Part shown: in pieces, positions 1 through 64,000 of the stretch
Numbering within the stretch: the stretch's first letter is position 1
Layout of the letters: every line of letters starts with the position of its first letter
NCBI RefSeq assembly: GCF_041080675.1
Contig: NZ_CP163520.1
Coordinates: forward strand, 3,844,001-3,908,000
Direction: 5' to 3'
DNA: 64,000 nt
DNA from: Streptomyces sp. cg36
GTDB taxonomy: Bacteria > Actinomycetota > Actinomycetes > Streptomycetales > Streptomycetaceae
The notes under the pieces: model-generated
Databases searched by the model: none
What the model saw: only the letters and a program-made list of their open reading frames with translations
What the model was told of the DNA's origin: nothing
Made by a program: the position numbers and the translations under genes

Positions 1-727
1 GGTCGTCCTCGGTCTCGAAGGACTCGTCGGCCACGATCGGTACGGGGTGGTGCAGTTCGGCCAGGCCGGGTTCGGCGGCGGCGTCCACGGGCTGTTCGAG
101 CATCCGGACGCGGTGCCGGTCCAGGAGCGGCAGCAGTTCGCGCAGTACGTCCAGGTCCCAGCCGCCGTTCACGTCGACGACGAGGCTCGCGTCGGGGCGC
201 ACGGCCCGGGTCCGCTCCAGTCTGCGCACGTCGTCGTCGGCGTCCGGGGAGCCGAGTTTGAGCTTGAGGACGCGGGACGAGCGGCTCTCGGCGAGCTCCT
301 GCTCCAACTGGTCGGGGTCGGCCAGGGAGATGGTGGTCATGATCTCCAGCGGCTTGGGCTCCGGCGTGCCGAGCAGCCGCCAGACGGGGACGCCGGCGCG
401 CTTGGCCGCCAGGTCCCACAGGGCCGCGTCCAGCGCGTTGCGGGCGGCGCCCTGGACGAGCCGGCCGAGGAGGCCGTCCCGGCCCACCGTGCCGCTCTCC
501 ACGAGCGGGCCGACCGCTTCGAGTTCGGCGACGGTCTCCTCGGCGGAGACCTCGAACCAGCTCTCGAAGGGCGCCCCTTCGCCGCGTCCGGTCCGGCCGC
601 CGGAATCCGGCGGGTCGCGCAGCTCGACGCGGACGACCGTACAGGTGAGGTCATGGCCGCGGGCGTATGTGTAGGGAAGTCCGAACGCAATCTCCTGGCG
701 CACCACGGCGAACTGCAAGGAATCCAC
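1..727 (-). CDS. Enolase-superfamily dipeptide epimerase-like protein (3' end outside window)
   Basis: About 242 residues of an enolase-superfamily protein are present; the C-terminal half of the barrel lies beyond the window edge. Visible in order: an N-terminal capping domain, the K-x-K catalytic pair in VLKLKLG, and the three metal ligands in DVNGGWD, EQP and ADES. These are the signatures of the muconate-lactonizing/dipeptide-epimerase subgroup, whose members epimerise the second residue of dipeptides such as L-Ala-L-Glu; the exact substrate cannot be read from this fragment. An in-frame TGA precedes the GTG at 727; the TTG at 718 is an alternative start. No clear ribosome binding site is visible. 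The gene is divergent from the peptide-led operon that starts at 1101 and may share its control region, so it could belong to the same pathway. Confidence 0.75.
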   Translation of the reverse strand, partial: MDSLQFAVVRQEIAFGLPYTYARGHDLTCTVVRVELRDPPDSGGRTGRGEGAPFESWFEVSAEETVAELEAVGPLVESGTVGRDGLLGRLVQGAARNALDAALWDLAAKRAGVPVWRLLGTPEPKPLEIMTTISLADPDQLEQELAESRSSRVLKLKLGSPDADDDVRRLERTRAVRPDASLVVDVNGGWDLDVLRELLPLLDRHRVRMLEQPVDAAAEPGLAELHHPVPIVADESFETEDD

Positions 728-1100
728 GCGGAGGACGGTAGCTCAGGTTCCGCAATCCCGGAAAGGGGATGATTGAAGATTTTAGCTGTGATCTGCACAA
801 CAGATGATTCTGGCCAGGTCCTGGCTTGTCAATTACCCTGCACCAGTCAATCGGAACCCTTCGCGAACAGCGGACTCCTTGATCGGTGTTCGATATTCAG
901 GACTGTCAAGACGACCGAATCGGCCCGCTCCGCGCACATTCGATGATCGCACTGTTGACGCGGCCCCATGGGCACCGGAACATGATTTGGGTCGGCAAGC
1001 GGTTGCTGTCCATGGGGATGTCCCCGTGGGGCTCCCCGGTTTTGGCGTGGCCGCGTCCGGCATTCTTGTTCATTTCCTATGTGGGAGGAGGCTGATTCTG
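728..1100. promoter_or_regulatory. Divergent intergenic region before the peptide-led operon
   Basis: These 373 bases separate the epimerase-like gene from the short peptide ORF and are more AT-rich than the flanks, especially at 765-905. A small inverted repeat, ATCTG-CACAA-CAGAT, lies at 791-805, and a GGGGA-TG-TCCCC dyad lies at 1014-1025. Both are operator candidates only. No convincing spaced promoter hexamers could be assigned. A strong ribosome binding site, GGAGGAGG, closes the region at 1084-1091. Confidence 0.4.
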
Positions 1101-1160
1101 ATGTCGGAAAAGGACTTCATGGGAACGCGCGACAACGAGCAGGACACCACGAAGTGGTAG
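1101..1160 (+). CDS. 19-residue peptide ORF, candidate precursor peptide
   Basis: The ORF starts with ATG nine bases after a near-perfect ribosome binding site (GGAGGAGG, 1084-1091), far better than expected for random sequence. The peptide is MSEKDFMGTRDNEQDTTKW: acidic, hydrophilic, without Cys, and ending in a C-terminal Trp directly before TAG. A perfect hairpin follows 35 bases later, then a run of enzyme genes on the same strand. Short leaderless-looking peptide, hairpin, then modifying enzymes is a common layout for ribosomally made peptide products, where the hairpin lowers expression of the enzymes relative to the precursor. The frame stays open upstream to 804, but no upstream start has such a binding site. 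I do not recognise the peptide. It might instead be a regulatory leader peptide. Confidence 0.6.
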   Translation: MSEKDFMGTRDNEQDTTKW

Positions 1161-1194
1161 TCCCGTTTTAGCGGTGTGGAACAAGAGGCGAAAA

Positions 1195-1224
1195 GGCCGC
1201 CCGTACACTCCAGTACGGGCGGCC
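1195..1224 (+). terminator. Perfect 12-bp hairpin, probable attenuator after the peptide ORF
   Basis: GGCCGCCCGTAC (1195-1206) pairs perfectly with GTACGGGCGGCC (1213-1224) around a 6-base loop. No T-run follows, which is usual for actinobacterial terminators. It sits between the peptide stop (1160) and the next start (1249), so it would let part of the transcripts stop after the peptide. Confidence 0.7.
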
Positions 1225-1248
1225 CCCACATGCGAAAGGGAGATGCCG

Positions 1249-2619
1249 GTGGTCGGCAACCTGCCATCCACGACCGTGGACCTGCCGCCCGAGTTCTTGA
1301 AGGTGGACGGCTCGGACGACGCCCGCTACTGGGAGTCGGTCCAGTCCGTGGTGGACCTCGCCGACCGCCGCGGCCGGGACGCCAAGGGCATTCCGCTGCT
1401 GGTCGCGCTGGCCGTGCGGCACCCGGAGTGGCCGGTGCGGGCCGCCGCGCTGCGGCTGCTGGCGGAGCGGCACCGGGCGGACCCGGCAGCCGCCGCGGCG
1501 ATCGCCGGCGGCACCCACGACCCGGTCGACTGGGTCGCGTTCACCTCGCTGCGGCTGATCACCGAACACCGCGTGCGGGCGGCGGTGCCCGATCTGATCC
1601 GGATATCCGGCTGGCCGAGCAATTTCACGCGGGAGGACTTCTCCCGCAAACCTGTGGGATGCGGCGCGGCCTTCACCAAGCGGGCGCTGCTCACCATCTT
1701 CGGCACCCGTGATCCCCAGGAGCTGCGGCGCCTTGAGGACGAGTTCTTCACGGACATGCGGGCACGGATACGCACGCACGCGACGCGCCCGCGCAGGACC
1801 GAGGGCGCGGTTCTCGTACCGGGTGGTCCTTTTATTGTCGGGAACGCGTCCGCGCAGAGCGGGCCTTTCCGCATGACCCAGGACGACAATCCGCTGCGGG
1901 CGGTCGACCTGCCCGCCTACTGGATCGACCGGACGACGGTCACCAATGCGCGGTACGCCGAGTTCCTGGCGGAGGCCGGGGAAAGCGGTGTGTTCGACCA
2001 CCCGGACCAGCCGGAGGACGGCAGGAATCACCGTCCGGCACACGCCCACGACCCCCGGTTCAACGCACCGGAAATGCCCCAGGTCGGAATCGACTGGTAC
2101 GACGCGTGGGCCTTCGCGAATTGGGCGGGCGGCTCGCTGCCGAGCGAGCTCCAGTGGGAGAAGGCGGCGCGCGGGACGGACGGCCGGACCTACCCGTGGG
2201 GCGACGCCTGGGATCCGGAACGGGTGCACTACGTCGAGCGCTCCTACGGGCGGCAGGTGGCCGACCTGGACGAGTTGGAGGCGCTGTTGGTCACCACTAC
2301 CCACGACGACACCCCGGCACACCCCGTCCTGCCCGCCGACAGCCTGCCGCGCGGGGCCAGTCCGTACGGCGTGCTCCAGATGTCCGGGAACGTCTGGGAG
2401 CTGACCCGGACCAACTTCTACACCGGCGAGGACATGGACCCCTTCTTCAAGGGCCGCCACCCGATGGAGTTCATGAACCGCAAGGACGCCTTCCACGTGC
2501 TGCGCGGCGGCACCTGGACCTCGCCGCCCGCCTGTCTGACGACCTACTACCGGGGCAAGGACCTGATCACCGATCTGCACAACGAGGTCGGGTTCCGCTG
2601 CGTGTACGACGCGGAATGA
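1249..2619 (+). CDS. FGE/SUMF1-family (formylglycine-generating enzyme-like) protein with helical N-terminus
   Basis: 456 residues. The C-terminal ~270 (from about residue 186) form a complete SUMF1/EgtB/PvdO-type fold: VPGGPF, a TTVTNARYAEF segment, a WAGGSLPSELQWEKAARG stretch, YPWGD, MSGNVWEL, LRGGTW and a terminal GFR. Family members oxidise Cys to formylglycine or perform other oxygen-dependent reactions. In the segment where classical FGEs have a Cys pair, my eye alignment finds only Cys429 (PPACLTTYYR), with Cys451 at the end (GFRC), so a standard copper FGE mechanism is doubtful. Residues 1-180 look like HEAT-type helical repeats, perhaps a peptide-binding platform. GTG 1249 is preferred because GGGAG (1238-1242) is six bases away; ATG 1243 touches that site. 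Twelve bases precede the next gene. Confidence 0.8.
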   Translation: MVGNLPSTTVDLPPEFLKVDGSDDARYWESVQSVVDLADRRGRDAKGIPLLVALAVRHPEWPVRAAALRLLAERHRADPAAAAAIAGGTHDPVDWVAFTSLRLITEHRVRAAVPDLIRISGWPSNFTREDFSRKPVGCGAAFTKRALLTIFGTRDPQELRRLEDEFFTDMRARIRTHATRPRRTEGAVLVPGGPFIVGNASAQSGPFRMTQDDNPLRAVDLPAYWIDRTTVTNARYAEFLAEAGESGVFDHPDQPEDGRNHRPAHAHDPRFNAPEMPQVGIDWYDAWAFANWAGGSLPSELQWEKAARGTDGRTYPWGDAWDPERVHYVERSYGRQVADLDELEALLVTTTHDDTPAHPVLPADSLPRGASPYGVLQMSGNVWELTRTNFYTGEDMDPFFKGRHPMEFMNRKDAFHVLRGGTWTSPPACLTTYYRGKDLITDLHNEVGFRCVYDAE

Positions 2620-2630
2620 GAGGACCATCC

Positions 2631-4049
2631 ATGCGGCTCACCTCCCTCGGCCACGCGGCCGTCCTCGTCGAGACCGGGGGCCGGCGCATCCTCTTCGACC
2701 CCTGGCTCACCCAGCGCCTGGACCGCTTCTGGGAGCACCACCCGGCCCTGCCGGACACCCTGGGGGAGCTCCTGGACGGCGGCGTCGACCACATCGTGCT
2801 CAGCCACCACCACTTCGACCACCACCACTTCCCTTCCCTGACGCGGCTGTTGGAGGACGGCGAGGTCGACTTCGACGACAGCCCGCACCGGGCCGCCGAG
2901 ACCGAGTGCGTCTTCCCGGTCGGCGACCGCGTCCCGCCCCGCTTCACCGCGTCGGGCCTCGGCCACCAGGCGATCGGCTGGACGCTGCGCAGGCTCGGCT
3001 TCGAGCGGCTGACGCCGGTCACCCCGGGCGAGACCGTGCGGCTGGGGGAGGACGTGGTGCTGCGCACCTTCGTCTCCGACGTGCCGTTCCCCGAGATGAG
3101 CGTGCTGGTCGAGACCGCCGGGGCGTCGGTGCTGCTCTGCGGGGACTCGATCCTGCACGAGTCGACCGTGCGCCACTTCACCGGCCCCGACGCCCGCCCG
3201 CCGGACGTGGCGTTCGTGCCCGCGCACAGCGTCTCGCCTCCCGGGGTCCTCACCGAGCGCCGCCCGCTGGGCGACCACGCGGCGGTCCGGGCCCGGGCGG
3301 TCGCCAACTTCGACCGGTACGTGCACGCCCTCGGCGCCCGGGTCACCGTCCCCTCCTCCTTCGGCTGGAAGGTCAGCGGGGAGGGGGAGCGGGACTACGG
3401 CTGGTGCAACCGCACCATCTTCCCGTTCACCCCCTGGGAGGCGCTCGCCCGGCTGCGCGAGCTGGGCCGCGAGGGGCTGCTGTGGGGGCCGGGACAGGTC
3501 ATCGAGGTCGCGGACGGCAAGGTCGAGCAGTACAACGGGCCGCACGCGCCGGACGGTTACGACTTCGAGGCGGTGTACGCGGAGGTCACCCTGGACCCGG
3601 CCGCCGAGGTGCCCCCCTTCGACCCGGCGCACGACCGGGCGGGCCGCCAGAACCGGTCCTCGCAGCGGCTGCTCACCGAGGTGATGGACCTCCTGGTGGG
3701 CTCCGACTTCTGGTACCGGGCGCTGGACAGCGGCGCCACCCACACCTTCTCGCTCCACGACGACGGCGGCTCCACCCACAGCTATCTGCTGGAGCCGGTG
3801 AGCGGCCGGATCAGCCACCTCGGGCCGGGCCCGGCCCGCGACCACCTCAGCCAGGACAACGGCTACACCGAGATCGCCGCGAGCACCCTCCAGGCGCTGC
3901 TGGACAGCGAGTTGCTCTTCGGCAGCTCCTACGGGCTGTGGGCGAGCAACAGCGGTCTGCTCTCGGCCGTCTTCCACCACCCCGCCTTCTACACGCGCCG
4001 GGTCGACCGGGCGCTGAGCCGGGAGACCGGTGGACGGGCGCCCGTATGA
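2631..4049 (+). CDS. Metallo-beta-lactamase-fold protein with C-terminal extension
   Basis: 472 residues. The N-terminal part has the MBL start (LTSLGHAAVLVE, FDPWL) and the HxHxDH metal motif at His59, His61, Asp63 and His64, then CGDS and a later His-containing strand (FVPAHS). The layout resembles the UlaG / CMP-NeuNAc-hydroxylase-like branch of the superfamily rather than beta-lactamases. Residues from about 320 to 472 form an extra domain rich in Tyr and Phe that I do not recognise. The start is fixed by AGAGGA six bases upstream, and the stop overlaps the next ATG (ATGA). It could hydrolyse or oxidise a pathway intermediate; the substrate is unknown. Confidence 0.75.
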   Translation: MRLTSLGHAAVLVETGGRRILFDPWLTQRLDRFWEHHPALPDTLGELLDGGVDHIVLSHHHFDHHHFPSLTRLLEDGEVDFDDSPHRAAETECVFPVGDRVPPRFTASGLGHQAIGWTLRRLGFERLTPVTPGETVRLGEDVVLRTFVSDVPFPEMSVLVETAGASVLLCGDSILHESTVRHFTGPDARPPDVAFVPAHSVSPPGVLTERRPLGDHAAVRARAVANFDRYVHALGARVTVPSSFGWKVSGEGERDYGWCNRTIFPFTPWEALARLRELGREGLLWGPGQVIEVADGKVEQYNGPHAPDGYDFEAVYAEVTLDPAAEVPPFDPAHDRAGRQNRSSQRLLTEVMDLLVGSDFWYRALDSGATHTFSLHDDGGSTHSYLLEPVSGRISHLGPGPARDHLSQDNGYTEIAASTLQALLDSELLFGSSYGLWASNSGLLSAVFHHPAFYTRRVDRALSRETGGRAPV

Positions 4050-5053
4050 GCGAGGCGCTGGGGACGCGGGTCCTGGTCGAGCACACCAGCGCGTGTCTGC
4101 GCGACAACCCGCTGGGCGACCCGGCCACCCGCCGGATAGAGGTCCTGCTGCCGCCGGGGTACGACGAGGGGCGGCGCTACCCGGTGGTGCACTGGCTGCC
4201 CGGGTTCGGCGCGTACCCGTCGCTGACCGGGCGCCCGCTGGCGTTCGGCGAGGCCCCGGCGGACCGGGTCCACCGGGCGATGGCGCGCGGCACCGTCCCG
4301 GCCGCGCTGATCGTGGTGCCGGACGCCACCACCGCGTACGGCGGCTCCCAGTACCTGGACGCGCCCGCCTGCGGTCGCTACCTCGGCCAGCTGGCGGAGG
4401 TGGTGGCCGAGGTCGACCGGCGCTTCCCGACCCTGGCCGAGCCCCGCTGGCGGGCGGTGGGCGGGAAGTCGAGCGGCGGGTACGGGGCGCTGGTGGCGGC
4501 GATGCGCACCGATCTGTTCGGCGCGGTCCTGGCGCACACGCCGGACGCCGGGTTCGAGCACAGCTATCTGCCGCTGCTGCCCGGCGTCCTGGACACCCTG
4601 GAGGCGGCGGGCGGGGTCGAACGGCTGCTGGCCCAGCGGGAGTCGGGCCCGCACGACACCCCGTTCATGGTCGCGATGAGCCTGCTGGCGATGGGCATGT
4701 GCTACGCCGACGAGCCCGGCACCACGCCCGCCGAGGCGCTGCCGTGCGACCCGCGCACCGGCCTCTTCCGGCCGGCGGTGTGGGAGCGCTGGCTGCGCCA
4801 CGACCCGGTGCGCCTCTCCCCCGCGCACGCCGGCCGGCTGCGCGCGCTGCGGCTGCTCTACCTGGACACCGGCAGGCGCGACGACTACCACATGCACTGG
4901 GGCGTACGGGCGTTGCACGCGGTGTGGCGCGAGCACGGCATCGCGCACGAGTACCAGGAGCACGGCGGCGGCCACCACGGCATCGAGCACCGGTTCCTGA
5001 CCTCGCTCGCCCTGCTCGGGCGGGTGTGGGACGAGCCGGAACGGGGGGAGTGA
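4046..5053 (+). CDS. Alpha/beta-hydrolase, esterase D / enterochelin-esterase-like
   Basis: 335 residues. The nucleophile elbow is GGKSSGGYG with Ser142 as the likely catalytic serine, following a conserved VLLPPGYDEGRRYPVVHWLPG strand-turn typical of the putative-esterase family (esterase D, IroE/Fes, mycolyltransferase folds). An Asp in LDTGRRDD and a His in EHGGGHHGIEH are plausible partners in the triad. There is no signal peptide, so it is probably cytoplasmic. It overlaps the metallo-beta-lactamase-fold gene by four bases and is followed one base later by the amidotransferase gene, so it is cotranslated with the pathway enzymes. A role in releasing or hydrolysing an ester or peptide intermediate is inference. 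Confidence 0.75.
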   Translation: MSEALGTRVLVEHTSACLRDNPLGDPATRRIEVLLPPGYDEGRRYPVVHWLPGFGAYPSLTGRPLAFGEAPADRVHRAMARGTVPAALIVVPDATTAYGGSQYLDAPACGRYLGQLAEVVAEVDRRFPTLAEPRWRAVGGKSSGGYGALVAAMRTDLFGAVLAHTPDAGFEHSYLPLLPGVLDTLEAAGGVERLLAQRESGPHDTPFMVAMSLLAMGMCYADEPGTTPAEALPCDPRTGLFRPAVWERWLRHDPVRLSPAHAGRLRALRLLYLDTGRRDDYHMHWGVRALHAVWREHGIAHEYQEHGGGHHGIEHRFLTSLALLGRVWDEPERGE

Positions 5054-5054
5054 G

Positions 5055-6815
5055 ATGTGCGGGATCGCGGGTTTCATCAGCCTGGACGGGCCGCGCGAGA
5101 GGCCGTGGCTGGCCGCGCTGGGCGCCACCCTGACCGGCGCGCTGCACCACCGGGGCGAGCGGGCCGCCGCGCCCTGGGTGGCGCCGGACGCCACGGTGAT
5201 GCTGGCCTGCGTACGGCTCGCGGTGCGCGACCGCTCGGCCGCCGGGGACCAGCCGATGACCTCGCCGGACGGGCGCACGACGCTGGTGAGCAACGGCGAG
5301 GTGTACGCCTCGCGGGCGCCCCGGCCCGAGCCGTGGCCGCGCCGGACGCACTGCGACACCGAGTTCGCCCTCCAGCAGCTGGCCGGGACGGCGGAGCCCG
5401 CACCCGTACTCGCCGCCCTGGACGGGATGTTCGCACTGGCCTGGCACGACGGCGCCACCGCCACCACCACGCTGGCCCGCGACCACTTCGGGATCAAACC
5501 GCTGGTGTACTGCGAGGTGGCGGGCGGGGTGCTGTTCGCCTCCGAGCCCGCCGCACTGCTCGCCACCGGGCTGATCGCGCCCGAGGTGGACCCGGCCGAG
5601 TTCGTGCTGCGGTCGTGGGTGCGGATGGACGCGGCCGACGAGCGGACCTGGCTGCGCGGGGTGCGCGCGCTGCGGCCCGCCGAGTACCTGGTGGCGGGGG
5701 GCGGCCGGGTGCGCACCGGCCGCTACTGGCGGCCGGAGCCGGGCGACGAGCCGGTGGGCGCCGAGGAGATCCGGGCCGCCTTCGACCGGGCGGTCGACCT
5801 GCGGTCGGTGGCCGACGTGGAGCGGGCCGCGGTGCTCAGCGGCGGCGTCGACAGCTCGGCCGTCTTCGCCGCCCTGCACGCCCGGGGGGTGGTGCCCCGG
5901 CCGTACGTGGTGCGGTACGAGGAGGGCGCGGGCGGCTCCGACAGCGACGTGACGCACGCCCGGCTGGTCGCCGCCCGCCACGGGGTGGCGCTCACCGAGG
6001 TCGACCTGGACCGCCGGGACGCGGTGAAGCTGGTCCCGGAGGTGGCCGGGCGGCTGAACCGGCCGCTGCTGCACGGCGCGGAGCTCGCGATGTACCAGCT
6101 GTACGAGCGGATCGCCGCCGAGGGGCAGGTCGTCGTCTACTCCGGCCACGGCGCCGACGAGATGTGGGGCTACCAGGACGGCGGCTACTTCCCGGTGGTC
6201 GCCCCGGACGCCCCCGCCCATCTGCACGGCCGCCACTACCTCACCCACCGCCTCTACCCCGACGAGCGCCCGCTGTGGGGGGAGCTGGTGACCTGGCTGG
6301 CCGGGGAGCTCGGCGTGGACATGGCCGGGGTGCGCGAGCAGGTGTGGGAGCGGGTGCTCGACGAGTACCGGGCGCTGGACACCCTCGACCCGGTCAAGCG
6401 GGGCCGCCACCACCTGATGCGCCGCTTCCTCGTCTACGTCAACGACATGGTCGACCTGACCTCCGCCGCGTACACCCTGGAGGACCGGCCGGTCTTCCAG
6501 GACGTCACCCTCGCCGAGCTGGCCTTCCGCTGCCCCGAGCACCTCAAGAGCACCGGGGAGCCCGGCAGCCACAAGGACCTGCTGAAGGAGGCGCTGGGCG
6601 GGCTGCTGCCGCCGTCCGTGGTCCGGCGCCGCAAACAGGGCTTCCCCTCCCCCGCCGACCCGTCGTACCGCGCGGCGCTGCGCACGCTGGCGGACGAGCA
6701 GGGCATGCCCTTCGGGCTCCCGGAGCCGCCCGCGCCGCTGCGCGACGCCCTCGGCACCGGTGAACTCATGTATCTCGCATCCGCCTCCGCCTGGCTCACC
6801 CGGACAGGGAAGTAG
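5055..6815 (+). CDS. Asparagine-synthetase (AsnB)-type amidotransferase
   Basis: 586 residues. Cys2 directly after Met (MCGIAGF) is the class II glutaminase nucleophile, and SNGEVY and HCDTEF-like motifs continue the glutamine amidotransferase domain. The ATP-pyrophosphatase motif SGGVDSS lies near residues 262-268, with YSGHGADE and a C-terminal RRRKQGF segment. Both domains look intact, so it should transfer glutamine-derived ammonia to an adenylated carboxylate. Lasso cyclases and beta-lactam synthetases usually lack the Cys2 glutaminase, which argues against those roles. It has a strong GGGGGGAG binding site at 5043-5050. The operon context points to amidation of a pathway carboxylate (peptide or small molecule) rather than general asparagine supply. 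Confidence 0.8.
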   Translation: MCGIAGFISLDGPRERPWLAALGATLTGALHHRGERAAAPWVAPDATVMLACVRLAVRDRSAAGDQPMTSPDGRTTLVSNGEVYASRAPRPEPWPRRTHCDTEFALQQLAGTAEPAPVLAALDGMFALAWHDGATATTTLARDHFGIKPLVYCEVAGGVLFASEPAALLATGLIAPEVDPAEFVLRSWVRMDAADERTWLRGVRALRPAEYLVAGGGRVRTGRYWRPEPGDEPVGAEEIRAAFDRAVDLRSVADVERAAVLSGGVDSSAVFAALHARGVVPRPYVVRYEEGAGGSDSDVTHARLVAARHGVALTEVDLDRRDAVKLVPEVAGRLNRPLLHGAELAMYQLYERIAAEGQVVVYSGHGADEMWGYQDGGYFPVVAPDAPAHLHGRHYLTHRLYPDERPLWGELVTWLAGELGVDMAGVREQVWERVLDEYRALDTLDPVKRGRHHLMRRFLVYVNDMVDLTSAAYTLEDRPVFQDVTLAELAFRCPEHLKSTGEPGSHKDLLKEALGGLLPPSVVRRRKQGFPSPADPSYRAALRTLADEQGMPFGLPEPPAPLRDALGTGELMYLASASAWLTRTGK

Positions 6816-6826
6816 GACACATCACC

Positions 6827-7927
6827 ATGGGCACCAACGAACACTGGCAGTGGCGGACCGTGGCCGACCCGGCCGCCCTGGAGGACGTACCGCCGCGCCT
6901 GGCGCCCCAAGAGGCCCAGGAGTGGTGCAACTTCACGCTGTGGCACCCGGCGGAGCTGCCCGCCGGATGCGACCGCGCCGAGGGCACCCTGCGCAAGGAG
7001 GCGCCGCCCGGACGCACCGGCCAGGACAGCGGGCGCACGCCCTGGTCCGAGGCCAACCCGGCCGCGTACCGCACCGAGATCGGCGGCGGCGGACGGCGGC
7101 TGCGGCTCAAGCAGTTCCTGTACGACTGGGCGTTCCCGGCGGCCGACCACCCCGCCCTGTGGGGCAGCGAGACGCTCCCCTTCCCGATCGGGGCGGACCG
7201 GGTGGTGTGGCTGGGCACCGACTACCTGGGGCATGCGGCGGCCTCGGCGCGGATGAGCCGGACCACCGTGGAACTGTCGGTCCTGGAGGGCGAGTTCACC
7301 GGCGAGGAGCTGGTGGCGCTCTACCGCTCGCTGCGGCCCGCCGTGCCGGGGGCGGCGGCGCGGGTGGTGGCCACCCCGTTCGCCGCGCTCAGCTACTGGG
7401 CGCGCCACCACGAGGTGGCCATGGTGTCGGTGCCGACCGGCCTGTTCGCCTTCCACCGGCGCACCCCGCCGCACGAGGGCGACTGGGTGGCGCCGGAGCG
7501 GCTCGCCGGCTTCCTGGCCGCCCAGCACCTGCCCGCCGCGCTCGGCGGTCTGCCCGCCGACAGCGCGGCCGTCTTCGCCGACGCCGCCGGTGCGCGCGAA
7601 CTGGAGGTGATCTACACCTCCGGGGGCGGCGACGAGCTGCGGCTGACCCTCCAGCGGCCGGGCGGCGGCCGGATGCCGTTCCCGCCGCAGCGCGAGAAGC
7701 ACCCGGGGCACGCGAAGGAGATCGGCCTCGACGGGCAGCCGGTGTACCTCGCGTACGTGGACGCCGGGGTCGGCCCGTTCGACGCGATGTGGCACGACCC
7801 GGCGGCCGGGGTCCAGGCGCGGCTGCTCAGCAGCGCCCGCACCGGCTGGGACAAGGCGTTCGCGCTGGCCCGGGTCCGCGAACTGCTGGCCGCCGCGCCG
7901 CTGAGCGGGGCGGGGTCCGTGCTGTGA
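6827..7927 (+). CDS. Protein of unrecognised family in the peptide-led operon
   Basis: 366 residues without a motif I recognise. It is soluble, Trp-rich at the N-terminus (HWQWRTV, EWCNFTLWHP), and has alternating strands such as VVWLGTDYLG and LEVIYTSGGGDELRLTLQ suggesting an alpha/beta fold. No signal peptide or membrane segment is visible. It begins eleven bases after the amidotransferase stop, and its TGA overlaps the GTG of the aldehyde dehydrogenase gene, so it is embedded in the operon. Since every neighbour is an enzyme, it may be a pathway-specific enzyme or peptide-binding partner. It is the prime orphan of this locus. Confidence 0.7.
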   Translation: MGTNEHWQWRTVADPAALEDVPPRLAPQEAQEWCNFTLWHPAELPAGCDRAEGTLRKEAPPGRTGQDSGRTPWSEANPAAYRTEIGGGGRRLRLKQFLYDWAFPAADHPALWGSETLPFPIGADRVVWLGTDYLGHAAASARMSRTTVELSVLEGEFTGEELVALYRSLRPAVPGAAARVVATPFAALSYWARHHEVAMVSVPTGLFAFHRRTPPHEGDWVAPERLAGFLAAQHLPAALGGLPADSAAVFADAAGARELEVIYTSGGGDELRLTLQRPGGGRMPFPPQREKHPGHAKEIGLDGQPVYLAYVDAGVGPFDAMWHDPAAGVQARLLSSARTGWDKAFALARVRELLAAAPLSGAGSVL

Positions 7928-9357
7928 CCCCGGGGGCCGGCACGGAACGGGAGCTGTACGACCCGGCGACCGGCGAGGTGCACGCCCGCCTCGCCGACAG
8001 CACCGCCGAGGAGTGCGCCGCCGCGGTGGACGCCGCCGCGCGCGCCTTCGACGGCTGGCAGGACGCCGGGCCGCGCCACCGCGCCGGGTGCCTGCGCGCC
8101 CTGGCCGCGCTGGTGCGCGCGCACGGCGCCGACTTCGTCGAGCTGGAGCGGGTCGGCGCGGGCAAGCCGGTCGCGCGGATCGGCGGCGAGGTCGACTTCG
8201 CGGTACGGGCGCTGGAGTGGTTCGCCGAGCAGGCGCTGCGGCCCTGGGGCGAGGTCCACCCCTCGGGGCCGGGCACCCGCGCCTACACCGACCGGGTGGC
8301 GCTCGGGGTGTGCGCGGCGATCGTGCCGTCCAACTACCCGCTGCTGATGGCCGCCTGGAAGGTGGGCGGCGCGCTCGCGTACGGCAACACGGCCGTCGTC
8401 AAGCCCGCCCCCGAGACCCCGCTGAGCGTACGGCTGCTGGTGGAGCTGGGGCGGCGGGTGCTGCCCGAGGGGGTGCTGGGCGCGGTGTACGGGGGCGCGG
8501 CGGCGGGGCGGCTGCTGTGCGCGCTGCCCGGGGTCGCCGCCGTCTCCTTCACCGGGTCCACGGCGGCGGGCCGCGAGGTGGCCGCGCACTGCGCCCCGGG
8601 CCTCAAGCGCGTCTCGCTGGAGCTGGGCGGCAAGAACCCGCTGGTGGTCTTCCCCGACGCGGACCTGGAGGCGGCGGCGGCCTCGGCGGTGGAGGCGTTC
8701 ACCGGGAACTCGGGCCAGATGTGCGTCGGCGCCTCCCGGCTGATCGTCCACGAGAGCGTGCGCGGCGACTTCGTCCGCGAGGTGGCGGCCCGCGCCTTCG
8801 CCCGCCGCGTCGGCCCGACCGCCGACCCGCGCACCGAACTGGGCCCGCTGATCAGCGCGCGGGCCGTGGAGCGGGTGGCGTCGGCGGTCGGGGAGGCGGT
8901 GGACAAGGGCGTCACCGCGCTGCTGCCGCCGGGGCGGCGGGAGGTGCGGCCGGAGCCGTCCGGGCCGCACGGCGGCGGGTTCTATGTGAGCCCGGTGGTC
9001 CTGGACGAGGTGCCGGGCGAGCTGCGGGCCTGGCGCGAGGAGCTGTTCGGGCCGGTCCTCGCGGTGCGCGGGTTCCGTACCGAGCGGGAGGCGCTGGAGC
9101 TGGCGCACGACACCGAGTACGGCCTCTCGGCGTCGGTGTGGACGGCGGACGGCGGGCGCGTGGAGCGGTTCGCGCGGCGGCTGCGGGCCGGGATGCTCTG
9201 GTTCAACACCTGGGGCGACACGGACGAGCACATCAGCGTCGGGGGGATCGGCCACAGCGGTTACGGCCGGGAGCTCGGGGTGCACGCGGCCGAGCAGTAC
9301 ACCCAGACCCGGGCGGTGTGGCTCGCCCACCCCGCCGCGCCCGGGGAGGGGCCGTGA
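7924..9357 (+). CDS. NAD(P)-dependent aldehyde dehydrogenase
   Basis: 477 residues, normal length for the ALDH superfamily. Visible: the VPSNYPLL and VKPAPETP cofactor segments, SFTGSTAAG, the general base Glu233 in LELGGKN, and catalytic Cys267 in NSGQMCVG; the C-terminal SGYGREL motif is also present. The protein resembles betaine/aminobutyraldehyde-type dehydrogenases. GTG 7924 is chosen because it overlaps the previous stop (GTGA); the 3' end overlaps the next gene in the same way. In context it would oxidise an aldehyde, possibly one released by the neighbouring aldolase-like enzyme. That coupling is inference. Confidence 0.85.
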   Translation: MTPGAGTERELYDPATGEVHARLADSTAEECAAAVDAAARAFDGWQDAGPRHRAGCLRALAALVRAHGADFVELERVGAGKPVARIGGEVDFAVRALEWFAEQALRPWGEVHPSGPGTRAYTDRVALGVCAAIVPSNYPLLMAAWKVGGALAYGNTAVVKPAPETPLSVRLLVELGRRVLPEGVLGAVYGGAAAGRLLCALPGVAAVSFTGSTAAGREVAAHCAPGLKRVSLELGGKNPLVVFPDADLEAAAASAVEAFTGNSGQMCVGASRLIVHESVRGDFVREVAARAFARRVGPTADPRTELGPLISARAVERVASAVGEAVDKGVTALLPPGRREVRPEPSGPHGGGFYVSPVVLDEVPGELRAWREELFGPVLAVRGFRTEREALELAHDTEYGLSASVWTADGGRVERFARRLRAGMLWFNTWGDTDEHISVGGIGHSGYGRELGVHAAEQYTQTRAVWLAHPAAPGEGP

Positions 9358-10379
9358 CCCCGCTCCTGGACTTCCGCAGCGACACCCGCACCGCCCCGGA
9401 CCGGGCGATGCGGGCCGCGATGGCGGGCGCCGAGGTCGGCGACGACGCGTACGGGGACGATCCGCGCGTGCTGGAGCTGGAGGCGGCGGGGGCGCGGCTG
9501 CTGGGCAAGGAGGCGGCGCTGTTCCTGCCGAGCAGCACCATGGCCAACCTGGTCGCGGTGCTGGCCGCCGCGCCCGCCCCCGGCACCCGGCTGCTGACCG
9601 GCGCCGAGACGCATCTGGCGCGCATGGAGGGCGAGGGGGTGCGCCGCTTCGCCCGGGTGGAGCTGGTCGAGCTGGCCCAGCGCGACGACGGCGCCCCCGA
9701 ACCGGCCGCGCTGGCGGGCGCGTTGCGGGCGGGCGCCGGACGGCCCGGGGTGCTCTCGCTGGAGAACACCTGCATGCTGCACCACGGCAACGCGCTCGCC
9801 CCGGCCGACCTGGCGCCGCTCGTGGAGCTCGGCCGGGCGCACGGCTGCCCCGTCCATCTGGACGGCGCCCGGCTCGCCAACGCGGCCGTGGCGCTCGGCC
9901 TGCCGGTGGCGGAGCTGGCGGCACCGGCGGACAGCGTGACGTTCTGCCTGGCCAAGGGGCTGGGCGCGCCCGTGGGGTCGCTGCTGTGCGCGGACGCGGA
10001 CTTCGTGGCGCGGGCGCGGGAGCTGCGGCTCCAGCTGGGCGGCACCATGCACCAGTCGGGCGTCCTCGCGGCGGCGGCGCTCGAAGGGCTGGAGCGGCTG
10101 GACCGGCTGGCCGAGGACCACGCGGTGGCCGCGGCGCTGGCCGAGGGCCTGGCGTCGGTGCCCGGGGCGCGGGTGCCGAGGCCGCCGCGCCGCACCAACA
10201 TCGTGACCGTGAAGCTGGCCGGGGTCGACGCCGGTGACCTGCACGAACGGCTGGCGGACCGGGGGGTGCTCGTCCTGCCTCTGCCGGACGGGAACGTACG
10301 GTTCGTGGTGCATCGCGAACACCGGCCGCAGGCGGTTCCGCTGGTGGTGCGCGCGCTTGCGGAAGCGGCGATCCAGTAG
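9354..10379 (+). CDS. Threonine aldolase / beta-eliminating lyase family PLP enzyme
   Basis: 341 residues, the usual size. The start DFRSDTRTAP, the AYGDDP motif, the HLDGARLANA segment and PLP-binding Lys201 in TFCLAKGLGAPVG are all typical of low-specificity threonine aldolases. These enzymes cleave beta-hydroxy-alpha-amino acids to glycine plus an aldehyde, or run in the synthetic direction. The GTG start overlaps the preceding aldehyde dehydrogenase stop. The pair could make or process a beta-hydroxy amino acid. This is the last gene of the operon; 117 bases follow before the next gene. Confidence 0.85.
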   Translation: MTPLLDFRSDTRTAPDRAMRAAMAGAEVGDDAYGDDPRVLELEAAGARLLGKEAALFLPSSTMANLVAVLAAAPAPGTRLLTGAETHLARMEGEGVRRFARVELVELAQRDDGAPEPAALAGALRAGAGRPGVLSLENTCMLHHGNALAPADLAPLVELGRAHGCPVHLDGARLANAAVALGLPVAELAAPADSVTFCLAKGLGAPVGSLLCADADFVARARELRLQLGGTMHQSGVLAAAALEGLERLDRLAEDHAVAAALAEGLASVPGARVPRPPRRTNIVTVKLAGVDAGDLHERLADRGVLVLPLPDGNVRFVVHREHRPQAVPLVVRALAEAAIQ

Positions 10380-10496
10380 GACTATTCGCCCATTCAGTGA
10401 TGACTCGCGGTGTTCTCCTCATATAAGTGCATATCAGCTCGTACGCGATGTGATTCTGGCGCCCGTATCTCCCCCCGGTGTGTCTGAGGAGCAGGT
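10380..10496 (+). promoter_or_regulatory. Probable promoter region of the surface protein gene
   Basis: This short spacer contains an AT-rich patch near 10420-10440 (CATATAAGTGCATATC), unusual for this GC-rich genome. It ends in GAGGAG (10486-10491), five bases before the GTG at 10497. No terminator hairpin for the upstream operon is obvious. Confidence 0.35.
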
Positions 10497-13400
10497 GTGC
10501 GGCAGCGATTCCTCCGGCTCGGCCTGTCCCTGGCCGTGGTCGTCTCGGCGGTGCTGAGCAGTGTCGGCGCCCTCGGCCCCGGCGCGAAACGGGCCGACGA
10601 CGCCGATGTCGGCATCGTCAAGAAGGTCACCGGGGCGACCATGCCCCTGGAGCCCGGCGGCGTCTTCACGTACAGCCTCACGGCGTCGTGCTCCTCGCTG
10701 ACCACCTCGTGCGTGAACGCGGTCATCGAGGACGTGCTGCCCGCCGAGTTCGAGATCACCTCGCTGCCCAAGACCACCGACGGGCGGGTGGTGACGTACG
10801 ACGCGGGCAGCCGGAAGCTGACGATCCGCTTCACCGAGTCGCTCACCAGCCCGGCCGGGGCCGCCGGGCTGCCCGCCGGGGTGAACCGCAACGTCGTCAT
10901 CGGGATGCGGGTGCCCGTCGAGACGACGCTGGCGGACGGGGCCACCGTCCCCAACTCCGCCACCATCGACGCCGACAACGCGGCCAAGGCGTCCGACAGC
11001 GCCGACGTCACCGTCCGCATCCCGCGCGAGGTGCGCCCGGCCACCACCAAGAAGTGGACGGACGGCTCGGCGGTCGCCCAGTCCGGCGAGGAGTCGCTGA
11101 TCACCCTCGGGGTGCGCAACGGCTCCTCCACCTCCGCCGAGGTCACCCGGCTCGCCGTCACCGACACCACGCCCGCCGTCTTCGACGACTTCGACGTGGT
11201 CGGGATCGGGCCGGTGGAGCGGTTCCCGGCCGGGGCCGACCGGGTGCGGGTCCTGGTGTGCACCAAACCGGTCGGATCGCCGTGCGCGGACGGGGAGTTC
11301 ACGGCGGGCGCCGAGGGGCCCGGACCCGGGGTGGCGCTGCCCAAGGGGGTCGATCCCGCGAAGGTGACCGGGGTGCGGTTCGAGTTCACCTCGGCCTCGG
11401 GGGCCAGGCTCCCCTACGACGCCACCGGCGGCTCGGTCGGGCTGCGCCTCAAACTGCGCGACACCGTGCGCTCCACCGGTGCGCCGCTGGCGCCGACCAC
11501 CCGCGAGCGGATCGACAACTGCGCCGCCACGACCGCCCGCGACACCGTCTCGGGCGCGGTCACCGGCCCCCGGGCCTGCGCCTCCTTCGACATCCTGCCC
11601 AACATCGCGACCGTGCAGGGGACCAAGAGCTACTTCTCCGACACCGACGGGAACTACACGGCCGACGGCACCGCCGTCCTCGGCACCGATCCACCGGTCT
11701 CGATGGTGCTCGGCGCCCGCAACACCTCCTCCTTCCCCGTCGCCACGCTCACCATCACCGAGCCCTCGACGACGGCGGTCAGCGAGTTCGACAAGTTCGA
11801 CGCGGCCAAGGCGCGCGTGGAGTTCCCCGCCGGGGCCACCTCCGCCACCGTCACGGTGGTCTGCCGCGACGGCTCCAAGCCGGCGCCCGTCCAGCTCACC
11901 CAGCCGCCCGCGCGGCACGACCTGCCCGCCACCGGCTGTCCGGCGGGCAGCCCGCCGCGCCAGGTGTCGGTCACCTTCCGGGGCACCGACGCCAAGGGCA
12001 GCGGCACCATCGCCACCAACGCCCAGGGCAAGCTGTCCCTGCACGGCGTCCTCAACAAGAAGGCCACCGCGCAGGACGCCGAGGACGGCGTCGACAACTG
12101 CGCGGACGTGGCCGCCACCAACCCGGTGGACGGGGCGGGCGCCGGGGCCGGGACCGCCTGCGAGGCGCTGCGCCCGCAGAACCCGCGCACCGACATCCGC
12201 GGCTCCAAGACCGTCGACCAGAGCGAACTGCCGCCGGGCACCCCGGTGACCTTCACCCTCGACGTGGCCAACGCGGGCACCACCCCGATGGTCCGGCCCG
12301 CGATCACCGACCCGGCCGACCCGACCGCCGCGAACAACCCCTTCGACACCGTCCGCCTGACCCGGCTCTCGCTGCGCTACCGCTATCCGTCGGGGCTGCC
12401 GGTGCTGCTGGAGGTCCACGACCCGGCGGCCGGGGCGTGGGTCGCGTACAAGGAGGGCGACACCGCGCTGCTCACCCGGGCCAAGGGGGTGCGCGCCCGG
12501 CTCGCCGAGGGCAGTCTGCCGCCGCAGAACGGGCGGATCATCGTCGACGTCGAGGTGGTGCGGCGCGACGGCGTCGCGGACGGCGTCTCCTTCCACAACT
12601 GCGCGCAGATCACCTCCGACGGAAAGCCCGTCGGCGGCGGCTACTGCACCGCCGAGGAGAACGTCACCAGGCCCGCGAGCGCGGCCGGTTCGGTGCAGAA
12701 GACCATCGCGCCCTCCACCGTCTCGCGCAGCCTGCCCGGGGTGCCGCGCCAGGAGCCGGACGTGCGCGTCCGCGCCGAGAACACCGGCAACGTCAACCTC
12801 AGACAGCTGGTCGTCACCGACGTCGACCCGGACTTCTACGACGCCGTCGACTTCGTGCGGCTGACCGGGGTCACCTTCCCGCCGGGCGCCGACCGGGTAC
12901 GGGTCGACGCCTGCACCACCGGCTGCGCCGCCACCCCGCCGGTCTTCGTCCAGGGCGAGGCCACCGGCTCCACCACGCCCGGCCTGCCCGCCGGGGTGAA
13001 CGCCGCCGACGTGCGCGGACTGCGCTGGACCTTCACCAGCTCCTCCGGCGGCCACGCGCTGACCCCGGGCCCGGCCCGGCAGCCCGGCGCCTGCCCGGTG
13101 ACCGTCTGCTTCAAGGTCGCGGCCCGCCAGTTCCTGCGCTCGGCCCCGGCCACCGAGATCCCCGAGGAGCTGAGCGACACCGCGGGCGCGGCCGGCGAGT
13201 CGCCGCTCCAGCAGCCGGGCCGGCTCTTCGACTTCGGGGAGAGCGAGGCCACCCTCCACGTCCGCCAGGGCAGCGCCCAGCTGGACGTCTCCAAGACCCC
13301 GGACTCGCGCATCGGCCCCGGCGAGACCGCCCCGTTCACCCTGACCGTGCGCAACACCGGCACCGGCCCGGTCCCCGGCCTGGTCGTCGCCGACCCGGTC

Positions 13401-16400
13401 CCGGAGCTGCTGCGCTTCGACGAGGCGTACGCCGGTGACCGCGGCCTGCCGTTCAAGGTCACCGCCACCGTCCCGGCGGGCACGCCGCAGCCGCCCGACC
13501 CGGTGTACGAGCCGACGCGCGCCCCCGACGGGCGGGTGACCGCGCTGCGCTGGCGCTGGCCGTCCTGGACGATGCTGCCCGGCGCCGAAATCAAGATCAC
13601 GTTCCAGGTGAAGCCGGCCCCCGGCGTCCCCGGCGACTCGGTCGCGCAGAACGAGTTCGGCGCGGGCTCCGAGACCCGCCAGGACCTGACGTGCCTGCTC
13701 AACTCGGCCCGCGACGGGCAGGTGGTGGACGGCGAGGCGTACGGCAAGGGCCGCTACTGCACCTCGCGCGCCGAGATCACCACGCTCGCGGGCACCGCCT
13801 TCGAGGCCACCAAGTGGGTCGCGGGCAACGCCGACCTGGCCTTCTACAACACGGTGAGCCGCGGCTACGTGCCGCTGGACTCGCCCGGCTGCCCGGTCCT
13901 CAAGCAGGACGGCCGCACCTACACCCAGTTCCCCTGCACCGCGCTGGTCCAGCCCGGTGAGCACTTCGACTACCTGATCCGGGCGGTGAACTCGGGCACC
14001 GACCCGACCACCGAGATCCGGCTGCTCGACGTCTTCCCGTACCAGGGGGACACCGGAGTCCTGCTCGGCAACCAGCAGCGCGGCACCGAGTGGAACCCGC
14101 GCCCCCACCTCGCCGGACCGCCCACCCTGGTCGGCACCGGCACCCTCACCACCCGGTACGCCACCGCCGCCAACCCCTGCTCCGACCTGATCGCCACCCC
14201 GCGACGGGACTGCGCGCACGCCGAGTGGGGCGCGGCGTTCACGGCGGAGGCGTCCGGCGCGGAGCTGCGGATCGGCTTCCCCGAGCACCTGGCGCCGGGC
14301 GGCGAGGTGTTCGTCCGGCTGCCGATGGCCGCACCGGTCGACCTGGACCGGCCCGGCGACCCGGCGATCGCCTGGAACTCCTTCGCGCACTCCGAGACCG
14401 TGCTGCGCGGCGGCCGGCCCGAGGTGCTGCCGACCACCGAGCCGCCCAAGGTCGGGGTGGGGATGCGGTTCGGCAACCTGCGCGTCGACAAGGTCGCCGA
14501 GAACCCGCCGGACGGAGTGACGCTCGGCCCGTACACCCTCGCCTACCGCTGCGCGGTGACGCCGACGGGCGGGCGGCCGGTGACCGTGCGCGAAGGCACC
14601 TTCGAGGTCACCCTCTACACGCCGATGGCCCTGATCGGGGTCCCGGCCGGGGCGCGCTGCAAGGTGTGGGAGACCGACTCGGCGGGCGCGCACAGCTCCA
14701 GCCTGGGCGAGGCCAACGCCTCCGAGGTCACCATCACCCCGGCCACCCCCGACGAGGAGGGCCAGCACGTCACCATCACCAACACGTACACCAACGCCTC
14801 GCTGAAGGTCCGCAAGGCGGTCACCGGGCCCGCGGCGGCCGAGGTCGGCAAGGGGCCGTTCACGGTCCGGGTCGACTGCTCCTTCAACGGGAACCGGCTG
14901 ACCGGCTTCCCCAAGGACCTCGTCTTCGCGGGCGGCGGCGAGCAGTCCGTGACCGATCTGCCGGGCGGCGCCCGCTGCACGGCCACCGAGCCGGGCACCG
15001 GCGGCGCCACCTCGGTCGCCGTCGCCGCGACCGGGTCCAGCGACAAGGCGGTCGCGGTCATCGGGTCGGTGCCGGACGAGACGGCCGGGCTGACCGTCAC
15101 CAACCGGTTCGCCACCGGGTCGCTGAAGATCGTCAAGAAGATCCAGGGCAGCGGCGCCGCGTTCGCCGACCGCACCTTCCGCTTCCGGGTGGCCTGCGCC
15201 TTCAACGGCCGCAAGGACGCGGTGATCCGTACGGCCACGGCCAAGGCGCCCCGGCTCACCGCCGTCCTCGACGACCTGCCGGTGGGCGCGGAGTGCACGG
15301 TGACCGAGGCCGACCCGGCGGGCGCGGACGCGACCCCGCCGCCGGTGGGCCCGGTGACCATCGCCGAGGGCGCCCCGGCCACGGTGGCCGTCGACGTCAC
15401 CAACACCTTCTCCACCGGGCGCCTCACCCTGGTCAAGCAGGTGTCCGGGGCGCCCGACGACGCCCCGTACGCCAAGGAGTTCGTCTTCCGGGTCACCTGT
15501 GTCCGCGAGGGCGAGAGCCCGGACGGGGACCCGCTGGTGGCCTTCGTCATCCGCAAGCGGTACACGCTCGCGGCGGGCCAGTCGCTCGACATCGACACCC
15601 CGCTGCCCGTCGGCGCCCGCTGCTGGGCCGAGGAGATGGCCGACGGCGGCGCCACCGCCACGGCCGTGGACCACGGCAGCCACGCGACGGCCGCGGTCGT
15701 CACCAAGGACCGGCCGCATGTGACGATCACCGCCCGGAACACCTATGACACCGGCACCCTGAAGCTGGTCAAGAAGGTCACCGGCACGGCCGCCGCGTTC
15801 GGCGCGGACCGCACCTACGCGCTGCTGCTGACCTGCACGGTCGAGACCGCCAAGGGGCAGCCGCTGACCGTGGTGGACCGCCGCCGGTACGAGATCACCG
15901 GCTCCGGCGAGCGGACCGTCGACGACCTCGGCTTCCCGCTGCCCAAGGGCGCCAGGTGCTGGGCCGAGGAGGCCGTCGACGGCGGCGCCACCTCCGCCTC
16001 GGTCGACCACGACGGGCCCGGCCGGGCGGTGGTGATCGGCGGCGGCGAGGACGACGACGTCACCATCACGGCCACCAACGTCTTCGACGCGGCCGAACTG
16101 ACCGTGGCCAAGCGGGTGGTGGGCACGGCGGGTGCCGGGAAGGGCCCGTTCACCTTCACCGTGGCCTGCGCGACGCGCTCCGCCGACGGCACCTCCTCGC
16201 CGCTCGAACTCCCCGAGGAGGACCGGAAGTTCACCCTGGACGCGGGCGGCAGCCGGAAGATCGCGGTGCTGAAGGGCGCGGTCTGCACGGTCAAGGAGAC
16301 CGACGCGCCCGCCGGGGCCAAGGTGACGGTCGCCGACAGCGACGGCGAGGCGGACGGCGTCGTCCGGGTCACCGGCCCCTCGGAGGTGACGTACACCAAC

Positions 16401-16589
16401 GACTACGGCGACACCCCGCCCGAGCCGACGCCCCCCACCCCGCACCCCTCCCCCTCGCACCCGGAGCTCCCGCCGACCGGCGTCGGCGACGTGCTGTGGC
16501 TGCTGGTTCCGGCGCTGGGAGCGGTGGCGCTGGCGGTCGGGCTCGGCGCGGCCGGGCTGCGGCGCAGATCGAGGGGAGCGCACCGGTAG
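10497..16589 (+). CDS. Giant secreted cell-wall-anchored protein with DUF11/DUF5979-type repeats
   Basis: 2030 residues. Residues 1-25 form a signal peptide (MRQRFLRLGLSLAVVVSAVL). A long series of Ig-like/DUF11-type modules follows, with recurrent NTG(T/N), PAG and DPADP-like turns. From about residue 1327 come prealbumin-like repeats opening with L-K/T-V-x-K-x-V-T/S-G (near 1434, 1541, 1641, 1753 and 1867; DUF5979 type). The C-terminus is a Pro-rich wall spanner, an LPPTG sorting signal near residue 1991, a hydrophobic helix and an Arg-rich tail, so sortase anchoring is expected. Paired cysteines recur per module. Role: extracellular stalk or adhesin; ligand unknown. Monocistronic, ending at a strong hairpin. 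Confidence 0.85.
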   Translation: MRQRFLRLGLSLAVVVSAVLSSVGALGPGAKRADDADVGIVKKVTGATMPLEPGGVFTYSLTASCSSLTTSCVNAVIEDVLPAEFEITSLPKTTDGRVVTYDAGSRKLTIRFTESLTSPAGAAGLPAGVNRNVVIGMRVPVETTLADGATVPNSATIDADNAAKASDSADVTVRIPREVRPATTKKWTDGSAVAQSGEESLITLGVRNGSSTSAEVTRLAVTDTTPAVFDDFDVVGIGPVERFPAGADRVRVLVCTKPVGSPCADGEFTAGAEGPGPGVALPKGVDPAKVTGVRFEFTSASGARLPYDATGGSVGLRLKLRDTVRSTGAPLAPTTRERIDNCAATTARDTVSGAVTGPRACASFDILPNIATVQGTKSYFSDTDGNYTADGTAVLGTDPPVSMVLGARNTSSFPVATLTITEPSTTAVSEFDKFDAAKARVEFPAGATSATVTVVCRDGSKPAPVQLTQPPARHDLPATGCPAGSPPRQVSVTFRGTDAKGSGTIATNAQGKLSLHGVLNKKATAQDAEDGVDNCADVAATNPVDGAGAGAGTACEALRPQNPRTDIRGSKTVDQSELPPGTPVTFTLDVANAGTTPMVRPAITDPADPTAANNPFDTVRLTRLSLRYRYPSGLPVLLEVHDPAAGAWVAYKEGDTALLTRAKGVRARLAEGSLPPQNGRIIVDVEVVRRDGVADGVSFHNCAQITSDGKPVGGGYCTAEENVTRPASAAGSVQKTIAPSTVSRSLPGVPRQEPDVRVRAENTGNVNLRQLVVTDVDPDFYDAVDFVRLTGVTFPPGADRVRVDACTTGCAATPPVFVQGEATGSTTPGLPAGVNAADVRGLRWTFTSSSGGHALTPGPARQPGACPVTVCFKVAARQFLRSAPATEIPEELSDTAGAAGESPLQQPGRLFDFGESEATLHVRQGSAQLDVSKTPDSRIGPGETAPFTLTVRNTGTGPVPGLVVADPVPELLRFDEAYAGDRGLPFKVTATVPAGTPQPPDPVYEPTRAPDGRVTALRWRWPSWTMLPGAEIKITFQVKPAPGVPGDSVAQNEFGAGSETRQDLTCLLNSARDGQVVDGEAYGKGRYCTSRAEITTLAGTAFEATKWVAGNADLAFYNTVSRGYVPLDSPGCPVLKQDGRTYTQFPCTALVQPGEHFDYLIRAVNSGTDPTTEIRLLDVFPYQGDTGVLLGNQQRGTEWNPRPHLAGPPTLVGTGTLTTRYATAANPCSDLIATPRRDCAHAEWGAAFTAEASGAELRIGFPEHLAPGGEVFVRLPMAAPVDLDRPGDPAIAWNSFAHSETVLRGGRPEVLPTTEPPKVGVGMRFGNLRVDKVAENPPDGVTLGPYTLAYRCAVTPTGGRPVTVREGTFEVTLYTPMALIGVPAGARCKVWETDSAGAHSSSLGEANASEVTITPATPDEEGQHVTITNTYTNASLKVRKAVTGPAAAEVGKGPFTVRVDCSFNGNRLTGFPKDLVFAGGGEQSVTDLPGGARCTATEPGTGGATSVAVAATGSSDKAVAVIGSVPDETAGLTVTNRFATGSLKIVKKIQGSGAAFADRTFRFRVACAFNGRKDAVIRTATAKAPRLTAVLDDLPVGAECTVTEADPAGADATPPPVGPVTIAEGAPATVAVDVTNTFSTGRLTLVKQVSGAPDDAPYAKEFVFRVTCVREGESPDGDPLVAFVIRKRYTLAAGQSLDIDTPLPVGARCWAEEMADGGATATAVDHGSHATAAVVTKDRPHVTITARNTYDTGTLKLVKKVTGTAAAFGADRTYALLLTCTVETAKGQPLTVVDRRRYEITGSGERTVDDLGFPLPKGARCWAEEAVDGGATSASVDHDGPGRAVVIGGGEDDDVTITATNVFDAAELTVAKRVVGTAGAGKGPFTFTVACATRSADGTSSPLELPEEDRKFTLDAGGSRKIAVLKGAVCTVKETDAPAGAKVTVADSDGEADGVVRVTGPSEVTYTNDYGDTPPEPTPPTPHPSPSHPELPPTGVGDVLWLLVPALGAVALAVGLGAAGLRRRSRGAHR

Positions 16590-16642
16590 GCCCCGGACCG
16601 GACCTGCCCGCCGCCCGGCGGCGGGCCGTCCGCGACCGGTGA

Positions 16643-16682
16643 CGCGGCTGCCCGCACCCCTCGTGGGGCGCGGGCAGCCGCG
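16643..16682. terminator. Strong bidirectional hairpin between convergent genes
   Basis: CGCGGCTGCCCGC (16643-16655) pairs with GCGGGCAGCCGCG (16670-16682), and CCCC/GGGG extends the stem inside around a TCGT loop. It lies between the convergent surface-protein and sigma-factor genes and can serve both. Confidence 0.8.
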
Positions 16683-16767
16683 CGGCCGTACGTCCCGGAC
16701 CGGTCGGCGTGGTTCGGGAGCGGCACGGCGCCGGCGTGCGACGGACCGCGCGGTCGGACGGTCCGGG

Positions 16768-17682
16768 CTAGGCGTCCGGTACGTGCAGGAGCTTGTCGGG
16801 GTTGCGGATCGCGTCCACCGAGGTGATCCGGCCCCCGTCGACGGTGATCGCCACGATGGTGCGGGCCCCGTCCCAGTGCCACAGCGCGAGCCCCGGCGCC
16901 CCGTTGACGTGCGCCAGGCGCAGCCCGTCCGGCGGGACGTGCATCCGGGTGAGCGCCACGATCCCGCGCGCCACGCTCTCGGCGCCGCGCACGATGCCGC
17001 GCATCGCGGTGACCTTGCCGCCGCCGTCGCCGCGCCAGACCACCTCGGGGTCGAGCAGCGACACCAGCCGCTCCAGATCCCCCTCCTGGCACGCCTTCCC
17101 GAAGGCGCTGACCAGCTCCCGCTGGCGGGCGTACCCGGCGGGGTGGTGCGGGCGGCCGCTGTCCACGTGCCGCCGGGCCCGCGACGCCAGCTGCCGCACG
17201 GCCGCCGGGGTCCGCCCCACCACGCCCGCCACTTCCTCGAAGGGCAGCCCGAACACGTCGTGCAGCAGGAAGGCGGTGCGCTGGGCGGGCGACAGCTCGT
17301 CCAGGACGATCATCAGCGCCATCGACACGGACTCGTCGAGCGTGACCCGGTCGGCGGGGTCCTGCTCGCCCGGCGCGTGCTCCACCAGCGGCTCCGGCAG
17401 CCACGTCCCGACGTACCGCTCGCGCCGCACGCGGGCGCTGCCCAGGGCGTCCAGGGCGAGCCGGCCCACCGTGGTGGTCAGCCAGGCCCGCAGATCGCGC
17501 ACCCCGGCCGGGTCCTCCAGACCGCGCAGCCGCAGCCACGCCTCCTGGACGCAGTCCTCCGCCTCGGCCAGGCACCCCGTCGTCGTGTAGGCGACCCGCA
17601 GCAGCCGGGGCCGCTCCCGTTCGAAGGCGCGGGCCAGCCCGTCCTCCCCGGAGAGGGCGCCGCGCCCGGCGGCGGCGCTCAC
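16768..17682 (-). CDS. ECF41-family sigma factor with SnoaL-like C-terminal domain
   Basis: 304 residues. Sigma region 2 (DCVQEAWLRLR), region 4 (LSPAQRTAFLLHDVFGLPFEEVA) and a C-terminal SnoaL_2-like extension are present. Three signatures described for ECF41 are visible: WLPEP in the linker, DGGGK in the extension, and NPDKL near the C-terminus. In this group the extension, rather than a separate anti-sigma factor, controls activity. The GTG start overlaps the stop of the oxidoreductase gene (GTGA). ECF41 genes are typically paired with carboxymuconolactone decarboxylase, oxidoreductase or epimerase genes, and here the partner is an NAD(P)-binding oxidoreductase. A matching ECF41-type promoter precedes that partner. 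Confidence 0.9.
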   Translation of the reverse strand: MSAAAGRGALSGEDGLARAFERERPRLLRVAYTTTGCLAEAEDCVQEAWLRLRGLEDPAGVRDLRAWLTTTVGRLALDALGSARVRRERYVGTWLPEPLVEHAPGEQDPADRVTLDESVSMALMIVLDELSPAQRTAFLLHDVFGLPFEEVAGVVGRTPAAVRQLASRARRHVDSGRPHHPAGYARQRELVSAFGKACQEGDLERLVSLLDPEVVWRGDGGGKVTAMRGIVRGAESVARGIVALTRMHVPPDGLRLAHVNGAPGLALWHWDGARTIVAITVDGGRITSVDAIRNPDKLLHVPDA

Positions 17683-18455
17683 CGCAGCCCCGCGACGCTC
17701 GCCCAGACCTGCTCGGTCCTGAGCCACTCCCCGAACGACATGGTGCCGCGCACGTCCGGCTTCTCCACGGTCAGCGCGCCCGCCCGCAGCGCCTGCCCCA
17801 TCCGGCCGGGCAGCGGCACCGGCATCAGGACCGCCCGGCGCCCGGTCACCGCACGCCAGACCCTCGCCATCTCCCGCACATCGGTGTCCTCCGGCCCGCA
17901 GACCTCGATCCGGCTGCGGTGCGGCACCCCCTCGGCGACATCGGCGACCACCCAGGCGGCCTCCATGCAGGCGACCGTGCGCAGCCGCGCCCTCGGCACC
18001 GGCACCACCCCCCACTTGGCGGCCGACGCCAGGGCTGCGGCGAGCAGTTCGTGGAACTGGGTGGCCCGCACGATGGTCCAGGGCACCCGGCCCTCCCGCA
18101 CCACCCACTCCTGCTCCGCCTTGGCCTGGAGATATCCCATCGGCACCATGTCGCAGCCCACCACCGAGACGCACACATGGTGCTGCACGCCCACGGCGCG
18201 GGCGGCGGCGAGCAGCCGCCTGGACCCGTCGACCAGCGTGCGGGCCGCGCCCTTGGCCGACCCCTGGCCATTGGCCGCGTCGACGACCACCTCGCACCCC
18301 GCGAGGGCGTCGATCAGCCCCTCTCCCGTGGTCAGATCGACCCGGTAATCCGGTGACCTACGGCTCAGCACGCGTACGCGATGACCCCGCGTACGCAGCT
18401 CCTCGGCGACGCGGCTTCCCAGCGTCCCCGTCCCTCCCGCAATCGCGATGTCCAT
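17679..18455 (-). CDS. NmrA/SDR-type NAD(P)-binding oxidoreductase
   Basis: 258 residues. The Rossmann start is IAGGTGTLGSRVAEEL, followed by RVLSRRSPDYRVDLTTGEGL, VVDAANGQG and the SVVGCDMVPMGYLQAK segment, which is typical of NmrA-like or atypical short-chain dehydrogenases. The substrate is unknown. It is cotranscribed with the ECF41 sigma gene (four-base overlap) and stands in the position of the COE partner usually found with that family. The ATG at 18455 has only a weak AGGGAC motif adjacent. The inferred ECF41 promoter would start transcription almost at the ATG, so the message may be nearly leaderless. Confidence 0.75.
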   Translation of the reverse strand: MDIAIAGGTGTLGSRVAEELRTRGHRVRVLSRRSPDYRVDLTTGEGLIDALAGCEVVVDAANGQGSAKGAARTLVDGSRRLLAAARAVGVQHHVCVSVVGCDMVPMGYLQAKAEQEWVVREGRVPWTIVRATQFHELLAAALASAAKWGVVPVPRARLRTVACMEAAWVVADVAEGVPHRSRIEVCGPEDTDVREMARVWRAVTGRRAVLMPVPLPGRMGQALRAGALTVEKPDVRGTMSFGEWLRTEQVWASVAGLR

Positions 18456-18463
18456 GTCCCTAG

Positions 18464-18490
18464 GACGACGCGCCGGGCCCGGATGTGACA
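18464..18490 (-). promoter_or_regulatory. ECF41-type autoregulated promoter
   Basis: Read on the minus strand, TGTCACA (18490-18484) is followed after 16 bases by CGTC (18467-18464), about nine bases upstream of the oxidoreductase ATG. This agrees with the published ECF41 promoter pattern, TGTCACA-N16-CGTC, and implies that the sigma factor activates its own operon. Confidence 0.7.
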
Positions 18491-18529
18491 AGGGCCTACC
18501 GCGTGCCCGGTCCCCGCGCAAGCGAACAG

Positions 18530-19483
18530 CTAGCTGTGCAGTGCACCGGCCGCTTCGGGGTGTCCCTCGGGCTCCAGTTGAAGGGTGGAGTGCGCCAGGT
18601 CGAAGTGGTCGCCGACGCACCCCTGGAGCCGTCCGAGGAGCTCGCCGTACCCGTCGGCCAGCGCCTTCTCCTCGACCACCACATGGGCGGTCAGCACCGG
18701 CATCCCGGAGGTGACCGTCCAGCCGTGCAGATCGTGCACGTCCACCACGCCGGGCTGCTCCAGCAGATGGCGCCGCACCTCGTCGAGGTCCACGTCCTGC
18801 GGGGCGGCCTCCAGCAGGACGTGGACCGCGTCCCGCAGCAGCCCGTACGCCCTCGGCACGATCAGCAGGCCGATCACGATCGAGGCGACCGGGTCGGCGG
18901 CCTGCCAGCCCGTCAGCAGGATGACCAGACCGCCCACGATCACCGCGACCGAGCCGAGGGCGTCGCCGAGGACCTCCAGATAGGCGCCCCGGAGGTTGAG
19001 GCTGCGGTCCTTGGCGTCCCGCAGCAGCCACAGCCCGACCAGGTTGGCGGCCAGACCGCCCACCGCGACGGCGAACATCAGCCCGCCCTTGACCTCCACC
19101 GGCTCGCTGAACCGGCCGATCGCCGACCACAGCACCCAGATGAAGATCGCCCCGAGCAGCAGCGCGTTCAGCACGGCGGAGAAGATCTCCACCCGGTAGA
19201 AGCCGAAGGTGCGCCGGGGGGTGGGCGCCCGCTGCGCCAGGGTGACCGCGCCGAGCGCCAGCGACACCCCGACCGCGTCGGTGAGGCTGTGCGCGGCGTC
19301 CGCGAGCAGCGCGAGGGAGCCGGAGAGCAGCGCGCCGACCACCTGGATGACGGTGATCGACGCGCTGATGCCGATGGTCCACAGCAGCCGTCCGCGGAAC
19401 GAGCCGCTCAGGGTGCCGGTGGCCGGGGCCCCCGCGCCGTCCGGCCGGAGCCGGGAGCCCGGGGGAGCGTGGTCATGGCCCAT
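18530..19483 (-). CDS. Cation diffusion facilitator (CDF) family metal exporter
   Basis: 317 residues with about six membrane helices. The metal-site signature HSLTDAVGVSLAL in helix 2 and its counterpart GDALGSVAVIVGG in helix 5 mark the ZnT/CzcD branch. The cytoplasmic C-terminal domain ends with VHDLHGWTVTSGMPVL. It exports zinc or a related divalent cation in exchange for protons. The N-terminus has a short His-containing stretch (MGHDHAPPG). The start lies 12 bases after the stop of the geosmin synthase gene, so the two may be cotranscribed, though no functional link is known to me. Confidence 0.85.
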   Translation of the reverse strand: MGHDHAPPGSRLRPDGAGAPATGTLSGSFRGRLLWTIGISASITVIQVVGALLSGSLALLADAAHSLTDAVGVSLALGAVTLAQRAPTPRRTFGFYRVEIFSAVLNALLLGAIFIWVLWSAIGRFSEPVEVKGGLMFAVAVGGLAANLVGLWLLRDAKDRSLNLRGAYLEVLGDALGSVAVIVGGLVILLTGWQAADPVASIVIGLLIVPRAYGLLRDAVHVLLEAAPQDVDLDEVRRHLLEQPGVVDVHDLHGWTVTSGMPVLTAHVVVEEKALADGYGELLGRLQGCVGDHFDLAHSTLQLEPEGHPEAAGALHS

Positions 19484-19495
19484 GCGGAAAGTCGA

Positions 19496-21871
<2,376 letters not shown>

Positions 21872-21881
21872 TCATCGGGGT

Positions 21882-22015
21882 ATGGCAGCCCACGAGAAGC
21901 CCCTCTCCCTGCACCTCGCCCAGCAGCCGGAGGCGGACGCCCTGCTGAGCCGCAGCCCGCTGGCCGCGCTGGTCGGCATGCTGCTCGACCAGCAGATCCC
22001 GATGGAGTGGGCCTT
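21882..22015 (+). pseudogene. 5' remnant of an HhH-GPD DNA glycosylase gene, cut by an island
   Basis: The first 44 codons read MAAHEKPLSLHLAQQPEADA and continue to LLDQQIPMEWA, which I recognise as the start of a conserved actinobacterial HhH-GPD (base-excision repair) protein. After GGGCCTT the reading passes into unrelated sequence and stops at 22100. No 3' remainder of the gene is visible up to 26.1 kb. The break coincides with the left end of the accessory island, so an integration or deletion event is likely. The QQIPMEW region is near the expected helix-hairpin-helix entry, well before the catalytic Asp, so no activity should remain. Confidence 0.7.
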
Positions 22016-22026
22016 AGATGGAGCGG

Positions 22027-23202
22027 CTATGCGCCCCGAACGGGTACAGGGCAGTCCGGCGAGTCGAGCCACACCCGTTCGCCGTCGCTGTCCACGGTGA
22101 GACCGAAGCGAGTGAAGCCGGGGCGGCCTTGCTGGTCCCACCAACGGAAGGCGGCTTCCGTCTCGTCCCACAGCTTGCGCGGGCCAGACTGGACTACCAC
22201 GTACTCACTGGCTTCTGGCTCGTAGTCGGCCGACGCCCACGATTGGGTGTCGGTGCTGTAGGTCCACAGCGTGTAAGAGCCGTCGTCGTACCGCTCGGCA
22301 CGCCAGAACGCCCCGGACACTCGCAGCCCGATCACGAACTGTGCGAGCCACCCGCCGATGTCGGCGGGCGAAAGCGCGGTCGTGCTCCTGGCGCCGTCTG
22401 CGGGCCACTCCCGTCCCTTGAGGTAGGCGTCGAAGGGCGGGCGTTCCGTGCGCTGTTGCCGCAGGCGCATAAAGGCACTGGAGCGGGTGAACGGGCCGTT
22501 CGCCGTACCGTCGTCGCCGACGACCAGGCGCACGATGCACTCGCCCCCGTAGTCCGTTCCCCACGGGGCGACGACGACCCCGCCGGGCCGGGTCTGCGCG
22601 ATCCAAGTCCGGGGCACTTCCCCGACCGAGCACGTAGCAATGACCCGATCGAACGGGGCACCAGAGGGATGACCAAAGCGCCCGTCTCCCACGATGACCA
22701 AGGGTGACAGGCCAGCGCGCCGGAGATTCTCCCCCGCGCCCTTCGCCACGTCCTCGTCGTACTCGACACTGACCACGTTCGCGCTGCCGAGCCGGTGCGC
22801 GAGAAGACCCGCGTTCCAACCGGTGCCCGTGCCGATCTCAAGAACGTGTTGCCCTTCCCGAGCGTCCAGGTCGGTGAGCATCGAGAAGACCATGCGCGGC
22901 ATGGAACTGGAGCTTGTCGGCGTGGCTCCCAGCCCGTCCCCGGTATGCCGCCCGTCGTCCCACTGAGTGGTGAGGGGGATGTCTGAGTACACCGCCTTGA
23001 ACCACGCGTCCGGGTCCTTGGCATGGTCCACCAACGCCGTCTGCTCGGTGCCGTCCGCGATGCCCGGCCAGATGCGGTCAGGCACGAACAGCTCACGGGG
23101 GACCGCCTTGAACGTCGGCAGCCAGTCAGAAGCCAGCGCGCCCGCCTCAACGAGCGCAGAGGCGAGCCCCGAAGGACCCGCCCCCTCTGTGCGTGTGCTC
23201 AC
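22027..23202 (-). CDS. Protein-L-isoaspartate methyltransferase-like RiPP enzyme
   Basis: 391 residues. The N-terminal half is PIMT/PCMT-like: a VLEIGTGTGWNAGLLAHRLG SAM motif, VEYDEDVA, VIVGDGRFG and IATCSVGEVPRTW. The C-terminal ~170 residues form an extension seen in the larger PIMT homologues that modify peptides (lanthipeptide, graspetide and imiditide clusters) rather than repair proteins. Such enzymes methylate a specific Asp, which then closes to aspartimide. The GTG start is six bases after the stop of a 48-residue Gly/Ser/Asp-rich peptide gene, which is the obvious substrate. No cyclase, ATP-grasp or lanthionine synthetase is present, which fits a two-gene imiditide-type system. Confidence 0.8.
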   Translation of the reverse strand: MSTRTEGAGPSGLASALVEAGALASDWLPTFKAVPRELFVPDRIWPGIADGTEQTALVDHAKDPDAWFKAVYSDIPLTTQWDDGRHTGDGLGATPTSSSSMPRMVFSMLTDLDAREGQHVLEIGTGTGWNAGLLAHRLGSANVVSVEYDEDVAKGAGENLRRAGLSPLVIVGDGRFGHPSGAPFDRVIATCSVGEVPRTWIAQTRPGGVVVAPWGTDYGGECIVRLVVGDDGTANGPFTRSSAFMRLRQQRTERPPFDAYLKGREWPADGARSTTALSPADIGGWLAQFVIGLRVSGAFWRAERYDDGSYTLWTYSTDTQSWASADYEPEASEYVVVQSGPRKLWDETEAAFRWWDQQGRPGFTRFGLTVDSDGERVWLDSPDCPVPVRGA

Positions 23203-23208
23203 AGGTAC

Positions 23209-23355
23209 CTACTTACCCGTCGCGGGGCCGGAGCCGTCGGACGTGTTGCCGCCCTCGTCGGAGCCGCCACCACCATGCTTGGCGCCGCTGTCGCTGTCGT
23301 CTTGCTGGCTTCCGCCCTGGCCGCCTCCGGACCCGCCGCCGTGCTGTCCACCCAT
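23209..23355 (-). CDS. Gly/Asp/Ser-rich precursor peptide, candidate imiditide-type
   Basis: 48 residues, starting MGGQHGGGSGGGQGGSQQDD and ending with GPATGK. Glycine is about 40 percent; Asp residues lie at 19, 20, 22, 33 and 40. Asp40-Gly41 in NTSDGSG is the pair most prone to aspartimide formation and so the likeliest modification site. There is no Cys, ruling out lanthionine chemistry. AAAGGAG precedes the ATG at ideal spacing, and the methyltransferase gene begins six bases after the TAG. The peptide is too low in complexity for family assignment; its status as substrate rests on position and composition. Confidence 0.7.
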   Translation of the reverse strand: MGGQHGGGSGGGQGGSQQDDSDSGAKHGGGGSDEGGNTSDGSGPATGK

Positions 23356-23547
23356 GGGATGCTCCTTTGCAAGTCGGGTTGATGATCTGTGCTACCCGCC
23401 CGGCCGACTCCGCTTCACGGGGCGTGCGACCGGACGGGCGTCTTGCCCCGACCCCCGGCGGTACGGGGTCCCGCTGCCTCTCGCGCACCGTGCCATCCGT
23501 AGCAGGGGCGAGGACTGCGGGCAGTGGGCCGTCAGGGGCCGGGAGTC
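23356..23547 (-). promoter_or_regulatory. Spacer upstream of the precursor peptide gene
   Basis: 192 bases between the last of the three small coupled ORFs and the peptide gene. It should hold the promoter for the peptide-methyltransferase pair, but I see no convincing hexamers or dyad. It ends with AAAGGAG just before the peptide ATG. Confidence 0.3.
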
Positions 23548-23643
23548 TCAGGGGCGGGTGCATCGGGCCGCGAGGGTGGGCTCGTTGTCGGGGTGGCGCT
23601 GCAACTTGTAGACGACAGCGCGCAGTGTGCTGCGGATGGTCAT
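23548..23643 (-). CDS. 31-residue basic small ORF, third of a coupled trio
   Basis: The peptide begins MTIRSTLRAVVYKLQRHP and ends with a Cys-Thr-Arg-Pro tail. AAGGA lies eight bases before the ATG, and the ATG overlaps the stop of the preceding small gene by four bases (ATGA), which supports real translation. Function unknown; a second small peptide of the island is possible. Confidence 0.5.
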   Translation of the reverse strand: MTIRSTLRAVVYKLQRHPDNEPTLAARCTRP

Positions 23644-23828
23644 GGCTGACGTTCCTTCAGATTGTTGGCGCGGCAGAATGCGGCGGCTTCCCAGAGGGGC
23701 CCATCGGTGAGGGGCGCCAGCCTGACCGTCCGCGTCTCGCCGTCCCATGCGATGGCTTTCCCAAGGCGTCCGCGCGCTGTGTCCTTGACGATCACGCCGG
23801 GGTCGGGAATCCATGGGGGCGTCCCCAT
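23640..23828 (-). CDS. 62-residue hypothetical protein, second of the trio
   Basis: It begins MGTPPWIPDPGVIVKDTA and has the look of a compact beta protein (GKAIAWDGETRTVRLAPL) with a C-terminal helix ending in LKERQP. Its ATG overlaps the previous stop and its stop overlaps the next ATG, both by four bases. Similar small proteins are common beside XRE-type regulators in Streptomyces accessory regions. I cannot assign a function. Confidence 0.55.
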   Translation of the reverse strand: MGTPPWIPDPGVIVKDTARGRLGKAIAWDGETRTVRLAPLTDGPLWEAAAFCRANNLKERQP

Positions 23829-24043
23829 CACTTCGACTGGACCGGGGTCGACCACACGCGGGCCAAGCGCATCTCGTGCATGGTCGGTTCGCGGAGACGC
23901 TCGGGCGGCGCGGCCCATTCGGCACCCCCGCCGGGCGGTACAAGGTGGGCGGAGCCCTCGTACAGGCGCCGTACCTCTCCGGTCCGGCCGTCCGCTGTGT
24001 CGACTGCGTACCGCCCCTGTGTGGGGGTCCAGTTGTGGGCCAT
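23828..24043 (-). CDS. 71-residue hypothetical protein, first of the trio
   Basis: It begins MAHNWTPTQGRYAVDTADG, and the first half (GRYAVDTADGRTGEVRRLYEGSAHLVPPGGG) looks like a small beta-rich domain of the kind found in short streptomycete proteins next to helix-turn-helix regulators. The C-terminal part is helical (REPTMHEMRLARVW). It is translationally coupled to the 62-residue gene. It starts about 90 bases after the XRE-TPR regulator stop, so it may be the leader gene of its own unit. Confidence 0.55.
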   Translation of the reverse strand: MAHNWTPTQGRYAVDTADGRTGEVRRLYEGSAHLVPPGGGAEWAAPPERLREPTMHEMRLARVWSTPVQSK

Positions 24044-24134
24044 CGCTTATCGCCGTCCCCTCGCGTGTTGACCCGGCGAGCCTCCCGCCGACCAGCACGA
24101 AGTCACAGGGACGGAGCGTCCTAGTCTCGCAACG

Positions 24135-25346
24135 CTAGTTGGCTACCCCCAGGAAATCGGCAAGCCGACGCAGCCCCGGAGGATGATTCGGCCCCGCCCA
24201 CAGGTCACTGACGATTGCCACGGCAAGCGTGTGATGACGCATCCACGCCGGGGCCACCCGGTGCAGGGACTCAAGGGCCTTTACGGCTCCAGTAGCGTCC
24301 CCCACGTCTGTGTGGGCTCGTGCCACGTCGAGCAGCAGCCACGTTCGCCACGAAGGGGGCGTGTCCGTGCTGAGCCGCATCCCTTTCGCCAGTACTAGGG
24401 CCTCCTCGGGCCGCTCATGCTGAACAGCGAGGCGGACCCGCTCAATGCGCACGGACGACTTACTGAACACCGACACCAACTTGCCGTCCACCGGGGGAGG
24501 CAGCTTGGCCAGCCGACCCGCCGCACGCTCCGCCGTCCGCATCATCTCGTCAGCGGTGTCGTAGTCGTCGTTCCGGGCGTACGACGTAGCTGCGGACATG
24601 AGCAATCCACCCCACACCCGAACGCCTTCCGCTGTGTGCGTGTGCTCCCGCTCCACCCCGTCAGCGGCGTACACGGCAAGGTGCGTCGCGTCGTCCAACC
24701 GATTCTGACGTTGGTACGCCCACGCCACGGAGTTGGAGATCATCGGGGCCAGCAACGGGTCCGACGACTTTCCGGCGGCGTCTATCGCTCGCTCAAGAGC
24801 AGAGAGCGCAAGGTCGGATTTCCCCAGGCGAATAGCGAGGTGCCCGCCCAGTTGCAGAGCCTTTCCCAACGCGGCCTGCCCGGCTGCCCGCTCGTCCCCA
24901 CTGCCGACGGCAGCCGCTAGGCGAGCGTCAGCGATGATGCCCGGCAACACGTCCATAAGGCGGCCGAACTCCGCGCCGTGGTACAGCGTCCACCCTTCGG
25001 ACAGTTCCGCCCGCAGGAGGGGCAGAGACAGCCGTTCAGCACCCGACGGCTCAGGGGGTGGAGCAAACAGTGGCGGCATGATTGCCCGACGCACGGCAAC
25101 GAGCTGAGGTGGGTCAGCCTCACCATTCGACGGCACGCCCGGCGGGTCTCCCAGTAGGGCCGTCAGCTCGGCACCCAGCCCCTTGGACAACGCGTGAAGT
25201 GTCGGCAACCGCGCGCTGTGCTTGCGCTTCTGCTCAAGCTTGCGGATCACGTCCACGGACACGCCGGACCGCTCCGACAGCTCCTCTTGCGTGAGGCCAG
25301 CAAGTCGGCGCAGCCTTCCAAGCCGATCGCCCAGGTGGTCAGCCAT
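24135..25346 (-). CDS. XRE-family regulator with TPR-like C-terminal domain
   Basis: 403 residues. An N-terminal helix-turn-helix (RLRRLAGLTQEELSERSGVS, then VIRKLEQKRKHSARLPTL) is followed by a linker and about 300 residues of helical TPR-like repeats (LALSALERAIDAAG, DDATHLAVYAADG, YDTADEMMRTAERAAG). This build is widespread in Streptomyces as a regulator beside small-peptide and RiPP genes. The TPR part probably senses a peptide or protein signal. It lies upstream of the trio and the peptide-methyltransferase pair on the same strand. The ATG at 25346 is the only good methionine directly before the HTH; its binding site is weak. Confidence 0.8.
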   Translation of the reverse strand: MADHLGDRLGRLRRLAGLTQEELSERSGVSVDVIRKLEQKRKHSARLPTLHALSKGLGAELTALLGDPPGVPSNGEADPPQLVAVRRAIMPPLFAPPPEPSGAERLSLPLLRAELSEGWTLYHGAEFGRLMDVLPGIIADARLAAAVGSGDERAAGQAALGKALQLGGHLAIRLGKSDLALSALERAIDAAGKSSDPLLAPMISNSVAWAYQRQNRLDDATHLAVYAADGVEREHTHTAEGVRVWGGLLMSAATSYARNDDYDTADEMMRTAERAAGRLAKLPPPVDGKLVSVFSKSSVRIERVRLAVQHERPEEALVLAKGMRLSTDTPPSWRTWLLLDVARAHTDVGDATGAVKALESLHRVAPAWMRHHTLAVAIVSDLWAGPNHPPGLRRLADFLGVAN

Positions 25347-25688
25347 GCCGCCAGCGTACGGCGGTCCCCGCAAGGCGGGAGTCGTCTCCGGGAACGCAGG
25401 AAGCCCCCGCGCCGACCCCTGTTGAGGGAGCGAGCCACAGGGGCGGTTCGGATCGCTTCGACGACTCCAAAACCCGTAGAGACAGCGGGGTGCTATACGC
25501 ATGCGGTCCGGAAAGGGGTCAAAGGGGGGCGCTCCCTACCCTTTAACTAGATCGCTTTCGCCGTCCCATTCGAACGTTTCGCCAGTTCAACGAGCTATAG
25601 GTGCCTGAACTTTCGCAGCGCCCACCCGTCCCTCACGCATACGCAATGTCAGAAAGGCAGCACGTTGCGGTCGAAGTCCTCGTTTTGA

Positions 25689-25712
25689 GCAGTCATGTAC
25701 GTACATGGCTGC
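25689..25712. promoter_or_regulatory. 24-base inverted repeat, operator candidate
   Basis: GCAG-T-CATGTAC|GTACATG-G-CTGC: the central 14 bases (25694-25707) are a perfect palindrome, and the GCAG/CTGC arms extend it with one mismatched base on each side. It lies about 340 bases upstream of the XRE-TPR regulator. Confidence 0.5.
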
Positions 25713-25777
25713 CCCTACTGGAGCGCAAGGGTTTCCTAGAGACGGGTCGTTGCAGGCAAATTCCCGCCCTCCGGGCG

Positions 25778-25795
25778 TGACGTAAATGACGTAAA
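25778..25795 (+). repeat. 9-base tandem repeat TGACGTAAA
   Basis: TGACGTAAA occurs twice head-to-tail (25778-25786 and 25787-25795). It could be a binding or attachment site near the island's right edge; nothing more can be said. Confidence 0.5.
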
Positions 25796-25843
25796 TAGGG
25801 TGCCGGGGGCCTGGGCCCGCCTGCGGGCCGTGGCGGGCTGGTC

Positions 25844-25910
25844 GCAGGTGAACGGGATTCCCGTTCAGGGGGTGCAGGGGCGCAGCCCCGCGTTCTTTGG
25901 GGGCGCGGGG
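25844..25910 (+). repeat. 67-base repeat, left copy of an inverted pair
   Basis: This stretch is identical, as its reverse complement, to 28966-29032. It contains the 17-base palindrome GAACGGGATTCCCGTTC and a GGGGCGCAGCCCC dyad, and runs on into the common Streptomyces intergenic motif GGGGAACTGCGCGAG. Confidence 0.8.
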
Positions 25911-26116
25911 AACTGCGCGAGCAAGCCAGCACGGTCCGCAGGCGAACGCGAAAGCCGGGGCGAGGGCCGCAGGCCCCGCTCAGGGGTGCGGGGGCGCAGC
26001 CCTGGGTGGGGGTGCGGGGGCGCTGCCCCGGGCGTGGGTGCGGGGGCGCAGCCCCGATCAAGGGGGGCCGGGGTGGTGACCACCGCGCCCCGGGGTGGTG
26101 GACCGGGGGGTGGGGG

Positions 26117-27715
26117 TCAGCGGCGGCGGGTGCCGAATAGGGTGCGGGTGATTTCCCGCCCCAACTGCGTCCCCACGGACCGCGCCAACGACCGGAACAC
26201 CCCACTCCCCACCACCTGCTCGGCCAACGACTTCTCCCCCCGCTTGGCCGCCGGCACCACCGCCTCCACCGCCGCCGCCTCCCGCGCCCGCTCCGCCGCC
26301 GTCAGCTTCTCGAAGGCGGACTCCCGGTCGACCGCCTCCGCGTAACGCCCGTAGAGCGGGGAGGACTTGACCGCCCGTTCGAGCTCCTCCGCCGGCACCG
26401 GCCCCATCAGGGACTGCGGCGCCCGCAGCCGCGTCGCCGCGACCGGCGTGGGCGCGCCCTTCTCGCTGAGCACGGTGATCACGGCCTCCCCGGTGCCGAG
26501 CCCGGTGAGCAGCTCCTCAAGGTCGTACGCCGAGTTCGGAAACGTACGCACGGTCGCCTTCAGCGCCTTCGCGTCGTCGGGGGTGAAGGCGCGCAGCGCG
26601 TGCTGCACCCGGTTGCCCAGCTGCCCGAGGACGTCGGCCGGTACGTCCTTCGCGGTCTGCGTCACGAAGAAGACGCCGACTCCCTTCGAGCGAATCAGCC
26701 GGACCGTCTGGGTGATCGACTCCAGGAACGCCTTGGACGCCCCGTTGAAGAGCAGATGCGCCTCGTCGAAGAAGAAGACGAGCTTGGGCCGGTCGACGTC
26801 ACCGACCTCGGGCAGCCCGTTGTACAGCTCCGCCAGCAGCCACATCAGGAAGGTGGAGAAGAGCTGGGGCCGCTCCTGGACGGCGGGCAGTTCGAGTACG
26901 GACACCAGCCCGCGCCCGTCCGGCGCGAGCCGCAGCAGCTCGCTGACGTCGAACTCCGGCTCACCGAAGAACTCGGAGGCGCCCTGCTGCTCGAATGTGG
27001 TGATCGCCCGCAGGATCACCCCGGCGGTCACGGCCGACAGCCCGCCGATCCCCTTCAGCTCCGGCTTTCCGACGTCGGAGACCAGGAAGCCGGTGACCGC
27101 CTTGAGGTCCTTGAGGTCGTACAGCTCCAGGCCCTTGGAGTCGGCGTAGTGGAAGATCAGGCCCAGCGACTGCTCCTGGGTCTGGTTGAGCTGGAGGACC
27201 TTCGACAGCAGTACCGGCCCGAAGCCGGTGACGGTGGCGCGCAGCGGGATGCCGGTGCCGATGCCGCCCAGCGCGTAGAACTCGCTGGGGAAGCCGGCCG
27301 CCTGCCAGCTCTGCCCGACCTGTCCGGCCCGCTCGCGCACCTTCTCGCCGTCCTGTCCGGGCGCGGAGATCCCGGAGAGGTCGCCCTTCACATCGGCCAG
27401 GAAGACCGGCACGCCGTTCGCGGAGAGCTGCTCGGCCAGCAGCTGGAGCGTCTTGGTCTTGCCGGTGCCGGTGGCCCCGGCGACCAGGCCGTGCCGGTTG
27501 AGCATGCCGAGGGGGACGCGTACGGGCGCGTCGGCGTGGCACGCCCCGTCCCAGAGCACCGCCCCGAGCTCCAGCGCCGGCCCGTCGAAGGAGTAGCCGG
27601 TCACGATCTCGGCGACGGGCGGCGGCAGCGCGACGGAGGAGGTCTCTCCGGGGGCATCCGCGGGGGCATCCGGCGATGCCCCCGGGGGCGTCCGTGGCTG
27701 ATCGCTCTCGGTCAT
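26117..27715 (-). CDS. HerA-like ATPase, DUF853 family
   Basis: 532 residues. The Walker A motif is GATGTGKTKTLQ and the Walker B strand is KLVFFFDEAH; VFFVTQTAKDVP and HALRAFTPDDAKALKA continue the FtsK/HerA-type motor. The C-terminus carries the DUF853 region. It is a cytoplasmic ATPase presumed to act on DNA, though no biochemical role is firmly known for the family. The ATG at 27715 follows a GGGGG site at six bases. It is divergent from the small gene at 27812. The neighbouring 67-base inverted repeats bracket it. Confidence 0.85.
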   Translation of the reverse strand: MTESDQPRTPPGASPDAPADAPGETSSVALPPPVAEIVTGYSFDGPALELGAVLWDGACHADAPVRVPLGMLNRHGLVAGATGTGKTKTLQLLAEQLSANGVPVFLADVKGDLSGISAPGQDGEKVRERAGQVGQSWQAAGFPSEFYALGGIGTGIPLRATVTGFGPVLLSKVLQLNQTQEQSLGLIFHYADSKGLELYDLKDLKAVTGFLVSDVGKPELKGIGGLSAVTAGVILRAITTFEQQGASEFFGEPEFDVSELLRLAPDGRGLVSVLELPAVQERPQLFSTFLMWLLAELYNGLPEVGDVDRPKLVFFFDEAHLLFNGASKAFLESITQTVRLIRSKGVGVFFVTQTAKDVPADVLGQLGNRVQHALRAFTPDDAKALKATVRTFPNSAYDLEELLTGLGTGEAVITVLSEKGAPTPVAATRLRAPQSLMGPVPAEELERAVKSSPLYGRYAEAVDRESAFEKLTAAERAREAAAVEAVVPAAKRGEKSLAEQVVGSGVFRSLARSVGTQLGREITRTLFGTRRR

Positions 27716-27811
27716 GGCGAGCCCCCTATGTCGGGTTTGCGGCACTTGACCCAGGATCGCACTGGCGCACCATGGCTGCGCCCGGAGCCGCTTGCCCGGT
27801 AGGCTTTCCGT

Positions 27812-28108
27812 GTGATCTTCAAGCGCATCGGAAGCGGGCGGCCGTACCCCGACCACGGCCGGGAAAGCACCCGGCAGTGGGCGGACGTCGCGCCGCGCCC
27901 GGTCCGGCTCGATCAGCTCGTCACCACGAAGGGCCAGCTCGACCTGGAGACCCTCCTCGCCGAGGACTCGACGTTCTACGGTGACCTCTTCGCCCACGTC
28001 GTGAAGTGGCAGGGCGACCTGTACCTGGAGGACGGGCTGCACCGCGCGGTGCGCGCGGCGCTCCAGCAGCGCCAGGTGCTGCACGCGCGCGTGCTGGAAA
28101 TGGACTGA
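27812..28108 (+). CDS. 98-residue conserved actinobacterial small protein
   Basis: The protein begins MIFKRIGSGRPYPDHGRE. The block VRLDQLVTTKGQLDLETLL followed by LYLEDGLHRAVRAALQQ resembles a small ParB-like or antitoxin-like fold, and from memory close homologues are sometimes labelled VapB-family antitoxins, but no toxin gene is adjacent. The GTG start at 27812 is taken because it is the first in frame. It stands alone between divergent and downstream genes. The sequence looks strongly conserved in streptomycetes, which supports a housekeeping role. Confidence 0.65.
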   Translation: MIFKRIGSGRPYPDHGRESTRQWADVAPRPVRLDQLVTTKGQLDLETLLAEDSTFYGDLFAHVVKWQGDLYLEDGLHRAVRAALQQRQVLHARVLEMD

Positions 28109-28258
28109 GCGGACGGCGTACGGGCGGCGCACGGGCAGCCGCCGCCGTCGGCCCCGCCGGGACCGTGACTGATCCTTTCGGGCCCTTTACGGCGCATACG
28201 GGCGTCATCAGCTGATCGTTTAGTAGGCATCGTCACCGGGTCGCACTACGCTGCGCAC

Positions 28259-28891
28259 ATGAGCATGCTCACTCCCCCCGGCATGGGCGGAAAGTACCGC
28301 ATCACGGGCGACAAGTACCCGCGGATGCGCCGCCCCCGCCGACGCGGCCGGCTCCTGCTCGCCGCGGTCGCCGCCGTCGTGGCCCTCGGTCTGATCGGCT
28401 GGGGAACGATCCAGCTCATCGACGTCTTCGGCGGCTCGGACGACACCAAGAAGGACACGGCGGCCAAGCACGCGTGCGCGCCGAGTGCCGCGCCGTCGAC
28501 GGCCACGGCCGCCGGTGCCGGGCTGCCCAGGCCCGCGCAGATCACCGTCAACGTCTACAACGCGACGCCGCGCGGCGGGCTCGCCAAGGAGACCGCCGAC
28601 GAGCTGAAGAAGCGGGGCTTCGCCATCGGCAAGGTGGGGAACGCGCCGGCGGAGTACGACAAGAAGGTCAGCGGGAACGGGATACTGCTGGGCGCGCCCG
28701 GGGCCGCTCGGGGGAGCTTCTCCGTGCTGGGGGCTCAGCTGAAGGGGGCTTCGCAGAAGACGGACGCGCGGACCACGGCGGACGTCGACCTCATCCTGGG
28801 GTCGGCCTTCCAGGCCCTGGATTCGGCTCAGCAGGCCACGGCGGCGCTGGCGTCCCTGGCGAAGCCGGCGGCGGCGCCCCAAAAGTGCTGA
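28259..28891 (+). CDS. Membrane-anchored LytR_C-domain protein
   Basis: 210 residues. A basic N-terminus (RMRRPRRRGR) precedes a single membrane helix at about 33-55, so the rest faces outside. The C-terminal ~100 residues (ITVNVYNATPRGGLAKETADELKKRG... VDLILGSAFQ) match the LytR C-terminal domain found at the end of wall-polymer ligases, but the catalytic LytR-CpsA-Psr domain is absent. Family members are thought to bind wall components. The gene stands alone; a repeat-filled spacer follows it. Confidence 0.75.
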   Translation: MSMLTPPGMGGKYRITGDKYPRMRRPRRRGRLLLAAVAAVVALGLIGWGTIQLIDVFGGSDDTKKDTAAKHACAPSAAPSTATAAGAGLPRPAQITVNVYNATPRGGLAKETADELKKRGFAIGKVGNAPAEYDKKVSGNGILLGAPGAARGSFSVLGAQLKGASQKTDARTTADVDLILGSAFQALDSAQQATAALASLAKPAAAPQKC

Positions 28892-29474
28892 CCCCCACCC
28901 CGCCCGTTCCCTAAACCCTCCGGGGGCTGGGGGGGCCGAAGCCGCCGCCGCCCGACGGGGGGTTGCCCCGCGCCCCCAAAGAACGCGGGGCTGCGCCCCT
29001 GCACCCCCTGAACGGGAATCCCGTTCACCTGCGGCCCGGTGGGGCTTGCTCGCGCAGTTCCCCGCACCCCTGGAAACCCGCTTTCGTCTGCGGGCCGTGC
29101 GTGGCTGGTTGCGCAGTTCCCCGCGCCCCTTAAAAGCCGGTGGCCGAGCGAACCGTTTCGACCACCCCACCCCCCTCATGGGGTGACCCGCCAGCCGAAA
29201 TCCCCACCTCAGCCCCGTCTCTTAGGGGCGCGGGGAACTGCGCGAGAAGCGACCACGGCCCGCGGACAGACGGGGGGTTTCAGGGGCGCGAGGAACGGCG
29301 CGAGCAACCCACCACGGTCCGCAGACAAAGGCGGGTTTCCCAGGGGCGCGGGGAACTGCGCGAGCAACCCACCACCGGCCCGCAGACGAAGCCCCGGCCC
29401 AAAAGAGGCGCCGGTCCGCGGGCGGACGTCCACCCCCAGGGGTGTTCCGGGGACGGAGTCCTCGGGGGTACCGG
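28892..29474. repeat. 583-base repeat-rich spacer
   Basis: No gene. From left: the right copy of the 67-base inverted repeat (28966-29032); two inverted copies of a motif reading GCGCAGTTCCCCGC (about 29054-29067 and 29112-29125); then three direct ~59-base units starting at 29223, 29281 and 29341, each with AGGGGCGCGGGGAACTGCGC or a close variant and a later CCCGCAGAC-type end. These are well-known dispersed intergenic repeats of Streptomyces. Confidence 0.8.
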
Positions 29475-30110
29475 CTATTCGGCCGAGCCGTACATGCGGT
29501 CCCCCGCATCCCCCAGCCCCGGCACGATGTACCCGTGCTCATTGAGCCGCTCGTCCACCGACGCCGTCACCACCGTCACCGGCGTCCCCGCCAGCTCCCG
29601 CTCCATGACCTCGACGCCCTCGGGCGCGGCCAGCAGCACCACGGCCGTCACATCGTCCGCACCGCGCTTGATGAGCTCCTTGATCGCCGCGACCAGGGTG
29701 CCGCCGGTGGCGAGCATGGGGTCCAGGACGTACACCTGGCGCCCGGAGAGGTCCTCCGGCATGCGCGTCGCGTACGTCGACGCCTCCAGGGTCTCCTCGT
29801 TGCGGATCATGCCCAGGAAGCCGACCTCGGCGGTCGGCAGCAGCCGGACCATGCCGTCGAGCATGCCGAGGCCCGCGCGCAGGATCGGCACGACCAGGGG
29901 GCGCGGGTACGACAGCTTCACGCCGGTCGTCGGGGTCACCGGGGTCTCGATGTCGACCTGCTCGGTGCGCACGTCGCGCGTGGCCTCGTAGGCGAGCAGG
30001 GTGACCAGCTCGTCGGCGAGGCGCCGGAAGGTCGGCGAGTCGGTGCGCTTGTCGCGCAGGGTGGTGAGCTTGTGGGCGACCAGGGGGTGGTCGACGACGT
30101 GGAGACGCAT
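29475..30110 (-). CDS. upp: Uracil phosphoribosyltransferase
   Basis: 211 residues, the standard length. It starts [20 protein letters not shown]; the PRPP-binding loop is [16 protein letters not shown] and the uracil-binding end is [15 protein letters not shown]. It converts uracil and PRPP to UMP in pyrimidine salvage. Between stop and window features to the left are only repeats. It is divergent from the small gene at 30223. Confidence 0.95.
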
Positions 30111-30222
30111 AACCCCACAGTAACCGGGGCAACGGCCCCGTCGCGCCGTCCGCGCTGGCATCAAACCACCCACCCGGGGGAAGGTGGGAGGGACTGACTC
30201 ACCCCCGGGGCGGTGCGCACCC

Positions 30223-30417
30223 ATGGCGGAACACCAGCAGGAGCCGGGCCGACCGGCGCAGGAGCGGCCCGAGAGCGACGCGGAGCGCCGGCGCAGGCGC
30301 GCCCAGTTCCTGCGCGAGCTGAACGAGGCGAAGGCCCTGCGCGACCGCGTCCAGCCCCGCCGCGCCCGCGCGGCCCGTATGCGCCAGGCCATGCGCATGC
30401 GAACCTTCCGCTGGTGA
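30223..30417 (+). CDS. 64-residue Arg-rich small protein
   Basis: It begins [18 protein letters not shown] and is dominated by Arg, Glu and Ala with a predicted long helix ([26 protein letters not shown]) ending in RMRTFRW. No known domain. The ATG at 30223 lacks a strong binding site; GTG 30184 is an alternative that adds 13 residues. Being highly charged and helical, it could bind nucleic acid or the ribosome. It sits between upp and the tadA operon. Confidence 0.55.
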
Positions 30418-30561
30418 CCTGAGAATCCGACCAGCGCGGCGACCGGAGAAACGCAACCGCGGAAGAACTCTCGCGACGGCGTTGTTTCTGCAACGATTCC
30501 AGTGAAGCCACGGCCGGGGGGACCCCCAACCGGCACGCCTATGACCAGTGGGAGAGTCACG

Positions 30562-31110
30562 GTGTACTTCGCCGCACTGCTCGCGCGCACCGAAGACGGG
30601 TGGGAAGCGAGCGACACAGAGCTCGACGATGTGGAGACCCTCGCCGACCTCGCCGACCTGGCCCGCGAGGCCACGGCCGACGGGGCCGACGACACGGTGC
30701 TCGTCTTCATCGAGCAGGAGGATGTCTGGTTCGGCGTCGTCCGCGTGGACGGCGAGGAGGACCCGCGCATCTACGTCTCGAACGCCGCCGCGGCGGCCCG
30801 TTCCTCGTACGGGGAGATCCTCCTCACCGACGAACTGCTCGGCCGCGATCCGGCCTCCGACGACAGCGCCGACGAGCTGGACGCGCTGGACCTCGACGGC
30901 ACGGAGGACGGCGACCTCGACGAACAGGAGGATTCCGACGACGAAGCGGCGAACGGCCTGCCCCCGGTGCCCTCGGGCCCGGTCGGGGACGCCGCGATCC
31001 TCGCCGACCTGGGCGTGAGCGAGAGCCAGCTGCTCACGCTCGACTCCGACGCGCTGGTGGAGATCGCCGACGTGCTGGGAGCCGCCGACGTCCTGGAGGC
31101 CGTGCGCTAG
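30562..31110 (+). CDS. tRNA adenosine deaminase-associated protein
   Basis: 182 residues, very acidic. It opens with [20 protein letters not shown] and has a central Asp/Glu-rich tract (about residues 100-135), typical of the conserved actinobacterial protein encoded directly upstream of tadA. GTG 30562 is preferred because GGGAGAG precedes it by seven bases; ATG 30541 lies upstream of that site. Its last base is the first base of the tadA start, so the two are coupled. It presumably supports TadA; its biochemical role is unknown to me. Confidence 0.8.
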
Positions 31111-31583
31111 TGGCCGTGGCGCACGATCCCGTACGCGACCCCTGGGCGGAGCCGATGCGCACCGCCCTGGGGGAGGCCGGGCGGGCCGCGCTGGCCGGCG
31201 ACGTGCCGGTCGGCGCCGTCGTGCTGTCCCCGGACGGCACGGTGCTGGCCACGGCCCACAACGAGCGCGAGGCCACCGGCGACCCCACGGGGCACGCGGA
31301 GGTGCTCGCGCTGCGGCGTGCCGCCGCGCGGACCGGCGAGTGGCGGCTGACGGGCTGCACGCTGGTGGTGACCCTGGAGCCGTGCGTCATGTGCGCCGGC
31401 GCGCTGGTCCAGGCCCGGGTCGAGCGGGTGGTCTACGGGGCGCGCGACGAGAAGGCGGGTGCCACGGGTTCGCTCTGGGACCTGGTCCGCGACCGCCGGC
31501 TCAACCACCGCCCGGAGGTGGTGCAGGGCGTGCTCGAAGAGGAGTGCGCGCGGCAGCTGACGGCCTTCTTCCGGGACCGCTGA
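31110..31583 (+). CDS. tadA: tRNA-specific adenosine-34 deaminase
   Basis: 157 residues. The zinc/catalytic motif HAE occurs in TGHAEVLAL, and PCxxC in EPCVMCAGAL; GARDEKAGATGS completes the TadA pattern. It deaminates A34 to inosine in tRNA-Arg(ACG), allowing decoding of CGU/CGC/CGA. A tRNA-Arg with anticodon ACG is encoded in this same window at 50843-50915. The GTG at 31110 overlaps the stop of its partner gene. It ends 80 bases before tRNA-Ser. Confidence 0.9.
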   Translation: MAVAHDPVRDPWAEPMRTALGEAGRAALAGDVPVGAVVLSPDGTVLATAHNEREATGDPTGHAEVLALRRAAARTGEWRLTGCTLVVTLEPCVMCAGALVQARVERVVYGARDEKAGATGSLWDLVRDRRLNHRPEVVQGVLEEECARQLTAFFRDR

Positions 31584-31663
31584 GGGCGCGGTGACCCACG
31601 TCTCACCCCGGTCGCCGGATACGGATTTCAAACCTGGGGCCACCTTGGGCTAAGCTCTCTCTC

Positions 31664-31748
31664 GGTAGCGTGTCCGAGCGGCCGAAGGAGCTCGCCTCGA
31701 AAGCGAGTGTGGGGAAACTCACCGAGGGTTCAAATCCCTCCGCTACCG
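31664..31748 (+). tRNA. tRNA-Ser (anticodon CGA)
   Basis: Acceptor arms GGTAGCG and CGCTACC pair, with G73 as the discriminator typical of serine tRNAs. The anticodon stem CTCGC/GCGAG encloses loop CTCGAAA, giving anticodon CGA (reads UCG). A long variable arm follows (class II), then the GGTTCAAATCC T-loop. CCA is not encoded. 85 nt. Confidence 0.95.
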
Positions 31749-31755
31749 CTCTCAG

Positions 31756-31784
31756 AAGGGCCCCGACAGCGTCGGGGCCCTTCT
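31756..31784 (+). terminator. Terminator of tRNA-Ser(CGA)
   Basis: AAGGGCCCCGAC (31756-31767) and GTCGGGGCCCTT (31771-31782) form a perfect 12-bp stem with an AGC loop, eight bases after the tRNA, followed by CTTG. Confidence 0.9.
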
Positions 31785-31860
31785 TGCGTGCCGTTTCCCC
31801 GTCCCGCGCGCCCGCCGCCTTCCCGTGCGCCCACGGGCTCACCCCGCGGCGCGCACGCGG

Positions 31861-31893
31861 AAGAGCCCCGGTCGACCGGCGACCGGGGCTCTT
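31861..31893. terminator. Second hairpin downstream of tRNA-Ser
   Basis: A 14-bp perfect stem with a 5-base ACCGG loop. With the terminator at 31756 already present, it may end an unannotated small RNA or act as a backup. Confidence 0.55.
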
Positions 31894-31953
31894 CGTCCGC
31901 TCCGCTTGGGACGGGGGGAGCGGCATCGGGGGGACAGCCGCTCCCCCCGACGA

Positions 31954-32028
31954 GAACAGGACCCGCAAGTCGGCGCCGCCAGTCAGGGGGGAAGTCTGCG
32001 GCGCGGACCCCGCAGTGAGGTCCTGTTC
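31954..32028 (+). ncRNA. Candidate structured RNA (nested inverted repeats)
   Basis: GAACAGGACC (31954-31963) pairs perfectly with GGTCCTGTTC (32019-32028). Within it GCGCCG-C-CAG pairs with CTGCGGCGC (31996-32004) around a purine-rich loop, and GCGGACCCCGC makes a further short dyad. Such nesting in a gene-free spacer suggests a folded RNA of about 75 nt or an untranslated leader of the small membrane protein gene at 32217. It matches no family I can name. Confidence 0.35.
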
Positions 32029-32216
32029 CTGGCCCGGAGATTCCTGCCAGATCCGCCGGGCTCAGGAACCATCCTGCGCCGAACACGCGTCCGTAGAGTC
32101 CGGCGAAGGGCCTTGATCAGGGGGTCCTTGGTCCTTAAAGACGGGGTGAGGACGCGGGAGGCGGCGTTGGTTAGACTCACGCGATCGCACAGGGGAGCCG
32201 GGGAGGGTGCACGCAC

Positions 32217-32378
32217 GTGGACGTGAAGAAGGTCCTGCTCTATTGCGCGGTCGTCTTCGTGCTGTACACGATCATCACCTCGCCGGTGGAGGCCGCGGGA
32301 ATGGTCCAGACGGGGTTCGAGGGGATCTCCTCGGCCGCCAAGGGCATAGGCGAGTTCATGACCGAACTGGTCCGCTGA
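32217..32378 (+). CDS. 53-residue small membrane protein
   Basis: It starts MDVKKVLLYCAVVFVLYTII, giving one N-terminal membrane helix at about residues 5-22, followed by an amphipathic segment (EAAGMVQTGFEGISSAAKGI) and ending in FMTELVR. The GTG at 32217 follows GGAGGG at about nine bases; a second GTG six bases later is possible. It is too short for most gene finders. From memory, very similar small proteins occur in many streptomycetes. The segment after the helix resembles a repeat seen in small phage-like or envelope peptides; no function can be given. Confidence 0.7.
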   Translation: MDVKKVLLYCAVVFVLYTIITSPVEAAGMVQTGFEGISSAAKGIGEFMTELVR

Positions 32379-32463
32379 GCCCCGCGGGCCCCACGGGGTC
32401 CTGGGGGCCGCCGGTACGTACGATCAGCGGGGCGCTGACTCGTACGTACGGCAAGGAGCCAAC

Positions 32464-32757
32464 ATGATCCGCCATCTGGTCCTCTTCAAGCTCAACGAGG
32501 GCGTCGAGCGCGACGAACCGCGCGTGGCCGCCGGGGTGAAGGCGTTCGAGGAACTGGACGGGCTCGTCCCCGAGCTGAGGTTCTGGGAGTGCGCCTGGAA
32601 CATCACCGACCGGCCGATCGCCTACGACTTCGCCATCAACTCGGCGGTCGAGGACGCGGACGCGCTCAAGCGCTACCTCGAACACCCCGCCCACCAGGCC
32701 GCCGCCGGCCAGTGGCGCGAGTTCGCCACCTGGGTGATCGCCGACTACCCGTTCTAG
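32464..32757 (+). CDS. Dabb (stress-responsive alpha/beta barrel) domain protein
   Basis: 97 residues forming a single ferredoxin-like Dabb domain: MIRHLVLFKLNEGV at the start, FWECAWNITDRP in the middle, and YLEHPAHQAAAGQW near the end, with a final VIADYPF strand. Family members dimerise; some are enzymes, but most have unknown roles in stress. AAGGAG is placed ideally before the ATG. It is monocistronic with its own terminator and lies just upstream of the sigF-like gene. Confidence 0.9.
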   Translation: MIRHLVLFKLNEGVERDEPRVAAGVKAFEELDGLVPELRFWECAWNITDRPIAYDFAINSAVEDADALKRYLEHPAHQAAAGQWREFATWVIADYPF

Positions 32758-32771
32758 CCGGTACGCCCGAG

Positions 32772-32801
32772 GGCCCCGCACCCGAGTGGTGCGGGGCCTT
32801 T
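32772..32801 (+). terminator. Terminator of the Dabb gene
   Basis: GGCCCCGCACC (32772-32782) pairs with GGTGCGGGGCC (32788-32798) around CGAGT, followed by TTTC. Confidence 0.85.
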
Positions 32802-32923
32802 CGCACACCTTGCGCCCAACTTGCCCTCAACACGTGGTTATCCGGTGCTTGCACACAGTGGACATGTCTTGTGATGCTATGACCGCTTTTGACGGATGAT
32901 GACCGCGCAGTGACCTCAAAGGG

Positions 32924-33787
32924 GTGGCGTTGACCGTGCCGGCCAGTACCGCACCTCAAGTGCCGCCCCAGAACGAGCCCCAGGAGGCTCCGGAGGGCCA
33001 TCGGGCCCCCGTCCGGACCAGCACCCGGGGTGCGGACACCCGGGCGCTCACCCAGGTCCTCTTCGGGCAGCTCAAGGGCCTGCGGCCGGGCACCCCGGAG
33101 CACGACCGGGTGCGCGGGGCGCTGATCGAGGCGAACCTGCCGCTGGTGCGGTACGCGGCGGCCCGCTTCCGCTCCCGCAACGAGCCGATGGAGGACGTGG
33201 TCCAGGTCGGCACGATCGGGCTGATCAACGCGATCGACCGGTTCGACCCGGAGCGCGGGGTGCAGTTCCCCACCTTCGCCATGCCGACCGTCGTCGGCGA
33301 GATCAAGCGGTACTTCCGCGACAACGTGCGCACCGTCCACGTGCCGCGCCGGCTGCACGAGCTGTGGGTCCAAGTGAACGGCGCCACCGAGGACCTGACG
33401 ACCGCTCACGGCCGCTCGCCCACGACCGCCGAGATCGCCGACCGGCTGAAGATCGGCGAGGACGAGGTGCTCGCCTGCATCGAGGCGGGCCGCTCCTACC
33501 ACGCGACCTCCCTGGAGGCGGCCCAGGAGGGCGACGGGCTGCCCGGACTGCTCGACCGGCTCGGCTACGAGGACCCGGCGCTCGCCGGGGTGGAACACCG
33601 CGACCTGGTCCGGCACCTCCTCGTACAACTGCCCGAGCGGGAGCAGCGGATCCTGATGCTGCGCTATTACAGCAATTTGACGCAGTCCCAGATCAGCCAG
33701 GAGCTGGGGGTCTCCCAGATGCATGTGTCCAGGCTGCTGGCCAGGAGTTTCGCTCGACTTCGATCCGCAAATCGAATCGAGGCATAA
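32924..33787 (+). CDS. sigF: SigF/SigB-family RNA polymerase sigma factor
   Basis: 287 residues, the length reported for streptomycete SigF. Region 2 ([35 protein letters not shown]), region 3 ([29 protein letters not shown]) and region 4 ([24 protein letters not shown]) are complete. SigF-type factors act in stress response or late sporulation and are usually held by anti-sigma kinases; none is encoded here. The start is GTG 32924, but the upstream context aligns with that of the paralogue at 34022 if TTG 32930 is used, six bases after AAAGGGG. No partner gene overlaps it. Confidence 0.85.
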
Positions 33788-33870
33788 CCGGATCGGGTGA
33801 TCCACCTTCGGGTGAACGAAGGACCGGAAAAAGCCGCACACCCCCTGCTAACTGCACGTATCCACCCCTC

Positions 33871-33884
33871 ACTTGTCGACAAGT
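33871..33884. promoter_or_regulatory. Perfect 14-bp palindrome upstream of the second sigma gene
   Basis: ACTTGTCGACAAGT at 33871-33884 is perfectly self-complementary and lies about 140 bases before the ATG at 34022, in a relatively AT-rich spacer. It is a good operator candidate for control of the second sigma gene. Confidence 0.45.
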
Positions 33885-34021
33885 CACTACAGCGCGTTGC
33901 CGACATGTGACATTCTGCTGGAACCGCGTTTGGCGCAGCTCCGCCTCCGGTATTCAGGTGGAGGCTGCGTTCCTCCGATGGTCGTGGCCACCGCGACCGT
34001 CCGCGACCTCAAGGGGGTGGC

Positions 34022-34969
34022 ATGTCCGCAGAACAGGGCAGCTCGAAGGTGCAGGTGCTCACGCTCACGAAGAGCGCGCCCGCGCCCGATGTGCGCGAGA
34101 GCTCGGAAGCCATCGACACGCGCGCGCCGCTCGACACCGGCGCGCCGCTCGCCGCGATCCCCTCCCCCGCCGCCCGGCGCGAGACGGCGACCGCCCCCCG
34201 CGAGCAGCTGGACACGCGCACGCTCTCCCGCTCCCTGTTCCTGCGGCTCGCCGAGCTGGGCGCCGAGGAGAGCCCGGAGCGTACGTATGTGCGCGACACC
34301 CTGATCGAGCTCAACCTGCCGCTGGTGCGGTACGCGGCGGCCCGCTTCCGCTCCCGCAACGAGCCGATGGAGGACATCGTCCAGGTCGGCACGATCGGCC
34401 TGATCAAGGCGATCGACCGGTTCGACTGCGAACGGGGCGTGGAGTTCCCGACGTTCGCGATGCCGACGGTGGTCGGGGAGATCAAGCGCTTCTTCCGCGA
34501 CACCAGCTGGTCGGTCCGCGTCCCGCGCCGCCTCCAGGAGCTGCGGCTCGCGCTGACCAAGGCGAGCGACGAGCTGGCCCAGAAGCTGGACCGCTCGCCG
34601 ACGGTCCCGGAGCTGGCGGCCGTCCTCGGGGTCCCCGAGGAGGACGTGGTCGACGGCCTGGCGGTCGGCAACGCGTACACGGCGTCCTCGCTGGACTCCC
34701 CGTCCCCCGAGGACGACGGCGGCGAGGGCTCCCTCGCGGACCGCCTGGGGTACGAGGACGCGGCGCTCGAAGGCGTCGAGTACCGCGAGTCCCTCAAGCC
34801 GCTGCTCGCCAAACTGCCGCCGCGCGAGCGCCAGATCATCATGCTGCGCTTCTTCGCGAACATGACCCAGTCCCAGATCGGCGAGGAGGTCGGCATCTCC
34901 CAGATGCACGTCTCGCGCCTGCTGACCCGGACCCTGGCACAGCTGCGCGAGGGCCTGATCGCGGACTGA
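34022..34969 (+). CDS. sigN: SigF-family sigma factor, probably SigN
   Basis: 315 residues, closely similar to the preceding sigma factor over regions 2-4 ([54 protein letters not shown]) but with a longer, unrelated N-terminal tail of about 75 residues. From memory sigN follows sigF in S. coelicolor, so the symbol rests on order and similarity. AAGGGGG lies six bases before the ATG, in the shared context GACCTCAA...GGTGGC. It probably arose by tandem duplication and then diverged in promoter choice or partner. Confidence 0.8.
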
Positions 34970-34999
34970 CGCGTGGGGCGGGGCCCGCATCCGAAGGCC

Positions 35000-35083
35000 G
35001 CGCCCCTTCTCGTACCACCCGCGCCCCTTCGCGTATGGCTCGGGGCCCTTCCCGTACGGATCGCGCCCCTTCGCGTGCGGATC
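35000..35083 (+). repeat. Four tandem 21-base repeats
   Basis: Units at 35000-35020, 35021-35041, 35042-35062 and 35063-35083 share a core close to GCGCCCCTTCGCGTACGGATC. They lie between the second sigma gene and the lipoprotein gene, directly before its promoter area. Purpose unknown; protein-binding array or neutral expansion are both possible. Confidence 0.75.
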
Positions 35084-35136
35084 GCAACCCGCGCCCCAGG
35101 GTTCCCATTTGACAGTCCGTCAGTGAAACTGGCGCG

Positions 35137-35871
35137 ATGCGACGACGTGCTGTGCTCATCGGTGTGTCGGCGACCGCCGCCCTCGCCCTGGGCGCCTGCG
35201 GCGGCAGTGCGGGCAGGCCCTACATCGCGGTGGGCGGACCCGAGTCCGCCCCGGCCACGGCCGCGCCCCCGCACGGCAAGGTGGCCCTGATCCCGCTCGA
35301 CGGCTCCGGCACCCCGGGCCCGCCCGGCCCGCCCCGTACCGGCCCCTCGGCGAGCGGCGCCCCGCGCCCGGAAGCCTCCGCGCCAGGGGACGGCCGTACG
35401 TCCACGGGCTCCGGCCCCACGCGCGGACCGGACGCGGGCCCGACGCCGTCCCGGCCGGGCGGCGGCGCCACGGCCCCGGCGACCCCGTCGGGCCCCGCGG
35501 ACCCCTCCCGGCCGTCGCCGCCGACCGCTCCGCCCGCACCGGGCAGGCCGTCCGAGCCGCCGAAGCCCGCCGCGCTCGGCGTCGGCGCGCCCGTGCGCGC
35601 CCCGGCGGGGGACCGCTGGTGCGAGAAGGTCACCGTGCCGCTGCGCAACACCGGCGGCACCGCCGTGGCGGGCGGCACGCTCACCTTCGCCACCCATGTC
35701 ATCGGGCTGCTCGGCGTCGACTGGGCGACGCTCGTATCGACCCGGCCGCTCCCCGCGCCGCTCGCCGCCGGGGCGTCGGCCTCGCCCACGTACACGATCT
35801 GCGTGGACTCCTGGCGGGTGCCGCTCGGCATGCACATAGAAACGCGCTCGGTCACCGCCGACTGGCGGTGA
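35137..35871 (+). CDS. Secreted lipoprotein with Pro-rich spacer
   Basis: 244 residues. The signal peptide MRRRAVLIGVSATAALALGA is followed by the lipobox LGAC, so Cys21 is probably acylated and the protein tethered outside the membrane. Residues 45-150 are a Pro/Ser/Gly/Thr spacer. The C-terminal ~90 residues contain two Cys (WCEKVTVPLRNTGG and YTICVDSW) and look like a beta-sandwich domain. No known family comes to mind. It is monocistronic and convergent with the small membrane gene at 35897. Confidence 0.75.
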   Translation: MRRRAVLIGVSATAALALGACGGSAGRPYIAVGGPESAPATAAPPHGKVALIPLDGSGTPGPPGPPRTGPSASGAPRPEASAPGDGRTSTGSGPTRGPDAGPTPSRPGGGATAPATPSGPADPSRPSPPTAPPAPGRPSEPPKPAALGVGAPVRAPAGDRWCEKVTVPLRNTGGTAVAGGTLTFATHVIGLLGVDWATLVSTRPLPAPLAAGASASPTYTICVDSWRVPLGMHIETRSVTADWR

Positions 35872-35896
35872 CCGGAGCGGAGGGGCGGCGGCGGGA

Positions 35897-36112
35897 TCAG
35901 CCCAGCGCGAGCCAGGCGACGCCCGCGAGCACCGCGAGGACGACGACGACGCCGACGATCAGACCGACGCGCGGACCGGCCGGCGTCGCCGCCGGGGTCG
36001 CCTGACGGCTCTGACGGCCCTGCGGCGCGCCCTCGTCGACGAAGGCGCGGAACATCTGAGTGCTGCCCGCGGGGTCGTAGTTGCCCTCGGGACCGGGGGT
36101 GTTGTGTGCCAT
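35897..36112 (-). CDS. 71-residue tail-anchored small membrane protein
   Basis: It begins MAHNTPGPEGNYDPAGSTQM, has a polar N-terminus with FRAFVDEG, and ends with a single membrane helix at about residues 50-70 (GLIVGVVVVLAVLAGVAWLA). The C-terminal position of the helix and lack of a tail suggest a tail anchor with the N-terminus in the cytoplasm. No recognised family. It is divergent from the MarR regulator, and the intervening region is AT-rich. Confidence 0.6.
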   Translation of the reverse strand: MAHNTPGPEGNYDPAGSTQMFRAFVDEGAPQGRQSRQATPAATPAGPRVGLIVGVVVVLAVLAGVAWLALG

Positions 36113-36251
36113 GGAACGCGACCCTAGCGAAGTTGGGGGTTCCGCCCAACCCCCGCACCCCCTCCGACCGCGCTGACCTGGTCGTTGACTTTTCATATGC
36201 GAATGCTTTGCGGTTCCTTTGCCCGGAGCGGCGTCATTTCGCTTGCCTTCA

Positions 36252-36284
36252 GCAACCAACAATTCTATGGTTGCCCAAAGCAAC
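36252..36284. promoter_or_regulatory. MarR operator candidate with three half-sites
   Basis: GCAACC (36252-36257) and GGTTGC (36269-36274) form one inverted repeat, and GTTGC (36270-36274) with GCAAC (36280-36284) forms a second, overlapping one. They lie just before the marR binding site AGGGAGG, so autorepression is likely. Confidence 0.6.
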
Positions 36285-36302
36285 GAAGATAGGGAGGACC
36301 CG

Positions 36303-36830
36303 ATGGCCGCGCAGAGCCACTACGAGGAGCTGGCCCGGCAGCTCAGCGCCATCGGGGCCGTCAAGCGCGGGCTCGGCCGGATCCTGCCCGCCGAGTGCCC
36401 GTCCGGCTCCGCCGCCGTGCTCACCCTCCTGGGGCGGCACGGCGAGATGCGGATCAGCAGACTCGCCGAACTCCTCGATGTGGACATGTCGGTGACGAGC
36501 CGTCATGTGGCGCACGTCGCCGGGCGGGGCTGGATCGAGCGGGACCCGGACCCCCTGGACAAGCGCTCCCGCATCCTGCGGCTCACCCCCGCCGGCCGCG
36601 CCATGCTCGACGAGCTCGGGCGGCGCACGGCGGAGATGTTCGCCCGGACCCTGCGGGACTGGTCCGACGACGAGGTCGGACAGCTGAACGCCATGCTCGC
36701 GCGGCTCAGGGAGAGCTTCGACTGCCGCGAGGAGCGGCGGGACGACCGGCGCGAGGACCGGCGCGACCGCGGGGAACGTTTCACCCGTCCCGCGCCGCTC
36801 ACCCGTACACCCGCCGCACAGCAGGCGTAA
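36303..36830 (+). CDS. MarR-family transcriptional regulator
   Basis: 175 residues. The winged helix covers GEMRISRLAELLDVDMSVTSRHVAHVAGRGWIERDPDP and the wing KRSRILRLTPAG. A charged tail (RREDRRDRGE type) follows. ATG 36303 is chosen because AGGGAGG is seven bases upstream; longer frames start inside the operator region. It lies 32 bases before a DHA2 exporter gene on the same strand, forming the classical regulator-exporter unit in which a ligand releases the regulator and induces export. Confidence 0.9.
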   Translation: MAAQSHYEELARQLSAIGAVKRGLGRILPAECPSGSAAVLTLLGRHGEMRISRLAELLDVDMSVTSRHVAHVAGRGWIERDPDPLDKRSRILRLTPAGRAMLDELGRRTAEMFARTLRDWSDDEVGQLNAMLARLRESFDCREERRDDRREDRRDRGERFTRPAPLTRTPAAQQA

Positions 36831-36862
36831 CGGCCCACCAGACGTCATAGAGAAGGAAGTTC

Positions 36863-38503
36863 ATGGCTACATCCACACCGGCCGGTGTGCGGGACGGCGG
36901 CGCCGCCCACGGAGGACACCCCTCCGGCGGCGCGCCGATGACTCACCGGCAGATCATGGAGGCGCTGTCCGGGCTGCTGCTCGGCATGTTCGTCGCCATC
37001 CTGTCCTCGACCATCGTCTCCAACGCGCTCCCCCACATCATCGGCGACCTGGGCGGCGGCCAGTCCGCGTACACCTGGGTCGTCACGGCGTCGCTGCTGG
37101 CGATGACCGCGACCACGCCGCTGTGGGGCAAGCTCTCCGATCTCTTCAGCAAGAAGCTGCTGGTCCAGATAGCCCTGATCATCTACGTCAGCGGCTCGGT
37201 GGTCGCCGGTCTCTCCCAGAACGCAGGGATGCTGATCGCCTGCCGCGTCGTCCAGGGCGTCGGCGTCGGCGGTCTCTCCGCGCTGGCCCAGATCATCATG
37301 GCCGCCATGATCGCGCCCCGTGAGCGCGGCCGGTACAGCGGCTACCTCGGTGCCACGTTCGCGGTCGCGACGGTCGGCGGCCCGCTGCTCGGCGGCGTCA
37401 TCACCGACACCGACTGGCTCGGCTGGCGCTGGTGCTTCTACGTCGGCGTGCCGTTCGCGGTGATCGCCCTGATCGTGCTCCAGAAGACCCTGAAGCTCCC
37501 CGTGGTCAAGCGCGAGGTCAAGGTCGACTGGGCGGGCGCGTTCTTCATCAGCGCGGCCGTCTCGCTGCTGCTGGTGTGGGTGACGTTCGCGGGCGACAAG
37601 TACGACTGGATCTCGTGGCAGACGGCCGCCATGGTCGGCGGCTCGGTACTGCTGGGCGCGGTCTTCGTCTACGTGGAGTCCAGGGCGGCCGAGCCGATCA
37701 TCCCGCTGCGGCTGTTCCGCAACCGCACGATCACGCTGGCCTCGCTGGCCTCGCTCTTCGTCGGTGTCGCGATGTTCTCCGGCACGGTCTTCTTCAGCCA
37801 GTACTTCCAGCTGGCGCGGGGCGAGTCGCCGACCATGTCGGGCGTGCTGACCATCCCGATGATCGCCGGTCTGTTCATCTCCTCCACCGTCTCCGGCCAG
37901 GTCATCACCAAGACCGGGCGCTGGAAGGCGTGGCTGGTCAGCGGTGGCGCGCTGGTCACGGCGGGCCTCGCGCTGCTGGGCACCATGCGGTACGACACCG
38001 CGTACTGGCAGCTCGCCATCTACATGGCGCTGATGGGCCTCGGCATCGGCATGATGATGCAGAACCTGGTGCTCTGCACCCAGAACCAGGTCTCCCCGGC
38101 CGACCTCGGCTCCGCCTCGTCGGTGGTGACCTTCTTCCGGTCCCTCGGCGGCGCGGTGGGCGTCTCGGCGCTCGGCGCGGTCATGGCCAACCGGGTCACC
38201 CACTACGTCAAGGACGGCCTGGCCGACCTCGGCCCGAAGGCCGCCGCGGCGGCCCAGGGCGGTGGCGGGGGCGGCATCCCCGACCTCGACAAGCTGCCCG
38301 CGCCGCTGCGCACGGTGATGGAGAGCGCGTACGGCCACGGTGTGGCGGACGTCTTCCTGTACGCCGCGCCCTGCACCCTGCTGGCCTTCTTCGTCACGCT
38401 GTTCATCAAGGAGGTCGCGCTGCGCTCCCGCGCCGAGCAGACCGCCGCCGCCGCTGCCGAGCGGACGGACGCGCCGCGGACCGCCGCCGCGACGGCCGAA
38501 TAG
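36863..38503 (+). CDS. DHA2-family (14-TMS) drug exporter
   Basis: 546 residues with about 14 membrane helices. Motif C is present as GATFAVATVGGPLLGG and motif A in the helix 2-3 loop as GKLSDLFSKKLL; the start MTHRQIMEALSGLLLGMFVAIL is preceded by a ~25-residue His/Gly tail. EmrB/QacA-type antiporters use proton entry to expel drugs. AGAAGGAAG precedes the ATG. It is cotranscribed with the MarR gene and ends before a strong terminator. Confidence 0.9.
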   Translation: MATSTPAGVRDGGAAHGGHPSGGAPMTHRQIMEALSGLLLGMFVAILSSTIVSNALPHIIGDLGGGQSAYTWVVTASLLAMTATTPLWGKLSDLFSKKLLVQIALIIYVSGSVVAGLSQNAGMLIACRVVQGVGVGGLSALAQIIMAAMIAPRERGRYSGYLGATFAVATVGGPLLGGVITDTDWLGWRWCFYVGVPFAVIALIVLQKTLKLPVVKREVKVDWAGAFFISAAVSLLLVWVTFAGDKYDWISWQTAAMVGGSVLLGAVFVYVESRAAEPIIPLRLFRNRTITLASLASLFVGVAMFSGTVFFSQYFQLARGESPTMSGVLTIPMIAGLFISSTVSGQVITKTGRWKAWLVSGGALVTAGLALLGTMRYDTAYWQLAIYMALMGLGIGMMMQNLVLCTQNQVSPADLGSASSVVTFFRSLGGAVGVSALGAVMANRVTHYVKDGLADLGPKAAAAAQGGGGGGIPDLDKLPAPLRTVMESAYGHGVADVFLYAAPCTLLAFFVTLFIKEVALRSRAEQTAAAAAERTDAPRTAAATAE

Positions 38504-38574
38504 GACTCGGGTGCCCCGAGCGGAGGCACCCGACAGGGGCGGCGGGCAGGGGACGGCCCGCCGCCCCGCACCCA

Positions 38575-38610
38575 CGGCGGAGCCCCCGGGAACACCCGGG
38601 GGCTCTGCCG
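38575..38610 (+). terminator. Terminator between exporter and tetR
   Basis: AGCCCCCGGG (38581-38590) pairs with CCCGGGGGCT (38595-38604), extended by outer CGGC/GCCG. It lies between convergent genes. Confidence 0.85.
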
Positions 38611-38688
38611 CGTCCGGCCCGGCCAGGAGCGGCGGGCTCCGCCCGGAAGCGCCGCGTCAGCGCTCCCGCCCGGAGCGGAGCGGGCGGG

Positions 38689-39468
38689 TCACCGCTCGCG
38701 CTTGGCCTCGATGCCCGCGATCAGGATCTCCAGCGCGAAGACGAAGTCCCGGTCGCGCATCTCCTCCACCGTGTCCCCGCCGCGCGCCTCCATCAGCTCC
38801 TCGGAGCGCTCCATCTGCTTGTGGAGTTCGGGGCGCTCGCGCAGCGCGCCCATCGCATGGGCGAAGTACTCGTCCTGGGTCACCCCGGCCTCCGCGCACC
38901 GCGCCACGAAGTGGCCCTCGATGGTGCCGAAGCCGTACACGAACTGGAAGACCGCGGAGAGGCCGCCGGTGACGCCGTGCGCGGGCAGGCCCGAGCGGCT
39001 CAGGATGTGCTGCGCGGCGGTGGCGAACCGCATCGAGTGCGGCCCGATGTTGAGGTAGCGGCCCACCAGCGGCGACACCCAGGGGTGGCGGACCATGACC
39101 GAGCGGTAGCTGACGGCGAGTTCGCGCAGCTGGTCGCGCCAGTCCGCGTCGGCGCCCGCGGCTTCGACGTCGGGCACGGTCAGCTCCGCGAACACCGAGT
39201 CCAGGGCGAGCTCCAGCAGGTCGTCCTTGGTGTCCACGTACCAGTACAGGGACATCGCGGTCACCCCGAGCTCGCCCGCGAGCCGGCGCATGGAGAACTT
39301 CGCCGGGCCCTCCGCGTCGAGCAGGCGCACCGACTCGGCGATGATCCGGTCCCGGTCGAGCGCGGACGCGGGCTGGTCGGACCGCCGGACGCGGCCCGCC
39401 GGTTTGCCGCCCTCCAGCCACACGCTGGTACGCGTCGGATGCTTCGCGCGGTCGGCTGCCGACACCAT
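38689..39468 (-). CDS. TetR-family regulator with TetR_C-like domain
   Basis: 259 residues. The helix-turn-helix is FSMRRLAGELGVTAMSLYWYVDTKDDLLEL, preceded by a ~38-residue basic tail. The C-terminal domain has the HPWVSPLVGRYLNIGP segment common in TetR_C_1 (tetracycline-repressor-like) proteins, suggesting a drug ligand. GAGGAGGG lies eight bases before the ATG at 39468. It lies downstream of the DHA2 gene at 39635-41161 on the same strand and probably controls it. Confidence 0.88.
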   Translation of the reverse strand: MVSAADRAKHPTRTSVWLEGGKPAGRVRRSDQPASALDRDRIIAESVRLLDAEGPAKFSMRRLAGELGVTAMSLYWYVDTKDDLLELALDSVFAELTVPDVEAAGADADWRDQLRELAVSYRSVMVRHPWVSPLVGRYLNIGPHSMRFATAAQHILSRSGLPAHGVTGGLSAVFQFVYGFGTIEGHFVARCAEAGVTQDEYFAHAMGALRERPELHKQMERSEELMEARGGDTVEEMRDRDFVFALEILIAGIEAKRER

Positions 39469-39519
39469 GGCGTGCCCTCCTCGTGGGTCGTCGGACCGTC
39501 GTACGCACACGGCTCTCGC

Positions 39520-39531
39520 TACGTATACGTA
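39520..39531. promoter_or_regulatory. TACGTATACGTA palindrome before tetR
   Basis: A perfect 12-bp palindrome at 39520-39531 in the spacer upstream of the TetR gene, with a near-palindrome CGTACGGCGGCCGTACG overlapping at 39529-39545. Probable operator for autoregulation. Confidence 0.5.
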
Positions 39532-39634
39532 CGGCGGCCGTACGGCGTTTCCTGCGGCGGTGGTGGAGCGGCGGCGCGGCAGCGCTCCCCGGTCGGCGAG
39601 GACCGGCGGAATGCTGCCGTCCGCCTCCTTGATG

Positions 39635-41161
39635 CTATGCCGCGGGTGCGGCCTGCGGCTGCGGGGTCCGGTCCTGCTCGCCGCGCTCCGCACGGGCCAG
39701 CAGGGCCGCCGCGAGCAGTCCGCCCGCGAGCACCGCCACCGCTCCGACCAGCTGACTCGTCTCCAGGCCGGAGGCGAACGCGTCGGAGATCCGGCCGCGT
39801 TCGGCGTCGTCGCCCGCCGCCGCCAGCGCGGCCGGCAGCGAGGCCGCGCCCACCACGGACGGGATCAGCGCCGCGAAGCGGGAGTTGAGGACCGCGCCCA
39901 GGACCGCCACGCCGAGGCCGTTGCCGAACTCGGCCAGGGTGCCGTTGACGCCCGCGCCGACGCCCGCGCGCTCCGGCGGGATCGCGCTCATCAGCGTGTT
40001 GGCCATGGCGGGCATGGAGACCGCGATGCCCGCGCCCATCACGACCAGGCCGAGCAGCATGCCGCTGTAGTGGTCGCCGCCGAGCAGGGCGATCATCGCG
40101 AGACCGGCGGCGTTGGCCGTCATGCCGACCGCGATCGTCTTCGGGGTGCCGAGCTTGGGCAGCAGCCGCGCGCCGACGCCCGCCACGTTCAGGGCGATCA
40201 CGCTCAGCGCCAGCGGCGCGGTGCGCAGCCCCGCCTCCAGCGGCCCGTAGCCGAGGACGAACTGGAGGTGCTGGGTGAGCAGGAAGAGCGAGCCGCCCAT
40301 GCCGAACGCGACCAGGATCGAGCCCGCGACCGCGCCCGTGAACTTCTTGTTCCGGAAGAAGTTCATGTCCAGCATCGGGTACTCGATGGACAGCTCCCAG
40401 CGGGCGAACGCGGCCAGGAAGGCCAGCCCGACCGCCGCCGGGACCAGCACGTGCGCGGAGGTCCAGCCGTGCTCGGGGCCGGAGATGATCGCGTACACCA
40501 CACCGGTCATGCCGACCGTGGAGAGCAGCGCGCCCAGCAGGTCCGGCCGGTCGCCCAGCGGGTTCTTCGACTCGGGGACCAGGGCCACCACGGCCACCAG
40601 GCCGAGGGCCGCGACCGGGATGTTGATGAGGAAGATCGAGCCCCACCAGAAGTGGTCGAGCATGAGCCCGCCGATCAGCGGTCCGGCCGCGAAGCCGAGG
40701 GAGTTGACCGTGGCCCAGATGCCGATGGCCTTGACCCGCTCCTCGTCGCTGAATATCTGCACGACGACGGCGAGGGTGGTGGTCATCAGCAGCGCGCCGC
40801 CGACGCCCATGCCGGCCCGCGCGGCGATCAACTGGCCCGCGCTCTGCGAGAGTCCGGCGGCCAGCGAGCCGATGCCGAACAGGGCGAGACCGGCGGCCAG
40901 CATCTTCTTGCGGCCGTAGCGGTCGGAGGCGCTGCCCGCGGTGAGCAGCAGGCCGGACTGGACCAGCGAGTACGCGTTGATCATCCACTGGATGTCGGCG
41001 GTCGACGCGCCCACCGAGGTGGTGAGCGAGGGGATGGCGACGTTCAGGACGGTGTTGTCGAGCAGCACGGTGAGCTGGGCGAGGCAGATGACTCCGAGGA
41101 TCAGCCAGCGCTGCGGATGCCCGGTGGGGGCGGCTGGGTTCTCGGCGGCCGTGGCCGTCAT
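39635..41161 (-). CDS. DHA2-family (14-TMS) drug exporter
   Basis: 508 residues, about 14 helices. Motif D1/A region DRYGRKKMLAAGLALFGIGS and motif C GFAAGPLIGGLMLDHF are intact; the N-terminal LTVLLDNTVLNVAIPSL is typical of antibiotic exporters (EmrB/QacA, actinorhodin-type). AAGGAG precedes the ATG at six bases. It is upstream of and codirectional with the TetR gene. A long inverted repeat sits directly upstream (41205-41235). Confidence 0.9.
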   Translation of the reverse strand: MTATAAENPAAPTGHPQRWLILGVICLAQLTVLLDNTVLNVAIPSLTTSVGASTADIQWMINAYSLVQSGLLLTAGSASDRYGRKKMLAAGLALFGIGSLAAGLSQSAGQLIAARAGMGVGGALLMTTTLAVVVQIFSDEERVKAIGIWATVNSLGFAAGPLIGGLMLDHFWWGSIFLINIPVAALGLVAVVALVPESKNPLGDRPDLLGALLSTVGMTGVVYAIISGPEHGWTSAHVLVPAAVGLAFLAAFARWELSIEYPMLDMNFFRNKKFTGAVAGSILVAFGMGGSLFLLTQHLQFVLGYGPLEAGLRTAPLALSVIALNVAGVGARLLPKLGTPKTIAVGMTANAAGLAMIALLGGDHYSGMLLGLVVMGAGIAVSMPAMANTLMSAIPPERAGVGAGVNGTLAEFGNGLGVAVLGAVLNSRFAALIPSVVGAASLPAALAAAGDDAERGRISDAFASGLETSQLVGAVAVLAGGLLAAALLARAERGEQDRTPQPQAAPAA

Positions 41162-41204
41162 GCGGGCTCCTTGTGGAGTTGTACAGCGTATGGGGGACGT
41201 GTCG

Positions 41205-41235
41205 TACACCGTAGAGGAGCCAGTTCTACGGTGTA
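41205..41235. promoter_or_regulatory. Long perfect inverted repeat, TetR operator candidate
   Basis: TACACCGTAGA (41205-41215) and TCTACGGTGTA (41225-41235) are perfect 11-bp arms around nine bases. A half-site-like GTACAGCGTA lies at 41181-41190. It is located 44-74 bases upstream of the exporter start, the usual place for TetR repression. Confidence 0.75.
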
Positions 41236-41307
41236 AAGCGAATTCTCCGCGGTGTGGAGCGCGCTCCCCGGGGCCGCCCCGGAGGCCGGGCGCGCGGCGG
41301 CATGCGT

Positions 41308-41346
41308 GAGGGCGGTGGCCCGGGGCGTTCCCGGGCCACCGCCCTC
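41308..41346 (-). terminator. Terminator of the glycosyltransferase operon
   Basis: GAGGGCGGTGGCCCGGG (41308-41324) pairs perfectly over 17 bp with 41330-41346, loop GCGTT. It follows the stop of the GT39-type gene on the minus strand. Confidence 0.9.
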
Positions 41347-41365
41347 GGGGGACGGGGACGTGCGG

Positions 41366-43534
41366 CTACTTGGCGGGGGCCGTCAGGTCGTAGAAGGTGG
41401 CCCCGTCGGCGCTCACCTCGGTGAAGGTGGCCGCCACCCAGCCGGCGATGGCACTGCCGCCGCCCGACCCGCCGGGGCCGCCGCCCATGCCGCCCCCGGC
41501 GAGGAAGTAGTGGATCTTCCCCTCGGCCACGTACTTCTTGAACTGGGCGAGCGTGGGCGAGGGATCGCTGCCGTTGAAGCCGCCGATCGCCATCACCGGC
41601 CTGCCGGTGGCCAGTTGGTAACTGGCCGCGTTCTGCGAGCCGACCGCCGCCGCGACCCAGGTGTACCGGCCCGCGTCCTTCTTGAGCAGGGCCTTCGCCC
41701 CGGCGCCGACCCGGGCGCCGTTGAGCAGCCCGCCCATGCCGCCGCCCGTGCCGCCGCGCTCGCCGCCGGGGAACTGTCCGGCCCGGCCGTTCCCGCCCTG
41801 CCCGGCCCCGCCGGGCGGAGTCGCCCCGCCCCAGGGCGCGCCCTGACCGCCGCTCGGTCCGGCGCCCTGGCCGGGGGTTTGGCCCGCGCCCTGGCCCGGC
41901 TGTCCGGCGCTGCCGCCCGGCAGCGCCGGCATCCGCCCGTTCTGGCCGTTCTGGCCGCCCGGGGCGGCGAACCCGCCCGGTCCGCCCCGCATCCGCCCGC
42001 CCGGCCCGCCGCCCATGGCCGCGCCCGCCGGACCGGCCGTGACGATCGAGCCGGAGTGGCCGGTCCGCAGCGTGCTCACCGTGTACGCGAACGGGCCCGC
42101 CAGCGACGCCGCCAGCGCCACCGCCGCCGTCCCCCGCGCCAGCCTGCGGTCCAGCCGCCCCGCGAGCACCAGCACCAAGGCCGCCGCCAGCCCCCCGGCC
42201 AGCACCGCCCACCGCAGCCACGGCAGATAGCCGGGCGTGCGGCCGAGCAGCACATAGGACCACCAGGCGGTCACCGCGACCGCGGCCCCGAGCGCCACCG
42301 CCGCCGCGAGCCGGTTCCGCTCCTCCCACAGCACGGTCGCGCCCATGCCGATCAGCGCCGCGATGTAGGGGGCCAGGGCGACCGTGTAGTACTGGTGGAA
42401 GATCCCCGCCATGAAGCTGAAGATCCCCGCCGTCATCAGCAGCGCCCCGCCCCAGGCCAGGAACGCGGCCCGGGCCGTGTCGGTGCGCCCGCCCCGCCAG
42501 GTGACCGCGAGACCGGCCGCCAGCAGGACCAGCGCCGCGGGCAGCAGCCAGGAGATCTGGCCGCCCACATCGGTGCCGAACATCCGGCCGAGGCCGGTCT
42601 CGCCCCAGGCACCGCCCCCGCCGCCTGGCCCCCGGCCGCCGCCGCCCACGCTGCCGGTCTCGTCGCCGTTGATCCGGCCGAGGCCGTTGTAGCCGAAGGT
42701 CAGCTCCAGGAAGGAGTTCTTCTGCGAGCCGCCGATGTACGGGCGCGAGGACGCCGGCCACAGCTCCACGACCGCCACCCACCAGCCGCCGGAGACCAGC
42801 ACCGCGAGCCCCGACAGCGCCAGCTGGCCGAGCCGCCTGCGCAGGGCCGTGGGCGCGCACACCGCGTACAGCAGGGCCAGCGGCGGCAGGATCAGGAACG
42901 CCTGCAGCGTCTTGGCCAGGAACGCGAACCCGACCGCGACCCCCGCCCACACCAGCCACTTCGTCCGCGCGTCCGCCAGCGCCCGCAGCACGCAGTACAC
43001 CGTGACCGTCATCAGCAGGGCGAGCAGCGCGTCCGGGTTGTTGAACCGGAACATCAGCGCCGCCACCGGGGTCAGCGCGAACACCGCGCCCGCGATCAGC
43101 CCCGCCGCCGCGCTGAACCGGCGCCGCACCGCCGCGTACAGCACCGCCACCGTCCCGGCGCCCATCAGCACCTGCGGCAGCAGGATCTGCCAGGAGCCGA
43201 GGCCGAAGAGCCGTACGGACAGGGCCATCGGCCACAGCGAGGCCGGGGGCTTGTCGACGGTGATCGCGTTCGCCGAGTCCAGCGAGCCGAAGAACATCGC
43301 CTTCCAGCTCTGGCTGCCCGCCTGGACGGCCGCGGAGTAGAAGGAGTTGGCGTATCCGGAGGCGCTCAGGTTCCAGGCGTACGAGAGGAGCGTGAGCAGG
43401 AGCAGGCCGAGGAGGGCGGGGCGCGCCCAGGCCGGGTCGGCCGGACGGCCGCGCCACAGCCGGTGCGCGGCGGCCCGGGACCGGGCGGCCACGAGCCCCT
43501 CGGACGCGCCCGCCGGACAGGAGGTCGTGGTCAT
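41366..43534 (-). CDS. ArnT/PMT-type (GT39) membrane glycosyltransferase
   Basis: 722 residues with about 11 helices. The catalytic region near the N-terminus has the SFYSAAVQAGSQSWKAMFFGSLD and TVDKPPASLWPMAL motifs of YkcB-like bacterial dolichyl-phosphate-mannose-type transferases. Between the membrane part and the C-terminus lies a ~100-residue Gly/Gln/Pro-rich low-complexity segment, then an extracellular domain ending AATFTEVSADGATFYDLTAP. It probably transfers a polyprenyl-phosphate sugar to an exported acceptor. Its ATG overlaps the stop of the GT2-GtrA gene (ATGA), which plausibly supplies the lipid-linked sugar. Confidence 0.85.
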   Translation of the reverse strand: MTTTSCPAGASEGLVAARSRAAAHRLWRGRPADPAWARPALLGLLLLTLLSYAWNLSASGYANSFYSAAVQAGSQSWKAMFFGSLDSANAITVDKPPASLWPMALSVRLFGLGSWQILLPQVLMGAGTVAVLYAAVRRRFSAAAGLIAGAVFALTPVAALMFRFNNPDALLALLMTVTVYCVLRALADARTKWLVWAGVAVGFAFLAKTLQAFLILPPLALLYAVCAPTALRRRLGQLALSGLAVLVSGGWWVAVVELWPASSRPYIGGSQKNSFLELTFGYNGLGRINGDETGSVGGGGRGPGGGGGAWGETGLGRMFGTDVGGQISWLLPAALVLLAAGLAVTWRGGRTDTARAAFLAWGGALLMTAGIFSFMAGIFHQYYTVALAPYIAALIGMGATVLWEERNRLAAAVALGAAVAVTAWWSYVLLGRTPGYLPWLRWAVLAGGLAAALVLVLAGRLDRRLARGTAAVALAASLAGPFAYTVSTLRTGHSGSIVTAGPAGAAMGGGPGGRMRGGPGGFAAPGGQNGQNGRMPALPGGSAGQPGQGAGQTPGQGAGPSGGQGAPWGGATPPGGAGQGGNGRAGQFPGGERGGTGGGMGGLLNGARVGAGAKALLKKDAGRYTWVAAAVGSQNAASYQLATGRPVMAIGGFNGSDPSPTLAQFKKYVAEGKIHYFLAGGGMGGGPGGSGGGSAIAGWVAATFTEVSADGATFYDLTAPAK

Positions 43535-44805
43535 CGGGAGGCGTCCTTCCGGTGGGGGAGCGAGGGGGCGCGGTCCGGGAAGACCCAGGCGCGGAAGAGC
43601 AGGAACCGCAGGACCGTCGCCGCCAGGTTCGCGGCCACCAGGACCGCCAGCTCGGTGGAGTGCGCGGGGTCGCCGCCCGCCGCGCCCAGCGCCCCGAGCG
43701 AACCGCTGGTCAGGGCGAGCCCGATCGCGAAGACGGCCAGCCCCTGCGCCTGGTGGCGCACCGCGCGCTCCCGCCCCCGTACGCCGAAGGTGAGCCGGCG
43801 GTTGGCGGCGGTGTTGGCGACGGCGGAGACCAGCAGGGCGGCGGCGTTGGCGAGTTGGGGTCCGGCGGCGGTGCGGAAGAGGGAGTAGAGGCCGAGGTAG
43901 CAGAGGGTGGAGAGGGCCCCGACCACGCAGAATCCGACCAGCTGGCGGGCCAGACCGCCCGGCACCCCGGCGAGCCGCCGGTCGCGCGGGTCGTCGCCGA
44001 ACGGGCGCGCGAGCCGGTCCAGGGGGAGCGCGCCGACGGCGAGGGCGCGCCCGACGCGCCACACGCCCTTGAGGTCGTCGGCGGCCGTCCGCACGATGTG
44101 GACGGTCGAGTCCGGGTCGTCGACCCAGTCCACCGGCACCTCGTGGATCCGCAGCCCGGCCCGCTCGGCCAGCACCAGCAGCTCGGTGTCGAAGAACCAG
44201 CCGGTGTCCTCGACCAGCGGCAGCAGCCGCTCGGCCACCTCCCGCCGGATCGCCTTGAACCCGCACTGCGCGTCCGAGAACCGCGCGGCCAGCGACGACT
44301 TGAGGATCAGGTTGTACGCCCGCGAGACGAACTCCCGCTTCGGCCCGCGCACCACCCGCGAGGCCCGGCTGAGCCGGGAGCCGATCGCCAGGTCGGAGTG
44401 GCCCGAGATCAGCGGGGCCACCAGCGGGAGCAGGGCGTTGAGGTCGGTGGAGAGGTCCACGTCCATGTAGGCGAGGACGGGCGCGTCCGAGGCGGACCAC
44501 ACGGCCCGCAACGCCCGCCCGCGCCCCTTCTCCTCCAGCCGGACGTGGCGCACGCCCTCGACCCCGCGGGCGAGCCGCGCCGCCACCTCGGGGGTGCGGT
44601 CGGTGGAGGCGTTGTCGGCCACCGTGATCCGGAAGCCGTACGGGAAGGTGCGGGCGAGGTGCTCGTGGAGCCGGCGCACACACGGCTCCAGGTCCCGCTC
44701 CTCGTTGTGGACGGGGATCACCACGTCGAGCACGGGCCCGCCCGCCGCGCCGACGGGCAGGTGCTCCCGTGCCGGCAGGGTGCCCGCGGAGATGTCGGTT
44801 CGCAT
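43531..44805 (-). CDS. GT2 glycosyltransferase fused to GtrA-like membrane domain
   Basis: 424 residues. Residues 25-250 are a GT2 polyprenyl-phosphate glycosyltransferase: LDVVIPVHNEERDLEPCV, VADNASTDRT and the DVDLSTD metal site, with SDAQCGFKAIRR. Residues 285-415 carry four membrane helices of the GtrA family (VGFCVVGALSTLCYLGLYSLF). The protein should make a lipid-linked sugar on the inner face and help flip or anchor it. It overlaps the GT39-type gene by four bases, forming a two-gene unit for extracytoplasmic glycosylation. The two-component genes lie just upstream on the same strand. Confidence 0.88.
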   Translation of the reverse strand: MRTDISAGTLPAREHLPVGAAGGPVLDVVIPVHNEERDLEPCVRRLHEHLARTFPYGFRITVADNASTDRTPEVAARLARGVEGVRHVRLEEKGRGRALRAVWSASDAPVLAYMDVDLSTDLNALLPLVAPLISGHSDLAIGSRLSRASRVVRGPKREFVSRAYNLILKSSLAARFSDAQCGFKAIRREVAERLLPLVEDTGWFFDTELLVLAERAGLRIHEVPVDWVDDPDSTVHIVRTAADDLKGVWRVGRALAVGALPLDRLARPFGDDPRDRRLAGVPGGLARQLVGFCVVGALSTLCYLGLYSLFRTAAGPQLANAAALLVSAVANTAANRRLTFGVRGRERAVRHQAQGLAVFAIGLALTSGSLGALGAAGGDPAHSTELAVLVAANLAATVLRFLLFRAWVFPDRAPSLPHRKDASR

Positions 44806-44831
44806 GCCACCGACCCTCGCGAGGGCCGCTG

Positions 44832-46580
44832 TCACACTTGTGTGGTGCGACTGTGCACAGGCTGTGAGTGGGGCGGCAGCGGGCGCACGACGGTGCCGGA
44901 GAGCGGCCGTGCGCCCGCCCCGGGCCTTGCCCCGTACGGAAGTTGGACCTCGAAGACGGTACGTCCGGGCGCCGAGCGGACCGTGACGCCGCCGCCGTGC
45001 GCGGAGACGACCGCGTGCACGATGGCGAGCCCGAGCCCGGTCGAACCGTGCGCCCGCGAGCGGGAGGCGTCCCCGCGCGCGAACCGCTCGAAGACGTGCG
45101 GGAGCAGCGCGGCCGGGATGCCGGGCCCGTCGTCCTCGACCTCCAGCACGGCCCACGGCCCCCGCCGCGCCACCCGCGCGGTGACGGTGGTGCCGGGGGG
45201 CGTGTGGGTCCGGGCGTTGCCGAGGAGGTTGAGCAGGACCTGGTGGAGCCGGGAGGGGTCGCCGTGGACGGTCACGGGGGTGCCGTTGTCGGGGACGGGG
45301 ACGGGGGCGTGCGGGGGAGCGCCGTCGGCCGGTGCGGGGGCGGCGGGGCCGCCCGGCTCGTCGTCGCGCGGCTCGCCGTCGCGTACGTCTCGTACGTCGT
45401 CCGGTGGTCCGGGCGGCAGTTCGAGGCGCCAGAGGTGGTCCTGGCCGGCGGCCCGGGCGTCGCTCAGCGCGTCCACGACCAGCATGGAGAGATCAGTGCT
45501 CTCGTACGAGAGCGGGCGTCCGGCGTCCAGCCGGGCGAGCAGCAGCAGATCCTCCACCAGACCCGTCATCCGCTCGGCCTCCGCCTCGACCCGCCCCAGG
45601 GCGTGCCGGGTCGCGGGCCCGATCTCCTCCGTACCGCGCCGGGTGAGCTCGGCGTACCCGCGGATGGACGCCAGCGGGGTGCGCAGCTCATGGCTGGCGT
45701 CGGCGACGAACTGCCGTACCCGCGTCTCGCTCTCCTGGCGCGCGGCCAGCGCCGAACCGACGTGCCCGAGCATGCGGTTGAGGGCCGCCCCGACCTGCCC
45801 GACCTCGGTGCGGGGATCGGCCTCGGCGTCCGGGACGCGCTCGTGCAGGGCCACCTCGCCGCTGTGCAGCGGCAGTTCGGAGACCCGGGTGGCGGTCGCG
45901 GCGACCCGGCGCAGCGGACGCAGGGCCACCCCGACGATGGCGGCGCCCGCGATCCCGGCCGCGACCAGCCCGGCGGCGGTCACCCACACGATGACGACGA
46001 CCAGGTTGTCGACGGCCGACTCGACGTCCTTCAGCGGAAAGCCCAGCACGGCCGAGCCGTCCATCGTCCAGGCCGCCCGGTAGGAGCCCAGGCCCGGCAC
46101 GGAGAGCGTGTGCACCCGCCCGTCCCTGGGCACCGAGGCGAGGGCCCGCACCTGTCCGTCGGTGAGCTCGGTGACGTTGGTGCGGGGCTCGCCCGGCTCG
46201 CCCCGGATGCTCCGCACGCCGTCGACCAGCTGTCCGGCACGGTCGGCGCGCGCCCCGACCGTACCGATCGGCTGCCCGGGACCGGCCACGAACACCTGGC
46301 CGCCGCCGGGGGAGGACGGCAGCGGGCCGCGCCCGGCGTGCGCCACGGCGGGCCGCAGCGAGTCGTCCAGCTGCTGGGTGAGGTTGGCGCGCATGCCGAT
46401 GACGGTGACCGTGCCGATCACGGCCGCGACCACGGCGAGCAGCGCGACGGCGGAGACCACCAGCCGCGTCCGCAGCGTCCACCGGCGCGGCGGCCTCGGG
46501 GCGCGCGGGCGCGGCTGCCCCGGAGTGCGCGGGCGCGGCTGCCTCGGAGTGCGCGGGCGCCGGGAACGCACCCGGCTCAC
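44832..46580 (-). CDS. Two-component sensor histidine kinase
   Basis: 582 residues. A Pro/Arg-rich tail (1-35) precedes helix 1 (about 38-62), then a ~130-residue extracellular sensor and helix 2 (192-218). HAMP follows, then HisKA with His297 in ADASHELRTPLASIRG, and HATPase_c with LLNLLGNARTHTP, DDGPGIP and GSTGLGLAI. A disordered Pro/Asp insert (about 395-440) splits the kinase domain. The DNA for the N-terminal tail contains tandem ~30-base repeats (46498-46560). Its GTG overlaps the stop of the response regulator gene, so the pair is cotranslated. Confidence 0.9.
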   Translation of the reverse strand: MSRVRSRRPRTPRQPRPRTPGQPRPRAPRPPRRWTLRTRLVVSAVALLAVVAAVIGTVTVIGMRANLTQQLDDSLRPAVAHAGRGPLPSSPGGGQVFVAGPGQPIGTVGARADRAGQLVDGVRSIRGEPGEPRTNVTELTDGQVRALASVPRDGRVHTLSVPGLGSYRAAWTMDGSAVLGFPLKDVESAVDNLVVVIVWVTAAGLVAAGIAGAAIVGVALRPLRRVAATATRVSELPLHSGEVALHERVPDAEADPRTEVGQVGAALNRMLGHVGSALAARQESETRVRQFVADASHELRTPLASIRGYAELTRRGTEEIGPATRHALGRVEAEAERMTGLVEDLLLLARLDAGRPLSYESTDLSMLVVDALSDARAAGQDHLWRLELPPGPPDDVRDVRDGEPRDDEPGGPAAPAPADGAPPHAPVPVPDNGTPVTVHGDPSRLHQVLLNLLGNARTHTPPGTTVTARVARRGPWAVLEVEDDGPGIPAALLPHVFERFARGDASRSRAHGSTGLGLAIVHAVVSAHGGGVTVRSAPGRTVFEVQLPYGARPGAGARPLSGTVVRPLPPHSQPVHSRTTQV

Positions 46581-47314
46581 TCGCCGGGCTTGATGAGGTA
46601 CCCCGCCCCACGCCGGGTGTGGATCATCGGGGAGCGCCCCGCGTCGATCTTCCGCCGCAGGTACGAGATGTAGAGCTCCACCACGTTGGCCTGGCCGCCG
46701 AAGTCGTACGACCAGACCCGGTCCAGGATCTGCGCCTTGCTGAGCACCCGGCGCGGATTGCGCATCAGGAACCGCAGCAGCTCGAACTCGGTCGCCGTGA
46801 GGTGGATGTTGACCCCGCCCCGGGTCACGTCATGGCTGTCCTCGTCGAGGGTGAGGTCCCCGACGACCAGCAGCGACTCGCTCCGCGCGGTCGCGGTGCC
46901 CGAGCGCCGGATCAGCCCGCGCAGCCGGGCCACGACCTCCTCCAGCGAGAACGGCTTGGTGACGTAGTCGTCGCCCCCCGCCGTCAGACCCGCGATCCGG
47001 TCCTCGACCGCGTCCTTGGCGGTGAGGAACAGCACCGGCACGTCCGGGAGTTCGCGCCGCAGCCGCCCGAGGACGGCGAGACCGTCCATGTCCGGCAGCA
47101 TGACGTCCAGGATCACCGCGTCGGGCCGGAACTCCCGGGCGGCCCGCACCGCACCGGACCCGTCCCCGGCGCTGCGCACCTCCCACCCTTCGTAGCGCAG
47201 CGCCATGGACAGCAGCTCGCTGAGGGCCGCCTCGTCGTCCACGACGAGCACCCGGACGGCGGTCCCGTCCGGCCTCAGCAATTCGGTACGCCCCTGCGGG
47301 GAGGTGATGGTCAT
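46577..47314 (-). CDS. OmpR-family response regulator
   Basis: 245 residues. The receiver domain has the acidic pair Asp26-Asp27 (VVDDEAAL), phosphoacceptor Asp70 (AVILDVMLPDMDG) and the TKPF lysine motif. The C-terminal winged helix contains TATEFELLRFLMRNPRRVLSK and IHTRRGAGYLI. It should bind DNA as a phospho-dimer. It is the first gene of a unit with the kinase and perhaps the glycosyltransferases downstream, which would be natural targets; this is inference. Confidence 0.95.
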   Translation of the reverse strand: MTITSPQGRTELLRPDGTAVRVLVVDDEAALSELLSMALRYEGWEVRSAGDGSGAVRAAREFRPDAVILDVMLPDMDGLAVLGRLRRELPDVPVLFLTAKDAVEDRIAGLTAGGDDYVTKPFSLEEVVARLRGLIRRSGTATARSESLLVVGDLTLDEDSHDVTRGGVNIHLTATEFELLRFLMRNPRRVLSKAQILDRVWSYDFGGQANVVELYISYLRRKIDAGRSPMIHTRRGAGYLIKPGE

Positions 47315-47407
47315 GCCACCACCCTGTGAGCGCCCCCTGAGAACGTCCTTGCGCGATCCTGTGAATTTGCTGAGAAACGGGGAGGGGGTTGGGGCCGGGC
47401 CCGGGGT

Positions 47408-48298
47408 TCAGCCCAGGGGGAGGCCGAACAGCCGGGCGGCATTGTCGTGGCAGACCGCCCTGAGCCAGTCGTCCCCGAGGCCGAGCCGCTCCAGCGCTTC
47501 GAGCTGGTGCGGATAGCCGTACGGGATGTTCGGGAAGTCCGACCCGAGCAGCACGCGGTCCCCGAGCGCGGCGAGCCGGGGCAGCGCGGCGGCCGGGAAC
47601 GGCGCGAACCGCTCGCTGAAGTCGGTGAACGCCATCGTCGTGTCGAGCAGGACCCCCTCGTACGCCTCCGCCAGCGCCAGGAAGTCGAGGTACTCCGGCA
47701 TCCCCAGGTGCGCCACGATCAGCCGCAGCCGGGGGTGCCGGGCCAGCAGCCGCGCGACCGGCTCGGGCCCGGTGTGCTTGCCGGGGGCGGGCCCGGAGCC
47801 GCAGTGCACGACGACGGGCGCGCCCGCGTCGGCGAGCGCCCCCCACACGGGGTCGAGCAGCGGGTCGTTGGGGTCGTAACCGCCCACCTGGACGTGCGCC
47901 TTGAACACCCGGGCCCCCGCGCCGAGGGCGTCCGCCACGTACGCGCCCGCGCCCGGCTCCGGGAAGAAGGTGGCGGTGTGCAGACAGCCCGGGGTGCGGC
48001 GGGCGAAGTCGCGCGCCCATCCGTTGAGCCACTGCGCCATCCCCGCCTTGTGCGGGTACAGCATCGAGGTGAAGGCGAGCACCCCGAACTCCCCGAGCAG
48101 CTCGACCCGCCGCGCCTCCTCCTCCCGGTACGCGATGGGCCACGCCATCCCGGTGAGCGGCCCGGCCGAGTCGAAGTACGCCCACACCTTCCGCATCACC
48201 CGGTCGGGCATGAAGTGCGTGTGCACGTCGACGAGACCGGGGAGCCCGAGCCGCCCGGCGAAGGCGCGCGCGGCGACGGCGTCGTCAGCGGTGGGCAT
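47408..48298 (-). CDS. Amidohydrolase family 2 (metal-dependent hydrolase)
   Basis: 296 residues forming one TIM-barrel amidohydrolase domain: VDVHTHFMP with the HxH pair at the end of strand 1, VVVHCGSGP, LIVAHLGMPEY and LLGSDFPNIPYG with the late catalytic Asp. The pattern fits the ACMSD/2-pyrone-4,6-dicarboxylate hydrolase-like subgroup; the substrate is unknown. The ATG at 48298 lies inside the 3' end of the upstream ABM-domain gene (14-base overlap), so they are translationally coupled. Confidence 0.85.
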   Translation of the reverse strand: MPTADDAVAARAFAGRLGLPGLVDVHTHFMPDRVMRKVWAYFDSAGPLTGMAWPIAYREEEARRVELLGEFGVLAFTSMLYPHKAGMAQWLNGWARDFARRTPGCLHTATFFPEPGAGAYVADALGAGARVFKAHVQVGGYDPNDPLLDPVWGALADAGAPVVVHCGSGPAPGKHTGPEPVARLLARHPRLRLIVAHLGMPEYLDFLALAEAYEGVLLDTTMAFTDFSERFAPFPAAALPRLAALGDRVLLGSDFPNIPYGYPHQLEALERLGLGDDWLRAVCHDNAARLFGLPLG

Positions 48299-48815
48299 CG
48301 ACGGGGTCCGGGGAGATGGAGTTGCGGGAGGCGGAGTCCGGGGAGGCGGAGTTCGGGGAGGCGGGACCCGGGGAGGCGGAGTTGGGGGCGGCGGGGTTCG
48401 GGCTGCTTTCGGTCGTGCCCCGGCCGCTCTCGGCGGCGTCGCGGTCGCCGTGACGGGTGCCCTGGTCGGCCGGCCGCTGGAAGCTGTAACTCCGCTCGAC
48501 CTTGGCGACATGGACGCTGTAGCTCTCGTACCACCGCTCCCGCCCCTGCCGCTGGGCGCTCTGGTGCTCAAGGCGCGACCGCCAGTCGACGATCGCCTCC
48601 TCGTCACGGAAGTACCCGACGGTGATCCCGATCCCGCCCGGCGTACGGGCGCTCTCGTACCCGAGGAACCCGGGCACCTCCCGCACCAGCTCCTCCATCC
48701 GCCCGGCCGTCTCCCCGTAACCGTGGTCGACGTCGGTGCGGAGGGAGGTGAACACGACGGTGTAGTAGGGCGGTTCGATCCCCGCGACGAGGCCGCCCAC
48801 AAGATGATCGCTCAT
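48285..48815 (-). CDS. ABM-domain (antibiotic biosynthesis monooxygenase-like) protein with repeat tail
   Basis: 176 residues. Residues 15-110 form an ABM/heme-monooxygenase-like ferredoxin fold: YYTVVFTSLRTD, MEELVREVPGFLGYESAR, ITVGYFRDEEAIVDWR and RERWYESYSVHVAKVERSY. The last ~60 residues are a low-complexity tail with SASPGPASPNSASPDSAS-type repeats, encoded by tandem 15-base units at about 48320-48390. The 3' end overlaps the amidohydrolase start. The function is likely oxidative or a scavenging reaction related to the downstream hydrolase. The tail looks like slippage expansion. Confidence 0.8.
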   Translation of the reverse strand: MSDHLVGGLVAGIEPPYYTVVFTSLRTDVDHGYGETAGRMEELVREVPGFLGYESARTPGGIGITVGYFRDEEAIVDWRSRLEHQSAQRQGRERWYESYSVHVAKVERSYSFQRPADQGTRHGDRDAAESGRGTTESSPNPAAPNSASPGPASPNSASPDSASRNSISPDPVDAHR

Positions 48816-49030
48816 GGCTCACACCTTCCGCTGTCAGTGGTGAACGTGTCCAGGCTCCTTACGAAAGGGATCCAAGTCTTGACCTGGGGAGGGATGGCGG
48901 ACGGCATGGCGGCAGGGGGGGAGCGCCCGAGGCAGGCGCCGGCGGTGGCGGCCGGGCGTTGGTCGCTGACTGTCGGGCGCGGCCAAACGGCAATAGGCAC
49001 TCGGTCGCCAACCGCCAACCGCCAACAAAC

Positions 49031-49057
49031 GGCATTCGGCAATCGGCAATCGGCAAT
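49031..49057 (+). repeat. Tandem CGGCAAT microsatellite
   Basis: Three exact CGGCAAT units (49037-49057) preceded by an imperfect one and by CCAACCGCCAACCGCCAAC at about 49007-49025. The 246-base spacer upstream of the ABM gene otherwise shows no gene. Confidence 0.7.
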
Positions 49058-49061
49058 CGAC

Positions 49062-49964
49062 CTAGAAGAGCTGATCCTGGACGTCGGGGGCGCGCAGGAT
49101 CCGCACGGGCACGCTGGTGGGGAGGGGCGCGGGGACGGCGGCGAGCCCCCACCCGCTCATGAGCCGGGTGTCCAGGACGACCGGGCGCCCGCCCCCGGAG
49201 GCGCGGTCCCCCTCCATCCGCATCTCCAGGTGCAGATCGGGCCCGGCGGCGGCCAGCACGCGCCCGGCGACGACCCCGTCGGGCACCAGCTCCCGCACCA
49301 CCCCGTACGGCGACGGCAGCCCGTCGAGCCCGAACAGGTCCCCGTGGTCGACGACCAGGCAGGGCGCGGCCTCCAGGGACTCGGGCCACCCCCCGAGCGC
49401 GACGGCCCGGGCGTGCAGCTCCCGCACCTCGGCGCCCCGCTCGCCGGGGCCGGGCAGCGCGGCCCGGACGAGCCGCTTCTGCTCGTACGAGACCCGGTCC
49501 GGCACGCCGAGCGCGGCACGCAGCAGCTCCTCGCACCGCCGGGCGGCCATCAGCGGCCCGCGCCCCAGCCAGCTGAACACGACGGCGCCCTGCTCCCGCA
49601 GCCGGACCGCACCGCGCTCCTCGGCGGTGATCCCGACCTTGACGAGTCCGGGCCCGAACCAGGCCAGATAGACCCGGTAGACCCGGGGGTCGTCGGGCAC
49701 CCGGTCGGCGGCGACGGAGTGCACCCGGTCGAGCCGCGCGCACTCCGCACACCGGGCCTGCGAACTCCCCCGGGACACCTCGACCCGCCCGGGACAGGCA
49801 TTCCCCCGAGCCCCCACACAGACCCGCTCCCCCACTACCCGAAACCCAAGGTCACCCCCCACCACAACGGGACTCCCCCGCAGCCCCCCACCGCCCCCCA
49901 CCCAGCCGAACTCAACCCCCGCGTCCCCCCACCGCAACCCACCACTACGCCAAACCCCAGCCAT
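49062..49964 (-). CDS. DUF2797 family protein
   Basis: 300 residues. The N-terminal third is Gly/Trp-rich with a zinc-like group of cysteines (NACPGRVEV, ARCAECARLDRVH). The central block VYLAWFGPGLVKVGITAEERG is the hallmark of DUF2797 and hints at a GIY-YIG-like strand pair (Y-L-A ... K-V-G-I-T). FSWLGRGPLMAARRCEELLRAAL follows. The function is unknown. It is alone between the ABM and NUDIX genes. The ATG 49964 has only CGGGG adjacent to it. Confidence 0.75.
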   Translation of the reverse strand: MAGVWRSGGLRWGDAGVEFGWVGGGGGLRGSPVVVGGDLGFRVVGERVCVGARGNACPGRVEVSRGSSQARCAECARLDRVHSVAADRVPDDPRVYRVYLAWFGPGLVKVGITAEERGAVRLREQGAVVFSWLGRGPLMAARRCEELLRAALGVPDRVSYEQKRLVRAALPGPGERGAEVRELHARAVALGGWPESLEAAPCLVVDHGDLFGLDGLPSPYGVVRELVPDGVVAGRVLAAAGPDLHLEMRMEGDRASGGGRPVVLDTRLMSGWGLAAVPAPLPTSVPVRILRAPDVQDQLF

Positions 49965-50058
49965 ACCCCGACGGTAGCGACCACCACTGACAACGCGGGG
50001 CTCAGCGCACGGAGCCTCCGGAACTCGCCGCGCCCATGCCGGTCGGGAGCGCTTCCCG

Positions 50059-50529
50059 CTATCCGAGATACGGCCCCTCGCGGCGCTCCAGGAAATGCCG
50101 GATCCGGAGTCGCTGCGTGTGGTGCATGGGCAGATCGTCGATCTCCTCCGGCAGGACGAACCGAAGCTCGGTGGACTCGTCGGAGATCGCAAGCCGGCCA
50201 CCGACGATCCGGGCGGTGAAGCAGACGTTGAACTGGCGCCGGACCTCGCCGTCCGTGTAGGCGATGATGTGCTTCGGGTCGGTGTACGTACCGACCAGAC
50301 CCGTGATCTCCACGTCCAGGCCGGTCTCTTCCTTGACCTCGCGAACAGCGGCTCCGGGCAGGGAATCCGTGAGGTCCATGCCTCCGCCGGGCAGCGCCCA
50401 CAGGTGATTGTCCCGCCGGCGCTGGAGCAGGATGCGCCCCCGCTCATCACCCACAACGGCGGAAGCCGCGACGACCAGGCTGTTCGGCTCGGGTGCGTCC
50501 GGATCGTCGTAGTACTCGGTCCGCGCCAC
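50059..50529 (-). CDS. NUDIX hydrolase
   Basis: 156 residues. The NUDIX box reads GGMDLTDSLPGAAVREVKEE, followed by TGL. Measured against GX5EX7REUXEEXGU, the first Glu is replaced by Asp, while the metal-binding REVKEE part is intact, so activity is likely. The substrate would be a nucleoside diphosphate derivative. GTG 50529 is preferred because GGAAGG is six bases upstream; ATG 50535 directly abuts that site. Monocistronic. Confidence 0.85.
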   Translation of the reverse strand: MARTEYYDDPDAPEPNSLVVAASAVVGDERGRILLQRRRDNHLWALPGGGMDLTDSLPGAAVREVKEETGLDVEITGLVGTYTDPKHIIAYTDGEVRRQFNVCFTARIVGGRLAISDESTELRFVLPEEIDDLPMHHTQRLRIRHFLERREGPYLG

Positions 50530-50802
50530 GGTCATCCTTCCTGCTGCACCGGGTTGGCTGTCTCCCACACCGAGCTGAAGCTGTCGGCGTAAGTAGGGAG
50601 TTGTAGCGTCGTGCCGTGAGTCCGCACCTCGATGCCGGATACCCCGATCAGGGGGCGGTAGTGCATCAAGGCCGCAGTTGGTACCCACCACGGCCTGAGC
50701 GACCGCCGGGGAGCACCGCGAGTCGTACCCGCCCCACCTACTCGCCCAGGGACGCCCGCGACGCCCCCGTTGCTGCACTTCGCTGCTGTACGACGCGGAA
50801 AC
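50530..50802. other. Spacer between NUDIX gene and tRNA-Arg terminator
   Basis: No gene or strong structure seen. Long open frames crossing this stretch and the tRNA on both strands have no coding character. Confidence 0.5.
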
Positions 50803-50836
50803 GCCAGAGGCCCCGGATTTCTCCGGGGCCTCTGGC
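50803..50836 (-). terminator. Terminator of tRNA-Arg
   Basis: GCCAGAGGCCCCGGA (50803-50817) pairs perfectly over 15 bp with TCCGGGGCCTCTGGC (50822-50836), loop TTTC, six bases past the tRNA 3' end. Confidence 0.9.
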
Positions 50837-50842
50837 CTGCTG

Positions 50843-50915
50843 TGCACTCGGCAGGATTCGAACCTGCAACCTTCTGATCCGTAGTCAGATGCTCTATCCG
50901 TTAAGCTACGAGTGC
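50843..50915 (-). tRNA. tRNA-Arg (anticodon ACG)
   Basis: 73 nt. Acceptor arms GCACTCG and CGAGTGC with A73; anticodon stem TCTGA/TCAGA encloses CTACGGA, giving ACG; the T-loop is GGTTCGAATCC. A34 is the substrate of TadA, encoded at 31110-31583. CCA is not encoded. Confidence 0.96.
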
Positions 50916-51181
50916 TTGTTGCTTGCTTCCCGGTTTTTTTCTTCCCGGTCGGCGTTGCGGGAACAACATTACATGACCTGCGCCGTGACGCGAAATCCAT
51001 TGGCCGCACCCCCTCTGACCTGCGGAAACGCTCTTGGGTGGGCATGGGCGGGCAAGTGGGCCCCGGCAGGGCGGTGTGCCTCTAAGTGGGGAAATGTGAC
51101 CGGGGTCACCGCATGATCGCCTCTTCGGCGGGCGCGTGGGCGCGGGCGCGGGATTCGCCGCGCGTACCGGGCCGGGAACGG

Positions 51182-51213
51182 CCGAAGCCCCGGCCGTGGG
51201 GCCGGGGCTTCGG
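51182..51213 (-). terminator. Terminator of tRNA-Ser(GCT)
   Basis: CCGAAGCCCCGGCC (51182-51195) pairs with GGCCGGGGCTTCGG (51200-51213) over 14 bp, loop GTGG, just past the tRNA 3' end. Confidence 0.9.
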
Positions 51214-51220
51214 GTCGAGC

Positions 51221-51314
51221 TGGCGGAGGCGGAGGGATTTGAACCCTCGATGGGCTTTAAGACCCAAACCGCATTAGCAGTGCGGCGCCATAGACCGGAC
51301 TAGGCGACGCCTCC
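51221..51314 (-). tRNA. tRNA-Ser (anticodon GCT)
   Basis: Acceptor arms GGAGGCG (51314-51308) and CGCCTCC (51231-51225), discriminator G, and an encoded CCA (51223-51221). The anticodon stem CCGCA/TGCGG encloses CTGCTAA, giving GCT (reads AGC/AGU). A long variable arm marks class II. T-loop GGTTCAAATCC. Confidence 0.95.
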
Positions 51315-51567
51315 AGCACACCCTCTCGCATGCGCGAGTGGTGCGTGCAGATGATGACACAGCCTTGCTCCGCGTCACCAATCGCACCCCACGGTACTAG
51401 GCAGGCGGGCGCCAGAGCAAAGCGTTAGGGCGGCGCAATTCCCGCACTCCTCCACGGCCCGCCCCGCCCCCCACTTCCCCCCGCGCCTCACCCCCGCGCC
51501 GCAACGCCCCGGCCCGCCGCGCGTTAGGCACGGCGGAATCCGGACCGTCCCCTCCCCGGGAGTACGC

Positions 51568-52011
51568 ATGCTGCGCCGACTCGTCGTCACCGCGCTCGCC
51601 ACCGCGGCCACCGCCGCCCTCGCCGGGGCGCCCGCCGCCCTGGCGGCCACCCCGCTGCCGCTGCCGCCGCTGCCGCTCCTGGGGCACCAGGGCGACCACC
51701 TCACGGTCACCGTCACGCACAACGCGGAGACGGACGGGACGTACGAGCTGGAGTGCCATCCGGCCGGCGGCGACCATCCGCAGATCGTTCAGGCGTGCGA
51801 CCACCTCGACAAGGTCAGCACCTGGGGCAAGGACCCGTTCGCCCCGGTCCCCCCGGACGCGGTCTGCACGATGATCTCGGGCGGGGACGCCACCGCCCAT
51901 GTCACCGGCACCTGGGCCGGCCGCCCGGTCGACGCCACGTACAACCGGCGCAACGGATGCGAGATCAGCCGCTGGAACGCGATGGTGCCGCTGCTGCCGG
52001 GCGCGCGGTGA
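51568..52011 (+). CDS. Streptomyces subtilisin inhibitor (SSI)-like secreted protein
   Basis: 147 residues. A signal peptide covers about residues 1-28 (MLRRLVVTALATAATAALAG, cleavage near ALA-AT). The mature part has the SSI pattern: ELECHPAGGDHPQIVQACDHL with the first disulfide pair, then AVCTMISGGDATAHVTGTWAGR, where by analogy to SSI the reactive P1 residue would be Met in CTM-I, and finally NGCEISRW. SSI proteins are exported dimers that block serine proteases such as subtilisin. The gene stands alone, divergent from the tRNAs. No clear binding site beyond weak GGGAG. Confidence 0.85.
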   Translation: MLRRLVVTALATAATAALAGAPAALAATPLPLPPLPLLGHQGDHLTVTVTHNAETDGTYELECHPAGGDHPQIVQACDHLDKVSTWGKDPFAPVPPDAVCTMISGGDATAHVTGTWAGRPVDATYNRRNGCEISRWNAMVPLLPGAR

Positions 52012-52314
52012 GCGTGCGGTGAAGGTATCGATGCCGTGCGGTGAACGTCCGCGCACCGCCGCCCGGCCCGCGGTACGGGCGGCGGTGCGGTGAGTACGCC
52101 GCCGGGGCGCCCGCGACACGCCGCCCCGGCCCCGCCGGCCGGGACGCCGCCCCCACCCCCTCACCCGTTCGGCTCAATCTCCCGGCATACGCCGTGGTCA
52201 CAGAACATTGGTGAGAGCTCCCCCTCATCCGCCGCCGCTCGCACATCCCCTGCCTTTAGACTCCCTCCCAGTGACAGGCCGCAAGGTGCAGTGGTTCAGG
52301 GAGGAAGCGTCGTC

Positions 52315-55300
52315 GTGAGCAGCAGGCCATCCCGAGGCGCTGCTCGCCTCGCAGCCATACTTGACGCCCTTCCGGACGGGCTCGTGCTCGTCAACTGCAA
52401 CGGCACGGTCGTCAACGCGAACACCGTCGCCCTGGAGATGTTCGAGTCTCCGGGCACCGGTCTGGTGGGGCGGGGCGTGCTGGACCTGCTGCCCTCGTTC
52501 GACTCCAAGCTGATCCCGGGCTCCATGCGCCGCCCCGACACCGAGGACGGGCAGGGCCGCACCAGGCCGACCCGGATGGTGGCGCGGCGGACCGACGGCA
52601 GCGAGTTCCCCGTCGAGGTCACCAGCGCCAACCTGGAGGACGGGCGCGACGCGTACGCCTCGCCGTCCGCGTCCTCGTACGGCGGCGCCGGGCACTACTC
52701 CGGCGACGAGCTGCTCATGATCGTCGTACGGGACCTCTCCGGCACCGTCGACACCGAGGCCGAGCTGGCCCGTTCGCAGCGGCAGACCGAGATGATCCTG
52801 CGCGCGGCGGCGGAGGGCGTGGTCGGCACCGACACCGAGGGCCGCGTCGTCCTGGTGAACCCGGCCGCCGCGCAGATCCTCGGCTACCGCGCCAGCGACC
52901 TCGGCGGCCAGGAGCTGCACCCGCTGGTGCTGCACTCCCGCGCCGACGGCGAGCCCTTCCCGTACGAGGAGAGCCCGCTCGCCGACACCCTGAAGTCCGG
53001 CCGCAAGCACCGCGTACGGGGTCAGGTGCTGTGGACGAAGAGCGGCACCGGCGTGCCCGTGGACCTGACGACCGCGCCCGTACGGGACGGGGACCTGCTG
53101 GTCGGCGCGGTGATGACGTTCACCGACCGCCGCCCCTACGAGGAGCAGGCGAAGAAGCACCGCGAGGTGCTGGGCCGCGAGACGTCCCGCTACGACGCGC
53201 TCGCCGCCCGCCACCAGCAGCTGCTCTCGGTCCTCGGCGGCTCGCTGCGCGGCCCGCTGGACGAGCTGCGGCGCGAGCTGTCGGCGCTGGCGGCGGACGA
53301 CGCGGGCCAGCTGTGGCCGGAGGCCAACCAGGTCCTGCACCACCTGGCGGCCGGTTACGCCCGGATGACCACCCTCGTCGACAACGTCCTGGCCTATCAG
53401 CGGCTCGACTCCGGCACGGAGGAGCTGAAGAAGGCCAAGGTGCTGGTGGGCACCGTGGTCGCGGCGGGCGTCGAGGGCGCCGTCGAGCTGATCGGCCCCG
53501 GCCGGGCCCAGTTCGCCGTCCACGCGCCCCCGATCGAGGCCGAGATCGACCCCGCCCGGCTCTCCACGGCGCTGGCGCACCTGGTGGCCGACGTCGCGGG
53601 CGTGGACGCCACCGGCAACGCCCCGGTGGCGGCGGGCGGCTACATGGACTCCACGGTCGTCGTCGCGGCGGCGGTGCGCGGCGAGGTCGTCCGCATCGAG
53701 GTGCGCGGGCCGTTCGCCGGGGGAGACCCGGTCCACGAGCCCATCGTCCGGGGCATCGTGGGCGCGCACGGCGGGGTGCTCCAGACCGTCGAGGTGCCGG
53801 GCATGAGCGGCAGCGCGTACGTGCTCGAAGTGCCGCTGGGCGAGGGCGCGGGCTCGGTGCCGGAGCCCGCGGCGGCCGAGCTGGAGGTGCACGGCGCGCC
53901 CTCCTCCGAGGCCACGGGCAGCGGTCGCCGCCGGGCCCGCCGGGCCTCCACGGACGCGTTCCTGGAGAGCCCGGTCGAGGAGGAGAAGTCCCCCACGGGC
54001 CGCCGCCGCGCCCGCGCCCAGGAGCAGGACGGCGCCACCGCGTCCCCGGCCGCCCTGGAGCACATCCCCGCCCAGCAGGCGGGCGAGGGCGCCCCGGCGG
54101 GCCGCGGCCCCCAGCCGGACGCCGGTACGGGCCGGGGAACCCCGCCCGGCGCCCCCCACCAGCTCCCGCCCGGCCAGGGCCCGGCCGCGCGTCCCGGCGG
54201 TCCGCGGGGCGCCGCGGTGCCCGGCTCGCCGACCGGGCCCGCCGGGGTCCCCGGTGGCTCCGGTGGCGCGGCTCCCGCGACCGGTGGGCCCGGCGGCGCG
54301 CCGGGACCGGCCGCGGGCGCGCCGGGCGCTCCTCCCGGCCGCCCCGGCGGTGCGAGCGGCGATGTGCCCGCGAGCGGGCCCGGCGGCGCGCCCCAGGCCG
54401 TCATGGGCGGCCCCGGCGGCCATCCGTTCGCACCCGGCGCACCCGCGCCCGACGGCGCCGTGGGCGACGCTCCGGGCGCCGGGCCGGCCGGGGACACCGG
54501 CGGCTCCGGCACGGGGCGGCGGCGCGGGCGGCCCAGCCCGGCCGAGGCCCCCGCGGCACCCGCCGCCGAAGGCGCGGTCGTCACCGCCGCCGAACCCGCG
54601 CGCCAGCCCGGACCGGGCCGCCCGGCCGCGCTGAGCGAGACCGTTCCGCCCCAGGGCACGGGGGCCGACCCGGCCGCGCCCTCGGGCCGCCGGGCCCGCC
54701 GCGCCCTGCCCGCGACCCCCGGGGCCACCCCGCCCGCCGCACCCGCCGCCGAGGGCGGGGAGGCCGAGCCGAGCGGGCGGCGCGCCCGCCGTACGCTCGC
54801 CGCCGCTCCGGCGGAGGGCGAGGGCGCGCAGGCCGAGGGAACCGTCCGTACGGCGTTCGCCCTGCCGCCCGCCGACGCCGACCGCCGGCCCGCCGCGGGC
54901 CCGGCCGAGACGGACCGCGCCCCGGGACACCGCCCCTTGGGGGACGGGCCCGGCCAGAGCGCCGTCCCGGCCCACCGCCCGCCCGCCGGCGGTCCCGCCG
55001 CACCGGCCGGTCCCGCCCGCCACGACGCCGTACGCAACGAGGCCGCGGACGACCACACCCCGCCGCAGCCGCACCCCGTCGAGCAGCCGCCCGTCTGGGC
55101 CGTCGGCGGTGCCGTGCCCGCGAGCGGGCCGGAGGCGGCTCCCGGCGCCCTGCCCCGGCCCACCCGTCAGCCGCTGCCGGCCGAGTCGGCCCCCGTGCCC
55201 GACGACGCCTCGCAGGGCCGCTCCATCAGCGTGCGGACGCTCGGCCAGGGCGTGCCGTTCTCCCCGCAGACCGGCAACGGCCCCCAGCAGCCGAGCGGCT

Positions 55301-56265
55301 CGGGCCGCCGTCGCAAGCTGGGCACGCCGCACGAGGGCGAGCGCGCGGGCGTACCGGGCGACGCCGAGCGGCCCGGCCCGTCGCCCACCTCGCTCCTCTC
55401 GCCCCCCTCGGAGGGCCAGGGGCGCGCGTACGCCATAGGAGCACCCGACGAGGGCGCCGAGGGGCCGGAGCCGCTGGACGGGCCCGGTGGCGCCGTCGAG
55501 GTCGCCAACCGGCCGCACCCGCAGCCCGTCGACGACGAGTTGCCGCCCGAGCCGCTGGACAATCCGCGCCGGCTGCTCGTCTGGCCGGCGCCGGACGTCT
55601 CCACCCAGCAGGCGCTGAGCGACCGCGGCTACCGGCCCGTGGTGGTCCACTCCCGCGAGGAGGTCGACGCCCAGATCGCGGCGTTCCCGGCCGCGCTCTT
55701 CGTCGACCCGCTGACGGGTCCCATCACCCGTACCGCGCTCCAGTCGCTGCGGCAGGCGGCCGTCGCGGCCGAGGTGCCGGTGCTGGTGACGGCGGGGCTC
55801 GGCCAGGCGACGCGCGAGGCCGCGTACGGCGCCGATCCCGCCGTGCTCCTCAAGGCCCTCGCCCCCCGCGACAGCGAGCAGCACCCGCCCCGGGTGCTGC
55901 TGATCGAGGAGCACGAGGAGATCGCCCTCGCCCTGACGGCCACGCTGGAGCGGCGCGGGATGCAGGTCGCGCGCGCCGCCACGGACACCGAGGCGGTCAC
56001 ACTGGCGGGCCAGATGCGGCCGAACCTGGTGGTGATGGACCTGATGCAGGTGCGCCGCCGCCGTGCCGGAATCGTCGACTGGCTGCGGGCGAACGGGCAG
56101 TTGAACCACACCCCGCTCGTCGTCTACACCTCGGCGGGCCTCAACCAGCCGGAACTGCCCAAGCTCTCGGCGGGCGAGACGGTGCTGTTCCTGGCCGAAC
56201 GCTCGACCAGCACCGAGGTCCAGGGCCGAATCGTCGATCTGCTCGCGAAGATCGGCACCAACTAG
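52315..56265 (+). CDS. Large PAS protein with degenerate kinase core and receiver-like C-terminus
   Basis: 1316 residues. Two PAS domains (about 10-140; 160-275 with EGVVGTDTEGRVVLVNPAAA) precede a HisKA-like helix where the usual HELRTPL is replaced by GSLRGPLDEL, so the phospho-accepting His is absent. A weak ATPase-like block follows to ~540. Then comes a ~500-residue Pro/Ala/Gly-rich linker studded with G-R-R-x-R-R motifs. The end has two receiver-like folds: one at ~1085-1185 (RLLVWPAPDV) and one at ~1192-1316 (VLLIEEHEE, VVMDLMQV) whose acidic pair is Glu and whose conserved Lys is replaced (FLAERS). It looks like a scaffold pseudokinase. GTG 52315 follows GGGAGGA. Confidence 0.75.
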   Translation: MSSRPSRGAARLAAILDALPDGLVLVNCNGTVVNANTVALEMFESPGTGLVGRGVLDLLPSFDSKLIPGSMRRPDTEDGQGRTRPTRMVARRTDGSEFPVEVTSANLEDGRDAYASPSASSYGGAGHYSGDELLMIVVRDLSGTVDTEAELARSQRQTEMILRAAAEGVVGTDTEGRVVLVNPAAAQILGYRASDLGGQELHPLVLHSRADGEPFPYEESPLADTLKSGRKHRVRGQVLWTKSGTGVPVDLTTAPVRDGDLLVGAVMTFTDRRPYEEQAKKHREVLGRETSRYDALAARHQQLLSVLGGSLRGPLDELRRELSALAADDAGQLWPEANQVLHHLAAGYARMTTLVDNVLAYQRLDSGTEELKKAKVLVGTVVAAGVEGAVELIGPGRAQFAVHAPPIEAEIDPARLSTALAHLVADVAGVDATGNAPVAAGGYMDSTVVVAAAVRGEVVRIEVRGPFAGGDPVHEPIVRGIVGAHGGVLQTVEVPGMSGSAYVLEVPLGEGAGSVPEPAAAELEVHGAPSSEATGSGRRRARRASTDAFLESPVEEEKSPTGRRRARAQEQDGATASPAALEHIPAQQAGEGAPAGRGPQPDAGTGRGTPPGAPHQLPPGQGPAARPGGPRGAAVPGSPTGPAGVPGGSGGAAPATGGPGGAPGPAAGAPGAPPGRPGGASGDVPASGPGGAPQAVMGGPGGHPFAPGAPAPDGAVGDAPGAGPAGDTGGSGTGRRRGRPSPAEAPAAPAAEGAVVTAAEPARQPGPGRPAALSETVPPQGTGADPAAPSGRRARRALPATPGATPPAAPAAEGGEAEPSGRRARRTLAAAPAEGEGAQAEGTVRTAFALPPADADRRPAAGPAETDRAPGHRPLGDGPGQSAVPAHRPPAGGPAAPAGPARHDAVRNEAADDHTPPQPHPVEQPPVWAVGGAVPASGPEAAPGALPRPTRQPLPAESAPVPDDASQGRSISVRTLGQGVPFSPQTGNGPQQPSGSGRRRKLGTPHEGERAGVPGDAERPGPSPTSLLSPPSEGQGRAYAIGAPDEGAEGPEPLDGPGGAVEVANRPHPQPVDDELPPEPLDNPRRLLVWPAPDVSTQQALSDRGYRPVVVHSREEVDAQIAAFPAALFVDPLTGPITRTALQSLRQAAVAAEVPVLVTAGLGQATREAAYGADPAVLLKALAPRDSEQHPPRVLLIEEHEEIALALTATLERRGMQVARAATDTEAVTLAGQMRPNLVVMDLMQVRRRRAGIVDWLRANGQLNHTPLVVYTSAGLNQPELPKLSAGETVLFLAERSTSTEVQGRIVDLLAKIGTN

Positions 56266-56325
56266 GCCGGCCTCGTTGCCAACCGGGCTGTTCGAGAGGC
56301 CCGTTGAACGGGAACGGGGTGGGGA

Positions 56326-56341
56326 TGTTTCACGTGAAACA
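56326..56341. other. parS site (chromosome partitioning), copy 1
   Basis: TGTTTCACGTGAAACA contains the exact 14-bp ParB-binding consensus GTTTCACGTGAAAC at 56327-56340. In Streptomyces most parS sites cluster around oriC, so this supports an origin-proximal location. Confidence 0.92.
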
Positions 56342-56370
56342 CCTCCGCACCCCGCCCCACCGGCTTCCTC

Positions 56371-56402
56371 GCGGGGCATGTTTCACGTGAAACATGCCCC
56401 GC
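56371..56402. other. parS site copy 2 within a 32-bp perfect palindrome
   Basis: The consensus GTTTCACGTGAAAC (56380-56393) is flanked symmetrically by GCGGGGCAT and ATGCCCCGC, making a perfect 32-bp palindrome (56371-56402). It lies between two convergent genes and could double as a transcription terminator. Confidence 0.92.
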
Positions 56403-56444
56403 CCCGGCGCACCGGGCCGGAGCCCCGTGCCGCCGGGCCATCCG

Positions 56445-58103
<1,659 letters not shown>

Positions 58104-58181
58104 CAGGGGCCTCCCATGCTGCGCGACATTACGCGGCGGTAAGTTCCTGGTGATTGTGCTGGTGTGTCTCGCGGTATGTCA

Positions 58182-59936
58182 CTAGCTCGCGAGCACGAGA
58201 GTGAGGTCGACCTCCTCCTCTGTGACCTGCTCATCATCGAACTCGGTCTCGTCCTTGCCCCAAGGGTCGGGCTCCCAGACCGGATGCACGGTGACGATGA
58301 CGTTCTCGCGGCCCTTGGCACCCTCACCGTTGCGGGTGAGCACGACACGCCGCACGAGTTGACGCGCGATGGCGTTCCGCTCGTCGACGGTGAGTGTCGC
58401 CCACTCCTCGACGAGGCCGACGACGATCGGGCGGAGTTCCTCGGCGCTGGGCAGTTCCTCGGCCTTGGGCAGGGCGTCGAGGGCTTTCTGCGCCTTGGCC
58501 CGGTCGTTCATGAACTCGCTTCGGGTCTCTTCGTACTCCTCCTGGGGGTAGCTCTCTGGGGCGAGCGCGTAGTTCCGCATGAGCACCTTGAGCGCCTTCG
58601 AGATCCGGTCGACCTCGGCTTGCAGACGCTTGCGCTTCTCGGCGAGGAGACTGTGAGGCGACTTCGGTGCGGGGGCTCTCTGCTCGCTTGCAGGGGCCTT
58701 GTCGATGCCTGCCGCCTCACCGCTCAGCCACTCGAAGAACCGGTCTTCGATGATGGTGCGGAAGCTGTAGACCCCTACGCAGCCTGTGCCGCCCGTACCG
58801 TTGCGGTAGCCGCAGCGCACGCCGTGGCCCGGGATGCTGTACGTCGTGCCGTCCTTTCGCTTGCGGGTGGCCGAGGCGACCGTGACGCCCTTTCGGCACG
58901 CGTCGTGTGCCATGAGCCCGGTAAGGGTGTAGGTCGCTGCCCGGCTGCGGATTGGGGTCTCTTTGATCATCTTGCGGCGCTGCATGTACCGCAGCCAGAG
59001 ATCCCAGCCGACGATTTCCTCGTGTGCTCCGGGTGCGTAGTAGTAGTTCGTGCAGGACCCATGGCAGTCAGGCTTGGGGCACTTCGGGCTGTGCAGACGC
59101 AGGAGCCCGGCGGCGAAGCCTGAGTCCATGTAGCGCCTGAGCGTCTCGGTCTGCCAGAGCTTGCCCCGGGCGTTGAGGTGGCCTGCCGTGTTGAGCCACC
59201 GGCACAGGATGCTGAATCCTTTCCCCATGACGTAACGGCGGTAGAGCTCCGCGACGATGGGGCCGAGGCCCTTCGTGTCGGGCTCGTACCACTCCTTTTG
59301 CGTGGTCCATGTGCCGTTGGGCTGCATGACGCGCCGGGGGTGCCAGAGGTACCCGAAGCGTGCGCGGCCGGTGGCCGGCAGCTTGGCGGCGCGGCGGAGT
59401 TCGTGTGTCTCCTTCCACTGCTCGCCGGCGCGGTCGCTTTCGTAGGCGGCGAACTCGAACAGGATGCCGCGCTGGAACTTGCCGAGGGCGGTTCGGGCGT
59501 CGATCTGCTCGGTTGCGGATTCGACCTGTCCGCCGACGCTCTCGACGCGCTTGAGGTTGACGGCGATCCCGTCGCGGTTGCGGCCGAACCGGCTGTACTT
59601 CCAGACGGCTATGCCCTTGACCTTGCCCTGCTCGACGGCGCCGATGCCGATCATGATCTTGCGCTTGAAGTTGCGGCCGGTCTTGTCCAGGTCGACGATC
59701 CACCGGACGATCCGGCGCTTCGTGCGGACGGCCCATTCCTGGATGGCTACCTTCTGGAGCTTCGGAGAGATCTTCTCCTCTTTCCAGGTTGAGACCCTGA
59801 TGTACCCGATGTAGGGCTCAAGTTCCGAGATGTCGTCCGGGATCTCGATGTCCGACAGGAAGGTCTCGGGGATGTCTTGCAGGTCTGGGTCGTTCTCGTA
59901 GTCCTCTTCTGTGTCAAGCACTGCTGCACGCGTCAA
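58182..59936 (-). CDS. Large serine recombinase (integrase)
   Basis: 584 residues. After a 40-residue acidic N-terminal extension comes the resolvase domain YIGYIRVSTWKEEKISPKLQ with catalytic Ser49, WKYSRFGRNRDG and ESDRAGE. The recombinase domain and a zinc ribbon follow (CPKPDCHGSC, later C-Y-R...C), then a coiled-coil region (AEKRKRLQAEVDRISKALKV). This layout matches phiC31/TG1/SV1-type integrases that recombine attP with attB. TTG 59936 follows GGGAGGG at seven bases. It sits immediately beside the host junction, as usual. SV1 and R4 phages are known to use CoA-ligase genes as attB. Confidence 0.92.
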   Translation of the reverse strand: MTRAAVLDTEEDYENDPDLQDIPETFLSDIEIPDDISELEPYIGYIRVSTWKEEKISPKLQKVAIQEWAVRTKRRIVRWIVDLDKTGRNFKRKIMIGIGAVEQGKVKGIAVWKYSRFGRNRDGIAVNLKRVESVGGQVESATEQIDARTALGKFQRGILFEFAAYESDRAGEQWKETHELRRAAKLPATGRARFGYLWHPRRVMQPNGTWTTQKEWYEPDTKGLGPIVAELYRRYVMGKGFSILCRWLNTAGHLNARGKLWQTETLRRYMDSGFAAGLLRLHSPKCPKPDCHGSCTNYYYAPGAHEEIVGWDLWLRYMQRRKMIKETPIRSRAATYTLTGLMAHDACRKGVTVASATRKRKDGTTYSIPGHGVRCGYRNGTGGTGCVGVYSFRTIIEDRFFEWLSGEAAGIDKAPASEQRAPAPKSPHSLLAEKRKRLQAEVDRISKALKVLMRNYALAPESYPQEEYEETRSEFMNDRAKAQKALDALPKAEELPSAEELRPIVVGLVEEWATLTVDERNAIARQLVRRVVLTRNGEGAKGRENVIVTVHPVWEPDPWGKDETEFDDEQVTEEEVDLTLVLAS

Positions 59937-60002
59937 CGTGCTGCCCTCCCTTGCTTGTTGGGTTGGGTGCGCGGCGTGCGCTACCCCCCGCGGTAGCGCC
60001 TG

Positions 60003-60287
60003 CTACGGGGTGTCGTCCTCTCGCGGCTGTGATGGGGAGCGGACTTTCAGGAGTTCGGGCCCGCCATGCTGGAGGCCGAGGCGGTACGCCTTGTCGTAAG
60101 CGGCTTCGGCGGCGCGGCGGCGCTGGGTGATGACGAGGGCGGGCGCGGTGCCTGTGGCCAGGAGGATGCCGGCCCAGACGAGCAGGGTCTGCTCGCCGGG
60201 TACGACCACCGCGATTACCACCATGATCCAGGCCACGCCGAGGGATGCGAGGAGTGTTGCCGCCGCAATCCCTTGCCGAGTCTTCAT
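60003..60287 (-). CDS. 94-residue small membrane protein of the element
   Basis: It begins MKTRQGIAAATLLASLGVAW and has two membrane helices (about 6-28 and 36-55) connected by a short GEQT loop, then a charged cytoplasmic tail (RRRAAEAAYDKAYRLGLQHG). GGAGGAAAGC lies perfectly before the ATG. It lies between integrase and repressor genes on the same strand. Small two-helix proteins at this place may act in superinfection exclusion; this is inference only. Confidence 0.75.
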   Translation of the reverse strand: MKTRQGIAAATLLASLGVAWIMVVIAVVVPGEQTLLVWAGILLATGTAPALVITQRRRAAEAAYDKAYRLGLQHGGPELLKVRSPSQPREDDTP

Positions 60288-60461
60288 AACGCTTTCCTCC
60301 CCTTTGTGCTGATCTCTCACGGCTATGACGTTTTGAGATCCGAGTTTGTTACTGAGCAGGGGCAGCACTCGTGAGGGAGTGCGGTCCGAGCCGTAACGGA
60401 ACCGGTGGGGCGGATGGCGTGGCAGGGGTGTCCTGGCCTGGCCTGTGCGGCTTCTCTGCTC

Positions 60462-60923
60462 CTAGTTGTGGCCTGCGGCTGCGTGGTGCTGCCGCTCGGC
60501 CTGTTGGGTCTGCATCTGCTTGGTCATCGTGACGAACAAGGCGACCAAGTCCGGGTCATGGATGCCTAGGTGGGTGGCTGCTTCCTCGGGGGTGGAGCGT
60601 CGGCCGACGGGAGGCGGCGCGGCGGCCCTGTTGATCTCGTCTTGGGTTGCCTTGCCCGCAAGGACGAGGAGATCACCGAGGGAGACTCCGAGGTGGGGTG
60701 CCATGGTTGCAAGGACATCCGGAGTCGGGATCTTCTGGGCGTTAAGGACTCGGGAGACGGTGGAGTGGGAGACGCCTGCGTCGTTCGCGAACTTCCCGCG
60801 TCCGCCTGAGCGGGCCGACGAGATGTCGTAGCCAAGTTCAGAGAGCCTCTTCTCGAACCATGCTGCGAACGCTGCGACGTGATCCCCTCCATCGTTCTTT
60901 CGTTCCTGTTCGTTCCTTCGCAT
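60462..60923 (-). CDS. XRE-family (phage-repressor-like) regulator
   Basis: 153 residues. The HTH is GRGKFANDAGVSHSTVSRVL with a following NAQKIPTPDVLATMAPHLGVSLGDLL; the C-terminal part has a helical tail (LFVTMTKQMQTQQAERQHH). It is transcribed away from the early genes across a 249-base region, the place of a lysogeny repressor. The ATG 60923 is the likely start; the 5' coding end contains three CGTTC motifs (on the plus strand) that may also be operator elements. Confidence 0.8.
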   Translation of the reverse strand: MRRNEQERKNDGGDHVAAFAAWFEKRLSELGYDISSARSGGRGKFANDAGVSHSTVSRVLNAQKIPTPDVLATMAPHLGVSLGDLLVLAGKATQDEINRAAAPPPVGRRSTPEEAATHLGIHDPDLVALFVTMTKQMQTQQAERQHHAAAGHN

Positions 60924-61172
60924 GCTCGCAATGTACCTGCGCAGCACGGTACGCGGACAGAGTTCACCCTTACTTACCCCCCTTCGATGCAGCAAGGGGG
61001 CCACTTTAGACCCCAACATCCCTTTGCGTCACTGCACTATCGCCGAGGGTACTCGAACTGGCATCCGAATAAACGGATCGAACCTTTCCGTCTTATTTTC
61101 TTGCCAGCACGAAAGGTAGCGATCTAGGTTCTTGTCTGGCAGAACGAACAGTGACCGCCAGGGGGAACACCT
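60924..61172. promoter_or_regulatory. Divergent control region between repressor and early genes
   Basis: Relatively AT-rich around 61070-61130. GAACGAAC occurs at 61142-61149, inverted relative to the CGTTC motifs at 60893-60915 on the other side, as expected for a shared repressor. GGGGGAAC precedes the ATG at 61173. Confidence 0.5.
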
Positions 61173-61379
61173 ATGCCCTACAACCACCGCCGTCTCCTCG
61201 ACGCGATGTCCGAGGCCGGCGACACCAAGAGCCCACAGGTGGCACGGCGCCTCGCCGTCCACCCCGCCACCGCATGGCGCCTGATCAAGGGGCTCAGCAA
61301 GCCAGCCGCCGAGACGCTCGTCGCGATCGAGCGCGAGTACGGCCTCACCGCCGCAGACCTGTACGGGGTGGCCGAATGA
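61173..61379 (+). CDS. 68-residue HTH DNA-binding protein (Cro/excisionase-like)
   Basis: MPYNHRRLLDAMSEAGDTKS begins the protein, and the rest is one HTH domain (SPQVARRLAVHPATAWRLIKGLSKP followed by ETLVAIEREYGLTAADLYG). It is the first rightward gene of the element and stands opposite the repressor, the usual place of a Cro-like or early regulator. GGGGGAAC is spaced well before the ATG. The stop overlaps the next ATG. Confidence 0.75.
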   Translation: MPYNHRRLLDAMSEAGDTKSPQVARRLAVHPATAWRLIKGLSKPAAETLVAIEREYGLTAADLYGVAE

Positions 61380-61612
61380 GCCGCCCGCACATCACCCGCG
61401 CGCAGGCTCACCGCAACGCGCGGGCCGTCCTCGACACCGCCCGTGCACGCCGTGACTCCCTGTGCATCGCGGACGCCGCACGTGCTGCTGCCGTCGGCAG
61501 CAACTGCACCGCCGAGGAGATCGAACGCCGCTTGCGGCGGCTCAAGCGGATGTCCGAGATCCAGCCGCAAGCACACCGCAGACAGGCACAACCCGCCGAG
61601 GGGACAGCATGA
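61376..61612 (+). CDS. 78-residue hypothetical early protein
   Basis: It begins MSRPHITRAQAHRNARAVLD and has a helical, basic composition with two Cys (SLCIADAA, GSNCTAEEIERR). It is enclosed by four-base overlaps on both sides (ATGA), so it belongs to the early operon. The second half looks like a short helix-turn-helix (AARAAAVGSNCTAEEIERRL). Function unknown. Confidence 0.65.
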   Translation: MSRPHITRAQAHRNARAVLDTARARRDSLCIADAARAAAVGSNCTAEEIERRLRRLKRMSEIQPQAHRRQAQPAEGTA

Positions 61613-62673
61613 CCACCGCACCGAACGGGCCGGCTACGGCCACGCCGACCGGTGTCGTTGTCGCTCCACCCGGCCTCGGCCGCGAGCAGTGGCTCGCCGC
61701 CCGCCGCTCGGGCATCGGCGGCTCGGACGTCGCCGCCGTGCTCGGGATGAGCAAGTACACGAGCCCGGTCGAGCTGTACCTCGACAAGCTCGGCGAGCTC
61801 GGCGACGTGCCGCGCTCCCCCGAGCTCGCCGAGGCAGCTTTCTGGGGGCACCAGCACGAGCCGACCATCGCGAAGGTGTTCGCCGAGCGGTCCGGTCTCG
61901 GCGTCGTCGAGGGCCCGGGGATGCTCGCGCACGTCGAGCGTCGTTGGATGCTCGCCAACGTCGACCGGTACGTGATCGAGCCGGGCGAGGCCGTGCCGTC
62001 GAGCCTGTTGGAGATCAAGACCCGGTCCGCCTTCCAACTCGACGAGTGGCTGCTCGGCGTCCCGGACGGCCCGGCGCTGCAAACGCACTGGTACCTCGCC
62101 GTCACCGGGTACACGCACGCGCATGTCGCCGCGCTGCTCGGCGGTAACCGCATGGTCGTGCACCGCGTCGAGCGCGACGAGGCGCTCATCGAGCAACTCG
62201 TCGTCCTGGTCGGCGAGTTCTGGCAGCGCGTGCTCGACCGCACGCCGCCGCCCGTCGACGGCTCGGCCGCGACCGAGGAACTCCTCGGCCGTCTCCACAA
62301 GGTCAGGGCCGGCGCCGTGACCGTGGCCGATCCGGCCGAAGTGCTGCCCCTGCTGGAGCGGCGCCGCGAGCTCAAGGCACGCGAGCAGCGCACCGAGGCC
62401 GAGCTGCGCGAGGTCGACAACCGCCTGAAAGCCATCGCCGGCGAGGCCGAGGTCGTCAAAGTGCAGGGCCGGACCGCGTTCACGTGGAAGCAGAACGGCC
62501 CGCTCTCGGCGAAGCGGTTCGCCGCCGCGCACCCTGACCTCGCCGCCCGATACACGCACCGCGTCGACGCGCTCGACACCACGAGCCTCGCCGCCGAGCA
62601 CCCCGACGAGTTCCGGGCGCACCGCGCCCGACGCCTTGTCGTGGTGGACTCCAAGGAGCACCCCGCAGCGTGA
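61609..62673 (+). CDS. YqaJ-family phage exonuclease
   Basis: 354 residues. The YqaJ/lambda-exonuclease core shows REQWLAARRSGIGGSDVAAV, FWGHQHEPTIAKVF and the catalytic ExK in LLEIKTRSAF. The C-terminal ~100 residues form a helical coiled-coil-like tail (LLERRRELKAREQRTEAELREV). It should degrade one strand of linear DNA to expose single strands for the RecT annealase encoded next. Overlaps on both sides (ATGA, GTGA) couple translation. Confidence 0.9.
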   Translation: MTTAPNGPATATPTGVVVAPPGLGREQWLAARRSGIGGSDVAAVLGMSKYTSPVELYLDKLGELGDVPRSPELAEAAFWGHQHEPTIAKVFAERSGLGVVEGPGMLAHVERRWMLANVDRYVIEPGEAVPSSLLEIKTRSAFQLDEWLLGVPDGPALQTHWYLAVTGYTHAHVAALLGGNRMVVHRVERDEALIEQLVVLVGEFWQRVLDRTPPPVDGSAATEELLGRLHKVRAGAVTVADPAEVLPLLERRRELKAREQRTEAELREVDNRLKAIAGEAEVVKVQGRTAFTWKQNGPLSAKRFAAAHPDLAARYTHRVDALDTTSLAAEHPDEFRAHRARRLVVVDSKEHPAA

Positions 62674-63572
62674 GCACCAACCTTGCCGAGCGCGTCGCCG
62701 CCCGCCGCAACCACACCCCCGCCCGCCAGACTTCCCGGGGCACCGTCGCCCACCAGCAGCCCAGCCTCGTGCAGTTCGTGCAGTCCATGCGCGGCGAGAT
62801 CGCCCGCGCGCTGCCCGCGCACATCGCCAGCCCCGAGCGCATCGCCCGTATCGCCCTGACCGAGCTGCGCAGGGTCGAGCACCTCGCCGAGTGCACACAG
62901 GAGAGCTTCGGCGGCGCACTGATGACCTGCGCGCAGCTCGGCTTGGAGCCGGGCGGCGCGCTGGGCGAGGCGTACCTGCTCCCGTTCTGGAACAAGCGTG
63001 TCCGGGCATACGAGGTGCAGCTCGTCATCGGCTATCAGGGCATGATCAAGCTCTTTTGGCAGCACCCGGCCGCCGCTGGCCTGACCGCGCGCACGGTGTA
63101 CGAGAACGACGAGTTCACGTACGAGGACGGTCTCAATCCCGTGCTGCGGCACGTCCCGGCCCGCTCCAACCGGGGGCGGCCGACGGACTATTACGCCATC
63201 GCGAAGATGTCGAACGGCGGCTCGGCGTTCGTGGTGATGAGCGTCGAGGACGTCGAGGCGATCCGGCGGCGCAGCAAGGCGCGCGACTCGGGCCCGTGGT
63301 CGACGGACTACGACGCGATGGCCCGGAAGACCGTGATCCGGCAGCTTTTCAAGATCCTGCCCAAGAGCCCGGAGCTTGCCCGTGCGGTCGCGCACGACGA
63401 GGCCGTGCGCCGTGACGCGACGCCCGAGGGGCTCGACGTGCCGCCGGACTACATCGAGGGCGAGGTCGTCGAGCAGGCCGAGGCGGCCGAGGGCCAAGTC
63501 GAGGACGTCCCGGCGGAGTTCGCCGGATGGCCCGAGGCCGCCGTACCGGCCGGCGCTGCGGACGGTGCCTGA
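62670..63572 (+). CDS. RecT-family single-strand annealing protein
   Basis: 300 residues. The RecT block reads IARIALTELRRVEHLAECTQ, then TCAQLGLEPGGALGEAYLLPF, YEVQLVIGYQGMIKL and the later KTVIRQLFKILPKS. It anneals single strands made by the YqaJ exonuclease, giving the element its own recombination system. The C-terminal ~40 residues are acidic (EGEVVEQAEAAEGQVEDV). GTG start overlaps the exonuclease stop; its last base is shared with the next ATG. Confidence 0.92.
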   Translation: MSTNLAERVAARRNHTPARQTSRGTVAHQQPSLVQFVQSMRGEIARALPAHIASPERIARIALTELRRVEHLAECTQESFGGALMTCAQLGLEPGGALGEAYLLPFWNKRVRAYEVQLVIGYQGMIKLFWQHPAAAGLTARTVYENDEFTYEDGLNPVLRHVPARSNRGRPTDYYAIAKMSNGGSAFVVMSVEDVEAIRRRSKARDSGPWSTDYDAMARKTVIRQLFKILPKSPELARAVAHDEAVRRDATPEGLDVPPDYIEGEVVEQAEAAEGQVEDVPAEFAGWPEAAVPAGAADGA

Positions 63573-64000
63573 TGAGCAGTGACGGCCCGCGCATCGGGTC
63601 TCTGTGCTCGGGTTACGGCGGTCTCGACCTCGCGGTGCAGCAGGTGCTCGGCGGTTCGGTCGCCTGGCACGTCGAGAACGACGTGAACGCGTCGAAGATC
63701 CTCGCGCACCACTGGCCCGAGGTTCCCAACCATGGCGATCTGACCGCCGTCGACTTCGGCCAGGTCGAGCCCGTCGACGTCCTGACCGCTGGTTTCCCCT
63801 GCACTGACGTGAGTCTCGCGGGGAAGCTCGCCGGTCTCGCCGAGAACACCCGCTCGGGCCTGTGGCTGCATGTGGCCCGTGCGGTCGAAGCCCTACGTCC
63901 CTCCCTGGTGGTGATCGAGAATGTCCCCGGCCTCTTCGCAGCCCGCGCCCATAGCGACATGGAACGCTGCCCGTGGTGTGTGGGAGACGCGGGAACTCAG
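63572..64000 (+). CDS. C5-cytosine DNA methyltransferase (partial, runs off window)
   Basis: 143 residues are visible. Motif I is SLCSGYGGLDLAV, the catalytic Cys is in GFPCTDVS (PC motif IV), and ENV of motif VI is in VIENVPGLF. A Cys pair (RCPWC) follows. The target recognition domain and C-terminus lie outside. Encoded directly after RecT, it is probably an orphan methyltransferase protecting the element's DNA from host restriction. Confidence 0.9.
   Translation, partial: MSSDGPRIGSLCSGYGGLDLAVQQVLGGSVAWHVENDVNASKILAHHWPEVPNHGDLTAVDFGQVEPVDVLTAGFPCTDVSLAGKLAGLAENTRSGLWLHVARAVEALRPSLVVIENVPGLFAARAHSDMERCPWCVGDAGTQ

What the first reader, a model, noticed from the sequence alone, without database searches (positions are those of the whole stretch)
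1101..10379. Peptide-led operon with FGE-like, MBL, esterase, AsnB, unknown protein, ALDH and threonine aldolase
A 19-codon ORF with an excellent ribosome binding site is followed by a hairpin and seven tightly coupled enzyme-type genes, most overlapping by four bases. None is a known RiPP-class enzyme (no YcaO, radical SAM, LanM, ATP-grasp, MNIO), yet the layout is that of a ribosomal-peptide pathway. One model: the peptide or its terminal residues are oxidised by the FGE-like protein, amidated by the AsnB-type enzyme, and cleaved or trimmed by aldolase, hydrolase and dehydrogenase. I know of no described system with this set.
Basis: partly seen in the sequence, partly recalled or inferred. 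Interest (0 to 1): 0.88.

Follow-up and report, generated by a model that had tools for sequence, protein, structure and literature searches.

The report
Hidden KW peptides with FGE-like enzymes
A 19-residue gene in front of an enzyme operon in a Streptomyces-like genome is real and conserved, and it belongs to a wider, apparently undescribed group in which very short peptides with Lys-Trp at or near the end go together with one kind of oxidase-like enzyme, probably as raw material for small natural products.

Summary
The 19-codon ORF (1101-1160, MSEKDFMGTRDNEQDTTKW) is followed by a hairpin and seven enzyme genes. Of 34 loci fetched with the unknown protein, 17 carry the FGE-like gene, and all 17 have such an ORF upstream. 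Searching 392 genomes of the window's genus with the FGE-like protein gave 18 with a match at E 1e-50; all 18 have a short ORF upstream ending in KW or KW plus two residues. None of 29 other FGE-sulfatase loci shows one. In 11 loci of other types none of the other six type I enzymes is found; different tailoring genes stand there. Peptide and HEAT-FGE are thus the constant pair, usually with a PNPOx-fold gene. I read this as a new ribosomal-peptide class: the FGE-like enzyme acts on the Lys-Trp site, and in this type the product is cleaved, trimmed and ligated by the other enzymes. 'No ATP-grasp' is wrong: a DdaF-like ligase lies 0.9 kb upstream of the window. No modification is shown; chemistry and product are inferred. 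Seven literature searches on the pair found no description.

The parts
1101..1160 (+). 19-aa precursor or carrier peptide MSEKDFMGTRDNEQDTTKW (type I KW peptide)
   Evidence: Sequence and RBS; orthologues at the same place in L008-L022 and in further HEAT-FGE loci
1195..1224 (+). hairpin, 12-bp perfect stem between peptide and FGE gene; a stem of 10 bp or more follows the peptide in 33 of 36 loci, with different sequence in different types
1243..2619 (+). HEAT-FGE: FGE-sulfatase (SUMF1/EgtB/PvdO) domain with HEAT-like N-terminal domain carrying a KPVG motif; likely peptide-modifying oxidase (start may be GTG 1249)
   Evidence: PF03781 E 3.3e-46, HEAT_2 E 1.3e-4 below its cut-off; A3/A4 alignments
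2631..4049 (+). MBL-fold enzyme; best solved relatives FrsH/CmlA diiron beta-hydroxylases, hydrolase not excluded
4046..5053 (+). alpha/beta-hydrolase of the PF00756 esterase family
5055..6815 (+). AsnB-type amidotransferase with N-terminal Cys (MCGIAGF)
   Evidence: absent in L022
6827..7927 (+). protein of unknown family; relatives without FGE or KW peptide nearby in haloarchaea, chlamydiae and others; AlphaFold model pLDDT 90, no clear fold match
7924..9357 (+). aldehyde dehydrogenase, nearest the aminobutyraldehyde/betaine-aldehyde DH models (below their cut-offs)
9354..10379 (+). GntG-family PLP aldolase (retro-aldol of beta-hydroxy amino acids; activity recalled)
   Evidence: NF041359 296.8 bits over cut-off 230
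1..727 (-). enolase-superfamily dipeptide/N-acyl-amino-acid epimerase-like gene, cut by the window start; followed upstream by PNPOx and ATP-grasp ligase genes outside the window (G000 C1:3841873-3843643)

Best explanation
The short ORF is the precursor or carrier peptide of a new class of ribosomal-peptide pathways defined by a peptide with Lys-Trp at or near its C-terminus and a HEAT-domain FGE-like oxidase. SHOWN by sequence: the pair is kept while the other genes are exchanged; the Lys-Trp site is the one element common to all peptides seen; an N-terminal [FI][ILM]x[ST]R[DE] motif goes with the closer FGE clades only. INFERRED: the HEAT-FGE binds the N-terminal part and oxidises Trp (or Lys) at the KW site, often with the PNPOx-fold protein as a second redox step; the modified C-terminal residue is cut off and becomes a building block. 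In the window's type I the MBL-fold enzyme (perhaps a CmlA/FrsH-like beta-hydroxylase), the GntG-type aldolase and the ALDH would shorten a beta-hydroxylated side chain to an aldehyde and then an acid, AsnB would amidate it, and the DdaF-like ATP-grasp ligase (with the epimerase in the window's subgroup) would make a small peptide. The hairpin would lower expression of the enzymes relative to the peptide.
For: 17 of 17 FGE-bearing loci from genome contigs and 18 of 18 genomes with a HEAT-FGE match at E 1e-50 out of 392 of the genus have the KW ORF; 0 of 29 other FGE-sulfatase loci do, nor do two further distant hits L112 and L113. 24 distinct peptides in 36 listed loci, all KW plus 0-2 residues. 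None of esterase, AsnB, ALDH, aldolase, unknown or MBL is found in L068 and L070-L079, so only peptide and FGE are shared with type I there, plus PNPOx in 10 of these 11. Tree: the 22 HEAT-FGE rows group (94/85) apart from all 21 control rows, and types I, III and V are each clades. Amino-acid ligase in types I and III, NRPS C and A-T proteins in L071 (type II). Peptide changes lean synonymous: W against L022 5 synonymous on 9.7 sites, 2 non-synonymous on 44.3. Precedent for an AsnB-like enzyme proposed to amidate a released Trp-derived acid in ammosamide (PMC12424672, abstract and section 9).
Against: No chemistry is shown. pS exceeds pN only moderately over all 120 type I pairs (0.32 against 0.18; many pairs nearly identical, so not independent) and some pairs go the other way (L010-L021: 0.10 against 0.16). 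In the 17 sequences Lys is always AAG and Trp has only TGG, so KW conservation alone cannot tell protein from nucleotide constraint. No dedicated peptidase is recognised among the genes scanned. Peptide types V and VII share only KW with the rest. In L026 the peptide is 1.7 kb from the FGE gene. No MFS exporter was found next to the window's own cluster or in L008 with the representatives used. L057/L070 was counted only after the length limit of the scan was raised from 32 (missed) to 45 codons. The FGE-like domain alone does not tell the reaction.
Confidence: 0.6

Rival explanations
1. The ORF is a regulatory leader peptide: ribosome progress over it controls the hairpin and hence expression of the enzymes (attenuation).
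For: A stem of 10 bp or more follows the peptide in 33 of 36 loci and keeps its shape while its sequence differs between types; a Trp codon sits at the end.
Against: One Trp codon, no run of one amino acid; the N-terminal half of the peptide is conserved as protein with synonymous changes; the ORF follows the enzyme type HEAT-FGE and not the downstream pathway; in L026 an MFS gene lies between peptide and FGE (gap 1728 nt); types with two residues after KW keep KW. No T run after the stem in the window. Three loci (L068, L070, L079) have no such stem in the first 110 bases after the stop.
Confidence: 0.1
2. The whole modified peptide (not an excised residue) is the product or signal, or a peptide-borne cofactor like PQQ or mycofactocin.
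For: Peptides are short and conserved over much of their length within a type; the KW position at the C-terminus resembles, from recall, the end-of-peptide sites of PqqA and MftA.
Against: Amino-acid ligases, NRPS C and A-T proteins and amino-acid enzymes (aldolase, ALDH, aminotransferase) in the clusters suit an intermediate of amino-acid size; patchy occurrence (18 of 392 genomes of the genus) suits a secondary metabolite rather than a cofactor.
Confidence: 0.2
3. The peptide is a non-substrate partner, a small subunit or activator of the HEAT-FGE, and the pathway works on free metabolites.
For: Strict pairing of peptide and HEAT-FGE independent of pathway.
Against: KW near the extreme end is kept when the rest of the peptide is replaced (types V, VII), as expected of a reactive site rather than of a binding surface.
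Confidence: 0.1

Closest known systems
Pearlins (3-thiaglutamate, 3-thiahomoleucine, ammosamide): amino acid modified on a carrier peptide and then cut off
   Same: Small-molecule pathway with a ribosomal peptide; C-terminal residue as the worked site; Trp in ammosamide; an AsnB-like enzyme proposed for final amidation (PMC9303977 abstract and start of introduction; PMC12424672 abstract and section 9)
   Different: No PEARL: the family PF04738 occurs once in the own genome, 4.2 Mb away; Lys-Trp is encoded in the peptide; peptides mostly 19-29 aa (TglA 50 residues per the abstract start of PMC9016710 in a search listing); the key enzyme is a HEAT-FGE
FGE / SUMF1, EgtB, SenA, PvdO, CalU17 (FGE-sulfatase domain enzymes)
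   Same: Same catalytic domain by sequence; best solved relatives CalU17, EgtB and FGE
   Different: HEAT-like N-terminal domain with KPVG motif; no Cys column is invariant across the group, so not the two-Cys copper site of FGE (site recalled)
Dapdiamide/bacilysin-type L-amino-acid ligase pathways (DdaF, BacD)
   Same: ATP-grasp ligase, in several types an exporter
   Different: Those make the amino acid free (recalled); here a ribosomal peptide and HEAT-FGE accompany the ligase
CmlA and FrsH diiron beta-hydroxylases
Guanitoxin GntG aldolase step and carnitine-type hydroxylase-aldolase-ALDH logic (both recalled)
   Same: GntG-family aldolase next to an ALDH
   Different: Substrate here unknown

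Membership tests
RiPP (any class) | Short conserved ORF co-located with modifying enzyme across genomes | tested here: met
RiPP (any class) | Peptide is post-translationally modified | not testable with these tools
   needs co-expression and mass spectrometry
RiPP (any class) | Match to a known precursor family | tested here: not met
   No NCBIfam hit at E up to 10 for five peptides of types III (two), IV, V and VII and the extended window frame; the 19-aa form is too short for the tool
Pearlin | PEARL enzyme in the cluster | tested here: not met
   PF04738 only at C1:8083638 in the own genome, cluster at 3.84 Mb; none among the cluster genes scanned with Pfam
Pearlin | Modified C-terminal residue is proteolysed off | not testable with these tools
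   no product known
Formylglycine-generating enzyme | FGE-sulfatase domain | tested here: met
   PF03781 3.3e-46
Formylglycine-generating enzyme | Pair of active-site cysteines (recalled) | tested here: not met
   No invariant Cys column in A4; C429 of the window is replaced in types V and VII
EgtB/SenA sulfoxide or selenoxide synthase | NCBIfam equivalog score over cut-off | tested here: not met
   77.3 of 360 and 65.4 of 420 bits
Lasso peptide | AsnB-type lasso cyclase over cut-off plus leader protease | tested here: not met
   82.6 of 525 bits; no protease family among the seven genes
CmlA-type diiron beta-hydroxylase (MBL gene) | Nearest relative by fold and profile, diiron ligands | tested here: inconclusive
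   first rank but close to hydrolases; low-confidence model; ligands not mapped
GntG-type PLP aldolase (last gene) | Score over the curated cut-off | tested here: met
   NF041359 296.8 over 230

The most novel reading that the evidence does not exclude
A large undescribed class of ribosomal carrier-peptide pathways: peptides mostly of 19-29 residues whose encoded Lys-Trp site is oxidised in place by a HEAT-FGE (a new use of the FGE fold on peptides), then excised as a non-proteinogenic building block that L-amino-acid ligases or stand-alone NRPS proteins assemble into natural products, without a PEARL, radical SAM, YcaO or MNIO enzyme.
Probability: 0.45. Interest if true: 0.92.

Novelty: new variant of a known kind. 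Interest (0 to 1): 0.85.

Why it matters
If true, it adds a ribosomal-peptide class that gene finders and RiPP miners miss: the peptide is below usual annotation size, and no CDS is listed at its place in the three annotated plasmid records looked at (L068, L069, L116), though that gene table is incomplete by its own description. It gives the FGE fold a role on small peptides, offers a rule (HEAT-FGE plus KW peptide) that points to at least seven peptide types, one of them on a large plasmid of Streptomyces clavuligerus, a well-studied producer, and makes the question of what is done to Lys-Trp directly testable with two genes.
Full report
What is there. The window lies in a 9.02 Mb genome of 3 contigs (G000 C1:3844001-3908000); it is unnamed, and its closest named relatives are Streptomyces. 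At 1101-1160 an ORF of 19 codons, MSEKDFMGTRDNEQDTTKW, follows a strong ribosome binding site. A 12-bp perfect hairpin lies at about 1195-1224, and seven genes follow on the same strand: HEAT-FGE (1243 or 1249-2619), MBL fold (2631-4049), esterase family (4046-5053), AsnB (5055-6815), unknown (6827-7927), ALDH (7924-9357) and a GntG-family PLP aldolase (9354-10379). Three of six junctions overlap by four bases. Upstream, on the other strand and partly outside the window, are an epimerase-like gene of the enolase superfamily, a PNPOx gene and an ATP-grasp gene; their relatives in L008 match the enolase superfamily, PNPOx_N and the DdaF-containing ATP-grasp models.

Conservation of the set. A pattern scan of the genome-contig collection with the unknown protein gave 34 loci; 17 of them carry the FGE gene. 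Of these, L008-L022 (15) have the order FGE, MBL, esterase, AsnB, unknown, ALDH, aldolase, except that AsnB is missing in L022 and the last gene of L011 is cut by the contig end. They include Streptomyces, Thermomonospora, Kineosporia and Actinacidiphila. Every one of the 17 has a short ORF ending in KW upstream; it is 19 residues long in 16 and 21 in L026, where an MFS gene stands between it and the FGE gene. In L027, a Mycobacteriales MAG, only peptide, FGE and the unknown gene of the set are found; L026 has two MFS genes, FGE, MBL, the unknown gene and a luciferase-like gene. The other 17 loci have the unknown protein without an FGE hit and without such a peptide in the DNA held, which is short for some (one RD...KW string in L039 lies in a longer frame).

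Peptide statistics. Over 16 type I sequences plus L027 the residues F6, R10, D11, K18 and W19 do not vary; outside that set L026 has Ile for F6 and L080 Glu for D11. Synonymous change is commoner than non-synonymous change over 120 non-independent pairs (pS 0.32, pN 0.18); W against L022 gives 0.52 against 0.05, while L010 against L021 gives 0.10 against 0.16. An in-frame stop lies at most ten codons upstream of the start in 17 of 36 loci. A stem of at least 10 bp follows within the first 110 bases after the peptide in 33 of 36 loci, not in L068, L070 and L079; within type I the stem is GCCGCCCGTACGG-like, in L027, L026 and types II, III and V it has other sequences. The z-scores come from mononucleotide shuffles only.

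The wider class. A search with the FGE alignment A3 over 392 genomes of the window's genus gave 18 genomes with E at most 1e-50, 21 places, three of which are second FGE genes in the same operon. All 18 genomes have the KW ORF upstream of the first FGE: the window, L052-L066 (15 loci) and, read in larger stretches, G048 and G052 (L077, L078). One of them (L057/L070) is seen only with the length limit at 45 codons, not at 32. The peptides fall into types: I as in the window; II MTAEDFL[AG]SRE[AS]GEAATKW, also on a Streptomyces clavuligerus plasmid (L068); III MSDETFLGSRDGGDETTAKWEA and two relatives with KWEG and KWEA; IV a GTG-started frame of about 40 residues ending DIDRFLNSRDADTDVHKW; V MKTLRQWNALRSQRKGGVRPAGKYFKWAA; VI L026 and L027; VII MSYGSQWEKAVSTRSLKKRLTDADKW. 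In all, 24 distinct peptides in the 36 loci; that was a list of loci already known to have one, so its own 36 of 36 is no test; the tests are the 17 of 17 and 18 of 18 above. No two of the 36 share more than 63% of 21-mers in the FGE gene stretch compared. Controls: one search listed 46 FGE-sulfatase places in the window's genome and 20 relatives; 30 became loci, one of them the window's own FGE; none of the other 29 has a KW ORF in the 1500 bases upstream of the domain, even without asking for an RBS. Two more distant hits, an EgtB-like protein and another FGE, have none either. Over 528 kb of strand (whole window plus 11 loci) one unrelated KW ORF appears. In the phylum-wide sample, 5 of 396 genomes matched A4 at E 1e-30; three were already known, two match the FGE domain only.

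What varies around the pair. None of the esterase, AsnB, ALDH, aldolase, unknown or MBL proteins of the window is matched at E 1e-6 in L068 and L070-L079. Type II: class II aldolase, luciferase-like oxidoreductase, stand-alone condensation protein, A-T protein, aminotransferase and PNPOx in L071, with MFS and methyltransferase in L071 and L074; in S. clavuligerus aldolase, oxidoreductase, two aminotransferases, PNPOx and a P450, without NRPS genes in the stretch. Type III: PNPOx, MFS, methyltransferase and L-amino-acid ligase in L072, L073 and L075, P450 tested in L075. Type IV: PNPOx and a Methyltransf_33 protein. Type V: PhyH, second HEAT-FGE, MFS, PNPOx, next to FAD monooxygenase and protoporphyrinogen-oxidase-like genes that also follow type I clusters in several strains. 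Type VII: MFS and methyltransferase. PNPOx was found in every type I locus whose flanks were read except L011 (contig end); in L022 it is a partial hit at the far end. It was found in types II-V, not in L026, L027 and L079. MFS: in type I only in the L009-L021 and L069 subgroup, not by the window's cluster or L008.

The enzyme. HEAT-FGE has PF03781 at its C-terminus and a HEAT-like N-terminal domain. Invariant over 17 diverse members are, among others, H58, R64, D91, D94, K134-G137, H251, D268, R270, W317, N381, E384, R435, D438, H444, E446 and R450; no cysteine is invariant. Best solved relatives are CalU17, EgtB and FGE. The tree of FGE domains groups the 22 HEAT-FGE rows (support 94/85) apart from all 21 control rows, with types I, III and V as clades; it is rooted at the midpoint and has long branches, so the root of the group is unsure.

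Most likely working. The pair peptide plus HEAT-FGE is the constant; the KW end is the constant of the peptide; where FGEs are at 56% identity or more to the window's, the motif [FI][ILM]x[ST]R[DE] is shared as well, and where they are at 33-36% it is not. The simplest reading is recognition by the N-terminal part and reaction at Lys-Trp. Amino-acid ligases and NRPS proteins in several types suggest that the reacted residue leaves the peptide and is built into a small product, as in pearlins (PMC9303977, abstract). In type I, a possible beta-hydroxylase of the CmlA/FrsH kind (weak), the GntG-type aldolase, the ALDH and AsnB then fit a side-chain shortening to an acid and amidation, the last as proposed, not shown, for Amm20 in ammosamide (PMC12424672, section 9). 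All chemical steps are inference.

Limits. No modification, product or activity is known; the large protein database could not be searched with the FGE profile; sampling was deepest in the window's genus, so the spread outside it is little known.

Noticed in passing
L068:7505-7564 (Streptomyces clavuligerus plasmid pF1D18A): Type II KW peptide MTAEDFLGSREAGEAATKW before a HEAT-FGE with class II aldolase, LLM oxidoreductase, aminotransferases, PNPOx and P450; no CDS listed for the peptide.
   Followed up: partly
L077:3670-7410 and L078, L076: Type V operons: 29-aa KW peptide, HEAT-FGE, PhyH oxygenase, second HEAT-FGE, MFS, PNPOx, next to genes that also flank type I clusters in other strains, as if one cluster type replaced the other.
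   Followed up: partly
window 6827-7927 and L030-L041: The unknown protein family (129 homologues found, 120 listed) occurs without FGE nearby in haloarchaea, chlamydiae, Marinimicrobia and a myxobacterium; confident model without a clear fold match.
   Followed up: partly
window 10497-16589: 2030-aa surface-type protein with six DUF5979 stretches, DUF7601, DUF11 and an LPxTG-like end.
   Followed up: no
window 19496-21712, minus strand: Terpene synthase of about 738 aa with two Terpene_syn_C_2 stretches, the layout of geosmin synthase (name recalled).
   Followed up: no
L070:6701-6823: Type IV peptide is longer (GTG start, about 40 aa) and lacks the hairpin before the FGE gene, whose start nearly abuts it.
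   Followed up: no
L025:13836-15071: A MAG contig with the unknown protein and an ATP-grasp gene of the DdaF-like kind 3 kb away but no FGE hit or KW peptide.
   Followed up: no
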